From positions 558,001-622,000 of the forward strand of contig SGBC01000001.1 in NCBI GenBank assembly GCA_004195045.1: 64,000 nt of DNA, written 5' to 3'. This DNA comes from Candidatus Acididesulfobacter guangdongensis (GTDB taxonomy: Bacteria; SZUA-79; Acidulodesulfobacterales; Acidulodesulfobacteraceae). The translations under genes were made by a program, and so were the position numbers. Within the stretch, counting starts at the first letter, position 1. Every line of letters begins with the position of its first letter. Of the stretch, positions 1-64,000 are shown piece by piece. The notes under the pieces are model-generated. The model worked only from the letters and a program-made list of their open reading frames with translations, did no database searches and was not told where the DNA came from.

Positions 1-2
1 AC

Positions 3-1178
3 GCCTTAGAAATTTTTAGAAAAGATTTAAGGGCATTTATAAGCGCCTACGACTTCCTATCCCAGATAATCGATTACAGAGATACCGACCTTGAAAAGCG
101 GTCTATTTTTTACAAACACCTGCTGCCGCTTATTAAAGAGGAAAATCTTAACGAACCTATAGATTTATCTTCCGTTAAGTTAACGCATTACAACTTGATA
201 GACAAAGGTAAGCGCGATATCAAGCTTGACGGGACTAACGACGACGGTAAGCTCAAACCCCTTACAGGCATAGGAACTGCCAAGCCCCATGATCCGGAAC
301 AGGCATTTCTGTCTGAGATAATCGTCAGAATAAATGATTTATTTGAAGGTGATTTGTCCGATGCAGATAAATTATCCTACGCTCAGCATATAAGAGGCAA
401 AATGATGGAAAACGAAATACTCTCATTGCAGGCCGAGGCCAACACTAAGGAACAATTTGCGTCCAGCCCTGATTTTAAAGATGCAATGAATAGCGCTGTA
501 ACCGACGGTTTGGAAAATTATAACGAAATGGCCAAACAGATTCTAAATAATGAATACAAAAGGGAGGAACTGGCGAATATATTATTGGATATGGTTTATA
601 TGGGGTTTGCTGAAAAACGGATGAAAATAAATGAAAGGAGGGATGAATGTAAGTTAGAAAAATCTATTATGCAAACATCGAATGGCCATTCTTTAAAAAT
701 AGTTTCAGACATCGATATTTCTGAATCCGAAAAATTCGTCTCTTTTCTTCCTATATATTCCTTAGAAGCTGCTGCCACGGCGTTTGGAAGGGAAGAATAT
801 GTAGAAAATTCGGGTTGGATGATTGCTACGGTTGCGGGCAGGAAACTCAATAAAGATATGTTTATAGCCAAAGTGGTCGGCAAATCTATGGAGCCTACTA
901 TACCCGACGGCAGTTATTGCATATTTAGGTTAGACAAGGGAGGTTCCCGAAATGAAACCGTCGTTCTGGTAGAATCAAAACAAGTTGCCGACAGAGACAC
1001 AAACCAGAAATTTACGGTAAAACGTTATCATAGCGAGAAAGAATATTTCGAGGACGGAACATGGCGGCATAAACGGATTACCTTATCCCCTGACAACAAG
1101 GAATTTGAACCGATAATATTAGAAAACATGCAGGAAACTGATTTCAGGGTTGTCGCCGAGTTTATAGGCGTTATATAA
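3..1178 (+). CDS. hsdR: Type I restriction enzyme R subunit C-terminus fused to LexA-like S24 peptidase domain (5' truncated by window)
   Basis: The reading frame is open from the first bases of the window, so the start lies upstream; the TTG at 195 is internal. The first ~190 visible residues resemble the helical C-terminal region of HsdR, the ATP-dependent translocase/endonuclease subunit of type I restriction enzymes, which docks on the HsdM/HsdS methyltransferase. The last ~130 residues look like a LexA/UmuD-type S24 domain: the catalytic serine lies in GKSMEPTIPDG (around base 886) and a candidate catalytic lysine in FTVKRYH (around 1020). The usual Ala-Gly self-cleavage site is not clear; the equivalent stretch reads EAAATAFGRE. 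HsdM and HsdS are not in the window. The fusion is seen directly; its role, perhaps DNA-damage-responsive control of restriction, is inference. A nearly 500-base AT-rich gap follows. Confidence 0.75.
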   Translation, partial: ALEIFRKDLRAFISAYDFLSQIIDYRDTDLEKRSIFYKHLLPLIKEENLNEPIDLSSVKLTHYNLIDKGKRDIKLDGTNDDGKLKPLTGIGTAKPHDPEQAFLSEIIVRINDLFEGDLSDADKLSYAQHIRGKMMENEILSLQAEANTKEQFASSPDFKDAMNSAVTDGLENYNEMAKQILNNEYKREELANILLDMVYMGFAEKRMKINERRDECKLEKSIMQTSNGHSLKIVSDIDISESEKFVSFLPIYSLEAAATAFGREEYVENSGWMIATVAGRKLNKDMFIAKVVGKSMEPTIPDGSYCIFRLDKGGSRNETVVLVESKQVADRDTNQKFTVKRYHSEKEYFEDGTWRHKRITLSPDNKEFEPIILENMQETDFRVVAEFIGVI

Positions 1179-1405
1179 TGATAAATATTTTTATTTTTAT
1201 TGACTCAAACTTAACGTTATTATAATTATATAAAAAATAAGAATGGATTAATTGCTGATTTTAGTGTTCGATTAAAACGGAATACGCACTATATATTTAA
1301 ACTATATAACATGCTATATTATTTTAGTAATTATTAAAATCCTAAACTAAATCTGAACTCTTTTATATAAAACGAAAAATTTCAAAAAGAAATTTCAAAA
1401 TTTGC

Positions 1406-1433
1406 TTGACTTATTTTTTGTAAGTAATATAAT
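1406..1433 (+). promoter_or_regulatory. Sigma-70 type promoter of nitroreductase cluster
   Basis: TTGACT (1406-1411) and TATAAT (1428-1433) are separated by 16 bp. It is the best promoter-like match I see in the 1179-1700 gap and faces the nitroreductase gene, giving a 5' leader of about 260 nt. The rest of that gap is AT-rich with nothing else I recognise. Confidence 0.55.
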
Positions 1434-1441
1434 TAATTTAA

Positions 1442-1459
1442 ATACTAACCGATTAGTAT
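1442..1459 (+). promoter_or_regulatory. Palindromic operator (probable TetR-family site)
   Basis: ATACTAA and TTAGTAT form a perfect 7-bp inverted repeat around CCGA, placed over the expected transcription start of the promoter just upstream. A TetR-family regulator is encoded two genes on, so autoregulation of the cluster by that protein is the simplest reading. Confidence 0.55.
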
Positions 1460-1700
1460 CTAAATTATTAAAGCATAATCTATAGTTATCATTAATTATA
1501 GCTATATAATAATATATTTTATATAACTATCATTTAATTACTTATATTGCTGCAACGTTTAATATATAAAAGTCTTATAAGGCCATATAAATTTTATAAA
1601 TTTATTTATATTTTACGTACAAAATATAAAATATGAAAATATAAATGCAATAAATATACAAAATAAATGCAAATGCAAATTCAAATGAGGATAACTTATC

Positions 1701-2363
1701 ATGGAACTGTTTGAAGCAATACTCACTCGTTCATCTAAAAGAGATTTTGAAGACAGAGCGATACCTAAGGAAACAATAGACAAGATTTTATCGGCATCCT
1801 TGAGAGCTCCGTCATGGGCAAATTCACAACCTTGGGAAATTGCAGTTTCTACCGGCAAAACCAGCGATATTATTAAGAAAGAAATATATGAACGGGCATC
1901 CAAAGACGACCCCGGCTGTCCGGACTTTCCTTTCCCCGAATGCTGGCCTGAACTTCAGGCAAAAAATATGTTTGAATCCGGTAAACACCGGTACGAGGCA
2001 CTCTGTATAGGCAGGGATGATACCGCTAAAAGGTTGGAAACGGTACTGTCAAATTATTTATTTTTCGGTTCTCAAACTGCAATTTTTATATATATGGATG
2101 AAAGACTCACAAACTGGTCAATTCTTGATTGCGGAATATTTATACAAAATATACTGTTATGCGCTCACGCTGCAGGACTTGGCGCCTGTCCACAGGCTTA
2201 TCTCGTAAGATATCCTGATGTTTTAAGAAAAACGCTTAAATTGTCAGAAAGCAAAAAATTTCTCCTTGGAATTTCCATAGGCTTTTATAAAAAAGATAGT
2301 ATAATTAATAATATTGAAACATCAAGAGTAAAATTAAATGATGCTATCAGATATTATGATTAA
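1701..2363 (+). CDS. Nitroreductase family protein (FMN-dependent oxidoreductase)
   Basis: This 220-residue protein has the nitroreductase fold signature. The N-terminal TRSSKRDFEDRAIP contains the Arg-Ser-x-Arg type FMN-phosphate contact, APSWANSQPWE follows the pattern of flavin-binding motif two, and the C-terminal half has the AHAAGLGACPQAY glycine-rich segment seen in NfsB/NfnB-type enzymes. Members reduce nitroaromatics, quinones or flavins with NAD(P)H; the substrate here cannot be read from sequence. The start ATG follows a GAGGATAAC ribosome site. It leads a cluster with a TetR regulator and an aldo-keto reductase, which suggests an inducible response to electrophilic or redox-active compounds (inference). 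Confidence 0.88.
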   Translation: MELFEAILTRSSKRDFEDRAIPKETIDKILSASLRAPSWANSQPWEIAVSTGKTSDIIKKEIYERASKDDPGCPDFPFPECWPELQAKNMFESGKHRYEALCIGRDDTAKRLETVLSNYLFFGSQTAIFIYMDERLTNWSILDCGIFIQNILLCAHAAGLGACPQAYLVRYPDVLRKTLKLSESKKFLLGISIGFYKKDSIINNIETSRVKLNDAIRYYD

Positions 2364-2511
2364 ATGTTTCAGCTTGGGAAATATAAGTTTATTTCTTGCG
2401 GACGATTGACGATTAATTTATATGGATGATAATGATGAGCCAATCACCCTGCTCTTACGGGCAGAGTCTTCGTATAATGTACTTGTAATGTATAAGATGA
2501 ATCAGATAATG

Positions 2512-3117
2512 ATGAATAAAACGGAAATTAAACGAAAGGAAATAATAGATGCCGCTTTTGAACTTATGTTGTCAAAAGGTTATGAAGGCACTTCTATTCA
2601 GGATATTACCGACAGTATATACGCAACTAAAGGTCTTTTTTACCATTACTTTGATTCTAAAAAAGAAGCCGCTGCAGCTGTAATAGAAGAAGCTATAAAA
2701 CCGGCTTATTACGAACTTTGGCGTCATACGTGGGATGAAATGTACGGCGGCGGAGAAAATCCTTTAGAAAATATTATAGCCGTTATTGAAAAACTTTATA
2801 AGAGAAAAGCCGAAGAATTTTCGCAAACAGGCTGCCCCTTAGGCAATCTTATACTTGAATTGTCAACAAAAGATTTATCTCTTGCTAAGTTAACCGACGA
2901 AGTTATTTTTTTGTGGCATGCGCAGATTGAAAAAACATTAATTAAAGCTAAAGAATCTAAAATCATAAGTCTTGATGCAGATACTGCCAATATCAGCAAT
3001 TTCATAATAGCAGGCATCGAGGGGTGCATAATGCTTTCTAAATCAAAACATGATAAAGAAATATTAAGGGGCTGCTTCGAGATATTAAAAAATTACATAA
3101 GGTCTTTACAGTTATAG
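2512..3117 (+). CDS. TetR/AcrR family transcriptional regulator
   Basis: The N-terminus is a TetR-type DNA-binding domain: KRKEIIDAAFELMLSKGYEG, then TSIQDITDSIYATKGLFYHYF as the helix-turn-helix. The C-terminal ligand-binding half is divergent, as usual. The frame opens at 2422, but I place the start at 2512 because the extra residues do not look TetR-like and a TATAAT at 2473-2478 lies inside the longer version, suggesting a promoter there; neither start has a strong ribosome site. Its likely target is the palindrome at 1442-1459, and the genes on either side are probably its regulon (inference). Confidence 0.88.
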   Translation: MNKTEIKRKEIIDAAFELMLSKGYEGTSIQDITDSIYATKGLFYHYFDSKKEAAAAVIEEAIKPAYYELWRHTWDEMYGGGENPLENIIAVIEKLYKRKAEEFSQTGCPLGNLILELSTKDLSLAKLTDEVIFLWHAQIEKTLIKAKESKIISLDADTANISNFIIAGIEGCIMLSKSKHDKEILRGCFEILKNYIRSLQL

Positions 3118-3173
3118 AAAATAAGAAGAATGGAACTAAAATTTAATTTTATTTTATAACGGAGGTAATTAAT

Positions 3174-4217
3174 ATGCAATATGCTAATCTCGGCAAAACA
3201 GGTCTTAAGGTATCACGGCTTTGCTTCGGCGCTATGACATTCGGGTTTAATTTCAGAAATATAGGGGCAGTCGGACAGGAAGATGCCAATAAAATGGTTA
3301 GATACGCTTATGAAAACGGAATAAATTTTTTTGATACAGCCGATGTCTATTCTTATGGGCAATCTGAAGAAATAACCGGAAACGCCTTGAAACAGCTTGA
3401 TATTCCGCGGGAAAAATACGTCATAGCAACAAAAGTAAGGTCGCCTTTGAGCGAAGAAGCTATGAGCGGGAAAGGAGATGTTAACAATGTCGGGCTTTCA
3501 AGAAAACATATTATAGAAGCGTGCAATAACAGTTTAAAACGGTTAAAGGTTGATTATATTGACCTTTATCAGGTTCACGGCTGGGATTTGTCTTCTCCGA
3601 TCGAAGAAGCATTAGAAGCTTTAGACTATTTAGTAAAACAGGGTAAGGTATTATATCTCGGGGTTTCGAACTGGACCGCCCGCCATATTATGAAAGCTCT
3701 TTATCTTGCCGAAGCCAACAATTACCACACTTTTGTGTCTCTTCAGGCATATTATTCTCTTGCGGGAAGAGATTTAGAGCATGAGCTTTTACCGCTATGC
3801 AACGAAGAAGGGCTTGGAGTGCTTCCATGGTCGCCGCTTTCCGGAGGATTTTTAACAGGAAAGTACACAAAAGAGAATCCAAAACCTGCAGGCGCCAGAA
3901 GAAGCGAATTCAACTTTCCCCCTGTTGACGAAAGAGGTTATGAAACAATTGAAGTATTGCGAAAAATTTCTGCAAAGAAAAATGTTTCAATACCGCAAAT
4001 AGCTATAAGCTGGCTTTTACATCAAAAAGGCGTAACATCTGTGATTATAGGTGCAAATAAGATGCCGCAGCTTGAAGACAATATTAAATCAATAAATGTG
4101 CAGCTTACAAATGAAGAAACAGAGGAACTGTCAAAAACAACCGCGCCAAACAAGTTATATCCTCAATGGATGGTAGAATGGCAAAATAACAGAGCAAGTT
4201 TTAACTTTAGCAGCTAA
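3174..4217 (+). CDS. Aldo/keto reductase
   Basis: This 347-residue NAD(P)H-dependent oxidoreductase has a TIM-barrel fold. The N-terminus MQYANLGKTGLKVSRLCFGAMTFG is typical of the voltage-gated K+ channel beta/YajO-like branch. Catalytic residues are visible: Asp and Tyr in NFFDTADVYSYGQSEE, Lys in KYVIATKVR, and His in YIDLYQVHGWD. Cofactor-binding motifs lie near the C-terminus (SVIIGANKMPQLEDNI). Start ATG 3174 follows a strong GGAGG site. It reduces carbonyl compounds, but the specific substrate cannot be called. It is downstream of the TetR regulator on the same strand, 56 bp away, and is probably part of the same stress cluster. Confidence 0.92.
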   Translation: MQYANLGKTGLKVSRLCFGAMTFGFNFRNIGAVGQEDANKMVRYAYENGINFFDTADVYSYGQSEEITGNALKQLDIPREKYVIATKVRSPLSEEAMSGKGDVNNVGLSRKHIIEACNNSLKRLKVDYIDLYQVHGWDLSSPIEEALEALDYLVKQGKVLYLGVSNWTARHIMKALYLAEANNYHTFVSLQAYYSLAGRDLEHELLPLCNEEGLGVLPWSPLSGGFLTGKYTKENPKPAGARRSEFNFPPVDERGYETIEVLRKISAKKNVSIPQIAISWLLHQKGVTSVIIGANKMPQLEDNIKSINVQLTNEETEELSKTTAPNKLYPQWMVEWQNNRASFNFSS

Positions 4218-4331
4218 ACTTAATAGAAAATCTTGCAAAATTTGCATTAAACCTGGATTTGCAGAATGTTCTTTAAAACAACAAACTCTATATTCATAAA
4301 ATTGATGAAATTTGCTTAAAGCTATTATCCA

Positions 4332-4562
4332 CTATTTGCTGCTGTCGGAAATTTCATAATTTAAGGGAGTATAGCCGGCGTTTTCTATATTTTTCTTTAT
4401 ATCGTCAATGTTTATGTCGTCAAGAGCTGTAATTGTGCTGTTTTTTTGTGACAGCGACGTATTGACTTCTATTACTCCTTTTACCTTAGTAATCGCCTTG
4501 TCAACGTTCGCTACACAATGTTGGCATGACATGCCGTCTATTCCTATCTTAATTTTTTTCAT
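4332..4562 (-). CDS. Heavy-metal-associated domain protein (CopZ-like metallochaperone)
   Basis: This 76-residue single-domain HMA protein has the metal-binding motif GMSCQHC (MxCxxC) near residues 10-16, followed by VANVDKAITKVKGV as expected for the ferredoxin-like HMA fold. Such proteins carry Cu(I) or another soft metal to a P-type ATPase or regulator in the cytoplasm. No ATPase or CueR-type regulator lies next to it, so the partner is elsewhere. The start is supported by an AGGAGG site. It stands alone, convergent with the aldo/keto reductase gene. Confidence 0.9.
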   Translation of the reverse strand: MKKIKIGIDGMSCQHCVANVDKAITKVKGVIEVNTSLSQKNSTITALDDINIDDIKKNIENAGYTPLNYEISDSSK

Positions 4563-4719
4563 GATAAATCCTCCTGTTTAGTTTTTTAGCTATTATATAA
4601 TTTGTTATTGTTATTATCACTATTTTTTAATAGTAAATATACACAATATTTATTATTATAATTTTTAATCTACCAAAATTGCAAATAAATAATATTTATC
4701 TTATGCTGTGCATAATAAA

Positions 4720-4761
4720 TTAGGGACAGGCACCATTTTTTCAAATGATAACTGTCCCTAA
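4720..4761. repeat. REP-like inverted repeat
   Basis: TTAGGGACAG and CTGTCCCTAA form a perfect 10-bp inverted repeat around a 22-nt loop that contains GGCACC. A decayed relative (CAGCACCTGTCC) lies about 70 bp downstream. This resembles REP-type elements mobilised by REP-associated tyrosine transposases; no transposase gene is in the window. It occupies the gap between the metallochaperone start (4562) and the glnA stop (4862). Confidence 0.55.
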
Positions 4762-4861
4762 CTTAAATATTATAGCGAAATAAAAATAGAGTCTGTTCAC
4801 AATTTATAATTGCTAATATATTTTAAACAAAAACAGCACCTGTCCATAATTTTATATTATA

Positions 4862-6274
4862 TTAGATATCATAATATAGATGAAATTCGTACGGAACCGG
4901 CGTCATGCGTACAGGATTTACATCATGCTCCATTTTGTAATCAATCCATGTTTGAACAAAATCTTCCGTAAATACATCTCCCTGAAGTAAGAATTTATGG
5001 TCTTTTTCAAGATTTTCAAGTGCCTCTTCGAGCGAACCTGGGGCTACAGGAATAGACTTTAATTCTTTTTTAGTTAATGTAAATAAATCTTTGTCAACAG
5101 GTTTTCCTGGGTCAATCTTATTTATTATTCCGTCAAGACCGGCTAAGAGCAATGCCGAAAATGCAAGATAACCGTTTGCGGAAGGATCCGGCGTTCTGTA
5201 TTCTATTCTTTTTGCGTTAGGATTGTTTGAATACATAGGTATTCTTACAGATGCGCTTCTGTTTCTGGAGGAATAAACAAAATTAACAGGCGCTTCAAAA
5301 CCGGGAACTAATCTTTTATATGAATTTGTCGTTGCATTAGTAATTGCGCAAAGGGCTTTTGCATGTTTTAAAATTCCGCCGATATAATGGAGCGCCATTT
5401 CAGATAAACCGGCATAACCTGTGCCTGCAAAGAGCGGTTTGCCATTTTTCCAGAGGCTTTGATGAATATGCATACCGGAACCGTTATCGCCAAAAAGAGG
5501 TTTCGGCATAAATGTTACCGTTTTGTCGTATCTTTTGGCAACATTTTTTACTATATACTTGTACATCATGAAATAATCACCCATTAAAGTAAGAGGGGCA
5601 AATCTCATGTCTATTTCTGCCTGTCCTCCGGTTGCAACTTCATGATGCGCCGCTTCAATTCTTATGCCTGCATTCTGAAGTTCCAGAACCATTTCGTTCC
5701 TGATATCGCTCTGAGTATCAATCGGAGAAACCGGAAAATAGCCTTCTTTATGGCGCGGTTTATGTCCAAGATTAGGCATTTCGTCTTTACCGCTGTTCCA
5801 TATGCCTTCCTCTGAATCAATAAAATAATATCCTGAATTTGAGGTCTGGTCATATCTTATATCGTCAAATATAAAAAATTCGGCTTCCGGACCAAAATAT
5901 GCGGTATCTGCTATACCGGTGGATTTCAGATACTTTTCTGCTTTCTGCGCTATATAACGCGGGTCCTTATCATAAAATTTTCCGGTCATCGGGTCTTTAA
6001 TATTGCACGCAATAGACAGTGTTTTAGCTTCCATAAAAGGGTCTAAAAATGCTGTTTTAGGGTCAGGAATAACAAGCATATCCGATGCTTCAATAGACTG
6101 CCATCCTCTTATGCTTGAACCGTCGAAACCAAATCCTTCCTGAAAAGAATCTTCGGATACTTCGCTGATCGGCACGACAAAATGCTGCCATGTGCCAAAT
6201 AAATCGCAAAATTTTACATCGACCATCTGAACTTCGTTTTCTTTAATAAATTGCATTACTTCATTTTCATTCAT
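4862..6274 (-). CDS. glnA: Glutamine synthetase, type I
   Basis: This 470-residue GSI-beta-length enzyme condenses glutamate and ammonia with ATP to form glutamine. Visible signatures are [10 protein letters not shown] near the N-terminus, [10 protein letters not shown], the metal-binding region [13 protein letters not shown], the [15 protein letters not shown] region and NRSASVRIP. The Tyr modified by GlnE in enteric enzymes (KNLYDLP) is replaced by Phe at about residue 398 in KDLFTLT, so adenylylation control is probably absent. The start ATG has a GGAGG site. It lies 111 bp downstream of glnB on the same strand and is probably co-transcribed; the PII protein is therefore likely to influence it by a route other than adenylylation (inference). 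Confidence 0.98.
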
Positions 6275-6385
6275 GTTGCCTCCGAAAATAATTATTTTTA
6301 TTAATTTTTAAATTAGACAGCGCTGCTTCAGTTACATTTATATTTACATTTGCATTTTATTTCTTTACATTTTTTTATATTTATT

Positions 6386-6733
<348 letters not shown>

Positions 6734-6743
6734 TTAAGATTAA

Positions 6744-6759
6744 AGCAAAAAATATGCCA
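6744..6759 (-). promoter_or_regulatory. Candidate sigma-54 promoter of glnB-glnA
   Basis: On the minus strand TGGCATATTTTTTGCT matches the -24/-12 consensus (GG and GC 12 bp apart, followed by T). The predicted start, about 6733, would leave a leader of only some 9 nt that begins at the ribosome site, so this may be coincidental despite the good spacing. Confidence 0.45.
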
Positions 6760-6853
6760 GTTATATATGCATAAATTTGTATAAAACATCCGCTAATTAT
6801 GTAATTTTTGCCCAACATTTAATCAATTAACAAAATTATGATTAAAATTTAAG

Positions 6854-7339
6854 CTATTCTCTAAAATTTACAAAAGATAATTCTATATTTATTTCAAAAT
6901 TTTTCAAGTCTGAAATAATTTTCTGCAGCTCGTCTTTAGATTTTGAACTAACCCTCAGATGGTCTTTTAAATTTTCAATAGTAGTTTTTGGAGATATTTT
7001 TTTGATTTCTTGAATTATAAGCTTAGAGGGCTCTTTATCTATGCCTTCTTTAATTTCTACTTCCTGTCTGACCATTCCTTTGGAAGCGTCTTCTTTCTTT
7101 TTAAAGTCCAGATATTTAATTGACAATCCTCTTTTTATAAGCCGTCCTTTAAATATATCTATAACCGCTTCAAGTTTAAAATCGTCATCTGCTAATATTT
7201 TAACAATATTCTCTTCTCTTTTTATTTCGCTTTTTGAGCCTTTGAAATCGTAACGGCTTAATATTTCTTTTGAGGTTTGATTTATAGCATTGTCAACCTC
7301 TTGAAGATCCGCTTTTGAAACAATATCGAAAGAAGACAT
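6854..7339 (-). CDS. yajQ: YajQ family nucleotide-binding protein
   Basis: This 161-residue protein is collinear with the YajQ/DUF520 family. It starts SSFDIVSKADLQEVDNAINQ, then EILSRYDFKGSKSEI, and ends with a second repeat unit (VSSKSKDELQKIISDLKNFEI, then ELSFVNFRE). The family has two ferredoxin-like domains; members bind RNA and nucleotides, and some have been reported to bind cyclic di-GMP and affect transcription. Function here is not more specific. It lies 3 bp after the lolA stop and is probably translated from the same message as ftsK and lolA. Confidence 0.94.
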   Translation of the reverse strand: MSSFDIVSKADLQEVDNAINQTSKEILSRYDFKGSKSEIKREENIVKILADDDFKLEAVIDIFKGRLIKRGLSIKYLDFKKKEDASKGMVRQEVEIKEGIDKEPSKLIIQEIKKISPKTTIENLKDHLRVSSKSKDELQKIISDLKNFEINIELSFVNFRE

Positions 7340-7342
7340 AGT

Positions 7343-8023
7343 TTACTCCTTTTCATAGATTATGTTATAAGATGCTGGAAATTGGTCGCTGAATATACTG
7401 TTTTTTATGTTTTTATTAAATCTTTCATTTAAATAATAGGTTTCTATCCTGCCCTGCATTGTGACAATTAAAATAGAATTGATTTTATAGCTGCTTTTTG
7501 CAAAATTTATATAAATTAATCTGGCACGCTGAAATTTCAAAGGACGCAGTTCGATTTTCCATGAATCAGTTTTACGATTGTCGATTATATTAACTATTTT
7601 AAAGTATTTTCTCATATTCGCGAGCAATGAGATAACATCAAGCGGAAAACCTCCAATGTTGCTATTTATGTTATAAACAAGTACCTGCTTGAGTCTGCCG
7701 TTAACCGCGTATAATTTTTTATTGAAATACAGTTCTTTCTGTTTGTGGGGCGATGTATATATCCATGCCAATTTATCCGGTTTTTTGTAGAAAAAAATAC
7801 CCTTTGAATCTATAGATTGGGAATATCCCCTTAAAATTTCTTTCTGAATAAAGTCTGCGGTAATAGAATTTATATTAGAATATTTTAATTCAATTTTCTT
7901 TATGACGATATTATTTCCTATTGCATAAGTCTTTTTAATATTTGACATTATTAAAATTAAAGCAACAACCGAAACCGATAAGATTAGCAAACACAAATTA
8001 AAATACGGCGATAATCTCTTCAC
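7343..8023 (-). CDS. lolA: Outer-membrane lipoprotein carrier protein (LolA-like)
   Basis: This 226-residue protein has an N-terminal signal or anchor segment (hydrophobic residues ~8-26). The mature region follows the LolA pattern: TADFIQKEI, SIDSKGIFFYKKPDKLAWIYTSPHKQKELYFN, then beta-rich sequence. LolA ferries lipoproteins across the periplasm from LolCDE to the outer membrane. It overlaps the end of ftsK by 4 bp, a classic translationally coupled arrangement that is common for ftsK-lolA. Its presence is one of the signs that the organism has two membranes. Confidence 0.88.
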   Translation of the reverse strand: MKRLSPYFNLCLLILSVSVVALILIMSNIKKTYAIGNNIVIKKIELKYSNINSITADFIQKEILRGYSQSIDSKGIFFYKKPDKLAWIYTSPHKQKELYFNKKLYAVNGRLKQVLVYNINSNIGGFPLDVISLLANMRKYFKIVNIIDNRKTDSWKIELRPLKFQRARLIYINFAKSSYKINSILIVTMQGRIETYYLNERFNKNIKNSIFSDQFPASYNIIYEKE

Positions 8024-10512
8024 TTAATTATTCTCCCTTTATTATTTAAAATTCCTTCGCTCTGCAGTCTTTCAATAAGCCTTGCAGCCCTGTTAAACCC
8101 GATTCTGAAGTTTCTCTGAACAAACGAAATCGAAACATATTCCATATTTCGCTCATTAATTAAATCTAACAATTCTTCATGCAAATTTTCATCCTGGGTA
8201 TTTTCTGTAATTCTATCAAAATTATTAGATTTTTCAAACTCATTTATTAACAGTTCTTTTTTTTGTGACGGCAAATGTCTGCTGACAATCGAATTTATGA
8301 CATTCTGGATTTCTTCTTCGCTTATATATGCACCATGAATCCTCAACAGTTTCCCCTGCCCGGGGGGGAGGAAAAGCATATCCCCGTTGCCCAGCAGCTC
8401 TTCCGCACCGTTTGAATCTAAAATGGTCCTTGAATCTATCTTGGAAGACACCAGAAATGCCAATCTTGAAGGCATATTAGCTTTTATTACTCCTGTAATA
8501 ACATTAACGGAGGGGCGCTGCGTCGCTATAACCAAATGTATCCCGCAGGCTCTTGCCATCTGAGACAATCTCATGATAGAAGTTTCAACGTCTTTCGGAC
8601 TGACAAGCATAAGATCGCTTAACTCATCTATTATAATAACTAAGAAAGGCAGTATCTGTTTATGATTTTGTTTCAAATATACGTTATACTGTTCAATATT
8701 TCTGACTTTTGCCTCCTGCATCATTTTATATCTGTCTTCCATTTCTTTTACAGCCCAGCTCAACGCCGCCGCCGCTTTTTTAGGATCGCAGACTACATCG
8801 GTAACAAGATGCGGCAGTCCTTCATAAAAAGTTAATTCCAATCTTTTAGGGTCTATCATCAAAAAATTAACTTCTTCATACGTTGCCTTAAATAATATGC
8901 TTGTAATCAGTGTGTTTAAAAAAACGCTTTTGCCGGAACCGGTCGAACCTGCTACAAGCAGATGCGGGCACTTTGCAAGATCAAAAACCGCGTTATTTCC
9001 TTTTGGTCCTTTACCAAGCACAATAGTTAAAAGCGACTTTGAATTTTTAAATTCGGCGGAATTAATTAATTCGGAAAAATAAACCGTTTCCCTCTTTCTA
9101 TTAGGCACTTCAATGCCTACCGCCGACTTTCCCTGAATAACACCGGTTATCCTTACGGATTTTGATTTCAAAGCCATGGTTAAATCTTCTGAAACTGTCT
9201 GAATTTTACCTACTTTTACACCGCTTTCCGGCTCAAATTCATACATTGTAATAATCGGACCGGGTTCAATTCCGGTGATGCGTCCTTTAATTCCCAGATC
9301 TGATAATTTTTTTTCTATTATTTTTGCATTTTGCGTCAATTCAATTTTATCTATTTTTTGTTTTTCGTCAAGAACTCTAATGGGCAAAATAGACGGCAGC
9401 GGAATTTCAAATTCTTTATCTGCTGCAGCATCCGGTAAATTACCGTCAGCATTTTCGGATTTTGTTTCATCCGCTCTCTTGTCAATCCGGCTTTCTATAT
9501 TTTTATTGTTATCGATTTTATAATTTGCTCCGTCTTCCTTAATATCAATGTTTTCTTCATGTTTTAATATATATTTCTTAGTTTGATAATTATCTTCATC
9601 TGTTTCTGTTTTATCGATATCTTTAAATCGTTCCACTGTTTCATCGTCTGGTCGCCCATATTTTTTTTCATCATCATAAGTATTTTTTAAATTAGAATCA
9701 TACCATAGATTATTACCCTTATTATTTTTAGTGCTTAATTCGAATTCACCGCTATATTTTAAATCGTCGCTATAATTATTATTATCGTTATTTTTATTTA
9801 TAGTTTTCAATTTTTTTTTGATTTTTAGTTTTGTCATTACATTATCAAATATGTTATACAATCTCCCTTTTAAATTATTTTGAAAAGACTTTCTAATCGG
9901 AAATTTATTATCATTTACTGCAATATTTTCATTTTCAAGCCCTTTAGATTTAATTTTTAATATAGCGTATATCTTTGACTGCAATTGATTTTTATAATTT
10001 ATAACTGCTGCATATAATTTTTTTAAATCATAATTATCAAATAACAATAAAAAAGCTATTACATAAACAAACAAAATAACTAATATTACGCCTATTTCAC
10101 CAAGCAATCTTTCTCCGGAATTTAATAATTCTTCCCCTATTAACCCGCCGCCTGATATGCTAAATTTATGATATAGCGAATCAGCGTATATCAAGTTCAG
10201 AAATATTAATGAATTGAGATAAAATAATGCCAGTCCTGAATAAAATTTATAATCCTTTTTAGTTATTATTAAAATAATTCCGATAATAAAACAGATTAAT
10301 ATCAGTAAAAAATATCCGTAACCGAAAATTTGCAGCATCCACATTGAAATAAAAGAGCCGAATTCACCCCCTAAGTTTACGCTGCGTTTTACCGCTATCG
10401 AATATGAGTTTGAAGATATCTGATATACATTGTACGAAAGGAGTGAAATAAAAGAATATACAGACAATAATATTAAAACAACCGAACTCAAAAATTTTTT
10501 ATAATGCTGCAT
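8020..10512 (-). CDS. ftsK: DNA translocase FtsK/SpoIIIE
   Basis: This 830-residue septal DNA pump clears chromosome termini during division. The N-terminal ~180 residues contain about four membrane segments, followed by a low-complexity, charged and Asn-rich linker (residues ~200-360). The alpha/beta motor follows with Walker A GSTGSGKSVFLN and Walker B FLVIIIDELSDLM, then ATQRPSVNVITG. The C-terminal ~65 residues form the gamma winged helix (SISFVQRNFRIGFNRAARLIERLQ) that in E. coli FtsK reads KOPS and contacts XerD. It is upstream of and overlapping lolA. Regulation is not evident from the sequence. Confidence 0.97.
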   Translation of the reverse strand: MQHYKKFLSSVVLILLSVYSFISLLSYNVYQISSNSYSIAVKRSVNLGGEFGSFISMWMLQIFGYGYFLLILICFIIGIILIITKKDYKFYSGLALFYLNSLIFLNLIYADSLYHKFSISGGGLIGEELLNSGERLLGEIGVILVILFVYVIAFLLLFDNYDLKKLYAAVINYKNQLQSKIYAILKIKSKGLENENIAVNDNKFPIRKSFQNNLKGRLYNIFDNVMTKLKIKKKLKTINKNNDNNNYSDDLKYSGEFELSTKNNKGNNLWYDSNLKNTYDDEKKYGRPDDETVERFKDIDKTETDEDNYQTKKYILKHEENIDIKEDGANYKIDNNKNIESRIDKRADETKSENADGNLPDAAADKEFEIPLPSILPIRVLDEKQKIDKIELTQNAKIIEKKLSDLGIKGRITGIEPGPIITMYEFEPESGVKVGKIQTVSEDLTMALKSKSVRITGVIQGKSAVGIEVPNRKRETVYFSELINSAEFKNSKSLLTIVLGKGPKGNNAVFDLAKCPHLLVAGSTGSGKSVFLNTLITSILFKATYEEVNFLMIDPKRLELTFYEGLPHLVTDVVCDPKKAAAALSWAVKEMEDRYKMMQEAKVRNIEQYNVYLKQNHKQILPFLVIIIDELSDLMLVSPKDVETSIMRLSQMARACGIHLVIATQRPSVNVITGVIKANMPSRLAFLVSSKIDSRTILDSNGAEELLGNGDMLFLPPGQGKLLRIHGAYISEEEIQNVINSIVSRHLPSQKKELLINEFEKSNNFDRITENTQDENLHEELLDLINERNMEYVSISFVQRNFRIGFNRAARLIERLQSEGILNNKGRIIK

Positions 10513-10779
10513 AATATATTTAACTAATAAATTAATAATTTTATAATATTATTTTTTATTAAACCCGCTATAACTTTTTATATTATAGCTGTGCAAATTA
10601 TTATATTATATTATATTTTGATTTAAATGAAAGGATTAATTGCTTCGTCGGATGCTATATAGTCTAATTACCTTGGAGGTTTTTTCAAAAGTTCTTTATC
10701 AGCGCGTATATCTTTTCAATACATATATCTATACAAATATCTATGCATATATTTTGGAGTTTCAAAAAGCGGCGAGTGT

Positions 10780-12045
10780 CTAAATAATTTCCTCGGAACC
10801 GAAATATGATTTTAAAGCCTCTGGGATTCTCACGTTTCCGTCTATTGTCTGATAATTTTCTATTATAGCTATCATAACCCTTGGCAAAGCAAGTCCTGAA
10901 CCGTTTAACGTAGCTGCAAACTCAGGTTTAGAATCGTTTTCACGTTTAAATTTTATATTTGCACGCCTTGCCTGAAAAGTGTTAAAATTAGAGCAGGAAC
11001 TTACTTCCAGCCATTCGTTTATACCAGGAGCATAAACTTCAATGTCGTATTTTTCCGCTGCGGAAAAACTTAAATCTCCTGTGCATATTTTGACTAATCT
11101 GTGGGGCAAATCCAAACGGTTTAAAATATCCTGAGCGTCTGCAATAAGCTTAAAAAGCTCTTCCTTCGCATCTTCCGGTTTTACAATCTTAACAAGTTCA
11201 ACTTTATCAAACTGATGTCCTCTTTTAATGCCCCGAGAATCTTTGCCCGCCGACATTTTCTCTTTTCTGAAACAGGCGGTGTATGCAGCGTGGCGTATCG
11301 GCAAGTCGCAGGCATTCAGCACCTCGTTTCTATACATATTGGTGACCGGAACTTCAGCCGTAGGCACAAACCACATATCAGAATCGGTGTCCATATATAG
11401 ATTATCGGCAAACTTCGGCAGCTGTCCCGTGCCGATTAGACATTCCTTGTTAACCATAAACGGAGAATAGACCTCTTCGTACCCGTGTTCGCAGGTATGA
11501 GTATTAAGCATAAAATTAATAACCGCCCTTTGCAGTTTAGCAAAAGAATTCCTTAGAATATAAAATCTTGTCCCTGATATTTTTACGCCGCGGTTAAAAT
11601 CTATAAATCCCTTAGCCTCTCCAATTTCATAGTGAGTTTTTACTTTAAAATCAAATGTCTTTTTCTCGTTGAAATATGATACAGGAATGTTTTCCGAATC
11701 ATCTTTGCCTATAGGTACTTCAGGGTCGGGCAGGTTAGGAACTTCAAGCATAAGATTATTAAACTTTTGCTCTATGTCTCTCAGCAAATCTTCTTCTTCT
11801 TTTATCCGTAAATTTATTTCTTTGACATCTTCTTTTTTTGATTGAATAACAGATGCATCTTTTTCTTTTGCAATTTCAGAAGATAGTGTTTTTCTCTTAT
11901 TCCTTAAATTTTCAACAATAAATAATTTATTTCTTTTTATTTCGTCAAGTTCGTAAATCTCGTCTATCGGAGCATCAATAAAAAGCTTTTCAATCTCTTC
12001 TTTTACGAAATCTTTTTGTTCCCTTATCAGTTTTATATCAAGCAT
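10780..12045 (-). CDS. serS: Seryl-tRNA synthetase
   Basis: This 421-residue class II synthetase charges tRNA-Ser (and tRNA-Sec if present) with serine. The N-terminal coiled-coil arm is visible as the charged helices between residues 20 and 110. Class II motif 2 is the FRKEKMSAGKDSRGIKRGHQF region, and motif 3 is NGSGLALPRVMIAIIENYQ near the C-terminus. The start ATG is 5 bp after the atpC stop on the same strand, so it may be read through from the ATP synthase operon. The 267-bp gap to ftsK downstream shows no clear terminator. Confidence 0.98.
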   Translation of the reverse strand: MLDIKLIREQKDFVKEEIEKLFIDAPIDEIYELDEIKRNKLFIVENLRNKRKTLSSEIAKEKDASVIQSKKEDVKEINLRIKEEEDLLRDIEQKFNNLMLEVPNLPDPEVPIGKDDSENIPVSYFNEKKTFDFKVKTHYEIGEAKGFIDFNRGVKISGTRFYILRNSFAKLQRAVINFMLNTHTCEHGYEEVYSPFMVNKECLIGTGQLPKFADNLYMDTDSDMWFVPTAEVPVTNMYRNEVLNACDLPIRHAAYTACFRKEKMSAGKDSRGIKRGHQFDKVELVKIVKPEDAKEELFKLIADAQDILNRLDLPHRLVKICTGDLSFSAAEKYDIEVYAPGINEWLEVSSCSNFNTFQARRANIKFKRENDSKPEFAATLNGSGLALPRVMIAIIENYQTIDGNVRIPEALKSYFGSEEII

Positions 12046-12050
12046 ATTAA

Positions 12051-12296
12051 TTACCCTTTTAATAATATGCTTATCGTATCATCGCTAAATTCCACAAAAC
12101 CTTCTTTAGCGTCTATTTCATTATGCTCATCTTTTGTTTTATATTTTATTTTGCCTTCATTTAAAAATGAAATAAAATTAATATGCCCTGGTAAAATACC
12201 CTCTATACCGCATTTAGCAGGAATTTCGCAGTAATCTACATCATTGCTTTCAATTAAAATCTTTTTCGTGTTTACAACTTTTAATTTTAACGGCAT
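12051..12296 (-). CDS. atpC: ATP synthase F1 epsilon subunit, N-terminal domain only
   Basis: This 81-residue protein matches the beta-sandwich domain of F1 epsilon (PLKLKVVNTKKILIE, then GIEGILPGHINFISFLNEG and a C-terminal strand TISILLKG). Typical epsilon subunits are about 130-140 residues; the C-terminal helical hairpin that inhibits ATP hydrolysis is missing, and the stop is followed at once by serS with no leftover helix-coding sequence. Epsilon links gamma to the c-ring. Short epsilons are known in some bacteria. It is separated from atpD by 181 bp rather than the usual few bases, so it could have a separate ribosome entry or promoter. Confidence 0.85.
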   Translation of the reverse strand: MPLKLKVVNTKKILIESNDVDYCEIPAKCGIEGILPGHINFISFLNEGKIKYKTKDEHNEIDAKEGFVEFSDDTISILLKG

Positions 12297-12477
12297 ATTA
12301 TTTTTTTACAAATTAATTTAATTATTTTTAAATTTGATTTGATTTAGCTATTCAATGCATTTCTTACTGAATTAATAAATATGTTTTTTGCTTTACTACT
12401 TAATAACTTTAATAACTTAATCTAGCATAATGACATTCGGATATTAAAACATTAAGGCTGTTATTATTCCAGAATAT

Positions 12478-13884
<1,407 letters not shown>

Positions 13885-13902
13885 CTACAATCCTCCAAGG
13901 AA

Positions 13903-14769
13903 TTATTTAAGCGCGTTAGCTCCGTTCACTAAATCTAATATTTCAAGCGTAACAGCAGTCTGTCTGGCTTTATTATATGAAAGAGTTAATTTATTAATCA
14001 ATTTTCCTGCATTTCTGGTAGCATTATCCATAGCGTTCATTCTGGATGCCTGTTCGCCGGCATTAGATTCAAACAATCTTATATCTATTTCCACTTTTAC
14101 ATAATCATTAAATATTTTGCTTAAAACTTCCTCGTCGTTTGAATCGGGCTCAATTACATAATCTTCGGCATTTACATTTTCCCTCGTCTTCTCAAAAGGA
14201 AATATCTTTTTACAGTCAGGTTTCTGATTTATAGGAGAAAAATATCTGCTTGAAATAATATACAATTCATCTATTTTTCCGTTTATAAAATCATCGGTAA
14301 CAACTTTAGATAATTCTTCTGCTATACTGCTTTCTTCTTTTTTAACGGAAGTACCGGACTTAAAATTAATTTGGTAACCGTGTCTTTTAAAAAAATCAGC
14401 GCCTTTTTTACCCGCAATATATAAATTTATATCGTTATTTCCGAGGTTTCTTTTTTTTATGCTATCTAAGACTTCTTTAAATATATTAACGTTAAATGCG
14501 CCGCATAGCCCTCTGTCCGAAGTTATAACAATAAAACCCACATTGCTAATTTTTTCTCTGATTTGAAAAAACGAACTATTTCTAAGCAATATATTATTTG
14601 TCATATTAACGATAACCTGTTCGTAAGCTGTCGCATACGGCTTAAATTCATTCATAGCAAGCTGCGCTTTTTTCAATTTTGCGCCTGCAACCATTTTCAT
14701 GGCTTTTGTTATCTGCCTGGTATTTTTAACGCTTGCTATTTTTCTTTTTATAGCTTTTAAATTTGCCAT
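13903..14769 (-). CDS. atpG: ATP synthase F1 gamma subunit
   Basis: This 288-residue protein forms the central stalk of F1. The N-terminal helix MANLKAIKRKIASVKNTRQITKAMKMVAGAKL and the C-terminal helix MNAMDNATRNAGKLINKLTLSYNKARQTAVTLEILDLVNGA are the coiled coil that rotates inside the alpha/beta ring; the SDRGLCGAFN segment is the typical Rossmann-like middle domain. Length is normal. It lies between atpA and atpD with short gaps and is probably translated from one transcript. Confidence 0.97.
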   Translation of the reverse strand: MANLKAIKRKIASVKNTRQITKAMKMVAGAKLKKAQLAMNEFKPYATAYEQVIVNMTNNILLRNSSFFQIREKISNVGFIVITSDRGLCGAFNVNIFKEVLDSIKKRNLGNNDINLYIAGKKGADFFKRHGYQINFKSGTSVKKEESSIAEELSKVVTDDFINGKIDELYIISSRYFSPINQKPDCKKIFPFEKTRENVNAEDYVIEPDSNDEEVLSKIFNDYVKVEIDIRLFESNAGEQASRMNAMDNATRNAGKLINKLTLSYNKARQTAVTLEILDLVNGANALK

Positions 14770-14793
14770 ATATTTTTATTTTTATATAATTAA

Positions 14794-16305
14794 TTAATCT
14801 TCAGCAAAAAGCGGCTTAAATTTATCTAACGCAGAAATAAGTTTTTGCTTTATATCGTCGTCGATCTGTTTTTTTTCTCTGATTCCTTCTAATATATCAG
14901 AATTATTATTTTCTATATACGAAAGCAGCTCCTGTTCGTATTTCCGCAGCGAAGAGGTTTTATACCCTTTGCAATATCCGTTGTTTGCGGCGAATAATAT
15001 AATAACTTCCTTTTCAACAGGCATAGGTTTATACTGCTCCTGTTTTAAGAGCTCGGACATCATAATACCGTTCGCTATCATATCTTGAGTTATTTTATCA
15101 AGGTCGGCGCCAAATTGCACAAACGCAGCCAGTTCTCTATACTGAGCAAGCGATAATCTTAAGCCGCCGGCAACCTGTTTCATTGCCTTAATTTGCGCAT
15201 CGCCTCCGACTCTTGATACTGACATACCGGCATTAACAGCCGGTCTAATACCTGCATAAAACAGATCGGTTTCTAAGAATATCTGACCGTCAGTAATTGA
15301 AATAACGTTTGTCGGAATATAAGCCGACACATCCCCCGCCTGAGTTTCTATGATCGGCAGTGCGGTTAATGACCCGCCTCCCAGTTCGTCGTTTAATTTT
15401 GCCGCCCTTTCTAACAGTCTGGAATGCAGATAAAAAACATCTCCTGGATACGCTTCTCTTCCCGGCGGTCTTCTCAGAAGCAGAGAAAGCTGCCTGTAAG
15501 CCACAGCGTGTTTTGAGAGGTCATCGTAGACAATAAGGCAATGCATCTTATTGTCTCTAAAATATTCTCCCATAGTTGCTCCTGTATATGGAGCAAAATA
15601 TTGAAGGGTTGCAGGATCGCTCGCATTTGCCGCAATTATTGTCGTGTATTCCATTGCTCCTTCCTGAAACAACTTGTCGTAAATAACGGACACGCTGGAC
15701 TGTTTTTGTCCTATAGCAACATATATGCAATAAATCCCTGAATTTTTCTGATTTATAATTGTATCAATGGCAATTGCGGTTTTGCCTGTCTGTCTGTCTC
15801 CGATAATAAGCTCTCTCTGACCGCGTCCGATAGGAATAAGAGCATCTATGACCTTAAGCCCCGTATACATAGGTTCGTTAACTTTTTTTCTTTCTACTAT
15901 GCCGACGGCTTTTCTCTCAATCGGCGAATACGCCGTAGCATTAAGCGGTCCTTTTCCGTCAATGGGTCTGCCTAAACCGTCAAGCACCCTGCCTATAATT
16001 TCTTTTCCGACGGGAGCCTGAGCGATATTGCCGGTCCTTTTAACTACGTCTCCCTCTTTAACTCTATAATCTTCCCCGAGAATTGCAACGCCGACGTTAT
16101 CTTCTTCGAGATCCAGAACGTATCCGAAAATGTCAGGAGTGAACTCCAACATTTCGCCGGACATAACATTATTTAGACCGTATATTTTTGCAACCCCGTC
16201 GCCGACCGATAAAACAATCCCTACTTCACTAGTATCTATGCTTTTCTTATATGTTTCTATTCTTTTTTTAATAATATCCGTTATTTCCGAGGCTTTAATT
16301 CCCAT
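14794..16305 (-). CDS. atpA: ATP synthase F1 alpha subunit
   Basis: This protein of about 503 residues is the non-catalytic nucleotide-binding subunit. Walker A is [14 protein letters not shown] and the conserved arginine-finger region is LVSRVGG-like ([19 protein letters not shown]). I chose ATG 16305, giving [17 protein letters not shown], because AAGGAG lies nine bases before it; an in-frame TTG two codons upstream is less likely. The gene overlaps the end of atpH by about 10 bp, indicating coupled translation. Confidence 0.98.
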
Positions 16306-16873
16306 ATACAAAAGCTCCTTGTTTTAAAAATGTCGCTATATTTTTAATTTGTGTCATTATACTTCCGTCAAATATTTTTCCGTTAATTTTTATTAAAAAT
16401 CCGCCTATTGCATCCGGTTCTGTAATCTCTTCCAAGATTATTTTTTTGTTTAATTTATTTTCAATTTTTTCCTGCACCATTTTTAATTCGCTGCTGCTGA
16501 GTTTCTTTCCTGAAATAACAGTCATCTTGACTAATCCGTTTTTTTCATCTTTTATTTTTACAAATTCTTCAAATATATTATTTATGTTATTAATCCTTTC
16601 GTTTTCTACTAATAAAGAAAGAAACTCCGTTAAAGTTTTATTTAACGATAAATATTCGCTTAAAATGTTTATGGTATCAATTCTTTCTTTTTTGTCAATA
16701 AACGGCAGTCCGATATATTCTTTAAAATCAGAATTGTTTTTATCGTTGTAATAGTCTATCATTTTTTTGAACTCGGAGTAGGTATCGTCAATATCCTTCT
16801 TTTCAAAAGACACCCCTATAAGCGCATTTGCATATCTTTTTAAAACTATGCTGTTATTAGACAATTGCTTCAC
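16295..16873 (-). CDS. atpH: ATP synthase F1 delta subunit
   Basis: This 192-residue protein fits the OSCP/delta family. The N-terminal helical domain begins [18 protein letters not shown], and the C-terminal signature is [28 protein letters not shown] followed by [23 protein letters not shown]. Delta caps F1 and joins it to the b-subunit stalk. It overlaps both atpF (17 bp) and atpA, as usual in tightly packed atp operons. Confidence 0.93.
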
Positions 16874-17330
16874 CTATATTTTCAATCAGTTTTTTATTTA
16901 TTTTTTCCTGCAGTTCCGGCGTCAATTCGTCAAGTATAATTTTTTGGGCTAATTCTATTGACATACTTATTGCTTCTTCGTACAGTTCCCGCTTTTGCCT
17001 GTCTAATTCAGTCTGCGCCAAAACTTCATATCTTTCGTATATTTTAGCGGCAGTCTTCTTTGTTTCTTCAATTATTCTCTCTTTTTCTATTGCAGCTTCT
17101 GATTTAGCTTTTTCCTTAAGCGCATCCATTTCTTTTTTAACATCTTCAAGCTGTTTTTTTGCATCATCCAAAAGCGCCTGTGCCCGTTTTTCAGATTCCT
17201 CAGCTTTATTCAGCGCTTCTATAATATCTGCCTTTCTTTTATCAAAAAAAGGAGCTATATATTTAACGAGTATATAAGCCAGACCTGCGACAAGGATAAG
17301 AGTATCAAATATACGCCAGAATAATTCCAT
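16857..17330 (-). CDS. atpF: ATP synthase Fo b subunit
   Basis: This 157-residue protein has one N-terminal membrane helix (residues ~5-28, FWRIFDTLILVAGLAYILVKYI) followed by a long charged alpha-helix rich in Lys and Glu, the peripheral stalk. A second b-type gene lies 18 bp upstream, so the stalk is likely a b/b' heterodimer. It overlaps the start of atpH. Which of the two is b and which b' is a convention I cannot settle from sequence alone. Confidence 0.9.
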   Translation of the reverse strand: MELFWRIFDTLILVAGLAYILVKYIAPFFDKRKADIIEALNKAEESEKRAQALLDDAKKQLEDVKKEMDALKEKAKSEAAIEKERIIEETKKTAAKIYERYEVLAQTELDRQKRELYEEAISMSIELAQKIILDELTPELQEKINKKLIENIGEAIV

Positions 17331-17348
17331 AATTATTGTGTTGTTAAA

Positions 17349-17774
17349 TCAATCTATTATTTTATTAACTATTAATTTTGATATTGCAGACGATTCAGCT
17401 TTAATTGAATCATAAATTGAATCTCTGGATTTTTTTATTTCTTCTATTTTTTTATCAAAAGTTTCTAATGCCTCTTTTTTTGCTGCTTCAAGCATTTCGT
17501 TTGCTTTATTTGTTGCATCTTTATGATAATCTTCCCTTATCTGATTAAGAAATAATTTATATTCTTTTTTTTCGTCTTCAATATTTTTCAGAATATTTTC
17601 TACCGACGTCTCATAATCTTTCTGTTTGCCGATATTTGAATCAAGCATTTCCCGTCTTTTTTCAATTATAGCTTTTATCGGCTTAAATAAAAAAATATTT
17701 ATCAGGTAAGTAAAAATTAAAAAAGCCGCCGCTTCAAACAGCAGCCCCTGCCATGTAATTACTAATTCTTTCAT
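17349..17774 (-). CDS. atpF': ATP synthase Fo b' subunit
   Basis: This 141-residue protein has a membrane helix at residues ~10-30 followed by FKPIKAIIEKRREML and a long charged coiled coil, typical of b/b' subunits. It is the first gene of the atp operon here. The pattern with separate b and b' genes followed by delta-alpha-gamma-beta is seen in several deltaproteobacterial and cyanobacterial-type operons. The 342-bp gap upstream (17775-18116) holds a large hairpin element described separately. Confidence 0.88.
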   Translation of the reverse strand: MKELVITWQGLLFEAAAFLIFTYLINIFLFKPIKAIIEKRREMLDSNIGKQKDYETSVENILKNIEDEKKEYKLFLNQIREDYHKDATNKANEMLEAAKKEALETFDKKIEEIKKSRDSIYDSIKAESSAISKLIVNKIID

Positions 17775-17959
17775 TGGTGAATAGTTATTAATAAGTTAAT
17801 TTCGAACTACAGTTTAGTTAGGACTTTACTATGGATATAATCATATTGTTTTATTGTTTTTTTTAAATATTTTTCAATATGCATTATATACAATTTATTA
17901 TACAATTAAGATATCTTAAATATCATAATTATCTTGCTAAAGTCAAGTAAAATTTATTT

Positions 17960-18072
17960 CCTTAATCCTGCAATAGAAAATATTTATGCATTTCTTTGCT
18001 CGGTTAAGCGAAATAAGTAAAAGGTGTCTGACACCTTTTCCGAGTAGATAACTTTCTACTGCAGGATTAAGG
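17960..18072. repeat. REP/BIME-like hairpin element, copy 1
   Basis: This element of about 113 bp has outer arms CCTTAATCCTGCAATAG and CTACTGCAGGATTAAGG that pair almost perfectly, and an inner perfect palindrome AAAAGGTGTCTGACACCTTTT. Two related copies occur at 19145 and 62687, so it is a dispersed family rather than a one-off terminator, although it could also end atp or parB-region transcripts. It fills the gap between atpF' and parB; the remainder is AT-rich. Confidence 0.75.
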
Positions 18073-18116
18073 TATTTCTTCAAATATTTATATATGATTT
18101 TAATTAACTAATTTAA

Positions 18117-19091
18117 TTAGGCAAGCAGCGATTCAATAATTTTTTCCAGCTGACTATCGGAATTAAACTTTATTTCTATATTGCCTTGAACTTTATTTTT
18201 CTGATGATTGATTTTATAATTAATTTTTACCTGCGCCTGCATTTTTTCAAATATCTTATTTTCGTAATCTTTTATCTGCGCCTGCAAAGCTGAAAACTTT
18301 CTATCAGATGAACTGCCTGTATTTTTATTTTTAGTTTTGTTTTTTGCGCTTGCAGCCGTATCATTGATTGTCTTCAAATTTTTTACATATTCTTCCACTT
18401 CTCTTACGGTCAGTTTTTCTTTATCTATTTTATCGGTAAGGGATAATGCTTCGGTCTCGGATAGACCTATTAAATTTCTTGCATGCGACGGCGATATTAC
18501 CCCATTAATGATATTTTCTTTTATCTCAGGGCTTAATGCCAACAATCGCAGCATATTAGTAATAGTTGCCCTATCTTTTCCAATTTTTGCAGAAAGTTCT
18601 TCGTGAGTCAGGTTAAATTCATCTATCAGCCTTTTATAGCACTGAGCTTCTTCTATGACGTTAAGGTCCTGACGCTGGATGTTCTCTATAAGTGCTACCT
18701 CAATAGCTTTAGAACCGCTCAAATCTTTTATTATTGCCGGAACAGTTTTAAAATTAAGCTGCTTTGCAGCTCTGTATCTTCTTTCGCCTGCTATAAGGTC
18801 ATATATCTCGCCTCCGGCGCCGCCCTCCGTATTTGCGGAGGATTTTGTTATGAGCAGGGGTTGAATTATTCCGTTTTCTTTTATTGAATTTTTTAATTCT
18901 TCCAGTTTTTTATCATCAAAATATATTCTTGGCTGATAAATTCCGGTTTTTATTTTATTTATATCTATCTCAAATATTTTATAATCGGAAGTTTCAACGC
19001 CTTCACCGTTATCGGACAGTAAGGCTCCGAGTCCTCTTCCAAGAACATTCCGCTTGATTTTCAAGGTTTTATCCTGCTTATGCTCAAACAT
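18117..19091 (-). CDS. parB: Chromosome partitioning protein ParB
   Basis: This 324-residue protein has the ParB/Spo0J layout. An N-terminal basic segment contains LGRGLGALLSD, then the CTPase/nuclease-like domain with IYQPRIYF, GIIQPLLI and the signature AGERRYRAAKQLNFKTVPAII. The helix-turn-helix follows (TITNMLRLLALSPEIKENI) with a C-terminal dimerisation domain. It binds parS and spreads as a CTP-dependent clamp; two parS sites lie in this window (21036 and 50450). It follows parA on the same strand with a 250-bp gap holding the second hairpin element. Confidence 0.96.
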   Translation of the reverse strand: MFEHKQDKTLKIKRNVLGRGLGALLSDNGEGVETSDYKIFEIDINKIKTGIYQPRIYFDDKKLEELKNSIKENGIIQPLLITKSSANTEGGAGGEIYDLIAGERRYRAAKQLNFKTVPAIIKDLSGSKAIEVALIENIQRQDLNVIEEAQCYKRLIDEFNLTHEELSAKIGKDRATITNMLRLLALSPEIKENIINGVISPSHARNLIGLSETEALSLTDKIDKEKLTVREVEEYVKNLKTINDTAASAKNKTKNKNTGSSSDRKFSALQAQIKDYENKIFEKMQAQVKINYKINHQKNKVQGNIEIKFNSDSQLEKIIESLLA

Positions 19092-19144
19092 TTTTTAATA
19101 TAATTTAATATAAAAAGTTATCTATAAAGTTATATATATTATAT

Positions 19145-19212
19145 CCTTAATCCTGCAATAGAAAGTTATCTACTCGGAAAAGGTGTCACGGAAAAGGTGT
19201 CAGACACCTTTT
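19145..19212. repeat. REP/BIME-like hairpin element, copy 2 (half element)
   Basis: CCTTAATCCTGCAATAG and the AAAAGGTGTCAGACACCTTTT core match copy 1, with GGAAAAGGTGTC duplicated, but the second outer arm is missing. It lies between parA and parB. Confidence 0.7.
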
Positions 19213-19341
19213 ACTTCCTTTTACTTATATATATTTTATTGCTTTTCATTTTATCTTATTGCTATTTTATTTTTTATTAATATGATCCCTATTTTCAGCT
19301 GTAATGCGGCTGCAGCACTACTCAATTATACAGCATCGCAC

Positions 19342-20118
19342 TTATGCCGCCCTATTCATAATTTCTTTAGTCAGTTCTAAATAGCTGCTAGCTCCTTTAG
19401 AATTAATTTCATACAAAATAATAGGTTTGCCAAAACTTGAACTTTCCGACAATTTAATATTTCTCGGTATAACATTTTCATAAATTTTATCGCCGAAATA
19501 TTTCTTAACTTCGTTTATTATCTGGTGGGTCAGGTTCATTCTTGAGTCGTACATTGTAAACAGAACGCCTTCAACGGTTAATTTTTTATTCAGTTTTTGA
19601 TTTACTATTTTTATTGTGCTCATAAGTCTTGATATCCCTTCTAACGAATAATATTCACACTGCATCGGTATAAGGGCGCTATCTGAAGCAACTAAAGCAT
19701 TGATAGTGAGAAGTCCAAGCGACGGAGGCGTATCGATAAAAATAAAATCAAAATCCTCCGAAACTTTTTCTATTATATTTTTCTTCAGCAGATACTCTCT
19801 ATCTTCAATATCGACAATTTCAACCTCTATACCGGCTAAATCTGAAGAAGATGGAATCACGAACAAATTTTTCATTTCAGTAGGCAGAATAGCTTTTTTT
19901 GTATTGGCAGAATCAAGCAGACAGTCGTAAACTGTAAGCGCATTTTTATCGCTTCTGCTTATCTGTATATTTAATCCGCTGGTTGCATTCGCCTGAGGAT
20001 CTGCGTCAATAAGCAAAACTTTTTTTTCGTAAGCGGCAAGACACGCCGCAACATTGACGGCTGTGGTGGTTTTGCCTACTCCTCCCTTCTGATTGGAAAT
20101 GCAGATAGTCTTAGCCAT
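19342..20118 (-). CDS. parA: Chromosome partitioning ATPase ParA (Soj)
   Basis: This 258-residue deviant Walker ATPase has KGGVGKTTTAVNVAACLA at the N-terminus, LLIDADPQANATSGL (Walker A') and FIFIDTPPSLGLLTINAL (Walker B), with the LTVEGVLFTMYDSR motif further on. It drives segregation of ParB-parS complexes along the nucleoid. It is immediately downstream of rsmG (19 bp) and upstream of parB, the usual chromosomal rsmG-parA-parB arrangement. Confidence 0.97.
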   Translation of the reverse strand: MAKTICISNQKGGVGKTTTAVNVAACLAAYEKKVLLIDADPQANATSGLNIQISRSDKNALTVYDCLLDSANTKKAILPTEMKNLFVIPSSSDLAGIEVEIVDIEDREYLLKKNIIEKVSEDFDFIFIDTPPSLGLLTINALVASDSALIPMQCEYYSLEGISRLMSTIKIVNQKLNKKLTVEGVLFTMYDSRMNLTHQIINEVKKYFGDKIYENVIPRNIKLSESSSFGKPIILYEINSKGASSYLELTKEIMNRAA

Positions 20119-20137
20119 ATAATATTTAAAGCTTAAT

Positions 20138-20974
20138 TTAAATCTTATTAATTATCTTAAAATTCACGATTTGTTTAAATTTTTTATCCCTGTCATTATT
20201 ATTTTTATACATTAAAATTTTATCAATGTAAAGACTTTTATCGCCATATTTTCCGTTTGTAATTGTATTCGCATCTTTTAGATTAGTTAAAAATAATATT
20301 AAATTTACCGGCGGTTCTAAATTTTTCATTTCTAATGAATCTATTAAATGAAACAATTCATTTACATTGAACGCCGCTCTGGTAATTATTGCGTTAACTT
20401 TCGGCAATTCATATATTTTATATATATTTTCATTGATGCAGTAAAAATTCTCAAAACCAAGCTTTCTTGCGGCATATTTCTGAAATGCGCTTTTTTTCAA
20501 TACTGATTCAATTGAATATAGCACCGCATCAGGATTAAAAATTTTTAATATTATTCCAGGCAGACCGGCTCCTGAACCTATATCTAATAATTTCAATATG
20601 TTTTTATCTTCATACTTAGTTATATTTATATTTATTATTCCTGCATTATTCTCACCGCAGCCATTATCATATTTATTATATTGATACTCTGTATTGTTTC
20701 TTAAATTTTCAGAATTTTCATAAAAACCGCAATCCAGTATTTTAAATACCATTAATGAATCTATTATATTTCTTTCAATAAATTCAGACGGTTCCGTGAT
20801 AGCCGTAAGATTGATTTTTTTATTCCATTCTATTAATTCTTTATAAAAAATATAGGCTTTTCTTAAAAGTTCTTCTATTTTGCCCGATGTCGCAGTTCCG
20901 CTAAAAATTATTTTATTTAAATCTTTTTTATATAATGATTCTTTTAAATATGCGGTAAATTCATTTTCATGCAT
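20138..20974 (-). CDS. rsmG: 16S rRNA (guanine527-N7)-methyltransferase RsmG
   Basis: This 278-residue SAM-dependent methyltransferase modifies G527 of 16S rRNA. The N-terminal part IEWNKKINLTAI..EFIERNIIDSLMVF is characteristic; the SAM site is LLDIGSGAGLPGIILKIFNPD. The protein is longer than the usual ~210 residues because of an Asn/Tyr-rich insert of about 40 residues just before the SAM motif and an extended N-terminus. A parS site lies just upstream of the start. In most genomes mnmG precedes this gene; here it is 35 kb away. Confidence 0.92.
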   Translation of the reverse strand: MHENEFTAYLKESLYKKDLNKIIFSGTATSGKIEELLRKAYIFYKELIEWNKKINLTAITEPSEFIERNIIDSLMVFKILDCGFYENSENLRNNTEYQYNKYDNGCGENNAGIININITKYEDKNILKLLDIGSGAGLPGIILKIFNPDAVLYSIESVLKKSAFQKYAARKLGFENFYCINENIYKIYELPKVNAIITRAAFNVNELFHLIDSLEMKNLEPPVNLILFLTNLKDANTITNGKYGDKSLYIDKILMYKNNNDRDKKFKQIVNFKIINKI

Positions 20975-21035
20975 TTTATTATATTCAGCAGTTGAAATTG
21001 ATTAATTAATTTAGTTTAATTTATCGGAATATATT

Positions 21036-21051
21036 TGTTTCACATGAAACA
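21036..21051. promoter_or_regulatory. parS: parS centromere site 1
   Basis: TGTTTCACATGAAACA is one base from the consensus ParB site TGTTTCACGTGAAACA and lies 61 bp upstream of rsmG, next to the parAB genes. It nucleates ParB loading near the origin. The rest of the gap to 21425 is AT-rich with no other feature I can name. Confidence 0.9.
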
Positions 21052-21425
21052 TTAATAATCGGTAAGTTAAAACAATTTAAAAAATTAAATTTAAAATAAG
21101 CTCGTCAAATGAAACATCCCGCTGCTGCGATCCGTATTATATGTTACAACTATATAATATATAATATGAAAAAATATTTTTATTGTTTAACGAAGCACAA
21201 TGTGGTACCATAACAGAAGGAACGGTGATCTAAGTTTTAATAATTCAATTTATTAAATTTATTCTTTGTTTCATTAATAATGCAGCAACGTACGACTTAG
21301 ATTTAAATCTTAATAAAATTGTAATATATTTGTGATAGCACTGCAACATTATTTATACTATAATCTAAAATTTATACTATAACCTGAATATCATTGATTA
21401 ATTAATTTTAAGGAGAAATTTTGAA

Positions 21426-21995
21426 ATGAAAAACAAAAAGTTTATCGGATTTTTTATTTTTATTGCTTTAATAGCTTTTATCGCAATAAAACCAGCCAAA
21501 GCTAATGCTTATGGCATGAACTACAGCAGGTTTTATCTCGCAGTTAATGGCGGTCTGAGTTCAACATCCCTCGGCAGCGGTCTTTCTTCAAAGTCCGGCG
21601 GAACCTATAATATTACGCTAGGCGATAATTATCATATGAATAATATAGTTATAGGCGGAGGCGCCCTGCTCGGTTATGCCGACAACGGCAGCTACAGCGG
21701 CAGCGGATATTCATTTAATGTTAATTCTGTATATTATGGAGCTTTTGTCAAAGGCGGGTACGACTATGAAAATTTTACCCCTTTTGTAAAAGTAGGATAC
21801 ATCGGATATTCATACTCCACATCTGACAATACCGCTATTTACAGTATAAATTCTGAAGGCGGCGTTTTGTACGGTGTAGGAGTAAAATATTCTTTTACTA
21901 GAAATTGGGGCGTAACTGCGCAATACATGGGCGCATCGCTATCAAGCAGCTACAGAGAGAACAACTATTTAATCGGCGTTGACTACAGTTTCTGA
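21426..21995 (+). CDS. Outer-membrane beta-barrel protein
   Basis: This 189-residue protein has a cleavable signal peptide (KNKKFIGFFIFIALIAFIAIKPAKANA). The rest alternates polar/aromatic strands rich in Gly, Ser and Tyr (YSRFYLAVNGGLSS, VYYGAFVKGGYDYENFTPFVKVGYIGYSYS), ending in FLIGVDYSF-like LIGVDYSF, the terminal aromatic typical of BAM substrates. It resembles small OmpA/OmpW/Opa-type eight-stranded barrels. The start follows AAGGAG. It is the first gene of the accessory region and is monocistronic, closed by a strong hairpin at 22049-22119. Confidence 0.8.
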   Translation: MKNKKFIGFFIFIALIAFIAIKPAKANAYGMNYSRFYLAVNGGLSSTSLGSGLSSKSGGTYNITLGDNYHMNNIVIGGGALLGYADNGSYSGSGYSFNVNSVYYGAFVKGGYDYENFTPFVKVGYIGYSYSTSDNTAIYSINSEGGVLYGVGVKYSFTRNWGVTAQYMGASLSSSYRENNYLIGVDYSF

Positions 21996-22048
21996 TAATC
22001 TTGCAGCATAGTTAAGATTATAAGAGTATTGCATCAAAACAGATTTAT

Positions 22049-22119
22049 AAAATCAGATTACCGGTTTATAAGGTCGGCTGCAGTCACGGTTAAACCGACC
22101 GTACCGGTGATTTGATTTT
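22049..22119 (+). terminator. Bipartite hairpin, probable terminator after the barrel gene
   Basis: Outer arms AAAATCAGATTACCGGT and ACCGGTGATTTGATTTT pair with two mismatches; inner arms GGTCGG and CCGACC pair inside. It starts 54 bp after the stop codon and ends in a T run. The rest of the gap to 22370 is AT-rich with nothing recognised. Confidence 0.65.
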
Positions 22120-22370
22120 AACATATTCTTCTTTTAAACTCCTTATATGATTTTTTTATATACTTCCCAATTGTATGATATTAATTACCTCATAAATATG
22201 CAGCATTTATATCATATTCTATGTCTCCCTTAACGAATTTTTAATATTTAATTAATAAAATTTTAATAAAATTTAACATTTGATTAATAAAATTTTTAAT
22301 ATACTAATCTTAAGTTGCATTTGAATATTGCTAAATTTATAAAAAAATAAACAATGGGACGGCATAGATT

Positions 22371-23420
22371 ATGAAAATAAAATTTATATCAAATCAAAGG
22401 GGTTTTAGCGGATTATTCGGTTTAATATCAGGCATTATTACAATAAGTATATTGAGTGCCGCATCATTATCTATCAATAGCGGAATAATCAACACAAATG
22501 AAATGAATAAGGTAATTAATATCGTTAATTCGCTTATTAAGGCGGAAAATTCAGCAATAAACAATTATTTTATTAAAAACAATTCATCGCAAATAGGCTC
22601 AAATTCGGATAGCAGCGCTAATCAGAACGGTTATAACTTTTACATGCCGTTAAGTAAATTAATTTCTTATAATTATTTTGCTTCAGGAATTTTGGCAGAA
22701 TATGGAGGATTAAAATCCGGAATAATTGGCGAAAACAGGAGTCTCGAAATAAATAATATTCCGATTGCAATAAAATTATTTGAACCGGTCGTTAACGGTA
22801 TATATTATTTTGAGATTGAGATTTATCCCGTTAATGGAAATTTAGCCGGATTTACAAATTATGTTAAAGGTATTGCAGAAGGTATCGACGACAGGTTCGG
22901 CGGTGATAACACCGTAACAATATATTCTGGGAATAACAAAATATGGCATCAAGGTTTACTTGCGTCCAAGATAGTTTATATTTCTAATATAACAGGTCTG
23001 TTCTCAAGCGGCTTATCGCCTGACCCTTCTCAAAGCGCATCCGAAAATACAAACGGATATACAGGCAAGACATTTTATATAAATTTTGCGCAGGTTTATG
23101 CAAATTTTAATCCGTACGCCGGTCTTTACAATGACGGTCCTTCATCAAGCGCCGGATATACAGAGTGCGGAAATAATATCGTAATTACCAACATAACCGA
23201 CAACCTTGTTTATTCCAGTGCCGAACTTACTACTTCAACAGAAAATTATTTTGGCACTACTTATACATGGTATAATTACTGCAGCGGCGGCATACCGTAT
23301 AATTATAATGCATCATTGCTATCAAGCTGGGAAAAAATTTACAGCAACGAAAACAACGGGTCAAGCTACGTCTATCTTTCGCCTTTTCCGGCAGATATGC
23401 TCCCTAAAATACAATATTGA
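22371..23420 (+). CDS. Prepilin-like protein with class III-type N-terminal signal
   Basis: This 349-residue protein begins with a short basic leader, then QRG|FSGLFGLISGIITISILSAASLSI, which has the shape of a type IV prepilin or pseudopilin: cleavage after Gly, methylated Phe, then a ~20-residue hydrophobic helix. The usual Glu at position +5 is not present. The remainder is Ser/Asn/Tyr-rich with no recognised domain and contains a few Cys. Minor pilins of the PilX/GspK kind can look like this. No pilus assembly genes are nearby. The family is not identified. Confidence 0.5.
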   Translation: MKIKFISNQRGFSGLFGLISGIITISILSAASLSINSGIINTNEMNKVINIVNSLIKAENSAINNYFIKNNSSQIGSNSDSSANQNGYNFYMPLSKLISYNYFASGILAEYGGLKSGIIGENRSLEINNIPIAIKLFEPVVNGIYYFEIEIYPVNGNLAGFTNYVKGIAEGIDDRFGGDNTVTIYSGNNKIWHQGLLASKIVYISNITGLFSSGLSPDPSQSASENTNGYTGKTFYINFAQVYANFNPYAGLYNDGPSSSAGYTECGNNIVITNITDNLVYSSAELTTSTENYFGTTYTWYNYCSGGIPYNYNASLLSSWEKIYSNENNGSSYVYLSPFPADMLPKIQY

Positions 23421-23577
23421 CAGATAAATTATGAGATATTGGATATTAAATTTCAATTAAACGATAGGTAATGATAGGCTTTGATAATTTTATTCTTTAA
23501 GCTTATGCTTTTAGATTACATGTAGTGCAATAAATAATAGCGCAAGCTATAAATATTGCTTTTAATTATTTTTTTTA

Positions 23578-26500
23578 TTAATACAATAAAAGCATGTTCA
23601 ACAAATTTACTTCATTAGAAATATTAAAATATTTATCATTGAAAATTATATTAAAATTTGTCGGGTCTGCCCCTCCATAGCACGCCGCCCATGGAAATTC
23701 CGCATATTTCGGCATTACAGGCAAAACTATATTGCCTTTAGAAAATGCCTGCCTCAAGTTTTCCAACCATAAATCTCCATATCTCAACGGTTCAGAAACT
23801 TCTTCCTGATTAAATGTACGAGGCGGATAATCTTCAGATCGTTCGAGCTCCTGCCGCCTGATCATGAATTGCAAATATGCCGCCGGCAGCGCAACCCATA
23901 TTCTTTCTGAATTTATTTTCTTGCCTAAGCTATTTAAATGATTTCCTTCGTCGGTGTTTAAAAAATATTTTATTTCTTCAACGGCAGTTAATAATTCGTG
24001 CGGAAGATTTAACTGTTTTTTGTTCGCTCCAATACTCACAGATTTCAATAAATTAAGCGTTTTCTTAATTTTATCTTCAGCGTCGTTAAAATTTGCATTA
24101 TTAAAAACAAAATTTTCTGAAGATGAAAAATCAGACCAGTCTTCAATTATTAAAGGACCCTTAAAATACATACTATCTGGAATATTAAAAAATCCTTCCG
24201 AATTCTTATTTTTTAACAACAGAAGAATATTCGGATCGCTTAATTTCTCCAGTAACTTTTCTGCGTATTCTTTGCTTGCGCAAGACTTTGCGCCATCATC
24301 ACTACAGCAATTAGACTCAAGTCTGAAGTTTAAAAAAATACTTTCTATATTTTTAATCAATTCTTTAAAAACCCCGAAATAATCAGAATTTGTATTTCTC
24401 GCTATCATTCTGTTTGATTCTTTTAAAAATATGTCGACACTGTCCGATAAAGAGTCGGAAATATACTCATTTTCTATTCTTCCGACGGGAACAAACGATA
24501 TTTTTTGTTTTAATCCTGAATCTCCGGTTATTCTTGTAAATATTGAAGACCTCAGCATTATAATAAATGTTATAAGATCAACTGACTGCCTTAACCATCT
24601 CCTCTTCATAATTTGTTTATTTTCTTCCTGCTGCAAACTATCGCTATAAGCATTTTTAATAAAGTAATCATTTACTAACATTATGATTTTTTTGTCTAAA
24701 TCATCCCCTGAAACTTTCTGCCCGTTTTCATCCGTAAACGCTCCTCTCCCCCTATAAATAAGCTGAACTATTTCCATTAACGAAGATGCTATATTAAAAT
24801 TCGGAACCAACGTAATAATTGTATCAGTTTTCGGAAAAGATATACCTCTTCCGCCGGAACTTGTCATAAGAAATACTCTCGTTGCGTCTCTTATATTAGG
24901 GCTTACCAATCTTTCCCTTTCTATTGCAGAAACGGAAGAATCTAAAATTTTAACATTGTCTTCATTTAAAATAAGTAAATTTTTATCAGTTAATCCTTTG
25001 GTTTTATAATATTCAAGAAGCTGCAGTTTTAAATCAGAAAGGTAGTTCTTATCTTGAGCAAAAAATATTATTTGATTAGATTCATTTTTTTTAACGGCAC
25101 TTGCAATTTCATCTACACAAATGGATAAATTTTTATCCCTGAAATTTTTATTTATCGATTGCTCCTTAGTATCTAAAATTCCGGTTCCTTCTTTATTTTT
25201 TCTTTCGTTCAATTCTATGTTGGACATTTTAACCTTGTAATCAATTTCTATGTTTTTAGCAGGAAAACTATTCGCCATAACATGTATAGACTTATATGTA
25301 CGCATGTTTATTCTCAAATCGTGTATCTTCAGGTCAATACATCTTTTTCCTCTGGATGGAGATATTAAAATTTTTTCAGGCGAAGTTTCTTCTGAATTTA
25401 AAAATTTATCTAAAACATTCTCGTTATTCAATGATGCATCTGATATAATAAGCGAAATTTTAAACTTGGATGCGCCGGAATTTCGTGCATTTCCGACATT
25501 GTTTAGCGGTTTAAACGGATCTGCAAACTGCTTTTTCAACCAGCCTAATATTTCCTTCACAAATAAAGAACCTGAATCGCTTCCAGTTATTTCATCCGCC
25601 ATGACAATTATATTCGGAATCCGTTCTGCAAAACGCATTCTTTCTTCTCTCATAGCAGACGAACCGGATTTGTTGCTTGCAAAGATTTGATCCAGCGCAT
25701 CTACCGTGGATGATTGAGCTGAGCCGCCGTTCTTTTTATTTTTAGTTAATCTATAGCCCTGAAGAGCGAACGATAAAACAAAACGATTTATATCGATATT
25801 GGAACTCATTATATCTTTTAAGGCATTAGCGAGACACCTTATAACACCAGACTTAACCCGCGTATTTACCTTAAAATCACCCTCAAAAATTTCATTTTTT
25901 TTATATTTGTTGCCCCCATATCTATTCTCAATTTCTTTTTCTTCTTCTTTAGATATAACTAAAATTGAACCTTCGGGTTTTTTAAAGGTTTTTTCATCCA
26001 TTCCGTCGGCAACTACGCATCCGCTGAGAAATCTATTTTTTTCGGTAAAATTCTTTGCATACAATTTGTCGAAAGAATTTATTAGTCTGGAATTTGACGT
26101 CAGTGTAACGCTTTTTTTTAAATTATTTTTGAAACTGGCAATTTTTTGTGTAACATCTCTGTTAATTACAACCCTGGGACTTGCATAAATGAACAGATAA
26201 CCCTCTTCAAAACTGTTAAGATAATCAATTAATGCCGTCGTTTTTCCAATCCCGGGATTTCCTTCAAGCGCTAGTATATTTACAGAACCAAGCTTTTGAT
26301 ATTTTAATATGATTTTGATAAGAGACGCATGGATATCCCTCAATGTAACACCGTTATTTTTATGATTAATAATGTTAAGCTGCTCTGTAATAATTTCTCT
26401 AAAAGTTTTTGGCAAATCTACGATAGACGAAAAAGGCTGCAAATCTGACAGATTCGGATAATTATCGTCTGTCAATTCTTCCGGCAATAATTTTATAGCT

Positions 26501-27945
26501 TCTTCAACGGTAAACAGCTGCGACATGGAAAAATAATCAGAACTGCCCTCCAGCCGTTCGCTGAATTCTAATGCTAAATCCTGCCCATTATTTATATTGT
26601 CTATATATTCGTCTAATTTACCTATTTCTTTAATGCCGTTGTATAAATCCTTTGGAAGTTTATTAAAAATACCGTTGCGCAGAAATTTTTTTATGGATAA
26701 CTCAACATCGTCAGACTGTTCGTCTTCAAAATTATTTTCTTTATGTTCGGGAATATTTCGATAAGCTTCGCCTAATTTCTTCATTAATTGGAATTTTATA
26801 TAATTTTTATTATTTGTGCCTTCCTTGATTTGACGAAAATCTGTAAAATTTTTGCCTGTATCGCCATAATTCTGTGATGCCGCACTAAACTCAACATCTG
26901 ATAGGTCATGTTCGGAGCATGTGGAGGAAATGCTTTCGACACCCACCGGCGTTAATGCTAAAGCAGTTATGTCAAGTAGCCCGCGGTCTAATTTATTAAA
27001 ATATCGTAAAACTGGAACAGAATTATAAGCATAGCTGCATGCCTGGCATAATTTGTAAAAAGGTTTGTCTTTTGAAGTGAATGCAGACAGATAGGAGCTG
27101 ATATCATTAGACAGATCAAATGATTCGCCGTCTACTTCAGCAGATATATTTGTAAATACACTTCTTGCATTTATATATGCCCAGTAATGCATAATCTCTT
27201 CTAAATGAGCTTTTTCATCGTTAAAATCTTTTATGCCTCCGGCAAAATCTGTATTATAGGAATACTCCTGAATGAGCAGGTAATCTTTATATTTATCTAT
27301 ATTGCCATTGCCGACGCCGTCTTCGGCATAAATGCCGTTTTTATAACTGTCGTATTTTTCTTTATTATTTGTATATATTTTATTTTTTTTGTTTTTCAGA
27401 AAAAGTATAAAATCTGCATTGACAGGCATCCCGCGACCGCTGATTCTCAATCCGTTTTCGGACAACGAAGCAATGTCGCCGAATTGTCTGATAAAATTTC
27501 TTGCAGTTTCTTCCATGGTTAATTTTACGCTATCATTATCATTCTCGTTGTCAGGAACAACTAAAGGGCACCACAGAAAATCTAAATCAAGATATTGGGT
27601 TAAATCAGATATCTGGGTACCGGGAAAATCTTTACAGATATTTTTTAAATACTCCCTCGTAACAGTAAACCCATTACCGAAAGCAAGAATCGACATATGC
27701 TCCAAAACACGCTTAAACAGGGACTCAAGGTTCTCATCTGTCAATGAGCATGATTTTATTACCGACAAATAAATGCTGTTGAGATTTTTGGTTCTCCAAT
27801 CTGCCAGTACAGATGCCGGCTGAAACAAATTTTCGTCTAACATGTTATTTTCAGTGAGACAGGCAAGTACACCCCTTTTTGCAAAAACTTCGTAAGCCTG
27901 CCCAAAGATAGACGCGATAGATGTTTTGTGTGTAAAATTTTCCAT
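23578..27945 (-). CDS. Giant superfamily 2 helicase-like ATPase (1455 residues), second gene of a two-gene module
   Basis: I do not recognise the family. The central region has helicase motifs: Walker A EGNPGIGKTTALIDY at about residue 560, a DEAD-like VMADEITG at about 780, a motif III-like ISLIISDAS, a motif V-like TSSGGRGISFP, and a motif VI-like IVQLIYRGRGAF near 1065. The N-terminal ~540 residues contain a segment (MPVNADFILFL, then LLIQEYSY about 50 residues later) faintly like a PD-(D/E)xK nuclease core but without the Lys. The C-terminal ~390 residues are unassigned. It lies 40 bp downstream of the 1146-residue gene, so the two are probably co-transcribed. Conserved ATPase motifs argue it is functional. 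Type I Cas3 is unlikely: there is no HD domain and no Cascade genes. A role in defence is inferred from its position beside a type III CRISPR locus. Confidence 0.6.
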   Translation of the reverse strand: MENFTHKTSIASIFGQAYEVFAKRGVLACLTENNMLDENLFQPASVLADWRTKNLNSIYLSVIKSCSLTDENLESLFKRVLEHMSILAFGNGFTVTREYLKNICKDFPGTQISDLTQYLDLDFLWCPLVVPDNENDNDSVKLTMEETARNFIRQFGDIASLSENGLRISGRGMPVNADFILFLKNKKNKIYTNNKEKYDSYKNGIYAEDGVGNGNIDKYKDYLLIQEYSYNTDFAGGIKDFNDEKAHLEEIMHYWAYINARSVFTNISAEVDGESFDLSNDISSYLSAFTSKDKPFYKLCQACSYAYNSVPVLRYFNKLDRGLLDITALALTPVGVESISSTCSEHDLSDVEFSAASQNYGDTGKNFTDFRQIKEGTNNKNYIKFQLMKKLGEAYRNIPEHKENNFEDEQSDDVELSIKKFLRNGIFNKLPKDLYNGIKEIGKLDEYIDNINNGQDLALEFSERLEGSSDYFSMSQLFTVEEAIKLLPEELTDDNYPNLSDLQPFSSIVDLPKTFREIITEQLNIINHKNNGVTLRDIHASLIKIILKYQKLGSVNILALEGNPGIGKTTALIDYLNSFEEGYLFIYASPRVVINRDVTQKIASFKNNLKKSVTLTSNSRLINSFDKLYAKNFTEKNRFLSGCVVADGMDEKTFKKPEGSILVISKEEEKEIENRYGGNKYKKNEIFEGDFKVNTRVKSGVIRCLANALKDIMSSNIDINRFVLSFALQGYRLTKNKKNGGSAQSSTVDALDQIFASNKSGSSAMREERMRFAERIPNIIVMADEITGSDSGSLFVKEILGWLKKQFADPFKPLNNVGNARNSGASKFKISLIISDASLNNENVLDKFLNSEETSPEKILISPSRGKRCIDLKIHDLRINMRTYKSIHVMANSFPAKNIEIDYKVKMSNIELNERKNKEGTGILDTKEQSINKNFRDKNLSICVDEIASAVKKNESNQIIFFAQDKNYLSDLKLQLLEYYKTKGLTDKNLLILNEDNVKILDSSVSAIERERLVSPNIRDATRVFLMTSSGGRGISFPKTDTIITLVPNFNIASSLMEIVQLIYRGRGAFTDENGQKVSGDDLDKKIIMLVNDYFIKNAYSDSLQQEENKQIMKRRWLRQSVDLITFIIMLRSSIFTRITGDSGLKQKISFVPVGRIENEYISDSLSDSVDIFLKESNRMIARNTNSDYFGVFKELIKNIESIFLNFRLESNCCSDDGAKSCASKEYAEKLLEKLSDPNILLLLKNKNSEGFFNIPDSMYFKGPLIIEDWSDFSSSENFVFNNANFNDAEDKIKKTLNLLKSVSIGANKKQLNLPHELLTAVEEIKYFLNTDEGNHLNSLGKKINSERIWVALPAAYLQFMIRRQELERSEDYPPRTFNQEEVSEPLRYGDLWLENLRQAFSKGNIVLPVMPKYAEFPWAACYGGADPTNFNIIFNDKYFNISNEVNLLNMLLLY

Positions 27946-27985
27946 TAGATTTTATATAACCAGACTTTTTTATAGCAAAAAATAC

Positions 27986-30900
27986 TTATTGATGCAATTT
28001 ATGCAAAACATTTTTTACATTAGTAAGCACTGCAGAAAATGAAAATACAGCACGCGCTTTATCGCTGTTTAAGTGCAAATTAGTTTCGCCTGCTTCGCCA
28101 ATATAATTTATATTCGTAAATGCAAACGGATTTAGTTTTGGAAGAAATTGTTTTTTAGAAGAGATTTTTTCTCTTTCTATAAAATGCACGCCTCTCAGCA
28201 AAAAGATTATACTGTTGTAAACATCCTTATCTCCGGTAATGCCAAGTATATTCGCTCTAATTTTTTCATAAAGAACTTCATCTGAAAATTTTGCCTCGCT
28301 ATCAAAAAAATACGTGCAGAAACCGGATTGTGGATAGTATGCTTCATCATAAATTGACAATGTAGCAAACGTGTATATAGGCAGTGAAGTCTTATATAAT
28401 GAAGATGACATCCTCCTGTCGTCGTACATTTTGTAATTCTCAGAAAACGATGATATCTCAAATCCACTTTCATTCTCATTGTCCCTTTTTCTGAATCTGG
28501 TTGCAGAAAAAACATCTTTTCTCAGGGGATAAATAAAGACATCGCTTATCTCAATATTTTTTATATAATCGAATGTAGAATTTAAATAATTATATTCGCT
28601 GCTGTCCCGGAGTATGTGATGTCTTTCAAATTGATGCGATAATAATATAATATGATTGTAATTTTCATTCTTTAGCCTTGCTATTTCTTTTATTATATAT
28701 CTGGGATGTTCAAAAAAATCATTGTCTATAAGATTTACGTCCGTTTTATCTAAGAATATAGATAATTTGTCATCCATATCGGTATTTAACTTATAGGTTT
28801 TTACAATCAGCATATCGGATTTATTTCCAGAATATGTATTTACAGGTCTCGTTATATAAGATATAAGAGCCGTATTATTTTTAATATTGTTGACATATTG
28901 ATAATCATCATCTTGACGCTGCATAGAGCTAATAGAGCTAATAGAGCTAACAGAGTCAACAGAGCTGTCTGCAGCAGCATTTTGCACACGGCTGTCTTGA
29001 ACTTTCCCATCGTTTAAAGTGAAAGCTAAAGTAGAATTTCTATCTGTTTGCTGGACAATATCAATATTTTTAGATTGTTCACTATTATTAAAAACAGTGC
29101 AATTCTTGTCTTTTTTAGCTATTACAATAGGAAAACCTCCCTGAAAAGCAACAAAAGCGCTTCTCTTACGCCATTTTATACTATCGTCGTTCTGTCTCTC
29201 ATTAAGATTATAACCCTGCATTTTAACTAAAAGCTCATTAGAAAGGATGAGTTCTATTGCGTGGCACATGGCATAAAATTTTTCATCCCTGCTAGGATAA
29301 TCATCATCATCCTGCAAACGCAAAATATGAACTTTAACATTTTTTGATTCTAAACCGTTGTTAAGACCCTTGATTCTGTTTATAATATAATACGATATAA
29401 GATAGACTATTATAGACAAAGCTGAATAATTGCCGACGGAAAAACTGTCTGAAAACTTATTTCCGGTTTTTGTTAGGGTTTTGCTATATAGCATGTTTAA
29501 GTCTATTTTATATCTAAAATTAATACCGGGATTTAAACATGCTATATTTTTTTTGCCTGTTGTATGCCAATTTTTATAATTTTCCTCCGGTACAAAACTT
29601 ATAACGAGAACTTTATCATCCAAATTTCTTTCAATTTTAAAGTTTAGCGGTTTTTCTGCCGATTTATGCAGTATTTTTTCTTTGATTGCAGCCTCTATCT
29701 CAACCGTTAATATGGAATTATCGTTCAATCTGTTTATGTCTATATTTCTGCTTTTATCTACAACATCTATATATCTATACCAATTTTGATAGCATCTATC
29801 GTCTTTCAATGAATTTCGCCGGCTTGGATTTTTAAAAATCTGCCCTTCGCCTATTGAATCAATATCTATAATATCGGCATCTAATTTTAAATAAAAATTA
29901 TTTATAGCAGAACTTAAATTTTCTCCGAGCATTTTTTTATTTTTCAATATTACCGAAATTTCAGACGCTATATCATCTACAATCTTGTCTTTATGACTTT
30001 TTTTAAGACAGTCAATCATATATCTGATTGTTTTTTTCGGATTGTCTTTTAATCTTGTAATTAAATCGTTTAAAACTTTTTCAAAATCGTCTGCATTCAT
30101 CGTCTGCCGTTCAGAACCGCATTCCGGATTATTAGACGGGATAACAAGATATAAAAGAATGAGGCTTGATAAATTCTTTTTCACTATTAGATCTTTCAAA
30201 TAAAAATTTAATGCCGCAGACGCTGTATTGTTAGCTGAATTACTATTAATGCTGTCGGACAGATTCAAGTTTTTATATAAATTTTGTTCTATTTTTTTCA
30301 ACCTTGATTCAAATGAAGATTTGCCGGTATATATATTTTTTCCGTTTAATTTAAATCTATAAGTTATCTCCCTTTCAGTTATATACCCGTATTTTAATTC
30401 TGACAGCTGAACAACCCAGTCCGCCCATACCGGCAACGCCTTATAAAAAGACACGGAATCTGCGTAATCCTCAAGCGGAAAAGCAAAATTAAGCCCAAAA
30501 TCTCTGCTTATATCAATATAGTAGCTTTTTCGGTTATCAGTTAAAAATCCAAAGAATAATTTAACGTTATTAATATAACATTCTAAATTTTTAGATATAT
30601 TTTTCTGATAGCTTAAAATTTCCATCAATTTGAATGTTACCCTTAATCGCACTCTGGAAAGAGCATCTCCTGAAATAAAATTTAAAAGTTCATCTACTTC
30701 ATTATCTGGTTTATTTTTTTTTATCTCTATAGATTCAACAATGGATTCAATTATATCTTCTTGAAATTCTTCTGATTGAAGTTTTTTCTTGATGCCGTTA
30801 ATAATATTGCCGTAGATGTTGCCGTCTTTTACTTTTTCTATAACCGTAAAAACACGTGCTAAACTATGTTTAACGAATTCTTCTGATTTTATTTCGTCTG

Positions 30901-31426
30901 CATCGACAAATCTTATCGGCACGAGCGCTGCACAATCACCCCTATTTATGCTGCTGTTGACAAATCTATCATCAAAACCCATCTGTTTTGCTAAATTAAA
31001 TATTGCCGTTTTAGAATTTTCTGTAAGCAGAGAACTTATTTTATTATCATCTAAGGTTATGGATAATTTTGAAGATATTAAATTATATAATTTTTCAACA
31101 TTTTCAGAAAAAGATTTTTCAGTATCCGGATGAATGTAGCCGCCGATTTTATGAACTTTTTTATTTTTAATTCTGCCGGTTAATTTATTAAAACCGCTTA
31201 TAAAACCATTTTCCGTGTCATCCAGAAATCTTTTAAACTCCGTGTGCTTAGACAAAGCGAACAGGAACGATTCCAATCCAATATCTAAAATATGATTATC
31301 TTCGTCGAATTTGAAATCGAAACATTCATCCGTCGATTCGGATAGTGCTACGGTTATTAACTTAACAAGCTGCGATAAATTAACACACGGAATTTTACTG
31401 TTTAAAGATATAGACGCGCCTTCCAT
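27986..31426 (-). CDS. Giant protein of unknown function (1146 residues), first gene of the helicase module
   Basis: There is no recognised domain. The N-terminal half is mostly helical and charged; residues ~610-800 alternate strands and helices (VLVISFVPEENY, NVKVHILRLQDDDD, SAFVAFQGGFPIVIAKK), then a low-complexity Ser/Asp linker (~840-870) encoded by a 9-bp tandem repeat. The C-terminal ~280 residues again look like an alpha/beta fold (HPRYIIKEIARLKNENYNHIILLSHQFERHHIL, then DVFIYPLRKDVFSATRF) and end with a conserved-looking LPKLNPFAFTNINYIGEAGE. The size and the large helicase partner recall PIWI-RE-type or similar defence islands, but I cannot see the diagnostic residues and do not claim that identity. 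The gene starts 567 bp from the divergent CARF gene. Confidence 0.55.
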   Translation of the reverse strand: MEGASISLNSKIPCVNLSQLVKLITVALSESTDECFDFKFDEDNHILDIGLESFLFALSKHTEFKRFLDDTENGFISGFNKLTGRIKNKKVHKIGGYIHPDTEKSFSENVEKLYNLISSKLSITLDDNKISSLLTENSKTAIFNLAKQMGFDDRFVNSSINRGDCAALVPIRFVDADEIKSEEFVKHSLARVFTVIEKVKDGNIYGNIINGIKKKLQSEEFQEDIIESIVESIEIKKNKPDNEVDELLNFISGDALSRVRLRVTFKLMEILSYQKNISKNLECYINNVKLFFGFLTDNRKSYYIDISRDFGLNFAFPLEDYADSVSFYKALPVWADWVVQLSELKYGYITEREITYRFKLNGKNIYTGKSSFESRLKKIEQNLYKNLNLSDSINSNSANNTASAALNFYLKDLIVKKNLSSLILLYLVIPSNNPECGSERQTMNADDFEKVLNDLITRLKDNPKKTIRYMIDCLKKSHKDKIVDDIASEISVILKNKKMLGENLSSAINNFYLKLDADIIDIDSIGEGQIFKNPSRRNSLKDDRCYQNWYRYIDVVDKSRNIDINRLNDNSILTVEIEAAIKEKILHKSAEKPLNFKIERNLDDKVLVISFVPEENYKNWHTTGKKNIACLNPGINFRYKIDLNMLYSKTLTKTGNKFSDSFSVGNYSALSIIVYLISYYIINRIKGLNNGLESKNVKVHILRLQDDDDYPSRDEKFYAMCHAIELILSNELLVKMQGYNLNERQNDDSIKWRKRSAFVAFQGGFPIVIAKKDKNCTVFNNSEQSKNIDIVQQTDRNSTLAFTLNDGKVQDSRVQNAAADSSVDSVSSISSISSMQRQDDDYQYVNNIKNNTALISYITRPVNTYSGNKSDMLIVKTYKLNTDMDDKLSIFLDKTDVNLIDNDFFEHPRYIIKEIARLKNENYNHIILLSHQFERHHILRDSSEYNYLNSTFDYIKNIEISDVFIYPLRKDVFSATRFRKRDNENESGFEISSFSENYKMYDDRRMSSSLYKTSLPIYTFATLSIYDEAYYPQSGFCTYFFDSEAKFSDEVLYEKIRANILGITGDKDVYNSIIFLLRGVHFIEREKISSKKQFLPKLNPFAFTNINYIGEAGETNLHLNSDKARAVFSFSAVLTNVKNVLHKLHQ
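28924..28968. repeat. 9-bp coding minisatellite
   Basis: Five tandem units of TAGAGCTAA or close variants encode the Ser-Ser-Ile/Val linker of the 1146-residue protein. Unit number could change without breaking the frame, altering linker length. Confidence 0.75.
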
Positions 31427-31727
31427 AATTTAAAATATATCTATTTTAATTTGCTTATTATTTAATTTTATTATTATTATTTAATTTTATTATTATTTAA
31501 TTTTTAAATTTTATTGTATTTATATATTTATTTAACTCTCCGCCGAGAAGTCCTCATCCGTAGGGGCGATTATGATGGGCGGTATTCGGTATTGTTACTT
31601 ACGCCGCTTTTCTTTCCGTTATCCGGCTGTCATACTGCCTATAGTATTTATTTTATGAATTCATTTTTGCATTTTCTATGTATTATACTATAACATATAA
31701 TTTACCGTAATAAAAATAATAATAGAA

Positions 31728-31800
31728 TAGATAGGTAGATAGATAGATAGATAGGTAGGTAGGTAGATAGATAGATAAACAGACAGATAAGTAGATAGGT
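31728..31800. repeat. GATA/GGTA-type tetranucleotide microsatellite
   Basis: About 18 imperfect units of TAGA/TAGG in tandem lie between two divergent promoters. It is non-coding; length variation could alter promoter spacing. Confidence 0.8.
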
Positions 31801-31814
31801 AACGTTTACAGATC

Positions 31815-31832
31815 AAAAACAACATTGTTTTT
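31815..31832. promoter_or_regulatory. 18-bp palindromic site, copy 1
   Basis: AAAAACAACATTGTTTTT has perfect 8-bp arms around CA. The same 18 bases, plus one flanking C, recur at 41284-41301 upstream of the cas10 operon. It sits about 25 bp before a TATAAT that faces the CARF gene. Confidence 0.55.
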
Positions 31833-31993
31833 AATTAGTTCACTGTAAAATTTGTTATAATTTAATCGTATTCATATTTCTATAATTTTCTATATTTTTT
31901 ATTATTTTTTATTATTTCGATTCAATCTTGTTCTACAATAAGCAGCAATAAGTTAAATAAACGACTAAACAACTCATTTATTATGAAAATATT

Positions 31994-33127
31994 ATGAAAA
32001 CTATATTGGTATGCGTAGCCGGAATAACACCGCAGATTATTACAGAAACATTGTATTATTATCTGATTGAGAAAAAACCTCCTATATGGATAGATGAGAT
32101 TTATGTACTTACTACTTCAGTCGGGAAAGAAACAATAATCAATTCACTTTTAAAAAAAGAGCATGGAGTATTTTATAAATTTTTGTCAGATTTCCACATC
32201 GGCTTCCAGAAAATAAAATTTAATGAGAATTCCGTGATTCAGCTCGGCGGAGATTCATATATTAAAGATATTTCGACAGATATGGACAGCGCTGTCATCG
32301 GCAATGAAATAGTAAATTTTATAAAAAAAATAGCTATCGATAAAAATACGAGGATTATATGTTCTATCGCAGGCGGCAGAAAAACCATGGGCGTTTATTT
32401 GTCTTTAGGTCTGCAGCTATATGGCAGGGAGCAGGATATACTTTCTCATACTTTAGTGTCGCCTGATTTTGAATCCACAAAAGACTTTTTTTACATTCCT
32501 CCGGTTCCAGAAAATATTGGGATAAAAGATAAAAATGGAAAAATTATCAAAATTATCAACACAAAGGACGCTACAATAATGTGTTCAGAAATAATATTCG
32601 TCAGACTTAGAAATTTTTTAAATATCAAAGATGAATTATTTTACGATGACCTCGTAAACATTGTTCAAAAAAAGGTGGACTACTGCGGCACAAAGCTTAT
32701 ATCTATAGATTTAAAAAATAAGGCGCTTTTGCTTGGAAATAAAAAAGTTATTTTAAAACCTATTGAAATTTGTCTCTACAATCTCTTTTTGTCGAATAAA
32801 AAGATGTGCGTGCAGGAATTTTGCGGCGATTGCACGGATTGCTACATGTCTTTAAATGAAATGCGTTCGCAGGAAGTATATAAAAATATTTTAAGATTTT
32901 ATAATATTATTTATACTGAAAATAGCGGACAATATGAACGCTTAAAAGAATCTTTTAAAAATGACGAAAAAGGAGAGGACTTTTTCAGCCAGAATATTTC
33001 CAAAATAAATAAAACATTGAAACAGCATTTAAATCCTTTTGAATTTGCGGTTTATAAGATTTCCAAAATGGGTAAATATAACAAAAGGTACGGTATTTAC
33101 GTTGATAAGAAAAATATTCTGTCGTGA
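31994..33127 (+). CDS. CARF-domain protein of the NE0113 family (ring-nuclease-like), C-terminal winged-helix-like domain
   Basis: This 377-residue protein has an N-terminal CARF fold. The first strand and loop read MKTILVCVAGITPQIITETLYYY, and the second nucleotide-binding motif is IICSIAGGRKTMGVYLSLGLQLY near residues 122-144; this pairing is typical of the NE0113 family, annotated as Csm6-type ring nucleases. The C-terminal ~170 residues contain VILKPIEICLYNLFLS, similar to a winged helix, and a CGDCTDC cysteine cluster. I find no HEPN R-x(4-6)-H motif, so an RNase role is unlikely. It may bind or cleave cyclic oligoadenylate and so switch off or regulate the response. Transcribed on the + strand, it converges on csm5 with only 2 bp between stop codons. 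Confidence 0.75.
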   Translation: MKTILVCVAGITPQIITETLYYYLIEKKPPIWIDEIYVLTTSVGKETIINSLLKKEHGVFYKFLSDFHIGFQKIKFNENSVIQLGGDSYIKDISTDMDSAVIGNEIVNFIKKIAIDKNTRIICSIAGGRKTMGVYLSLGLQLYGREQDILSHTLVSPDFESTKDFFYIPPVPENIGIKDKNGKIIKIINTKDATIMCSEIIFVRLRNFLNIKDELFYDDLVNIVQKKVDYCGTKLISIDLKNKALLLGNKKVILKPIEICLYNLFLSNKKMCVQEFCGDCTDCYMSLNEMRSQEVYKNILRFYNIIYTENSGQYERLKESFKNDEKGEDFFSQNISKINKTLKQHLNPFEFAVYKISKMGKYNKRYGIYVDKKNILS

Positions 33128-33129
33128 AA

Positions 33130-34302
33130 TTATAAAAATTCTACTTCTATCCAGCCTATCGGTTCTTTATTCTCATTAATCCAAAGCGAACTTTGATATG
33201 CTGCTTTATTTGTAATTATTTTACCGTTCTTTTGTATAGTAATTTCCCTAATTTTATCCAAGCTTTTTGAACCTCCTCCGCCAAGTCTTCCAAGCTTTAA
33301 GATATTTTTATTTTTATCTAATTCAAATTTAAAATTTTCAGCATATTTAAATCTTTTACTTTCAATATCGTAAATTTGAGAACCGAATTTTTGTATTGCT
33401 TTCATTAGAAGCTCCTTTAACGTATTTTCGGGTTTCTCTTTAGGTATTCCGATATTAAAAAGCAAAGGCATTCTATCTGCAAAATTAGATTTAATAAATT
33501 GGTCGTCAATATAAATTTCACCTTCAAACGATGTGTTCTTACTAATTGACTCAAGCAATACTGGCATATGGGTTACATTGCCGGATTTATTTAAATTATT
33601 CGGACGGATAATTTTTATATAATTCAAATTATTATTTTGGGTATCACCGGCAGAAAGTTTAAAATCGCTCACATTAATCAACCGAAAGATATCGCTTTCA
33701 AAACTTCCGGTTATATTTTCTTTAATATATTTATCTACAATTTTAATTTTTTCATTAATTGTACGTGTTTCCTTTTTTTTTAAATCTGTTTCGCGGCTGA
33801 ATGATCTTTCTACTTCTAATAATTCTTTTTTAATATTTGCCGCTGTGTTTTCATTATTATCTAACATATAAGACTGAAAAGCATTTTTTAAGGCTCCCTT
33901 AAAACTGCTTCCCGGAATATACGGCTGTTTATCTAACCCTCCTCTTATAAAACAGTCCACAGGGGCACGGAAAGGCTCTTTAATATTTTTATCCAGGTAA
34001 TTAAAGGCTGATTCTGGTGCATCTGCATCTGAATCGTCGATAGGGATTTTATATTCTACAAAATCAGTACAAGATTGAGAATAAATATTCATTAATTGTT
34101 TAAAATCGAATGTTCCTGAAGATGTTAAACTCAATAATGCTCTGTAGTAAAACCCGCCGTAAATTTTATCCATATAATCTGATTTATTTATAAAATTTAA
34201 GGTTTTTCCTTTTTCATCTATAAAATAATCGGTAGGATAATAACTTTCACCGTTACCTATAAACAATGAAGTAAGCGTTGTAATTTTTACTTTAAAATTC
34301 AT
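33130..34302 (-). CDS. csm5: Type III-A CRISPR RAMP protein Csm5
   Basis: This 390-residue RAMP-fold subunit caps the 3' end of the crRNA in the Csm complex. The N-terminus FKVKITTLTSLFIGNGESYYPTDYFIDE and the glycine-rich PYIPGSSFKGALKNAFQSY match Csm5. The C-terminal LGRLGGGGSKSLDKI is the usual RAMP glycine loop. Last gene of the cassette, 6 bp after csm4. The order cas10-csm2-csm3-csm4-csm5 is canonical for type III-A. Confidence 0.9.
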   Translation of the reverse strand: MNFKVKITTLTSLFIGNGESYYPTDYFIDEKGKTLNFINKSDYMDKIYGGFYYRALLSLTSSGTFDFKQLMNIYSQSCTDFVEYKIPIDDSDADAPESAFNYLDKNIKEPFRAPVDCFIRGGLDKQPYIPGSSFKGALKNAFQSYMLDNNENTAANIKKELLEVERSFSRETDLKKKETRTINEKIKIVDKYIKENITGSFESDIFRLINVSDFKLSAGDTQNNNLNYIKIIRPNNLNKSGNVTHMPVLLESISKNTSFEGEIYIDDQFIKSNFADRMPLLFNIGIPKEKPENTLKELLMKAIQKFGSQIYDIESKRFKYAENFKFELDKNKNILKLGRLGGGGSKSLDKIREITIQKNGKIITNKAAYQSSLWINENKEPIGWIEVEFL

Positions 34303-34308
34303 AATATA

Positions 34309-35319
34309 TTATTCTCCTATAAAGAAAAACGGTATAATATATCCGCTATGCCAGTAATCGTTATATTTAGAAGCAAACACATTTTTAATAGCGTTGCCGT
34401 AATATTCTTTTTTAATGAGCGGCTTAAAAGTTGAACCAGGTGTCAGAAGCACTACAGGATTTTTAAAAGGAGTGTCACTGCTGGCAGCGGTACCGCCCAT
34501 TTTTGGAAATTTAGCATGGCTCTGTATAAATTTATATTCTAATAATTCGTTTTTATCAATATTTTCAACATAACCGTTAGATAAAGACATAATCCAATAT
34601 AGAACAAAATCATCGTCTGGAGGAGGAATTAGCAGTTCCTTTTCTTCAAATTCTTCTTCTATTGAAAAGTTAAATTTTCCTTTGCCTGTAGATTTGTCTT
34701 TTCCAAAACCGTTTTTTCCGATTAGATTAAATACCTCTTCAATTTCGTCTTTTGTAATCAACGAAGTTGAATATTTAACAAATATATTAAGCTCTGTATC
34801 TTTAGAATAAAAAGTTTCTTCAACGGTAAATAATTTATTATTAGAATAATCTCCTAATCTATCTATATAATTTTTTTGAATAATAATGTTAGTCGTCTGT
34901 TCAACGTTTTCTTCAAATCCGCCTCTGATATTGTCTCCTTTAGAAGTCTGTTTTTCATCAATCCTTCTGCGAATTAAATCGTTTATCTGCGTTAATGTAA
35001 GCGCTGTCTTTTTATTCTCATTGTCTTTTAATAAATTAATAAAATCTGTTTTATCTAATAGTGCTGTTTTTTTAATGTCCTTAACGTTTTTATCGTTTAA
35101 CATAACCGGTTTTAAATAAGGTTTTGGCAATTTATCCGCAAAAAAAGCATTGCTGAATACAACAAAAGGCTCTTTATCAAAATTTTTTAATAAATCTACG
35201 AGCCTATTTTCTCCGTATTTATATAAAAGATTCCAGCAGAAAACACCAAAAAGCGTATCGCTTTCAATCTTAGTAACAAAACTTGATGTCGGTTTAATTT
35301 CTATCTTCAGACAATTCAT
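34309..35319 (-). CDS. csm4: Type III-A CRISPR RAMP protein Csm4
   Basis: This 336-residue RAMP protein contacts Cas10 and the 5' handle of the crRNA. It begins NCLKIEIKPTSSFVTKIESDTLFGVFCWNLLYKYGE, typical of Csm4/Cmr3-type proteins. Mid-protein it has the glycine-rich GKNGFGKDKSTGKGKFNF, and later NPVVLLTPGSTFKPL. Its place between csm3 and csm5 supports the call. The gap to csm3 is 97 bp. Confidence 0.9.
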   Translation of the reverse strand: MNCLKIEIKPTSSFVTKIESDTLFGVFCWNLLYKYGENRLVDLLKNFDKEPFVVFSNAFFADKLPKPYLKPVMLNDKNVKDIKKTALLDKTDFINLLKDNENKKTALTLTQINDLIRRRIDEKQTSKGDNIRGGFEENVEQTTNIIIQKNYIDRLGDYSNNKLFTVEETFYSKDTELNIFVKYSTSLITKDEIEEVFNLIGKNGFGKDKSTGKGKFNFSIEEEFEEKELLIPPPDDDFVLYWIMSLSNGYVENIDKNELLEYKFIQSHAKFPKMGGTAASSDTPFKNPVVLLTPGSTFKPLIKKEYYGNAIKNVFASKYNDYWHSGYIIPFFFIGE

Positions 35320-35416
35320 TATATTATCGTCCTTATAAAATAATTTTTTATCAAATCAAAAATAAACAGATACTTATTTCTAAATTAAACAATTTAAACT
35401 GTTAAAAAAACACAGT

Positions 35417-36166
35417 CTATTTTTTGATTTCCTGTTCAATATCTTTCAAATCTTTCAGAATATACACATTGCTCCCGTTGTCATCTGATTCTAATTTTGT
35501 TGTAAAATTTTCTATACTTACATTATTTTCAAATTCAAATTTTATTTTTCCATATCCTCTTGAACCGCTTCCGCCTAAAGCTGTAAGCTCTAAAAGTTTT
35601 AAACCTAAAATTAAATATTTGAAATTTTGTTTATCAATATCGTTAAAAACTAAATAGCTCAAACTGAAATCAAACTCGGCGCCTGCAGGAACTCTTTCAA
35701 TATTTCTTGGTCCTGACTTGGAAGCTGTGCCGGAAAGTCTGTTAATAGATACTTCAATTTTTTCTTCTGTTAACGCATTCTTTTCAATCATTTTTTTTAA
35801 ACTTTCTTTACTTAAAGGGCAATCGTTAAAACTAACTCTGGTTGGTCCGCCGTGATAATTTTGCTCAGCGCTGCCGTTACCAAAAATTAAAGTGATCTCA
35901 TCCCCGTCGCCCTCTTTAACAAAGTGTGGCGTTCCTTCTCCTTTATTGTTAATACCAAATGTTCCTAAATACCATTCAAGCAGCGTTCTTATTTTGCCTT
36001 TTAAACTGCTCCCCGGTATATAAGGTTCATCATTTAAAGGATTTTTTATAACTGGATTATCTATTCCGCCGATATGAATTTCATCGTTTCCCGCACCTAT
36101 ATGAAGACCGGAAATAAGTTTTGTTTTACCTTTTAACTCTTTTATTTCTATTAATTTTTGAATCAT
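35417..36166 (-). CDS. csm3: Type III-A CRISPR backbone RNase Csm3
   Basis: This 249-residue Cas7-type backbone subunit cuts target RNA at 6-nt intervals. The catalytic loop is GNDEIHIGGIDNPVIKNP, with Asp36 in the position of the catalytic Asp of characterised Csm3 proteins, followed by EPYIPGSSLKGKIR. The C-terminal GGSGSRGYGKIKFEF is the RAMP glycine loop. Motifs are intact, so target RNA slicing is expected. Good GGAGG ribosome site; 161 bp downstream of csm2. Confidence 0.95.
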   Translation of the reverse strand: MIQKLIEIKELKGKTKLISGLHIGAGNDEIHIGGIDNPVIKNPLNDEPYIPGSSLKGKIRTLLEWYLGTFGINNKGEGTPHFVKEGDGDEITLIFGNGSAEQNYHGGPTRVSFNDCPLSKESLKKMIEKNALTEEKIEVSINRLSGTASKSGPRNIERVPAGAEFDFSLSYLVFNDIDKQNFKYLILGLKLLELTALGGSGSRGYGKIKFEFENNVSIENFTTKLESDDNGSNVYILKDLKDIEQEIKK

Positions 36167-36327
36167 ATTATATATCCCTCCTTAAACTTAATTTATATAA
36201 TTAAACTTAGTTTAATAAAATTAAGATAATTTAACATAATCAACGTAATTTTATTTATTATTTCATATCCGTTAAACATATAGCTATATTAATCAAAGCG
36301 GTATAACAATACACACCGTCTTTAAAT

Positions 36328-36879
36328 CTACTTTGGCAGCGTTCCGGTGGAATATGCAATTATAGATTCGAATAGCGTACAGAATATATTATAATCTTTA
36401 TTTGTTTTCACAAGATTTAAAACATTATGCTTAATAAATTCATTTAAAAACATGGTTATATGGTCTCTCTGGCAAGCGTAATTTGCCTTTGCGGCTATCA
36501 TTTTAATATAAGGAAGCTCTTTTTGAAATTCCAACTCCGGGTTTTTGCTGTATTCTATCTTATTTTTGATTGTTAAAATGTCGTTATAAAAACGTCTTAA
36601 TTGAGTAATTTTATTTTGACCTTCTTTGCCTGTACATGTACTACCTCTTTTTGCAATTTGATTAACTATTTCTTCAGCTTTTTCGCTGAATAAATTAACA
36701 TTAATATTTTTAGCTTCGCCTATTTCGTCGTAATATTTAATACTATTTATAAAATTCTTTGAATCAGCGTCTAACACTTTTTTAGAGTATTGCTCATGTC
36801 TATTATGACTATTACTATTTTGCGATGATTGATTTTTTGGATTATTATTATAAGATTTATTGCCAAATTTGTTATCCAT
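36328..36879 (-). CDS. csm2: Type III-A CRISPR small subunit Csm2
   Basis: This 183-residue all-helical protein has an Asn/Ser/Lys-rich disordered N-terminus (~45 residues) followed by EKAEEIVNQIAKRG..KITQLRRFYNDILTIKNKI and LPYIKMIAAKANYACQR, characteristic of Csm2. It lines the inner face of the complex. It is somewhat longer than usual because of the N-terminal tail. The start follows AGGAGG. Confidence 0.9.
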   Translation of the reverse strand: MDNKFGNKSYNNNPKNQSSQNSNSHNRHEQYSKKVLDADSKNFINSIKYYDEIGEAKNINVNLFSEKAEEIVNQIAKRGSTCTGKEGQNKITQLRRFYNDILTIKNKIEYSKNPELEFQKELPYIKMIAAKANYACQRDHITMFLNEFIKHNVLNLVKTNKDYNIFCTLFESIIAYSTGTLPK

Positions 36880-37006
36880 TTATCCTCCTAACTTCTTAAT
36901 TTACTTAATTTATTTTATTGTATTATTATTAATATATAAATTATCAATATATAATATATTGTTATGAATTTTTAGATAAATTTTTTGATATTTTTTATCT
37001 TAATTT

Positions 37007-39706
37007 TTATTTTCTGTTTTCATATATTATTAGACTTAAAAGAACTTTTAATTTGTCCGAAAACTTTTCTATATCGTAGCCTATTCCCTTCATACTATTT
37101 TTTTCGGATTCATTTATTTTTTTATTTTCCTCAATTTTTCTGGCTGTATGATACCTTAACAGAGCTTTCCATTTTGCATTTTCAAGAATACTTTTTTTAT
37201 TTTTTAAATTTTTTTCCATTTCAATAAACATTAAAATCTTATAAATATACTGCACTGAAGTAGCGTCATAAATAGACTTATATCCATCATATTTCCCTAA
37301 AATCTCTTTTAACTCATCATTTCGCATTGTTGTTTGAAAAATTCTTACTGCGTTTTTTCCGTCCAATTTTTTGGCAGCCGTTAATTCTTCTTCGGCGATA
37401 TCCGCAATTTTTATGAAAGGGACATCTGGTTTGATTAAAAAAATACTGTAGGATACATGAATATAATCATTGCCGCCGATAAATTCTATAAACGTCTTAT
37501 TTATTTCCCTCCATAATTCAACTATTTCTTTGTAGTTTCCTATTAAAAATAAATCATCGCCTCCGGAAAATACAGTATAAACATTTTGATATTTATCTTT
37601 TATTAATTTTTGAATTTTAAATGTGAAAAAATAATCAATCATTCTAGACAGAGAAATAACTTTCGGAAAATTAATCATATCATTTTTTTTATTTTCTGCG
37701 CTATCGTCAGCATCAAAATTTTGATTAGTCTCTTTATTTAAACATTTTTTAAACCCGTTTATAAATATTTGACCCATATTATCAATATCGGCTTTTAAAA
37801 CACCGAGAAATTCCTTGCCGGATATAATTTGCTCTCCGCTGTTTTTAATGTTTCTGTCCTCATCCGCATTTTTATAATTTTTATTAGTTATATTTAAGGC
37901 GGATGCGGCTATATGATAAAAAGTTTTTACAGATCCTTCGTCTATTTTATCCAGCTTATCTTTATACTGGTCTTCTATTTTTTTATATCTGATATCATCA
38001 ATATCCTCTTTATTAAATACCGGTATGTAATTGACAATACGTTTTTTTGCAATTCCCATAAACTCGTCGTCGTAATCCGTTATATCAAAATAAATATCGT
38101 CATTGTTTTTCAAGCCGACGCTTAAAGAATTATTTAAATTATTAATATTTTTATTTCTCAGCGAATCGTTGTTTGTTAATTTTATTGATTGCAATAACCA
38201 GTTAATATTATTATTCTTATCCGGGTCGGAATTTATATTCAATTCAATTAGATTTGTTTTTGGAATTTTTTCTCCGTTATCTTTAAATTTTTTACATATA
38301 TTGCATATATGTAAATCTTCTTCTTTTACATAATTCTGAGCATCGGCGGGATGTTCGCCGCAAATATCGCAAACTTCGTTACCTGCTTTTGATATGCTAT
38401 TAATGTAATCTTCATATACATATCTGTCATGGATATACCGCAATTTTGCTTCTTCAAATTTTAAACTTAAACCTTTATAAACTGAACTAAATTGTCCAAG
38501 CTTAAAATACTCCTCGCCGAAACAGTAAGTTGCAATTATAAATTTTGTTTTGCCGAATGTTAACTGCTCCATTTCTTTTTTTATAGATTGCTTAAATTCA
38601 TCGATAATATTATCCAGACCGGAGAAATTTTGGGATAAAATAACAAACTTTCCTCCAGCGTTTAATACAATAGAGGAAGGCATTAAATCTAATTTTTTAC
38701 ACAATCTATGCGCTATATTTTCTGTAGCAGTCGATACAAATAAAGACCTTGCTCTAAGTATTTTTGCGACATATTTATTTGAATCGCCTTTTAATGAGAA
38801 AATAAAATCCTGTATGCCGGAAAAATCTCCTTGAATTAAACAAAAATTGTTTTTTTCTTCGTTGCTGCTATCTGAGCTAATATAATTATTGTGATTACCG
38901 TCACCGCCCTGTTCATCTGATTTCAATTTTCGTTGATTAAGGAGAGCGTTCGCAATAGCTGCGACGGCTATTGAATGGTCTGCCAAAGAACTTTCAGGAG
39001 AAGTATTAAAACATGAAGCCGGAACTAGTGAAAAATATTTTTCATTTAAATACATTAAAGAAGTTATATAATTTCTTTCATTAAAATTACTTCCCACAAA
39101 TATTATTTTTTTTAAATCGTTAATATATCTTTCATATAAGCTTAGATAATGTTTTTCGGCTTCTTGTTTTTCATAATCTTTTAAATTATCGTCAATAATA
39201 TACGGTTTCGTTTTATAATTTAAGATATCAACATCGTATATTAAAGTGGGCTGTTTTGTTTTATTATAAGTTTTGGCGCCGACATCGGATAAATTTATTT
39301 GAGAAAAAATAGGATTTAATCTGCATAACTTATAATTACTTTGTTTTTTGTATATATTTTTATTTTCATCTTTCAAGTCAATGTCAGCGCCGATACTTTT
39401 TTTGTTTCGGTCGTCTCTGTCTAAACTGCTTGCTAAATGGTCAGCTTTTTGAAGGATTGATTCAAATCCCGAAAGTTCTTTTTTATGATGAGATGAAGCT
39501 AAATCTTTTAAAAAGGGAAATATATCCGGCAAATCGGCATCATCTATTGATTCTGCAGTATGCGCGGCATGAAAATATTGATTATCTACAATATATTGTT
39601 CGTTGTCACGGTTTTTGATTATTTTTCCGCTTCTCTGTCTTACTTTACCAACATCATGGAATAGAGAAGCCACAACAATTTTAAAGCTGTCGCTGAAATT
39701 ATCCAT
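37007..39706 (-). CDS. cas10: Type III-A CRISPR large subunit Cas10/Csm1
   Basis: This 899-residue protein has an N-terminal HD nuclease domain with FHDVGK (residues ~16-21). Next come SSHHKKE, a first Palm region and a treble-clef zinc finger built from CDICGEHPADA and LHICNICKKF near residues 440-470. The cyclase Palm domain has an intact GGDD in YTVFSGGDDLFLIG at about residue 715. Both activities, target-RNA-dependent ssDNA cutting and cyclic oligoadenylate synthesis, should therefore be possible. A D4-type helical domain follows. It lies 127 bp upstream of csm2 and 95 bp downstream of the membrane CARF-like gene, and leads the Csm complex genes. Confidence 0.96.
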   Translation of the reverse strand: MDNFSDSFKIVVASLFHDVGKVRQRSGKIIKNRDNEQYIVDNQYFHAAHTAESIDDADLPDIFPFLKDLASSHHKKELSGFESILQKADHLASSLDRDDRNKKSIGADIDLKDENKNIYKKQSNYKLCRLNPIFSQINLSDVGAKTYNKTKQPTLIYDVDILNYKTKPYIIDDNLKDYEKQEAEKHYLSLYERYINDLKKIIFVGSNFNERNYITSLMYLNEKYFSLVPASCFNTSPESSLADHSIAVAAIANALLNQRKLKSDEQGGDGNHNNYISSDSSNEEKNNFCLIQGDFSGIQDFIFSLKGDSNKYVAKILRARSLFVSTATENIAHRLCKKLDLMPSSIVLNAGGKFVILSQNFSGLDNIIDEFKQSIKKEMEQLTFGKTKFIIATYCFGEEYFKLGQFSSVYKGLSLKFEEAKLRYIHDRYVYEDYINSISKAGNEVCDICGEHPADAQNYVKEEDLHICNICKKFKDNGEKIPKTNLIELNINSDPDKNNNINWLLQSIKLTNNDSLRNKNINNLNNSLSVGLKNNDDIYFDITDYDDEFMGIAKKRIVNYIPVFNKEDIDDIRYKKIEDQYKDKLDKIDEGSVKTFYHIAASALNITNKNYKNADEDRNIKNSGEQIISGKEFLGVLKADIDNMGQIFINGFKKCLNKETNQNFDADDSAENKKNDMINFPKVISLSRMIDYFFTFKIQKLIKDKYQNVYTVFSGGDDLFLIGNYKEIVELWREINKTFIEFIGGNDYIHVSYSIFLIKPDVPFIKIADIAEEELTAAKKLDGKNAVRIFQTTMRNDELKEILGKYDGYKSIYDATSVQYIYKILMFIEMEKNLKNKKSILENAKWKALLRYHTARKIEENKKINESEKNSMKGIGYDIEKFSDKLKVLLSLIIYENRK

Positions 39707-39801
39707 ATAATTACCCTATTTATTTTATTTCATAAATTTTAATATATTTATTTTTATTCCCCATCCATTTATTTATATTTTATTTATATTTGTTTTTATT
39801 T

Positions 39802-40935
39802 TTACTCGGGTGGTTCCATTTTATAAATAGCATTTATTACTTTTATATTATCGCTGTTATCTTGAGACACATACAAGATGGGGCTTTGAGATTTCAATGA
39901 AAAAAATGTGCCTACAACACTGACTAATTTCTGCCCTCCGGTAATATCATAAGCTATTTCGGTATCATTAATTTCTTTATAATTTTCATAATTTTTAATT
40001 TTATTTTTATTAAGTTGTTTACGTTCTTCTTGTATATATTCTTGATAGTATTCTTTTTTAATATCTTCTTCTATCTCCTCAAATATCTCGGAAAGTTCGG
40101 TAAAATTTTCAAAATCATTTAATTTTCTTTTAATTATTTTAATACCATCTTTAGCGTCAGAATTGTTATTAGAGAAAAAAATCTTAATCAATTTTTCTAG
40201 TTTGTCTAATTGGAGGTACGAGCCCTGTTTATTTTTATTATCGTCATTATTATAATTGCCGCTATTATCTGCATTAATGCTGCTTTTTTGAAATTTATTA
40301 TCTGCATTGTTTACTGCGTTCTGTGCATTACATGTACCCAATAAAATAACATACCTTAAGCAATTTGGGTGCTTAGTTTGATTTTTTTTTATTTTATAAA
40401 TAATTTTTAGAGGAACTTCCCAATTAAACCCTAATCTATTTTGTTTTAATCTTTCAAATTTTTTTATTTCATTAAAAAAATCATTTACGCAGTCTATATT
40501 ATTATTGTTATTGTTTTCGTAATTTTTAATTTGAAAACTAAAATCATCCTTAAATTTTATTGAAACTTCCTGTCTGTTTTCTTCAATCTTCAACTTTTCA
40601 TATTCTCTAAATAATGATATCGGCAAAACAACTGCTTTAAATTTATTTTCACCGAGATTTTGTTCATTGGCTATACTATAAAATTTAAATCTTTTTTTAT
40701 TTTTAAAGATTAAATAAACAAGCAAAGCTATGATGATAATTATAATTAACGATTTAACGATAAGAACTAATACTATATTTTTATTTGCAGAAAAAAACAA
40801 ATATCCGGATAAAATATCTATTATATTTGTAAAATAAACGCTCAATATCCCTAATACAACGAGCCATAAACTGATTAAAAAACTTAAAAAGATATAATCT
40901 TTGTGTTTTTTTAATAATTTAATCTTATTATGCAT
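39802..40935 (-). CDS. CRISPR-associated membrane protein with two TM helices and C-terminal CARF-like domain
   Basis: This 377-residue protein has two membrane helices at residues ~13-36 and ~53-78. A cytoplasmic domain follows, with FKAVVLPISLFREYEKL, CLRYVILLGTC, a low-complexity Asn-rich insert and a C-terminal AYDITGGQKLVSVVGTFFSLKSQSPILYVS. The D-x-T-G-G-x-K motif is the nucleotide-binding loop seen in CARF proteins of type III systems. No HEPN, nuclease or protease motif is visible, so the effector activity, if any, is in the membrane part, for example a ligand-gated pore like Cam1 (inference). First gene of the cas10-csm operon; an 18-bp palindrome lies about 350 bp upstream. Confidence 0.65.
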   Translation of the reverse strand: MHNKIKLLKKHKDYIFLSFLISLWLVVLGILSVYFTNIIDILSGYLFFSANKNIVLVLIVKSLIIIIIIALLVYLIFKNKKRFKFYSIANEQNLGENKFKAVVLPISLFREYEKLKIEENRQEVSIKFKDDFSFQIKNYENNNNNNIDCVNDFFNEIKKFERLKQNRLGFNWEVPLKIIYKIKKNQTKHPNCLRYVILLGTCNAQNAVNNADNKFQKSSINADNSGNYNNDDNKNKQGSYLQLDKLEKLIKIFFSNNNSDAKDGIKIIKRKLNDFENFTELSEIFEEIEEDIKKEYYQEYIQEERKQLNKNKIKNYENYKEINDTEIAYDITGGQKLVSVVGTFFSLKSQSPILYVSQDNSDNIKVINAIYKMEPPE

Positions 40936-41511
40936 TATTGAAACATTTAATCATAATTATTTAGATTGGAGGACTATTGAAAAACGTTGAAAACGACTTT
41001 CGATAATATTTGCATAGTTATTCAATAAAATAACAGTTTATATTTAATAGGTATATTTTTTTTAATCTGTAATGTCAAGTAATATTTATAAAAAATTAGG
41101 TTAATAACTGTTAAATAACCCGCTTATATCAAGAAATATCTTATAGCGATAGCGATATAAAAATAAAAAATAATTCAAACCATTAAATTTAAAAAATTAT
41201 AAATTATTTAATTGCAATACACAATGCAATAATAATTATAAATTATTTTATCAAATATAAACAATTTGTCTGTATTTGTAACCAAAAACAACATTGTTTT
41301 TTTATTTAATAATTTAATAATTTCTAAACAAAAAACTTCTTATTTTTTAAAATTTTTTTAAGTTAAAATAATTACATTTAAATATGCGGTTTATCTAATA
41401 ATTCGTAATTTAGAGCGTTTCTGAACATATATTGATTCCAGAACATATATTGAGGAGATTTATTTTGAAAAATTAAGAATTTTTTGATTGCAAAATACAA
41501 TTATAACTATA
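40936..41511. other. AT-rich gap upstream of the cas10 operon
   Basis: No gene is seen in this gap. It contains the second copy of the 18-bp palindrome (41284-41301) and AT-rich sequence likely to hold the operon promoter; I cannot place -35/-10 boxes with confidence. Confidence 0.5.
41284..41301. promoter_or_regulatory. 18-bp palindromic site, copy 2
   Basis: AAAAACAACATTGTTTTT is identical to the site at 31815. It lies upstream of the operon that starts with the membrane CARF-like gene, so the two copies stand before the two transcription units of the csm cassette. Confidence 0.55.
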
Positions 41512-41974
41512 TTAAATATAAATGAAATATACCTTTTTTCTGCCCGCAAGCGAGTCCGAAAATTTCCTTTTTATGTCTAAACTCGAAGAGCCTGTGGCTA
41601 TTACCTTTAGGTTAGTAAAATGATCGTGTAAAAGTTTTAACGCGTTAGAGGGGTCGCTAAGAAGCTGAATTTCGTCTAAAATCAGAAGGGATGGCTTTTT
41701 AATATCTATGCCTTCGATTGATAAAAAATTTTTAAGCGTGTCAATGCTTGGATGGTTAAAACGGCTCCTATATGACATATCCTCAAGGTCTATATAAAGC
41801 GAGTTGAACGAATTTTGGGAGTTAAGCACGTTGATGGAGTTTGATGACGAACCGGAGACAGATTTACAGGAATTAGATTTATCATTGATGGATTTATCTT
41901 GATTGTATGAACACTACTTCTCGTCCGGCAATTTCTTCCCAAATTAATTTTATTATATCTCTGTCGAATATCAT
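41512..41974 (-). pseudogene. Remnant of AAA_14/DUF4143-type ATPase
   Basis: The start codon at 41974 opens IFDRDIIKLIWEEIAGREVVF, typical of the family N-terminus, but the Walker A segment is missing and a stop follows. In another frame the gene resumes at SLYIDLEDMSYRSRF and runs through Walker B (PSLLILDEIQLLSDPSNALKLLHDHF) and IATGSSSLDIKRKFSDSLAGRKK, then stops; the C-terminal DUF4143 half is absent. Without Walker A it cannot be an active ATPase. It lies among other remnants between the csm cassette and the CRISPR array. Confidence 0.75.
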
Positions 41975-42177
41975 AAATACAAAATATTAACATTAAGGTT
42001 ATTGCAAAATTCAATTCATTTTATTCAATTTATTAAGTTATGAAATAATTTAATTATAAATAATTGTATTGTATACAATTTACATAGTTATTTGTTTATA
42101 TACATATAAATTTTACATAGCAATTATACCATGAAGCTATTTTTAAAATCAATAATAATTAATTATGTATTAGCCCT

Positions 42178-42189
42178 CCCCCCCCCCCC
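42178..42189. repeat. 12-base poly-C tract
   Basis: Twelve consecutive C residues lie in otherwise AT-rich DNA. It may be a phase-variable tract or a sequencing-length artefact; no gene is obviously controlled by it. Confidence 0.8.
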
Positions 42190-42285
42190 AATTGACTGGA
42201 ATAAAATTAGACACTATAATTAAGTCAATAGGAGTTACTTTACACTAAAATACCGGGGAATTTAAACGCTCTTTCCCTGAGGAAA

Positions 42286-42372
42286 TTATATTAACATTAA
42301 CAACTTTCTCAGCGTAATCTCAGACATAGAATTTATCGTCTCCAACCCTTGAGCTATGTTTTGCTGCCGTTT
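42286..42372 (-). pseudogene. Possible transposase C-terminal remnant
   Basis: The minus strand reads KRQQNIAQGLETINSMSEIT and then LRKLLMLI before a stop, without a start or upstream body. The composition resembles the tail of a transposase, but the family is not identified. It supports past insertion activity in this patch. Confidence 0.25.
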
Positions 42373-42437
42373 ACATTATCAAGGACAGGGGGATTATTAT
42401 TTAAATATTCCAAAAGAAAAGCTTTCGAAACCTTAAC

Positions 42438-42466
42438 TTGATTTTTTACTTAATTATCTATATAAT
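42438..42466 (+). promoter_or_regulatory. Promoter of the AbrB-type antitoxin gene
   Basis: TTGATT (42438-42443) and TATAAT (42461-42466) are 17 bp apart, immediately upstream of the antitoxin operator. Confidence 0.65.
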
Positions 42467-42468
42467 AA

Positions 42469-42487
42469 AAGTAAGAAATACTTACTT
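42469..42487 (+). promoter_or_regulatory. Inverted-repeat operator before antitoxin gene
   Basis: AAGTAAG and CTTACTT form a perfect 7-bp inverted repeat around AAATA, starting 2 bp after the -10 box. Autorepression by the AbrB-fold antitoxin is likely. Confidence 0.6.
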
Positions 42488-42505
42488 ATTAAGGAGATTT
42501 GTATT

Positions 42506-42769
42506 ATGGAAACTACAAGCATGTCCGTTAAAGGTCAGGTGGTAATACCTAATAAAGTTAGAAAAGCGTTGGGTTTAAAGCCAAATTCCAAACTGATTAT
42601 AATTCAGGACGGGGGCAATATACTTCTAAAGCCTATAGAAGAACCAGAATTAAAGGATTTTAAAAATCTTATCGCCATGGGGGATGAAATTTCTAAAAAA
42701 TTAAACCTAAAGCGCAAGGATGTCGGTATGGTTATAAAAGAAACAAGGGATAAACAAAAATGCGTATAG
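42506..42769 (+). CDS. AbrB/MazE-fold antitoxin (VapB-like)
   Basis: This 87-residue protein has an N-terminal SpoVT-AbrB domain: TTSMSVKGQVVIPNKVRKALGLKPNSKLIIIQDGGNILLKPI. The C-terminal tail would bind a PIN toxin. The start has AAGGAG. The toxin frame begins at 42760 and overlaps the end of this gene by 10 bp, as in intact VapBC pairs, but is truncated, so the antitoxin is now an orphan. Promoter and operator look intact. Confidence 0.85.
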   Translation: METTSMSVKGQVVIPNKVRKALGLKPNSKLIIIQDGGNILLKPIEEPELKDFKNLIAMGDEISKKLNLKRKDVGMVIKETRDKQKCV

Positions 42770-42800
42770 TAATCGATACCAATATATTTTGCTTTGCAAT
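42760..42800 (+). pseudogene. Truncated PIN-domain toxin (VapC-like)
   Basis: ATG 42760 opens MRIVIDTNIFCF, the start of a PIN RNase with its first catalytic Asp. The sequence then leaves the family because it joins a fragment of another gene in opposite orientation. Only about 12 residues remain, so no toxin is made. Confidence 0.7.
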
Positions 42801-42955
42801 TCCGACCGTTCTCGCGGCCTTAGAAATATTATGGTCATTTTCTTTTAACAATTTTTCCAATCTCTCCTTTGTCCATTCCGTTTTCTTGTCAGGTTTTAAA
42901 AATTCATATCTGTCCCAATCTTTGATATAAAAATACAGCTCCTTAACCCAACTTC
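42788..42955 (-). pseudogene. Fragment with Fis-type helix-turn-helix (HTH_8)
   Basis: The minus strand reads WVKELYFYIKDWDRYEFL, KPDKKTEWTKERLEKLLKEN and DHNISKAARTVGIAKQNI in one frame. The last part is the Fis-like helix-turn-helix found at the end of sigma-54 activators and related regulators. Both ends are missing, and it is fused to the PIN remnant at the AATATATTTT junction. Confidence 0.6.
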
Positions 42956-43000
42956 ACCACTAAAGTCCAAAAACCGTTGATGTTCCTATATCTCATTTTT

Positions 43001-43317
43001 TCTATGGGGACTACACGATATTATGCAATAAAAATTTGAAATAAAATTGCGGAATATTCGGGAGATAATAAATATAAATTTATAAATTTACGTTTATTAA
43101 ACCGTCACTTTCTCCTGATTTATCGTCACAGAATGTATAATACCAAAAACACCGAATTAAAATTCCTATTTTCACCGACGGAAAAGTCAGGTCGTTACTT
43201 TTTATTAAAATAGATATTCTATATTATTTTCTTTTAAATTTAAGATGTTAGTATATAGAATTTAGAGTCAATAATGTAGAATAGATACCCAAAAATCTAA
43301 GTTACGGAGGGTATCCA
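43001..43317. other. Non-coding gap between gene remnants and array
   Basis: AT-rich sequence with stops in all frames by eye. The segment ATAGATACCC, ending in GGGTATCC near 43319, forms a small inverted repeat around the start of the short ORF that follows. I see no intact gene. Confidence 0.5.
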
Positions 43318-43383
43318 ATGGTAACGAAAGACGAGTATTATAAAATTAAGGCTTTGGAATTGCAACAATTTTTTACACTCTAA
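43318..43383 (+). pseudogene. Short ORF, possible transposase N-terminal stub
   Basis: ATG 43318 with a good GGAGG site opens a 21-residue peptide, MVTKDEYYKIKALELQQFFT-L. The first residues resemble the N-terminus of some helix-turn-helix transposases, but the frame stops at once. It could be a decayed insertion sequence or chance; it lies about 95 bp from the distal end of the CRISPR array. Confidence 0.35.
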
Positions 43384-43478
43384 GTTAAGAATACTTTATT
43401 TTATTTCTTTTATTTTGTATTTTAATATTTATCTTTTTATATTTAATAATAAAGCTAACAATAAAATCATGGAACCCC

Positions 43479-46400
43479 CTGCGTGTCCCCTCATTCGGGT
43501 CATTTATTCCTATGGTCACTTTTACCGGAAGACTTTATTTTAACTTTTATTTCTGTCTCAATCCCCTCATTCGGGTCATTTATTCCTATTTTGAGTGTAG
43601 ATGGCGGATATTACCATAAATCTACAGTCTCAATCCCCTCATTCGGGTCATTTATTCCTATATTTACGTAGTCTTATGAAACAAAATAAAGTCCCTTTTT
43701 ATGTCTCAATCCCCTCATTCGGGTCATTTATTCCTATGTTTAGATTTAAAAGAGGTTTCGCATACAATAAAAAGTCTCAATCCCCTCATTCGGGTCATTT
43801 ATTCCTATAAAGAACAGATAGCGGAAAGAACCATTTCGCTGCTCGGTCTCAATCCCCTCATTCGGGTCATTTATTCCTATTTTAAAAAAGGATGAGTATA
43901 AAAAACTCATCCATGATCAAGTCTCAATCCCCTCATTCGGGTCATTTATTCCTATCTACACAATTTTGATTTTTTATTATGCCTGTCTATGTCTCAATCC
44001 CCTCATTCGGGTCATTTATTCCTATTTATGAACGTCTATGATGGGTATGAAGATGCCCATCACGGTCTCAATCCCCTCATTCGGGTCATTTATTCCTATA
44101 GTCGCAGGACTGAGATTAAGAGTAATCGCTCCAGGTCTCAATCCCCTCATTCGGGTCATTTATTCCTATTCGCTTTATTGTTATTGTTTTTAGAAAAAGT
44201 AGAAAAGTCTCAATCCCCTCATTCGGGTCATTTATTCCTATTCGCGGTCGCAGTCGCAGTTTTCAGTTTAGGATTTGTCTCAATCCCCTCATTCGGGTCA
44301 TTTATTCCTATGGAAATAAAAAATATTAGACTGTATAAAATTATTAATGTCTCAATCCCCTCATTCGGGTCATTTATTCCTATGTGCGAAAAATATAATA
44401 ATATAAGAACAGCTAATAAAATAAATGTCTCAATCCCCTCATTCGGGTCATTTATTCCTATAGTAGTGGCTTTGACTTTTTTTAGGTTGTCGTTTGACTG
44501 TCTCAATCCCCTCATTCGGGTCATTTATTCCTATTCACCAAAACTGCGACAGGAAGAATCGAATAATATTGTCTCAATCCCCTCATTCGGGTCATTTATT
44601 CCTATATCTTCGGTAAACACCGATGAATTGGCAAAGATATGGAAAGTCTCAATCCCCTCATTCGGGTCATTTATTCCTATGAAGAAGTCGTAGATAAAAT
44701 TACCGAAGACATGATGTCTCAATCCCCTCATTCGGGTCATTTATTCCTATAAGGGGAGTTAAACATCCTTGCAGAGAGCATCTGGTCTCAATCCCCTCAT
44801 TCGGGTCATTTATTCCTATAAAAGGCATCCTAATATATGGGAAGATTTAAAAAAGTCTCAATCCCCTCATTCGGGTCATTTATTCCTATGGAAAATTAAC
44901 AAAGAAAATTTATTTTTTTATCTATAGTCTCAATCCCCTCATTCGGGTCATTTATTCCTATATGAAATAATAAGGAGGCTTTAAAATGGACAACGAAGGG
45001 TCTCAATCCCCTCATTCGGGTCATTTATTCCTATTATAGTCAGAACAATCGCATATGAAAACGGCAGCGTAAAGTCTCAATCCCCTCATTCGGGTCATTT
45101 ATTCCTATACGAAGCGGAAAAAACAGAGGGCGAGGATCAGGACGCGTCTCAATCCCCTCATTCGGGTCATTTATTCCTATCTTTCAGCTACTTATCCGCA
45201 ATGTTTAGCAATTGATACAAAGTCTCAATCCCCTCATTCGGGTCATTTATTCCTATGGAAGAGAAAAGAAACAAAGAAGAATTGCAAAAAGATGTCTCAA
45301 TCCCCTCATTCGGGTCATTTATTCCTATTACCTGCTATGGTCAATTCTAATGATGAAATAATATGTCTCAATCCCCTCATTCGGGTCATTTATTCCTATT
45401 ACCTGCTATGGTCAATTCTAATGATGAAATAATATGTCTCAATCCCCTCATTCGGGTCATTTATTCCTATAAGGTTTTAACCAAAATAAAGAAAATTTAA
45501 ATAAAGTCTCAATCCCCTCATTCGGGTCATTTATTCCTATTGATGATTGAATTACCAGATAAGAAACAAGTAAATAAATGTCTCAATCCCCTCATTCGGG
45601 TCATTTATTCCTATATATGAACGAAAAAATCACTAAAGAAAACAGCAACTGTCTCAATCCCCTCATTCGGGTCATTTATTCCTATTTATCAGGTAACTTT
45701 AGCTGCACAGCAACTTGGTAGAAAGTCTCAATCCCCTCATTCGGGTCATTTATTCCTATTGGTTAAAGACTTTCAAGTCTTGAACGACTTAATCAGAGTC
45801 TCAATCCCCTCATTCGGGTCATTTATTCCTATCCCATCACGATGGCGATATTTACGCTGTCCTTTCAAAGTCTCAATCCCCTCATTCGGGTCATTTATTC
45901 CTATCCCATCACGATGGCGATATTTACGCTGTCCTTTCAAAGTCTCAATCCCCTCATTCGGGTCATTTATTCCTATAAGCCATCATTTATGCCGGAGGCA
46001 GAAGCTTTCAAGCTTCGTCTCAATCCCCTCATTCGGGTCATTTATTCCTATCTGTCCATATCAAACGTTATAACTCTGCCGTCTTTGTCTCAATCCCCTC
46101 ATTCGGGTCATTTATTCCTATAAGCAGTACTTTTAATATAAGATTTATTTTTGAATAATGTCTCAATCCCCTCATTCGGGTCATTTATTCCTATAAGCAG
46201 TACTTTTAATATAAGATTTATTTTTGAATAATGTCTCAATCCCCTCATTCGGGTCATTTATTCCTATACTGCAACAAACGGATAGATTTATTAACAAAGA
46301 ATGTCTCAATCCCCTCATTCGGGTCATTTATTCCTATGCAGAGATATGATAAAAACAATAGGGGTGTGGGAATAAAGTCTCAATCCCCTCATTCGGGTCA

Positions 46401-47219
46401 TTTATTCCTATGGTAACTGGTTATTATAACAGTTACCAAAATGATGAAGTCTCAATCCCCTCATTCGGGTCATTTATTCCTATCCATCTATTTGGTGTTA
46501 AACCATACCAGTAAATCCGGTGTCTCAATCCCCTCATTCGGGTCATTTATTCCTATAAAAAAGCACGCCTGAAAGTATTACACCAACTCCTACACCTGTC
46601 TCAATCCCCTCATTCGGGTCATTTATTCCTATCTATAATTAACTGTCCGACGTGCGGACGTAAATAAGTCTCAATCCCCTCATTCGGGTCATTTATTCCT
46701 ATTTTAAAAGATTTTGAGAGATTAAACAAGCTCTCAAAATTAGTCTCAATCCCCTCATTCGGGTCATTTATTCCTATAGATTTAACCGAAGATATTAAAA
46801 GATTTAACGAAGATTGTCTCAATCCCCTCATTCGGGTCATTTATTCCTATAAGTTTATTAATAACGATAGTCTTGAATTAGCAGAAGGCGTCTCAATCCC
46901 CTCATTCGGGTCATTTATTCCTATAAACAGAAATAAAGAAAATATTAGAACATTATTAAATGTCTCAATCCCCTCATTCGGGTCATTTATTCCTATGCAA
47001 GACTTAAGTGGAAAAATAGCCGCTTGCCGCACTTGTCTCAATCCCCTCATTCGGGTCATTTATTCCTATTGCTTTTGCAAGTTCGCATGTGTCGAAAGGC
47101 GGTTCGTCTCAATCCCCTCATTCGGGTCATTTATTCCTATTAGATGATATGGATTATACAAAGATTGAAGATTTACTATTAAGCGTCTCAATCCCCTCAT
47201 TCGGGTCATTTATTCCTAT
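43479..47219 (-). CRISPR. CRISPR array, 52 repeats of 35 bp and 51 spacers
   Basis: I count 52 repeats of 35 bp, first at 43479-43513 and last at 47185-47219. Repeats are identical except the first, whose initial 7 bases are mostly changed. Spacers are 34-44 nt. In the functional direction (minus strand) the repeat runs from ATAGGAATAAATGACCC to a 3' end ATTGAGAC, which would be the 8-nt crRNA handle. The conserved 3' end, the degenerate distal repeat at the low-coordinate end and the adaptation genes at the other end all say the leader is at 47220 and transcription runs leftward. Three spacer-repeat units are tandemly duplicated (spacers at 45329/45400, 45833/45905 and 46122/46195). It is flanked by cas2 and the type III-A cassette, which probably both use it. 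Confidence 0.97.
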
Positions 47220-47500
47220 AGCACCATCTTCAACATAAACATTCATAGTATGTTGAAGTGGCATTTTCGCCAACCTCTTCAATATTATAACATTTTTTTT
47301 TATATTTGCTATAATTATATTATTCATGTTCAGCATTTTCAGGCTGCGCCAACCTAATTAAATTTTTTAACTGCCAGAAATGTATATAGTTCAATCAAAA
47401 TAACGAGTTAATGATATTTTTATTGAAATTTAAAACTTATATGGAATGGGTTGGCGATATAATTTTTAAAATTAATAAAATTTTTTTTGCGGCTTTTTTA
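47220..47500 (-). promoter_or_regulatory. CRISPR leader
   Basis: This AT-rich 281-bp region lies between the first leader-proximal repeat and cas2. A perfect 10-bp inverted repeat, CTTCAACATA and TATGTTGAAG (47228-47258), lies 8 bp from the repeat. A minus-strand TATAAT lies near 47285. The octamer CGCCAACC or its complement occurs three times (about 47269, 47347 and 47449). These are candidate promoter and adaptation-complex or host-factor sites. Confidence 0.7.
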
Positions 47501-47785
47501 TTATAAAATGTAAAAATCCTTTTCTTCGACATCTGTTTCTTGATAAAGAACGCCGTATTTTAATTTTTTCTGCCAATCTTTTTCGCATACATTAAAATAT
47601 ACTACAAAATCATTTTCATTTATAATATTATGTATTTCTTCCTTTAATCTATTTAAAATATTTTTGCTGCATTCAATTTCAAATACTGATTTTTGGACTC
47701 TTATTCCATAATTAAGCATTATTTTAGCAACCTTTCTTAGTCTTTTAATATCTCTTATATCATATATAACAAGCCATTTATCCAT
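47501..47785 (-). CDS. cas2: CRISPR adaptation protein Cas2 (second copy, array-proximal)
   Basis: This 94-residue ferredoxin-fold Cas2 begins MDKWLVIYDIRDIKRLRKVAKIMLNYGIRVQKSVFEIE, with the beta1 Asp (YDI) conserved. It bridges two Cas1 dimers during spacer integration. A different Cas2 gene lies 59 bp upstream, so two paralogues are encoded in tandem. This copy is nearest the leader. Confidence 0.93.
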   Translation of the reverse strand: MDKWLVIYDIRDIKRLRKVAKIMLNYGIRVQKSVFEIECSKNILNRLKEEIHNIINENDFVVYFNVCEKDWQKKLKYGVLYQETDVEEKDFYIL

Positions 47786-47844
47786 TTTTCTTTTTTTTGA
47801 AATATCGCTATTAAAAGCATTTTTGAAATATTATATTTTAATGT

Positions 47845-48120
47845 TTATATTATTTCGAAAGATTCTATTTTTAAGATTTCTCCTTTTCCATCAAATATAG
47901 TTTTTTTATTACAAACTTCGCATAGAGGATAAATAAATAAACTATCTCTTTTTTCGTCAATAATAGATAATAAAATTCTAGTTAATTCTTTCATTTTTTC
48001 ATTTGATATTTCGCATTGAAAAAAAGAATACTGCGTTCTTACACCATAATCTTCAAGTGTATGAGATACTTTTTTTAATCTTTTTGGATCTGCAATATCA
48101 TAACATATCATGTAAATCAT
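47845..48120 (-). CDS. cas2: CRISPR adaptation protein Cas2 (first copy)
   Basis: A second Cas2, divergent from its neighbour: MIYMICYDIADPKRLKKVSHTLEDYGVRTQYSFFQCEI, with the conserved Asp in CYDIAD, then SLFIYPLCEVCNKKTIFDGKG, which carries a CxxC not seen in the other copy. The frame extends to 48156, but the first 12 residues are not Cas2-like and I prefer the ATG at 48120, giving about 91 residues. It lies just downstream of cas1. Confidence 0.9.
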   Translation of the reverse strand: MIYMICYDIADPKRLKKVSHTLEDYGVRTQYSFFQCEISNEKMKELTRILLSIIDEKRDSLFIYPLCEVCNKKTIFDGKGEILKIESFEII

Positions 48121-48217
48121 TTTTATTTTTTTAAAAATAATAATACTGCACTGCACCAGCTAACAGCCGCATTGAATTAAATATAATTATTAATATAATT
48201 TTCTGTTAATATATTAA

Positions 48218-49335
48218 TCATCTTGCCATAAGAGGCTTGTATTCTGATTCTTCTCCGTTGACAACTCTTTTAAATTGCTTGGCTTGTTCAAGAAACAATT
48301 CTTTGTAAGTTATATTTTTTCCCAGAATATTAAAATAAATAGAAGTATCTAATTTTTTTTCAAATTGTCCAATTACTTTTTTGATCCCTTCTTTAGTCAA
48401 CAATATACCTTTCACATCATTTGTTATAACGTTATCCAAATCGTTATTTTGACAATCGTGAAATTCGGAAGCATCTTTATTTTCCATCTTCTCAACAGGC
48501 ATTGGAAGGTCATCGTTATCAGGATTAAAATTAACTTCCTGAAAATCGTCTTTTTGAAGAATCCCTAGATTAAACAAAGAAGCAGTAAGAGTATCCACTA
48601 TCGGAGTTCTGTATTCCTCCATTAAGTCAAGCGTTAAAGAGTTTCGTCCATAATCTAATACGTGAAAATATCCGACATAATTATCCAAACCTGATATTTC
48701 GATAGCCGAATCTACTTTATATAGCAATAAAGTGTATAAAAAGCCAAGCACCGCATTAACGTTGTCTTTTGGCGGCATTCTGGATCTGCAATTAAACACT
48801 GCCCATTCAGGTATAATTGCATATTTAAACACATCAAAATAATGTTTGGCTCCAATGCCTTCGTATCCTCTTAGTTGTTCAATATTTTTTGCGCTATCTA
48901 CCAGTTGCATTATAGATTGCATTTTTTCTATTGGTTTCTTTATCATATTAAAATAATCGGTTTTTCGTTTTATTCTCTGCATAAAATTGTACTGATTATA
49001 CAATTTTGCTTTTACAATATATTTAGAAATATTCAGCACAAATTTCTCATCATCAAGAAGCATAAATTGTTTTTTCTCAGAAAAATATTTTTTCCTTCCT
49101 GAAAATTAATTCTGCCGTTGAATCTTCCGTTAGAATTGAGGAATATTATATTTATGTTATGGTGCATTAGCAATCTCAGAGCTGAACCGGTTAAATCAAT
49201 TTTACCTACAACAACAATCTGCTCTGTTTTAAAAGGAAATATCGTTTTAAGCACATCCTCTTCTTTTTTTAATTGCAAAACATTTCCATGTTTAACTAAT
49301 TTACCGTAATCTGATATTATATATATAGTCGACAT
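48218..49335 (-). CDS. cas1: CRISPR integrase Cas1, split by a -1 frameshift at an A6C slippery site
   Basis: Two overlapping frames together make one Cas1. The N-terminal frame (from ATG 49335) encodes the beta domain MSTIYIISDYGKLVKHGNVLQL..LTGSALRLLMHHNINIIFL up to NIFLRKN. The other frame continues QFMLLDDEKFVLNISKYIVKAKLYNQ through the helical catalytic domain: LRGYEGIGAKHYFDVF (Glu), GYFHVLDYGRNSLTLDLMEEYR (His and Asp/Glu). Joined by a -1 shift at AAAAAAC the product would be about 372 residues with no residue lost. Without the shift only a ~100-residue stub is made. It may be programmed frameshifting, a recent one-base deletion or a sequencing error. An acidic insert of ~45 residues lies near the C-terminus. 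Confidence 0.88.
49069..49075 (-). other. Slippery heptamer A AAA AAC in cas1
   Basis: On the minus strand the zero-frame codons AGA AAA AAC place the heptamer A AAA AAC exactly in the register that favours -1 slippage, and the -1 frame is the one that encodes the rest of Cas1. A GGAAGG sequence lies about 18 nt upstream; I see no strong downstream hairpin. Confidence 0.6.
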
Positions 49336-49406
49336 CTTAGATATTTTTATAACTTTCTTTAATTTAATTTAATTAAAATATAACACATATTAGCTATTTT
49401 TTCCAA

Positions 49407-50405
49407 TTATAAACATTCAACATGTATTTTGCCAAGACCGAAAGCAGTGCTTTTTCCGATACCTAATATTTCTGAAATTTTGAACATATCATAGCTAATA
49501 TTGTCTAGATTCTCAATTTCAATATATCCGACAAGTCCTCCAAAAAGCATTTTTGTATGCTGCCTGTTTGAATATCTTGAATAGTCTTCAAACTGAATAT
49601 TTTTTGACAGTATTTTATAACTCGGTTTGTAATCTAAATATTGCCTCTTTTTTCCTTCAACTTCACATATTCTAAAATAAATAGCCTGCAATAGTTCATC
49701 TAACCCTAACATAGCTCTGGCTAAATAATTATTTTGCTTAATTCTTAACGGAGTTAAGAATTCTAATTTTATTTTTTTTAATTCTTTTTCTTGCTGCTCG
49801 CCGTTCTTAACTCTGGATGACTTGACTAACGCGTTTTTAAGATTATTATTTGATTTTGATGCTGCGCTATCGGCATTAAAATTTCCGGAAGTATGAGCGA
49901 TTATTCTAAACGATTTGTCAATGTCAATTATCGCAGCGTAATTCTTGGAAAAAATCTTCATTAAATCAAATTCATTTGGTTCTATATTTGAAATATCAAA
50001 ACCTTCATTTTTTATTATATTTATTCCGTTAACTTTTATGCTATTTATTAAAAACCTGCTGCGAGCCGACCCTATGCCTATGTCGGTTAGCATTTTATAA
50101 ATTGCCGCAAGTATGTAAGGATAATAATATATGCCGTCGTTAAACAAAAATAAACCAAAATTAAAGTTTTTCTGATTTAGTTCTATGTCAAATCTATAAT
50201 CAGGTGTTTTATTCGGCGTTTCAAAAAATTTAAAATAGACACATTTATCAGCGCAAAAACCGTCTTTGCAATTATATGAAGGATTAATGCAAACCGTGCT
50301 TTTAAGCCCCATACCAAAAGCGCCTCTGATTGTTGAACCGAGAAAAGGCAATATTGTAAAATTTTTATTTTCTTCCGGACAAACTTCAATATGGATGTAT
50401 TTCAT
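49407..50405 (-). CDS. cas6: CRISPR pre-crRNA processing endoribonuclease Cas6
   Basis: This 332-residue RAMP protein matches the Cas6 family with a cysteine-containing insert. The N-terminus ILPFLGSTIRGAFGMGLKSTVC is followed by YNCKDGFCADKCVYFKFFETP. The middle reads GIGSARSRFLINSI, and the C-terminus has TKMLFGGLVGYIEIENL and the glycine-rich loop GIGKSTAFGLGKI. It cuts the repeat to leave the ATTGAGAC handle. First gene of the cas6-cas1-cas2-cas2 adaptation/processing unit; 71 bp upstream of cas1. Confidence 0.9.
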   Translation of the reverse strand: MKYIHIEVCPEENKNFTILPFLGSTIRGAFGMGLKSTVCINPSYNCKDGFCADKCVYFKFFETPNKTPDYRFDIELNQKNFNFGLFLFNDGIYYYPYILAAIYKMLTDIGIGSARSRFLINSIKVNGINIIKNEGFDISNIEPNEFDLMKIFSKNYAAIIDIDKSFRIIAHTSGNFNADSAASKSNNNLKNALVKSSRVKNGEQQEKELKKIKLEFLTPLRIKQNNYLARAMLGLDELLQAIYFRICEVEGKKRQYLDYKPSYKILSKNIQFEDYSRYSNRQHTKMLFGGLVGYIEIENLDNISYDMFKISEILGIGKSTAFGLGKIHVECL

Positions 50406-50449
50406 ATTAAGTCCAATATAATTAATATATTGTTAACAGTATTTTTTAA

Positions 50450-50465
50450 TGTTTCATGTGAAACA
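50450..50465. promoter_or_regulatory. parS: parS centromere site 2
   Basis: TGTTTCATGTGAAACA is the exact reverse complement of the site at 21036. It lies 44 bp upstream of cas6. The remainder of the gap to 50781 is AT-rich and I see nothing else in it. Confidence 0.85.
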
Positions 50466-50781
50466 TTATTTTATTACATGTTATTTTACATGATGTATTA
50501 ATTTGGCAGATAGACTTCTTCCGCTGGAAAATTTAACCAAAACTAGCCGCTTTTATTATTCTAATATTTTAACCCGGTGATATTATAATATTTTATATTT
50601 TATACTTTATATTTTATGTTTATATTTTAGTTCCATTAACATTTTTATTGCCCATAAAATATAGTAATATCGATGTGCTGCTGATAATTATGGTGAAGTC
50701 TGGTTAATTAAGTTCAAGCCCATTTTTCCCTTAGAACAAAAACCGACAGTTAATCGAATTATAACTTTTTTCAATAATTTA

Positions 50782-51816
50782 TTAAAGATTATTTTTGCAG
50801 ATATTCTCTATTTTTTTTTGAATATCAGCTTCGGACACACCTCGTCTGAAGCTATAATTTATATTGCCCTCATTTATGGCGTCAGAGACAACAGAAGGAA
50901 ATCTATTTATGTTATTATCTGCAGCACCGATAAATTTATCTGCTTGCTGCCTGATAGTTTTGATCATTGATTCTATCAGCTGCAAAACATCTTTTTTTGA
51001 AATAATTTTATTTTTAATGTCTATATATATTTTTTCAAATTCTATATATGCAGGATTATTTTTAACAAAAAAATCAATTTTGCCTGAGCTTAAATAATTC
51101 TTAGCCAGAAATATAATTCTTAACGCATTTATTGCTTCTTTAATATCATATCCGTATACATCTTTGTATGCTAATGTATTTGAAGTATAGTTGTCTTTAG
51201 CGATATTTAATCTTTTATTGTTTGCAAGACCTATAAATGAATTTAAATTTTTTTCATAATTCAAAAAAATAAATTGTTTAATCACTTCTATTAAATTTGA
51301 TAATAAACAATCACCACTGCGAAAAACAGTTTGAATATTTTTTTCGTCATCTGCAAAGCTATTTTTAAAAATTAAGTTCAGCTCATCAGGAAAATAAATG
51401 CTGCCGCAAATTAACGGCTCAATAAACTTTACGTTTCCATTCATAGCATGATGTATAAATTCATGGAAGGGTGTTATAAAATAATCATAATTTGATTCAA
51501 TCACAGAATATCTAATAAATTTATTATTAAAAAAATTGTGAAAATACGGATAGTAAACTATAAAAAAATCATAGTCGCTCTCACTGCTTTGCAGTCCATA
51601 ATTTCTTGAACCGTAAAACGCAATAAAAGCAATATTAAATTTTTGATTTTTATTCTCTTTCTTACATGAATCAGATAAAACAGTATTGCTTGGAGCACAG
51701 GCAGGCATATTACAATAACTGAGCGCAGTAATGTTATTGGAAAGGCTTTTTATAACATCGTAAAAAGCGGAAGACTTTACAAAACCGCTATAAATTTTAT
51801 CTCTATCCGGTGACAT
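50782..51816 (-). CDS. Predicted nucleotidyltransferase (YcgL/RlaP-like)
   Basis: This 344-residue protein has the nucleotidyltransferase beta-superfamily signature FYGSRNYGLQSSESDYDFFIVYYP: GSR-type motif followed by the metal-binding D-x-D pair. Then PFHEFIHHAMNGNVKFIEPLICG, as in COG3541-type predicted nucleotidyltransferases, with a helical C-terminal domain. The N-terminus has an atypical Cys/Ser-rich insert. Substrate unknown; relatives include toxin-like and phage-encoded enzymes. It stands alone between the parS site and the cytochrome gene, with no HEPN partner. Confidence 0.75.
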   Translation of the reverse strand: MSPDRDKIYSGFVKSSAFYDVIKSLSNNITALSYCNMPACAPSNTVLSDSCKKENKNQKFNIAFIAFYGSRNYGLQSSESDYDFFIVYYPYFHNFFNNKFIRYSVIESNYDYFITPFHEFIHHAMNGNVKFIEPLICGSIYFPDELNLIFKNSFADDEKNIQTVFRSGDCLLSNLIEVIKQFIFLNYEKNLNSFIGLANNKRLNIAKDNYTSNTLAYKDVYGYDIKEAINALRIIFLAKNYLSSGKIDFFVKNNPAYIEFEKIYIDIKNKIISKKDVLQLIESMIKTIRQQADKFIGAADNNINRFPSVVSDAINEGNINYSFRRGVSEADIQKKIENICKNNL

Positions 51817-51913
51817 ACCGTTATTTTATCACTTTGCATTAGAATATTGCAACAAGCAACAACGGAAATTTCATAAATTATTTACAATATGCATTACTTA
51901 ACACAACGGAAGC

Positions 51914-52408
51914 CTATCGCTTTAGAGATTCTAAATAAGCTGAAATTTTATAAACCTGCTTGCCGGTCAGGTATTCATATTTCGGCATTACGGCATAATA
52001 CTTTTTTCCGTTTATTTCGACTTTTGAACCAGTCTTAAAATATCTATCAGGATTCAATATAACCTTCATAGTCCAGCTGAATCTTTTGCCTAATTTTCCA
52101 TAAGAGCTGAGATTGGGACCGAGAGTGCCTCCGTTTCCGTTTACAGTATGGCAAGTTATACAGCTGTAATAATTAAAAAGAGATTTGCCTGATCTGAGAC
52201 TGGAATTTGCGGAACATGTTTTGGGAAACAATAGATTGAATCCGACCATAATAGCAAAAATAAATACTAAAAACATAAAGATAAATTTGAAATTAAAATG
52301 GGTCTTTCCATCCCATCTATTCGAAAAAACTGACGGCTCACTATCACATATCATTATATCATTATTATCATAGTTGTTTTCGTTAACTTCTATTTTACCT
52401 TCTATCAT
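51914..52408 (-). CDS. Membrane-anchored class I cytochrome c
   Basis: This 164-residue protein has a cytoplasmic tail (~35 residues), one membrane helix (~40-62), then a periplasmic heme domain. Heme attachment is SCITCHTVNGNGG (CxxCH), with GPNLSSYG after it and the likely axial Met in YYAVMPKYEYLTGKQVYKISAYLESL. It carries electrons at the periplasmic face; the partner is unknown. It lies downstream of the export genes on the same strand (151 bp) and shows no functional link to them. Confidence 0.88.
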   Translation of the reverse strand: MIEGKIEVNENNYDNNDIMICDSEPSVFSNRWDGKTHFNFKFIFMFLVFIFAIMVGFNLLFPKTCSANSSLRSGKSLFNYYSCITCHTVNGNGGTLGPNLSSYGKLGKRFSWTMKVILNPDRYFKTGSKVEINGKKYYAVMPKYEYLTGKQVYKISAYLESLKR

Positions 52409-52474
52409 TTTTGCCTCTATATTTCTATTTATTAAATTTTAGTTTGGATAGTTATTTTTTTTAATTGAATTATA

Positions 52475-52512
52475 TTATTTATTATTATTTATTATTATTT
52501 ATTATTATTTAT
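52475..52512. repeat. TTATTA-type simple repeat
   Basis: About four tandem units of TTATTATTTA lie between the cytochrome gene and the export gene. Low-complexity AT DNA. Confidence 0.6.
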
Positions 52513-52559
52513 TTTTTTATATTAACCAGTTTTGAAATTAATTAAAAGTCTAACATGTA

Positions 52560-53735
52560 TTATTTACCGGTTTTAATTGAAACTTCAACCATCATGCCTG
52601 GTTTCAAGATGTGATTTTTATCGTTTAGAATCCTTATTCTTACAGGCAGTCTGTGAGTAACCTTTGTATATGTTCCGCTGGGATTATTTGTAGGTATCAG
52701 CGCAAACTTAGATGTTGTTACAGAACCAACAAACTCGACAGCTCCTTTAAATATTTTCCCCGGAAAGGAATCGACCGTGACAACAACGGGGTCTCCCTTT
52801 TTGACATTAGCAATTAATGTTTCTTTTACATTAGCCGTTACCCAGACTTTCTTAAGATTATTTATCATAAGTATGGGTGTTCCCGGCGTAATATACTCGC
52901 CTAAATATGACATTTTCTCGCTTACAACACCGTTTATCGGCGATTTTATAAACGTGTTAAGATAATTTGCGCGCGCTAATTTATAAGCTGCATCCGCTAC
53001 CTTAATTGCGGCTTCCAAAGGTTTGATAGTAGTATATTTCTTTGCGCTTATAATACTTTTTGTATATTGCGCATTTACAAAGCTTCTTCTTGCTGACATA
53101 TACGCCGTTAGGGCGGTATAATAATTCTGACGCGCAACAAGATAAGATGTTTTTAGAGTATCAAACTGCTCACGCGTTATAAATTCTTTGCTTAAAAGTT
53201 TAAGACCCCTCAAATAATCTCTTTTGTCTAATTTAAAAGTCAACTTTGCCGCTGACAATGTTGAAGAAGCCTTCTTTAGATTCAACTTGTCTAAATAATA
53301 ATTATTAAAAGCAGTTCCGGCAAATTCGCCGATTGAACCGCCCGCGTTGAAAAGATTTTGTTTAGCCAGATCATAATTAGCTTTAGCCTGGAGCATTTCA
53401 GGATAATAAGTGGATTGATTAATAACTGCTAGAAGTTCACCTTTTTTAACAGGTTCATTTTTATGAACGTATATTGAGCGTATATTGCCGGACACCATTG
53501 AGCTAACGGCGTAAATATGCCCGTCAACCTGAGCGTCCTCGGTATAAACATGATTTAAGGAATACAGGTACCATTTTAGAACAAATACTCCCCCTATAAT
53601 TGCAATTAAAACAATGATTGAAGCAAATATTATATTTTTTTTCGTAAATTTGGAGGCGCTGTCATCCATCCTGCCTGCATTTTTGTTTATATCGGCGTTC
53701 CCGCCATTTTTGTTTTTTCCGTTATCTTCATTCAT
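52560..53735 (-). CDS. HlyD/EmrA-type periplasmic adaptor (membrane fusion protein)
   Basis: This 391-residue protein has one N-terminal membrane helix (~32-54), then the biotinyl-lipoyl half motif AVSSMVSGNIRSIYVHKNEPVKKGELLAVI. A long alpha-helical hairpin (residues ~105-230) follows, then the second lipoyl half FIKSPINGVVSEKMSYLGEYITPGTPILMI, and a beta barrel. EmrA-type adaptors link an inner-membrane pump to a TolC channel. It follows the TolC-like gene by 136 bp, but the expected EmrB/MFS pump is not next to it; a cytochrome gene is. The pump is elsewhere or this pair serves another exporter. Confidence 0.92.
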   Translation of the reverse strand: MNEDNGKNKNGGNADINKNAGRMDDSASKFTKKNIIFASIIVLIAIIGGVFVLKWYLYSLNHVYTEDAQVDGHIYAVSSMVSGNIRSIYVHKNEPVKKGELLAVINQSTYYPEMLQAKANYDLAKQNLFNAGGSIGEFAGTAFNNYYLDKLNLKKASSTLSAAKLTFKLDKRDYLRGLKLLSKEFITREQFDTLKTSYLVARQNYYTALTAYMSARRSFVNAQYTKSIISAKKYTTIKPLEAAIKVADAAYKLARANYLNTFIKSPINGVVSEKMSYLGEYITPGTPILMINNLKKVWVTANVKETLIANVKKGDPVVVTVDSFPGKIFKGAVEFVGSVTTSKFALIPTNNPSGTYTKVTHRLPVRIRILNDKNHILKPGMMVEVSIKTGK

Positions 53736-53871
53736 AATACAGAAAAACCTCCAAATTCTTACAGTAATATTACATACTTAAATTGTTTATAAAATATAAA
53801 ATTAAAATATAGAAAATAAATCTACAGGCGCTAATACTAAAATGAATTATTGCGATTAATCAACATTTAAA

Positions 53872-55305
53872 TTAATACTTAAATCTGTCTATAGTTAAGC
53901 GTATGAGTTTCCTCTTAAATGAACCGGTTAACGTTTTAAAGTTTAATATAGAACTGTAATAATCCAATTTTTCAGCGAGCAGATTGTGACGCGCAGAGGC
54001 AAGTTCAGCCAGAGCGGTAATAACGTCAACGCTCGTTGCTACGCCTGCTTTATATTCTTCTTCAACAAGTTTATAATTTTTAAAAGCATATGATTCTTCA
54101 TGTTTTAAAGCTATTATCTGATATTTAAGATTTTGTATATTATAGAAACCGGATACTACGTCTGCCCTCAAATTTCTTTTCGCCTGAATAAGTTCGTACA
54201 TATTGGCGTTATTTTGAGACCTTGCCTTTTCAATAGAAATAATTCTTGTGCCTCCCTGAAATAAAGGAAACGTTAAAACTCCCGCTGCAGTCCAGTAATG
54301 CACATTTCCTTGAGGAATAAAATGGTTATCGGATATGCCGTTGTATGTAGCTTCAAAGTTTATTTTAGGTATATATTGGGTTTCATAATAATAAACCTCA
54401 TCCTTGGACTCTTTTTTTAAAAATTTGAGAGATTTAAGTCCGGGATTATATTTGTATGCCAATTTTATATATTTTTTCAGGCTGTTATTCAGCAATTCCG
54501 GATTTTTCGGTTTAGCTACTTTAAAATTAAAACTCACCCCTATAATTGCCCGTAAATTCGCTTCGGCGGATTTTAATTTATTTTTTGAGGCGATATACTG
54601 CTGCTTAGCCTGATAATATTCTGATTTTGCCTGTAAAACATCCGTTATAATGGCAAGACCGGCTTTCAGTTTTGCTTTAGCAAGCTGCAGATGTGATAAA
54701 GCTTCCTCCATTGTTTTCCTGTCCGCTTTAACTAAATTTTCATCGCTTAAAACATCATAGTAATCGCTTGCAGTATCAAACAGTTTATTTTGTGAAATAT
54801 TGTTTAAAGACATCTTGGACGATTTTATAGAATTTTCCGCCGCATAATAAGCCGGTATAGCCGGTATATTAAGCAAAGGCTGCGTCAACGCAAATGTATA
54901 GCCGTAAGTAGGAAAGAAAAAAGAAAAAATATTGCTTCCGCCGGAAGAGCCGGAAGACGACTGCGAAGACGAACTCGGAGAATTCTGGTGAAACCTCTGA
55001 TCTTTATAGGTAAGCGAAATATTCGGAAGCAGCATGCTTATAGCCGTCCACTTAAGCAAAGTTGACTGATAATAAGATTCCCGCTGGGACTTGATGGTTC
55101 CGTTTAATTTTGCTACATACAGATATGCCTGATTTAAAGTAATAATTTTTTCGCCGTATGATTTTACGGGATTTAACATGGATACAATAAAACAAAAAAA
55201 TACAAAATATATCAAAACAAGCGGCAAATGTTTTTTTAACGTTATATATTTAATAAAACTATTGTGTTCAAAACTCCTAAAATCGTTCTTACGTAAAATC
55301 CTCAT
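53872..55305 (-). CDS. TolC-family outer-membrane efflux protein
   Basis: This 477-residue protein has an N-terminal signal/anchor (residues ~27-50), then two repeats of the OEP pattern. The first contains LLKWTAISMLLPNISLTYKDQ and YAAENSIKSSKMSLNNI; the second YIPKINFEATYNGISD and TFPLFQGGTRIISIEKARSQ. It forms the trimeric channel for efflux. A Ser/Gly-rich loop at about residues 112-125 is unusual. First gene of the export pair; a perfect palindrome sits within its promoter. No regulator gene is adjacent. Confidence 0.92.
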   Translation of the reverse strand: MRILRKNDFRSFEHNSFIKYITLKKHLPLVLIYFVFFCFIVSMLNPVKSYGEKIITLNQAYLYVAKLNGTIKSQRESYYQSTLLKWTAISMLLPNISLTYKDQRFHQNSPSSSSQSSSGSSGGSNIFSFFFPTYGYTFALTQPLLNIPAIPAYYAAENSIKSSKMSLNNISQNKLFDTASDYYDVLSDENLVKADRKTMEEALSHLQLAKAKLKAGLAIITDVLQAKSEYYQAKQQYIASKNKLKSAEANLRAIIGVSFNFKVAKPKNPELLNNSLKKYIKLAYKYNPGLKSLKFLKKESKDEVYYYETQYIPKINFEATYNGISDNHFIPQGNVHYWTAAGVLTFPLFQGGTRIISIEKARSQNNANMYELIQAKRNLRADVVSGFYNIQNLKYQIIALKHEESYAFKNYKLVEEEYKAGVATSVDVITALAELASARHNLLAEKLDYYSSILNFKTLTGSFKRKLIRLTIDRFKY

Positions 55306-55377
55306 AATAATTTATCCTGTAATTTATAATACTATTGCTAATAGTTTTTATTTAATTCTTTTTTATAGATATATAAT

Positions 55378-55406
55378 ATTATAATGACTAATTAGTCATT
55401 ATGCAA
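55378..55406 (-). promoter_or_regulatory. Promoter with perfect 22-bp palindromic operator for the export operon
   Basis: On the minus strand TTGCAT (55401-55406) and TATAAT (55378-55383) are 17 bp apart. A 22-bp perfect palindrome with half-site ATAATGACTAA (55381-55402) fills the spacer and overlaps both boxes. This is the classic place for a MarR- or TetR-type repressor. The regulator is not encoded nearby. Confidence 0.75.
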
Positions 55407-55446
55407 CATTTTTTTTATACCGCCCTATTTTAAAAAAATTAAAAGA

Positions 55447-56196
55447 TTATAAAGAGTGAATTATTAATCCTATAGCTGCTAATGATAAAACAACCATCAC
55501 GATAATATAAAAAAATTTCTGGTTAATTTTAAAATGAAGTTTATTTCCAAAAAACAAACCCAATAAGAGAAAAGGCGCTAAAAATAAAGACATTTTAAAA
55601 ACCGCAAATGTCAGCAGACCCAGATATATATATAAAAAAGCTCTTGTAATACTGTCAGTTACTGCCACAATCTGAAATGTTGCCCTAAAAGCTCTTTTAT
55701 TTAAATGCTTCATCTGCAAATACGCAACAATAGGCGGTCCGCCGCCTCCATATAAACTTCCTATAAATCCGCCGAAAAAACCGAGCGGCGCTCCAGCGCA
55801 ATTATTTGCAAATGGCAATTTTTCCTGTTTGACCGTTAAACCGTAAATTACGTATAATAATATAAATAAACCTAAAAAAATTGTAAGTTTTTGAGGGTTT
55901 GCATATTTCAGCAAAATGCCGCCGAAAAGCAGTCCTGCAACGGTAAAAGGCAGCAGATAATTTAAATCATGCCATTTTACTTCTTTAAAATCATACGCTC
56001 CAAGAATAATGCTTCCAGCAAAATCGAGAATAAAAACGACCGGAACCGTAAACCTGATAGGGAACAGAATTGTCAAAACGGATACGGAAATTAATCCTGA
56101 TCCGAATCCTATAGTTGCCCGCACAAAAAAAGCGATTAATATGACAAAAACCGCTATAATAATTTTATAAGTAAAGTAGTTAAAAATTACAGTCAT
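55447..56196 (-). CDS. TauE/SafE family membrane exporter
   Basis: This 249-residue protein has about eight membrane helices. Family signatures are ATIGFGSGLISVSVLTILFPIRFTVPVVF near the N-terminus and FFGGFIGSLYGGGGPPIVAYLQMKHLNKRAFRATF in the middle, the repeated glycine-rich motif. Members move sulfite, sulfoacetate, taurine-derived anions or other organic anions; the substrate is not readable. It is upstream of the TolC gene but separated from it by an independent promoter. A sulfur-metabolising lifestyle would fit but is not shown by this window. Confidence 0.88.
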   Translation of the reverse strand: MTVIFNYFTYKIIIAVFVILIAFFVRATIGFGSGLISVSVLTILFPIRFTVPVVFILDFAGSIILGAYDFKEVKWHDLNYLLPFTVAGLLFGGILLKYANPQKLTIFLGLFILLYVIYGLTVKQEKLPFANNCAGAPLGFFGGFIGSLYGGGGPPIVAYLQMKHLNKRAFRATFQIVAVTDSITRAFLYIYLGLLTFAVFKMSLFLAPFLLLGLFFGNKLHFKINQKFFYIIVMVVLSLAAIGLIIHSL

Positions 56197-56287
56197 AAAT
56201 TATATTCAACCAAATATTTTTTTTTAAAAATCATTATTAATTTATTAAAATACTGAAAATTTAGCGCAAGTGCCAATAGGAAGGAGT

Positions 56288-58144
56288 TTAGCTGTATAAT
56301 GTTTTACTGCAGTGCATTAACAGAATACTTATCGCTGCCGGCGTAATTCCGGATATACGGCTTGCATCGTAAATAGTTTCCGGTTTTATTTTATTTAATT
56401 TTTCAATAACCTCAATAGATAAACCTGATAAACTCTTATAATCCATATTTTTATCTAAACGGTAATTTTCAAATTTTTTCATTTTTTTTATTTCTTCTTT
56501 TTGCCTGTTTATATAGCCTTCATATTTTATATAAAGCTCAACACGTTTTAAAATCTCATCGCCGTAATCTCTTATATTTATAAACGGCTTCTTGCTGCCG
56601 GACACGTTATCGTGATCGCACAATCCGTCTTCTCCGCTAAAATTTTTCAGCTGCAATATATCTACTTCCGGTCTTTTAAGAATATTATATAATCGTCCGC
56701 CCTCGGATATTTTTATAAAATTTAATACTTCATTAAATCCGGTAAGCCTCTGCCTGTAGATATTATATCTTTCATCGTCTAATAACCCTATTTTTCTGCC
56801 GTACTCGCATAACCGGAAATCGGCATTGTCTTCCCTGAGCAGCAGGCGGTACTCTGCCCTGGAAGTAAACATCCTGTAAGGCTCTGTCGTGCCCAGAGTG
56901 ATGAGGTCATCAATCATGACTCCGATATACGCTTCGTCCCTTCCCAAAATCAGCGGCTCTTCGTCTTTAAGTTTTAATGACGCGTTTATTCCTGCCATTA
57001 TTCCTTGAGCTGCAGCCTCTTCATAGCCGGAAGTGCCGTTTATCTGTCCCGCAAGAAAAAGATTGCCGATTTTTCTTGTTTCAAGCGAATGGTAAAGCTC
57101 CGTGGGCAATACATAGTCATATTCAATTGCGTAGCCGGGTCGCAGAATCTTTACATTTTGAAGTCCTTCTATCGTTCTTAAAAAATTCAGCTGCGTTTCT
57201 AACGGAAGACTCGTAGAAAGCCCGTTCGGATAATATTCATTAGAATTGAGCGATTCTTTTTCCAGAAAAATCTGATGCCTCTCTTTATCTTTAAATCTGA
57301 CGACTTTATCTTCTATGGAAGGGCAGTACCTTGGTCCGGTACCTTTAATAACTCCGCAATATAATGGAGATTTATCCAGATTTCCTTTTATAATATCGTG
57401 CGTCTTTTCATTGGTATATGTAATAAAACAGCTTATTTTGTTTTCAATTTTTTTATTAGATAATGAAAAAGGGGTAAAACCATCATCGCCGCGCTGCTCT
57501 TCAAGCTCAGAAAATGAAATAGTTCTGCCGTCCAATCTCGGCGTTGTTCCTGTTTTCAGTCTGCCCAATTCCAAATTGTTCCGGCTCAGACTTAATGATA
57601 ATTTATTTGACGCAAAATCCCCTGCCCTTCCTGCTTTATAATTAAAAAGTCCGATATGAACAAGCCCTCTTAAAAAAGTTCCGGTGGTCAATATCACTGC
57701 ATCCGAAAAAAGTTTATCCCCCGTCCATAATTCTACGCCTTTAACCTCATTATTTTCAACTATTAAAGAATCTGCCATCGATTGTATCAATGTTAAATTT
57801 TCGGTATTTTCCAGTACGATTTTCATATATTGCTTATATAAAAACATGTCCGCCTGAGCACGTGACGACCTGACCGCAGGTCCTTTTTTTGTGTTTAAAG
57901 TTCTGAATTGAATGCCTGTTTTATCAATTGCCCGCCCCATTTCTCCTCCAAGGCTGTCAATTTCTCTTACTAAATGACCTTTGGCAAGTCCGCCGATTGC
58001 GGGGTTACACGACATTTGACCGATATTGTCCAAATTAATAGTGACAACCGCCGTATTTAAACCCATTCTCGCAGACGCAAGACATGCTTCTATGCCTGCA
58101 TGTCCGCTTCCTATTACGATAATATCAAAATCATTCTTATTCAT
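56288..58144 (-). CDS. mnmG: tRNA uridine-5-carboxymethylaminomethyl modification enzyme MnmG (GidA)
   Basis: This 618-residue FAD enzyme works with MnmE to modify the wobble uridine (U34) of certain tRNAs. Visible motifs: dinucleotide-binding IIVIGSGHAGIEACLASARMG, then CNPAIGGLAKGHLVREIDSLGG, GRLKTGTTPRLDGRTI, and near residue 370 AGQINGTSGYEEAAAQGIMAGINA. The C-terminal helical domain is present. It is 190 bp downstream of mnmE. The usual next gene, rsmG, is displaced by about 35 kb. Confidence 0.98.
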   Translation of the reverse strand: MNKNDFDIIVIGSGHAGIEACLASARMGLNTAVVTINLDNIGQMSCNPAIGGLAKGHLVREIDSLGGEMGRAIDKTGIQFRTLNTKKGPAVRSSRAQADMFLYKQYMKIVLENTENLTLIQSMADSLIVENNEVKGVELWTGDKLFSDAVILTTGTFLRGLVHIGLFNYKAGRAGDFASNKLSLSLSRNNLELGRLKTGTTPRLDGRTISFSELEEQRGDDGFTPFSLSNKKIENKISCFITYTNEKTHDIIKGNLDKSPLYCGVIKGTGPRYCPSIEDKVVRFKDKERHQIFLEKESLNSNEYYPNGLSTSLPLETQLNFLRTIEGLQNVKILRPGYAIEYDYVLPTELYHSLETRKIGNLFLAGQINGTSGYEEAAAQGIMAGINASLKLKDEEPLILGRDEAYIGVMIDDLITLGTTEPYRMFTSRAEYRLLLREDNADFRLCEYGRKIGLLDDERYNIYRQRLTGFNEVLNFIKISEGGRLYNILKRPEVDILQLKNFSGEDGLCDHDNVSGSKKPFINIRDYGDEILKRVELYIKYEGYINRQKEEIKKMKKFENYRLDKNMDYKSLSGLSIEVIEKLNKIKPETIYDASRISGITPAAISILLMHCSKTLYS

Positions 58145-58247
58145 TATTTTATCAATATATTATTATTTATTTTATTTTTTTATTATTTATTTTATTTTAT
58201 TTTATTTTTATTTTATGTATATGATGTATATTTAATATATATTTATA

Positions 58248-58347
58248 GTTATATTTTATATACTCCGAATAGATTATTTACCTATATTACAAAAAGAAAA
58301 AATAATACGTTATATTTTATATACTCCGAATAGATTATTTGCCTATA
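58248..58347. repeat. 39-bp direct repeat at the 3' end of mnmE
   Basis: Copies at 58248-58286 and 58309-58347 differ at one base. The right copy contains the last codons and stop of mnmE (Ile-Gly-Lys-stop); the left copy repeats these codons outside the gene. The surrounding 58145-58247 is A/T low-complexity. Confidence 0.85.
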
Positions 58348-59882
58348 CAAAATTCTTTAAATAACGTATCCAGCACATCCTCGTTTGTTACGTTCCCTAT
58401 GATATTTTCAAGAAAATTAATCCCGTCTCTCAGCTCTATCGATATAATTTCGTACGGCTGGGCATTATTAAAAGCGTTTATAGCATTATTGAGACAGAGC
58501 AGGGATTTTTCAAGAAGGTTCTTCTGCCTTATTGTTGTAATTGCGATATTTTCCGGCAGAGACGATTCAATTTTAAGCATCAAATCATACAGATATTTTT
58601 TTAATGCGTTTATATTTAAATCATTTTCGGCACTTATAAAAAAAATGCCTGAAATATTTTCGTTTATATTTATATTATCCTTGGTGCATATATTTTTAAC
58701 AAAAAATTCGTCACCGTCACCGTCTTGCGCATCGGCTGAAATAAAATTTATGCCGAATTTGTTCTCAATCTGTTCTGCAATATAAGCTTTTTTTTCTATA
58801 AGCTCAGCTTTAGACAGTTTATCGGTTTTATTAAAAATTAATATCAGTTTTTTATTTTTATCGCAATTTTTAACAAATTCTAAATCTTCTTCATTAAGGA
58901 TATGTAAATCAGTTCCAGCCGCAATATCTATAAGATACAGAATAATATCTGATTTTTTAATAATTTCGTATGTAAAATCAATCCCCGCTTTTTCAATATT
59001 ATCGTCTGATATTCTAAGTCCTGCGGTATCTATTATTTTTAAAGTTTTATTAAATAAAAAAAGGCTTTCCTCAATATAATCGCGGGTTGTACCGGGACTG
59101 TCGCTTACAATAGCCCTCTGTTTTTTTAGTAGTCTATTTAACAGGCTGGATTTTCCGGCATTCGGTTTTCCGGCTATAACAACATTTAACCCCTGTTTGT
59201 TAGCCTCATATTCATTATAGGAATTTATCATATATTCTATGACTTCTTTAAGCTCATTGCCTTTTTGCAGGAATATTTTATTAATATCTTCAAATTCTTC
59301 TTCCGGAAAATCAATCAGCGCCTCAATGGACGCTAAAATATATAAAAAATTATCTTTAATGATATTAAGCTTTGCTTCAAGCTTCCCGTTCAGTTCGTTA
59401 TTAGCGATTAATAGCGATTTGACGGATGTTGCTTTAATTATCTCTAAGATTGATTCCGCCTGGATTAAATTTATTTTTTTATTTATATAGGCTCTTTTTG
59501 TAAATTCTCCGTTATAAGCAAGCCTTGCGCCGGATTTTATAATTAATTCTAAAATATATTTTGTATTAAAAATTCCGCCGTGCGGATAAATTTCGGCAAT
59601 ATCTTCGCCCGTGTATGAATTTGGAGATTTCATAAAAACAAAACCGGCTTCGTCTATTACGGCATTTATAAAATAATCATAAATATTACAGACATAAAAT
59701 TTTTTAGGTTCGTAATCTGAAACAGCGAAATTTGTTTTACCATTCATTTTAAATTTTAGAATTTTGCTGCAGATATCTGTTGAAAGACTGCCTGATATAC
59801 GGATTATGCTAACGGCTCCCTCGCCTTCAGGGGTTGATATAGCGCAGATAGTATCTAATTCATTGTTTAATATTGAATACAT
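58335..59882 (-). CDS. mnmE: tRNA modification GTPase MnmE (TrmE)
   Basis: Partner of MnmG in U34 modification. The N-terminal tetrahydrofolate domain begins LDTICAISTPEGEGAVSIIRISG. The G domain has P-loop GKPNAGKSSLLN, GTTRDYIEE, DTAGLR and NKTD. The C-terminus ends FCIGK with the conserved Cys. I place the start at ATG 59882 (MYSILNNELDTI) because it matches family N-termini; the frame is open to a TTG at 59966, but the extra 28 residues do not look like MnmE. Length about 515 residues, longer than the usual ~455 because of inserts in the G domain. Confidence 0.97.
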   Translation of the reverse strand: MYSILNNELDTICAISTPEGEGAVSIIRISGSLSTDICSKILKFKMNGKTNFAVSDYEPKKFYVCNIYDYFINAVIDEAGFVFMKSPNSYTGEDIAEIYPHGGIFNTKYILELIIKSGARLAYNGEFTKRAYINKKINLIQAESILEIIKATSVKSLLIANNELNGKLEAKLNIIKDNFLYILASIEALIDFPEEEFEDINKIFLQKGNELKEVIEYMINSYNEYEANKQGLNVVIAGKPNAGKSSLLNRLLKKQRAIVSDSPGTTRDYIEESLFLFNKTLKIIDTAGLRISDDNIEKAGIDFTYEIIKKSDIILYLIDIAAGTDLHILNEEDLEFVKNCDKNKKLILIFNKTDKLSKAELIEKKAYIAEQIENKFGINFISADAQDGDGDEFFVKNICTKDNININENISGIFFISAENDLNINALKKYLYDLMLKIESSLPENIAITTIRQKNLLEKSLLCLNNAINAFNNAQPYEIISIELRDGINFLENIIGNVTNEDVLDTLFKEFCIGK

Positions 59883-60104
59883 AATCGGAAAAGTATGCTT
59901 AATATTTATATTTCTTTCTTCTTTATTCCTTTGCTGCTTATTTATAAGGCATATAAAGTTTATCAAATATTATTGCTTAAGATTAAACAGCGGTCAAAAA
60001 CTATGATAAATTTTTGATATATAACAAAATATAAAAAGCAATTATATCATTAAACCGTAAGCAAGAAAATATTAATCGGCTTTATATAATCATTAGCATT
60101 AGAA

Positions 60105-61670
60105 TCATGCAAACTTTTTATTTATTATATACTGCTGAACAATTGTCAAAATATTATTGACGGTCCAGTATAAAAGAAGTCCGGCGGGGAAATTAATAAA
60201 AATAAATGTGAAAACAATCGGAAGAATCAGCATTATCTTAGCCTGCGTAGGGTCGCCGACCATAGGATTCATTTTTTGGGAAATTAGCATGGTCACGCCC
60301 ATAAGTATAGGTAAAACATAGTAGGGATCAGGCGCTGCAAGATTATGAATCCATAATATAAGCGGAGCGTTTCTCAGCTGGATTGAGGTGCCTAAGGTTG
60401 TATATAAACCGTAAAAAACAGGTATCTGCAATAACATAGGCAGACATCCGCCTAAGGGATTAACCTTACTTTCTTTATACATTTCCATGATGCGCTTGTT
60501 TAATTCAGCTTTATTGTCTTTATATTTTTCTCTCAATTCATTAATTTTAGGGGTTAATTTTTGCATCTGCTTCATAGATTTAAATCCTGTATATGTAAGC
60601 GGATAAAACACAATTCTTATACAGAGCACTAATAAAATAATAGCAAGTCCATAGTTATGAACGAACTTATAAAAAAATTCCAGAATATGAAGCAGCGGTA
60701 TGGCAAGGAAACTGAAAAATCCGAAATTTAACGTAGAAGAAACATTGTATCCTACAGGATCCAGTAATGACAGTTTTTTAGGACCTGCAAAAATATTATA
60801 TATTATTTGCTTAGATTTACCCGGGGCAATTAATAATTTTTTATGAAATTTATATCCGGCAATGTTATTATGCTTATAATAAACTGCGCTATTGCCAGGA
60901 TTTACTACCGACAATAAAAAATATTTAGAGCTGAAGCCGGCAAAAGAAATATCTCCGGTATATTTGACCGGTTTTATACTGTTTAAGGTAATAGTTTTAT
61001 TGTTTATGTCTATTATAGAAGAATAATTTAAATAATTAGTCTTCCCTTTTATATTAGGATTAAGACCTGCCGACAAATTTAAATTGCCGCTGAACAGCAC
61101 AGGCAATTTAGATATATTTTTTGCATATATTATTAATTTAATTAAATATCTTTGATTATGTTTTTTTGAAAATTCATATTTTTTTATCAGCAGTATTTTT
61201 TTATTAATTTCATAAATAAATTTTAAAGAATCTTTTTTGATTTTCTTGCCGACAAATGTTATTGAAGAAAATTTTTGGGATGGGATAAAATTAATAACTT
61301 TATTTATTTTTGACACATTTTGGAGATTAACTTTATCTTTAATATTGTTTGGGCTATAGTAATATTTTTTTAAGCTTAAAGAATATATAGAACCTTCAGG
61401 AATATAAAAACCTGCTTTTAAAAGTTTATTTTGAAAAATTACTTTTTTTTCAGGGATTGTTAAAATACTTAATTTTTTTTTATTTTTAAGGTTTACGGAT
61501 GATTTTTTTAAATTAATTTTTACATTTGAAGAAGAAATGCCGCTGCTAAGTTTTTTATTGTTTATTGAGGGAGCCTTGACATTGTTTTTTGCAGGCTGAG
61601 GCATAAAATATCCCCACCCTACAATTAAAGCAATAGACAAAATAACCGCAATTATAACTCTTTTTTCCAA
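60105..61670 (-). CDS. yidC: Membrane protein insertase YidC
   Basis: This 521-residue protein has an N-terminal membrane helix (EKRVIIAVILSIALIVGWGYFM), a Lys-rich linker, and a large periplasmic beta-domain (residues ~70-310) as in Gram-negative YidC. The C-terminal Oxa1-like insertase core has five helices (FFSFLAIPLLHILEFFYKFVHNYGLAIILL, GGCLPMLLQIPVFYGLYTTLG, and others). It inserts membrane proteins with or without SecYEG. It sits in the classic rpmH-rnpA-yidD-yidC-mnmE order. Confidence 0.97.
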   Translation of the reverse strand: MEKRVIIAVILSIALIVGWGYFMPQPAKNNVKAPSINNKKLSSGISSSNVKINLKKSSVNLKNKKKLSILTIPEKKVIFQNKLLKAGFYIPEGSIYSLSLKKYYYSPNNIKDKVNLQNVSKINKVINFIPSQKFSSITFVGKKIKKDSLKFIYEINKKILLIKKYEFSKKHNQRYLIKLIIYAKNISKLPVLFSGNLNLSAGLNPNIKGKTNYLNYSSIIDINNKTITLNSIKPVKYTGDISFAGFSSKYFLLSVVNPGNSAVYYKHNNIAGYKFHKKLLIAPGKSKQIIYNIFAGPKKLSLLDPVGYNVSSTLNFGFFSFLAIPLLHILEFFYKFVHNYGLAIILLVLCIRIVFYPLTYTGFKSMKQMQKLTPKINELREKYKDNKAELNKRIMEMYKESKVNPLGGCLPMLLQIPVFYGLYTTLGTSIQLRNAPLILWIHNLAAPDPYYVLPILMGVTMLISQKMNPMVGDPTQAKIMLILPIVFTFIFINFPAGLLLYWTVNNILTIVQQYIINKKFA

Positions 61671-61723
61671 AAAATAGCCGCCTATTAAATTATAATGTTA
61701 TATTCGCATTGTGTTATGTTAAA

Positions 61724-62008
61724 TTAATGTTTATGAACAACAGGGTCATATCCGCCTTTAGAAAAAGGATTGCATCTTATAACTCTGTAAATTGAAAGAT
61801 ACAGCGCTTTAAAAACATTAAAGGATTTAAAACATTCTTCGGCATATTCGGAACAAGTCGGATAAAATCTGCAGTTATTACCTAAATATGGCGATACAAA
61901 CTTTTTATATATTTTAATTAAAAAAATAAAAAATAAATTAACCGTATCTTTGCCGCCGATTAAGCCGATTGAAAATTTTTTTATTTTTTCAAGTAAATTA
62001 TTAAACAT
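61724..62008 (-). CDS. yidD: Membrane protein insertion efficiency factor YidD
   Basis: This 94-residue protein has the family signature FVSPYLGNNCRFYPTCSEYAEECF followed by IYRVIRCNPFSKGGYDPV. An N-terminal extension of about 25 residues precedes the usual start. It is associated with the inner membrane and assists YidC-dependent insertion. 3 bp after rnpA stop; 53 bp before yidC. Confidence 0.95.
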   Translation of the reverse strand: MFNNLLEKIKKFSIGLIGGKDTVNLFFIFLIKIYKKFVSPYLGNNCRFYPTCSEYAEECFKSFNVFKALYLSIYRVIRCNPFSKGGYDPVVHKH

Positions 62009-62011
62009 TTG

Positions 62012-62338
62012 TTATTTAATTAAAAAATTAAGACTGCTGTACAACGGCTGAAAAGACACAGGATATTTTAATACAACAATTACACAGTTAAAATTTTTCA
62101 AAGAAAATTTATTAAGTCTTAAATATTCTTTTATTTTTCTTTTTATATAATTTTTTTCGGTTGCTTTAAATTTATGTTTTTTAAAACCTACCGCATATTT
62201 AAAAGCTGTAGAATGATTAAAAAAAATTATTACATCATTCATCATCCTTTTTTTGCCGTTTTTAAAAACTCTATCGATTTCCTTTTTATTTTTTAAATGA
62301 TAATCTTTACCGAATTTATAGCTGATTTCTAAAGACAT
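62012..62338 (-). CDS. rnpA: Ribonuclease P protein component
   Basis: This 108-residue basic protein helps RNase P RNA mature tRNA 5' ends. It shows YHLKNKKEIDRVFKNGKK at the N-terminus, and the RNR-like motif is KATEKNYIKRKIKEYLRL, slightly divergent from the usual R-N-x(2)-K-R. Position directly after rpmH and before yidD is canonical. Confidence 0.92.
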   Translation of the reverse strand: MSLEISYKFGKDYHLKNKKEIDRVFKNGKKRMMNDVIIFFNHSTAFKYAVGFKKHKFKATEKNYIKRKIKEYLRLNKFSLKNFNCVIVVLKYPVSFQPLYSSLNFLIK

Positions 62339-62365
62339 TATGCGACATTATTCAGAACTTAAAAA

Positions 62366-62515
62366 TTATTTAGAACTTATAATAGGAACAAGAATTTTTC
62401 TTCCTTTCCTTCTTCTTCTGGCAATTACTAATCTTCCTGCTTTTGTTGCCATACGTCCTAAAAATCCATGTGTTCTTTTTCTTTTTAAATTGCTTGGTTG
62501 AAAAGTTCTTTTCAT
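62366..62515 (-). CDS. rpmH: 50S ribosomal protein L34
   Basis: A 49-residue protein read in a different frame from the longer overlapping ORF there. It opens [20 protein letters not shown], continues [20 protein letters not shown], and ends ILVPIISSK; nearly all positions match L34. The start ATG at 62515 has a GGAG site. It is 27 bp upstream of rnpA. Standard origin-proximal marker. Confidence 0.97.
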
Positions 62516-62686
62516 AACTATCTCCGTTTTTTATTAATAATTTAATAATACTCAACCTATAGATTTAATCAAATCATTAGATTAATGTCAATAAATTTTT
62601 AGTTAAAAATTTAAATATATTTATTGAATTTATATAATATGCGCCAAGTTATATTATATATAATTGCCGTATATTATAATCTTATA

Positions 62687-62867
62687 CTTTAATCCTGCAA
62701 TAGAAAATATTTATGCATTTCTTTGCTCGGTTAAGCAAAATATAAGGAAAAGGTGTCAGATTTTATTTTTTTGCATATGGAGTAGTTCAATTAACAAAGA
62801 AAATATTTGCAAAAAAATTAATCTGACACCTTTTCCGAGCAGATAACTTTCTATTGCAGAATTAAGG
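62687..62867. repeat. REP/BIME-like hairpin element, copy 3 (full-length, ~181 bp)
   Basis: Outer arms CTTTAATCCTGCAATAGAAA and TTTCTATTGCAGAATTAAGG pair with few mismatches. Inner arms GGAAAAGGTGTCAGATT and AATCTGACACCTTTTCC also pair, giving a long hairpin across the oriC gap. It is related to copies at 17960 and 19145. Confidence 0.75.
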
Positions 62868-62910
62868 TTATAATCGTTATTGCTAAATTTTAGCAAAACA
62901 TTATACAATA

Positions 62911-62919
62911 TTATTCACA
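62911..62919 (+). promoter_or_regulatory. DnaA box
   Basis: TTATTCACA matches the consensus TTATNCACA exactly, in the gap upstream of dnaA. Confidence 0.6.
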
Positions 62920-63193
62920 TACTTTAAAAATATTCATATACTTTAAAAATATCTGCGGCTATATTCAGTTTTAAAGATATTATATTTTACAATTGAAAAT
63001 TTTTTAATTATAATTAGAAAATCTTATTCCAATTTATTGTTTATAAAAATTATTACAGTATTGTTAAATAATTAAATAATTATTTTATTTTATATATATA
63101 ACTTATTAATTTTATTAAGTTAATTGACCTATCAACAGCTGTTAACAAATATGTTTAATTCTAACTAAAAACTTATTATTATCTTATCTAAAT

Positions 63194-64000
63194 ATGGTAA
63201 ATGATTTTTCGGAACAATTCTTAAATAATTTAAAAGAAGCAATAGGCGCTCAAAATTTTAATTTATGGTTTTCCCCTTCAAATATCAATATTAAAGATAA
63301 TACCATCATATTTTCTGTGCCTAATAAATTTTATAAAGACATTATCGTTGAATCGTATAAGGAAATTATTTTAAATTTGTGGAAAAAATACAGCAATGAT
63401 GAATTAAATATTTTATTTAATATAAATGAGGAACTTAAAAATAGCGTTATTGAAACTAAAATTTCAGGTTTAGACGATTTTTTTCCATCCAATAAATCTA
63501 AAAAAAATAAAATAGATAATGAAAATATAAATAATTTCCATAATAATAATGATAATGATAATAACACCGCAGATGAATATAAAAAAGATAATTACTCTAA
63601 TAACGATTTTAATTCTGCCGATAAAACAGATAATAATATTAACGTAAATAAAGATAAAAAAACGACGGATGCTTCTCAGTTAAATCAGTTAAAAAATATA
63701 AAAAAGCATTATTTAAATCTTAATACTAAATATACGTTTGAAAATTTTGTTATAGGTTCCGGAAATCAATTTGCGCATGCAGCGTGTTTTGCCGTTGCAA
63801 ATCTTCCCGGACATACTTATAATCCTATGTTTATTTATAGCGACGTAGGTCTTGGCAAGACACATCTTCTTAATGCAATCGGTAATAAAATAATTAAAGA
63901 AAAACAATTAAATGTCTTTTTGGTTTCATCTGAACAATTTACCAATGAAATGATATCGTCTATAAGGGATGATAAAATGGTAGATTTCAGAAATAAATAT
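63194..64000 (+). CDS. dnaA: Chromosomal replication initiator DnaA (3' truncated by window)
   Basis: 269 residues are visible before the window ends. Domain I begins [20 protein letters not shown] and has the expected NLWFSPSNI. An Asn/Asp/Lys-rich domain II linker of about 90 residues follows. Domain III (AAA+) opens [22 protein letters not shown] with Walker [16 protein letters not shown]. The gene diverges from rpmH across the presumed origin. I chose ATG 63194; no strong ribosome site is visible. Confidence 0.97.

Follow-up and report, generated by a model that had tools for sequence, protein, structure and literature searches.

A conserved gene pair encoding a predicted SF2-type helicase and a large protein of no cataloged family in Candidatus Acididesulfobacter guangdongensis and cyanobacteria

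RESULTS

The window, that is, the whole stretch of DNA analyzed, is a 64,000-nucleotide segment of a Candidatus Acididesulfobacter guangdongensis contig. It carries a helicase gene at 23578..27945 (minus strand; 1,455 amino acids [aa]), recognized from the open reading frame (ORF) list, Pfam, and homologues, and a partner gene at 27986..31426 (minus strand; 1,146 aa), which had no family match and was aligned with 36 homologous proteins. Since both ORFs lie on the minus strand, the 1,146-aa gene is the upstream (first) member of the pair and the helicase gene the downstream one, and by the ORF coordinates 40 nucleotides (27946..27985, minus strand) separate the partner stop from the helicase start. 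A first-pass annotation, made from the sequence alone, had described two codirectional genes of 1,455 and 1,146 residues lying 40 bp apart, and the ORFs were found exactly so.

About 570 nucleotides from the pair and divergent from it lies a CARF/ring-nuclease-like gene (31994-33127). It is followed by the type III-A genes csm5, csm4, csm3, csm2, and cas10 (33130-39706), identified with Pfam, PADLOC, and NCBIfam, by a CRISPR array of about 52 repeats (about 43461 to 47200), and by cas2, cas1, and cas6 (47845-50405), which confirms the type III-A neighborhood named in the first-pass annotation. DNA alignment placed the pair at the orthologous chromosomal site in a sister species (metagenome-assembled genome YF2.bin53; our genome G004, contig L003). 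Positions 1-8167 of that contig correspond to window positions 58976-50407 and positions 8354-14864 to window positions 31715-25086, and about 190 nucleotides occupy the interval where the window has its 18.7-kb CRISPR-Cas locus. The other flank of the pair is syntenic in the sister species too, on another contig (L007). The sister species thus has the pair but no CRISPR locus at this site, and the pair is therefore independent of the locus.

The downstream protein is a predicted SF2-type ATPase/helicase, as judged from its Walker A and B motifs, its motif V/VI arginines, and a Helicase_C (PF00271) match above the Pfam gathering cutoff (30.4 bits against 23.5; E, 5e-7). This match delimits the second RecA-like domain at residues 947-1065 (24751..25107, minus strand). 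The other Pfam matches were weak and of the generic P-loop kind, with no DinG among them, and the DEAD-box helicase Mss116 in the PDB gave weak matches (E, 0.007). The ORF translation and the homologue alignment place Walker A (GNPGIGKT) at residues 562-569 (26239..26262, minus strand), and the alignment places Walker B at D784-E785 (25591..25596), a motif III-like [SA]DAS at residues 835-838 (25432..25443), and a motif VI-like QLIYRGRG at residues 1061-1068 (24742..24765), all on the minus strand. Among 45 nonredundant helicases, the ATPase motifs G.PGIGKT, DE, DAS, and Q..YR.RG were invariant. The RecA2 motifs are common to this protein and SF2 helicases, whereas its motif II reads DE-x-[TA]-G instead of DEAD or DEAH, and it differs further in the QLIYRGRG form of motif VI and in its very large flanks, which Pfam did not match. 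The helicase-like motifs, at about residues 560-1068, sit between flanks of roughly 540 and 390 residues, as the first reading had it.

The N-terminal flank (residues 1-540; 26326..27945, minus strand) is proposed to be a RecB-like PD-(D/E)XK nuclease-like domain on the basis of residues invariant in 45 homologues. These are G172, D178, [ED]227-x-S229, K294, K298, and Q301-xxx-Y305 (27031..27432, minus strand; 45/45, with the [ED] position divided 16 + 29), and G15, E19, G25, G92, Y395, E463, and H539 are invariant as well. In RecB-type PD-(D/E)XK nucleases, the final motif is QxxxY, and the usual catalytic Lys lies in [DE]xK. The order D...[DE]-x-S...K-x2-Q-x3-Y in the helicase recalls this arrangement, with an invariant Ser replacing the expected catalytic Lys; K298 could substitute for the missing residue. 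The region had no match in Pfam, a profile comparison with PDDEXK_1 (RecB type) was not significant (P, 0.43-0.59), and an AlphaFold model from a two-sequence alignment reached a pLDDT of 34. From the motif, we infer a RecB-like nuclease or a nuclease-derived domain. In the C-terminal flank (residues 1069-1455; 23581..24741, minus strand), which is unassigned, the homologue alignment showed TRI (1137-1139), G1141, P1153, G1155, Y1414, P1418, and N1447 to be invariant.

Homologues of the partner are about 1,000 to 1,200 aa long and form two clades with only about 15% identity between them; hhalign nevertheless showed the clades to share homology across about 950 columns (probability, 99.9; E, 7.6e-35). 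The C-terminal half (residues 600-1146; 27989..29629, minus strand) appears to be alpha/beta and is tentatively MID-PIWI-like, from the order of its elements by eye. It contains a Q737-G738 motif (29213..29218, minus strand; Q in 44/45 and G in 45/45) and an H1081 to E1086 motif (28169..28186, minus strand; H in 45/45 and E in 42/45), and Y1039, P1100, and A1132 are invariant in the homologue alignment (45/45). Within the last 300 residues, the likely strand/helix order and the spacing from QG to the [ST]-R strand recall MID-PIWI on visual comparison, and inspection of the alignments showed this stretch to be without the usual catalytic Asp.

Profile methods gave no support to membership in the prokaryotic Argonautes (pAgos). 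By hhalign, the partner showed no significant similarity to 28 pAgos (P, 0.14-0.91) or to six PIWI-RE proteins (P, 0.5-0.66), while pAgo against PIWI-RE, a known distant pair used as a positive control, gave a P of 0.0084 with the correct region aligned. With a pAgo model in hmmsearch, reversed partner sequences scored as high as the real ones. Neither PIWI (PF02171), RNaseH_pPIWI_RE, nor any other Pfam family matched the partner or its homologues, and an AlphaFold model of the C-terminal half from a two-sequence alignment reached a pLDDT of 31. The first-pass annotation had proposed comparison with Argonaute and PD-(D/E)xK profiles, and neither set revealed significant similarity.

Database searches agreed with the view that the 1,146-residue protein has no recognizable domain. 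The partner had no family in Pfam (2025), NCBIfam (June 2026), or PADLOC (2023), and the PDB and PHROGs sequence searches returned only noise; for the helicase, NCBIfam and PADLOC had no model, and Pfam gave only the generic P-loop and Helicase_C. The PADLOC 2.0 models, which cover BREX, DISARM, Druantia, Zorya, and other systems, matched neither the window pair nor most homologues, the exceptions being one weak mad8 match (E, 1e-4) and one typeIV_DinG match (E, 0.03). Together with the PIWI-RE profiles, this bears out the earlier statement that BREX, DISARM, and PIWI-RE could not be matched. Searches of 50,697 phage records and scans of 2.9 million viral contigs yielded no relatives, and E. 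coli gave no DNA-level match to either clade. A literature search, with preprints and most subscription papers outside its scope, retrieved ApsAB and PIWI-RE and no paper on the pair.

The two genes were on the same strand in 37/37 loci, and in 35 of these the partner was directly upstream of the helicase; ORF spacing ranged from -136 to +129 nucleotides, where overlaps include alternative starts, with exceptions of 397 nucleotides and 7.5 kb. In three genomes, both genes were present yet apart (7.5 kb in G578, different contigs in G533, and about 330 kb in G206). The helicase was likewise present in each of the 14 genomes in which the partner was newly detected, and in all seven intact plasmid loci examined, a partner homologue of 1,000 to 1,200 aa stood immediately upstream of it. 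The distance matrices of the two proteins were correlated with an r of 0.993 (0.994 in clade I and 0.968 in clade II), a value reached in 0 of 2,000 permutations. Between the window and the sister species, both ORFs were 82 to 85% identical, with dN/dS values of 0.137 for the partner and 0.147 for the helicase. These values and the occurrence of full-length homologues of both proteins across phyla show that the ORF pair is not a product of chance. Both proteins are coinherited and under purifying selection. The claim of a two-gene module would have failed had homologues never been paired, and the partner lies directly upstream at nearly all loci.

The helicase was found in 34/390 sampled cyanobacterial genomes, all from a single class and a few with no more than fragments of it, and the partner was found in 41/291 genomes of the same phylum (14%). 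That the sampled group is cyanobacteria follows from phycobilisome proteins in 31 of 32 tested genomes, the exception being a nonmember (G187); among the controls, Synechococcus was the sole genome to match. For comparison, in differently drawn samples of cyanobacteria, Piwi-domain Argonautes occurred in 28/339 (8%) and PIWI-RE in 6/242 (2.5%). Besides, tblastn detected the helicase on 11 of 72,556 plasmids, with Cupriavidus, Acinetobacter (two), Acetobacter, Nostoc, Trichormus, Aulosira, and others as hosts, and no cas genes were annotated alongside the plasmid-borne pairs with gene tables. Remnants of the pair (pseudogenes) were seen in Stanieria and three further genomes (G005, G299, and G328). 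The pair is conserved, uncataloged, and fairly common, being present in about a tenth of cyanobacterial species and sporadically in other groups.

Some copies of the pair adjoin Mokosh, Druantia, Hma, CBASS, or type IIG genes: a type IIG enzyme gene is inserted between partner and helicase at one locus (L069), HmaC adjoins the partner at a second (L079), Mokosh MkoA and a CD-NTase lie near the pair at a third (L012), and DruE is directly upstream of the pair at a fourth (L054). Other copies sit among ordinary chromosomal genes, such as glyS, pheT, and histidine kinase genes, and these settings were counted against a defense reading. The defense-island setting ascribed to the pair holds for the window, with its type III-A CRISPR locus, and for several other loci.

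DISCUSSION

Our preferred reading, to which we give a probability of about 0.45, is that the pair forms one mobile-element-defense module in which the partner would recognize foreign nucleic acid and the helicase, or helicase-nuclease, would destroy or disable it. Coinheritance, purifying selection, the ATPase motifs, and defense neighbors at several loci argue for a defense role, as do the patchy distribution and the pseudogene remnants. The partner would be the recognition subunit, possibly by way of a very divergent MID-PIWI-like C-terminal half devoid of the catalytic Asp, and would recruit the helicase, whose core would be fused N terminally to a RecB-like PD-(D/E)XK nuclease or nuclease-derived domain. 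Once recruited, this enzyme may unwind and then degrade or disable the invading nucleic acid. Judging from the analogous ApsAB and DdmDE, the target would more likely be a plasmid or another conjugative element, with phage ranking second. We infer the nuclease, the target, and the guide or sensor role as steps of this mechanism. The nonsignificant pAgo, PIWI-RE, and RecB-type profile comparisons and the Ser in place of Lys were counted against this reading.

Precedent for a helicase/nuclease joined to an Argonaute-like partner comes from ApsAB and the PIWI-RE triad (PMC11096173, PMC3702460). ApsAB of E. coli ST38 is an antiplasmid system made up of an SF2 helicase with nuclease motifs and a presumably Argonaute-like orphan partner (PMC11096173). 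It resembles our pair in having two genes for a helicase and an orphan partner, in being island borne, and in the conserved QG of the partner, but in ApsA, Walker A lies near residue 218 (562 here), the motifs are DELH/SAT/QAVGRVER (DE-x-[TA]-G, ADAS, and QLIYRGRG here), and the nuclease is C terminal with D1420...D1433-x-K1435 (PMC11096173). In our helicase, the nuclease-like set is N terminal, at residues 15-305 ahead of the helicase core, and carries Ser for Lys. ApsB, with residues named up to 743, was retrieved as the coding sequence downstream of apsA and has a MID-like motif Y-x3-K-xn-QG-xn-K (PMC11096173), whereas our partners are about 1,000 to 1,200 aa long and come first. They keep QG in 44 to 45 of 45 sequences, and the matching positions show the Y of the motif in 17/45 and its K in 19/45. 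Membership in ApsAB was rejected on gene order, domain order, and motifs.

The pPIWI-RE triad consists of a REase gene, a DinG helicase gene, and a PIWI-RE gene, in that order; like the pair, it is an operon that combines a helicase with a restriction-endonuclease-fold function and a large protein, here of about 900 to 1,000 aa (PMC3702460). The pair differs in having two genes with the partner first and in matching neither DinG nor RNaseH_pPIWI_RE, and membership was rejected on the profile comparison and the different gene order. DdmDE, a plasmid defense system of Vibrio cholerae, is similar by description in being a helicase/nuclease with an Argonaute-like partner (PMC11096173); chains named DdmD or DdmE were not among the profile matches of the pair in a 2026 PDB copy whose content of such chains is unconfirmed. 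The best reading is a defense module analogous to ApsAB, DdmDE, or PIWI-RE and lying outside the families tested.

Another possibility, less probable in our judgment, is that the pair is a defense module whose partner is not Argonaute-like. The partner would instead be a new kind of scaffold that senses DNA or RNA and loads the helicase, in the manner of BREX- or DISARM-like restriction. The lack of profile similarity between the partner and pAgo, PIWI-RE, or any Pfam, PDB, PHROG, or PADLOC family is in line with such a scaffold, and the defense genes adjoining the pair would suit it equally. What speaks weakly against it is a resemblance to MID-PIWI in the element order and in the invariant QG with the S/T-R-terminated strand after it, together with the QG that ApsB homologues also have in their MID-like motif (PMC11096173).

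A role in housekeeping or mobile-element maintenance, such as DNA repair, replication restart, or plasmid or island maintenance, seems unlikely. Ordinary chromosomal neighbors are frequent, some copies are plasmid borne, and two sister species have kept the pair at one site by vertical descent, all of which would fit; patchy presence, remnants, and the repeated location beside defense genes do not. It is very improbable that the pair truly belongs, unrecognized, to the PIWI-RE triad, ApsAB, or DdmDE. The makeup of a large helicase, a large partner, and nuclease-like motifs is similar, but the pair departs from these systems in gene order, gene number, domain order, and kind of helicase, and the profiles are unmatched (PMC3702460, PMC11096173), which already largely contradicts such membership for PIWI-RE and ApsAB. 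Least credible is the role that the first-pass annotation had considered, that of an accessory arm of the neighboring type III-A CRISPR locus; it is suggested by the adjoining CARF gene and rejected on the orthologous pair in the sister species and on the plasmid-borne pairs with gene tables, beside which no cas genes are annotated.

Returning to the module in which the partner recognizes foreign nucleic acid, we consider it close to an even chance that the pair represents an undescribed system, common in cyanobacteria and sporadic elsewhere, that combines an N-terminal RecB-like nuclease with an altered catalytic center, a helicase, and a giant recognition protein of a new family. The partner would then be either an independent Argonaute-like class or a new fold. 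The invariant and unusual nuclease-like motif, with Ser for Lys, is directly testable. The partner occurs in one in seven of the sampled cyanobacterial genomes, yet it has no model in Pfam, NCBIfam, or PADLOC. If the pair acts in defense or against plasmids, it would be an independent case of a helicase working with a large orphan recognition protein and a frequent, uncataloged barrier to gene transfer in cyanobacteria.

Comparison with the sister species shows the whole type III-A CRISPR-Cas locus of the window, 18.7 kb in length (31716-50406), to be an indel: the orthologous site there (L003) has about 190 nt (8168-8353) in its place. A weakly CARF-like protein (39802-40935; PADLOC CARF_2M, E 2e-9), possibly with transmembrane segments, is encoded upstream of cas10. 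Positions 41512-41829 code for a short fragment of an AAA_14 ATPase. The Cas1 gene (48218-49335) is broken into two overlapping open reading frames (48218-49063 and 49033-49335), which points to either a frameshift or an error in the sequence. Besides, two consecutive repeat-spacer units of the CRISPR array (45347-45488) are apparently identical, which suggests a duplicated spacer.

As for the pair itself, the partners of the window and the sister species carry a low-complexity insertion (about residues 772 to 850; window 28877-29113) that directly precedes the proposed PIWI-like part, and the alignment showed that the other partner homologues lack it.

In a genus relative of the window organism, all that is left of the helicase is a stop-riddled remnant of its C terminus (L006; G005:C11:54812-55201). 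The helicase of Acetobacter persici (L011, 14073-18055) is annotated as two overlapping open reading frames, representing either a frameshift or a two-chain version. A distant 916-residue ATPase with a weak match to the helicase is encoded in genome G187 (L077, 7494-10244), preceded by two genes for proteins of 723 and 754 residues; this locus is possibly a different system. Phycobilisome proteins are absent from the same genome.

Partner and helicase are separated in genome G578 by a gene for type IIG restriction-modification (L069, 15679-18843). Thus, the members of the pair need not adjoin.
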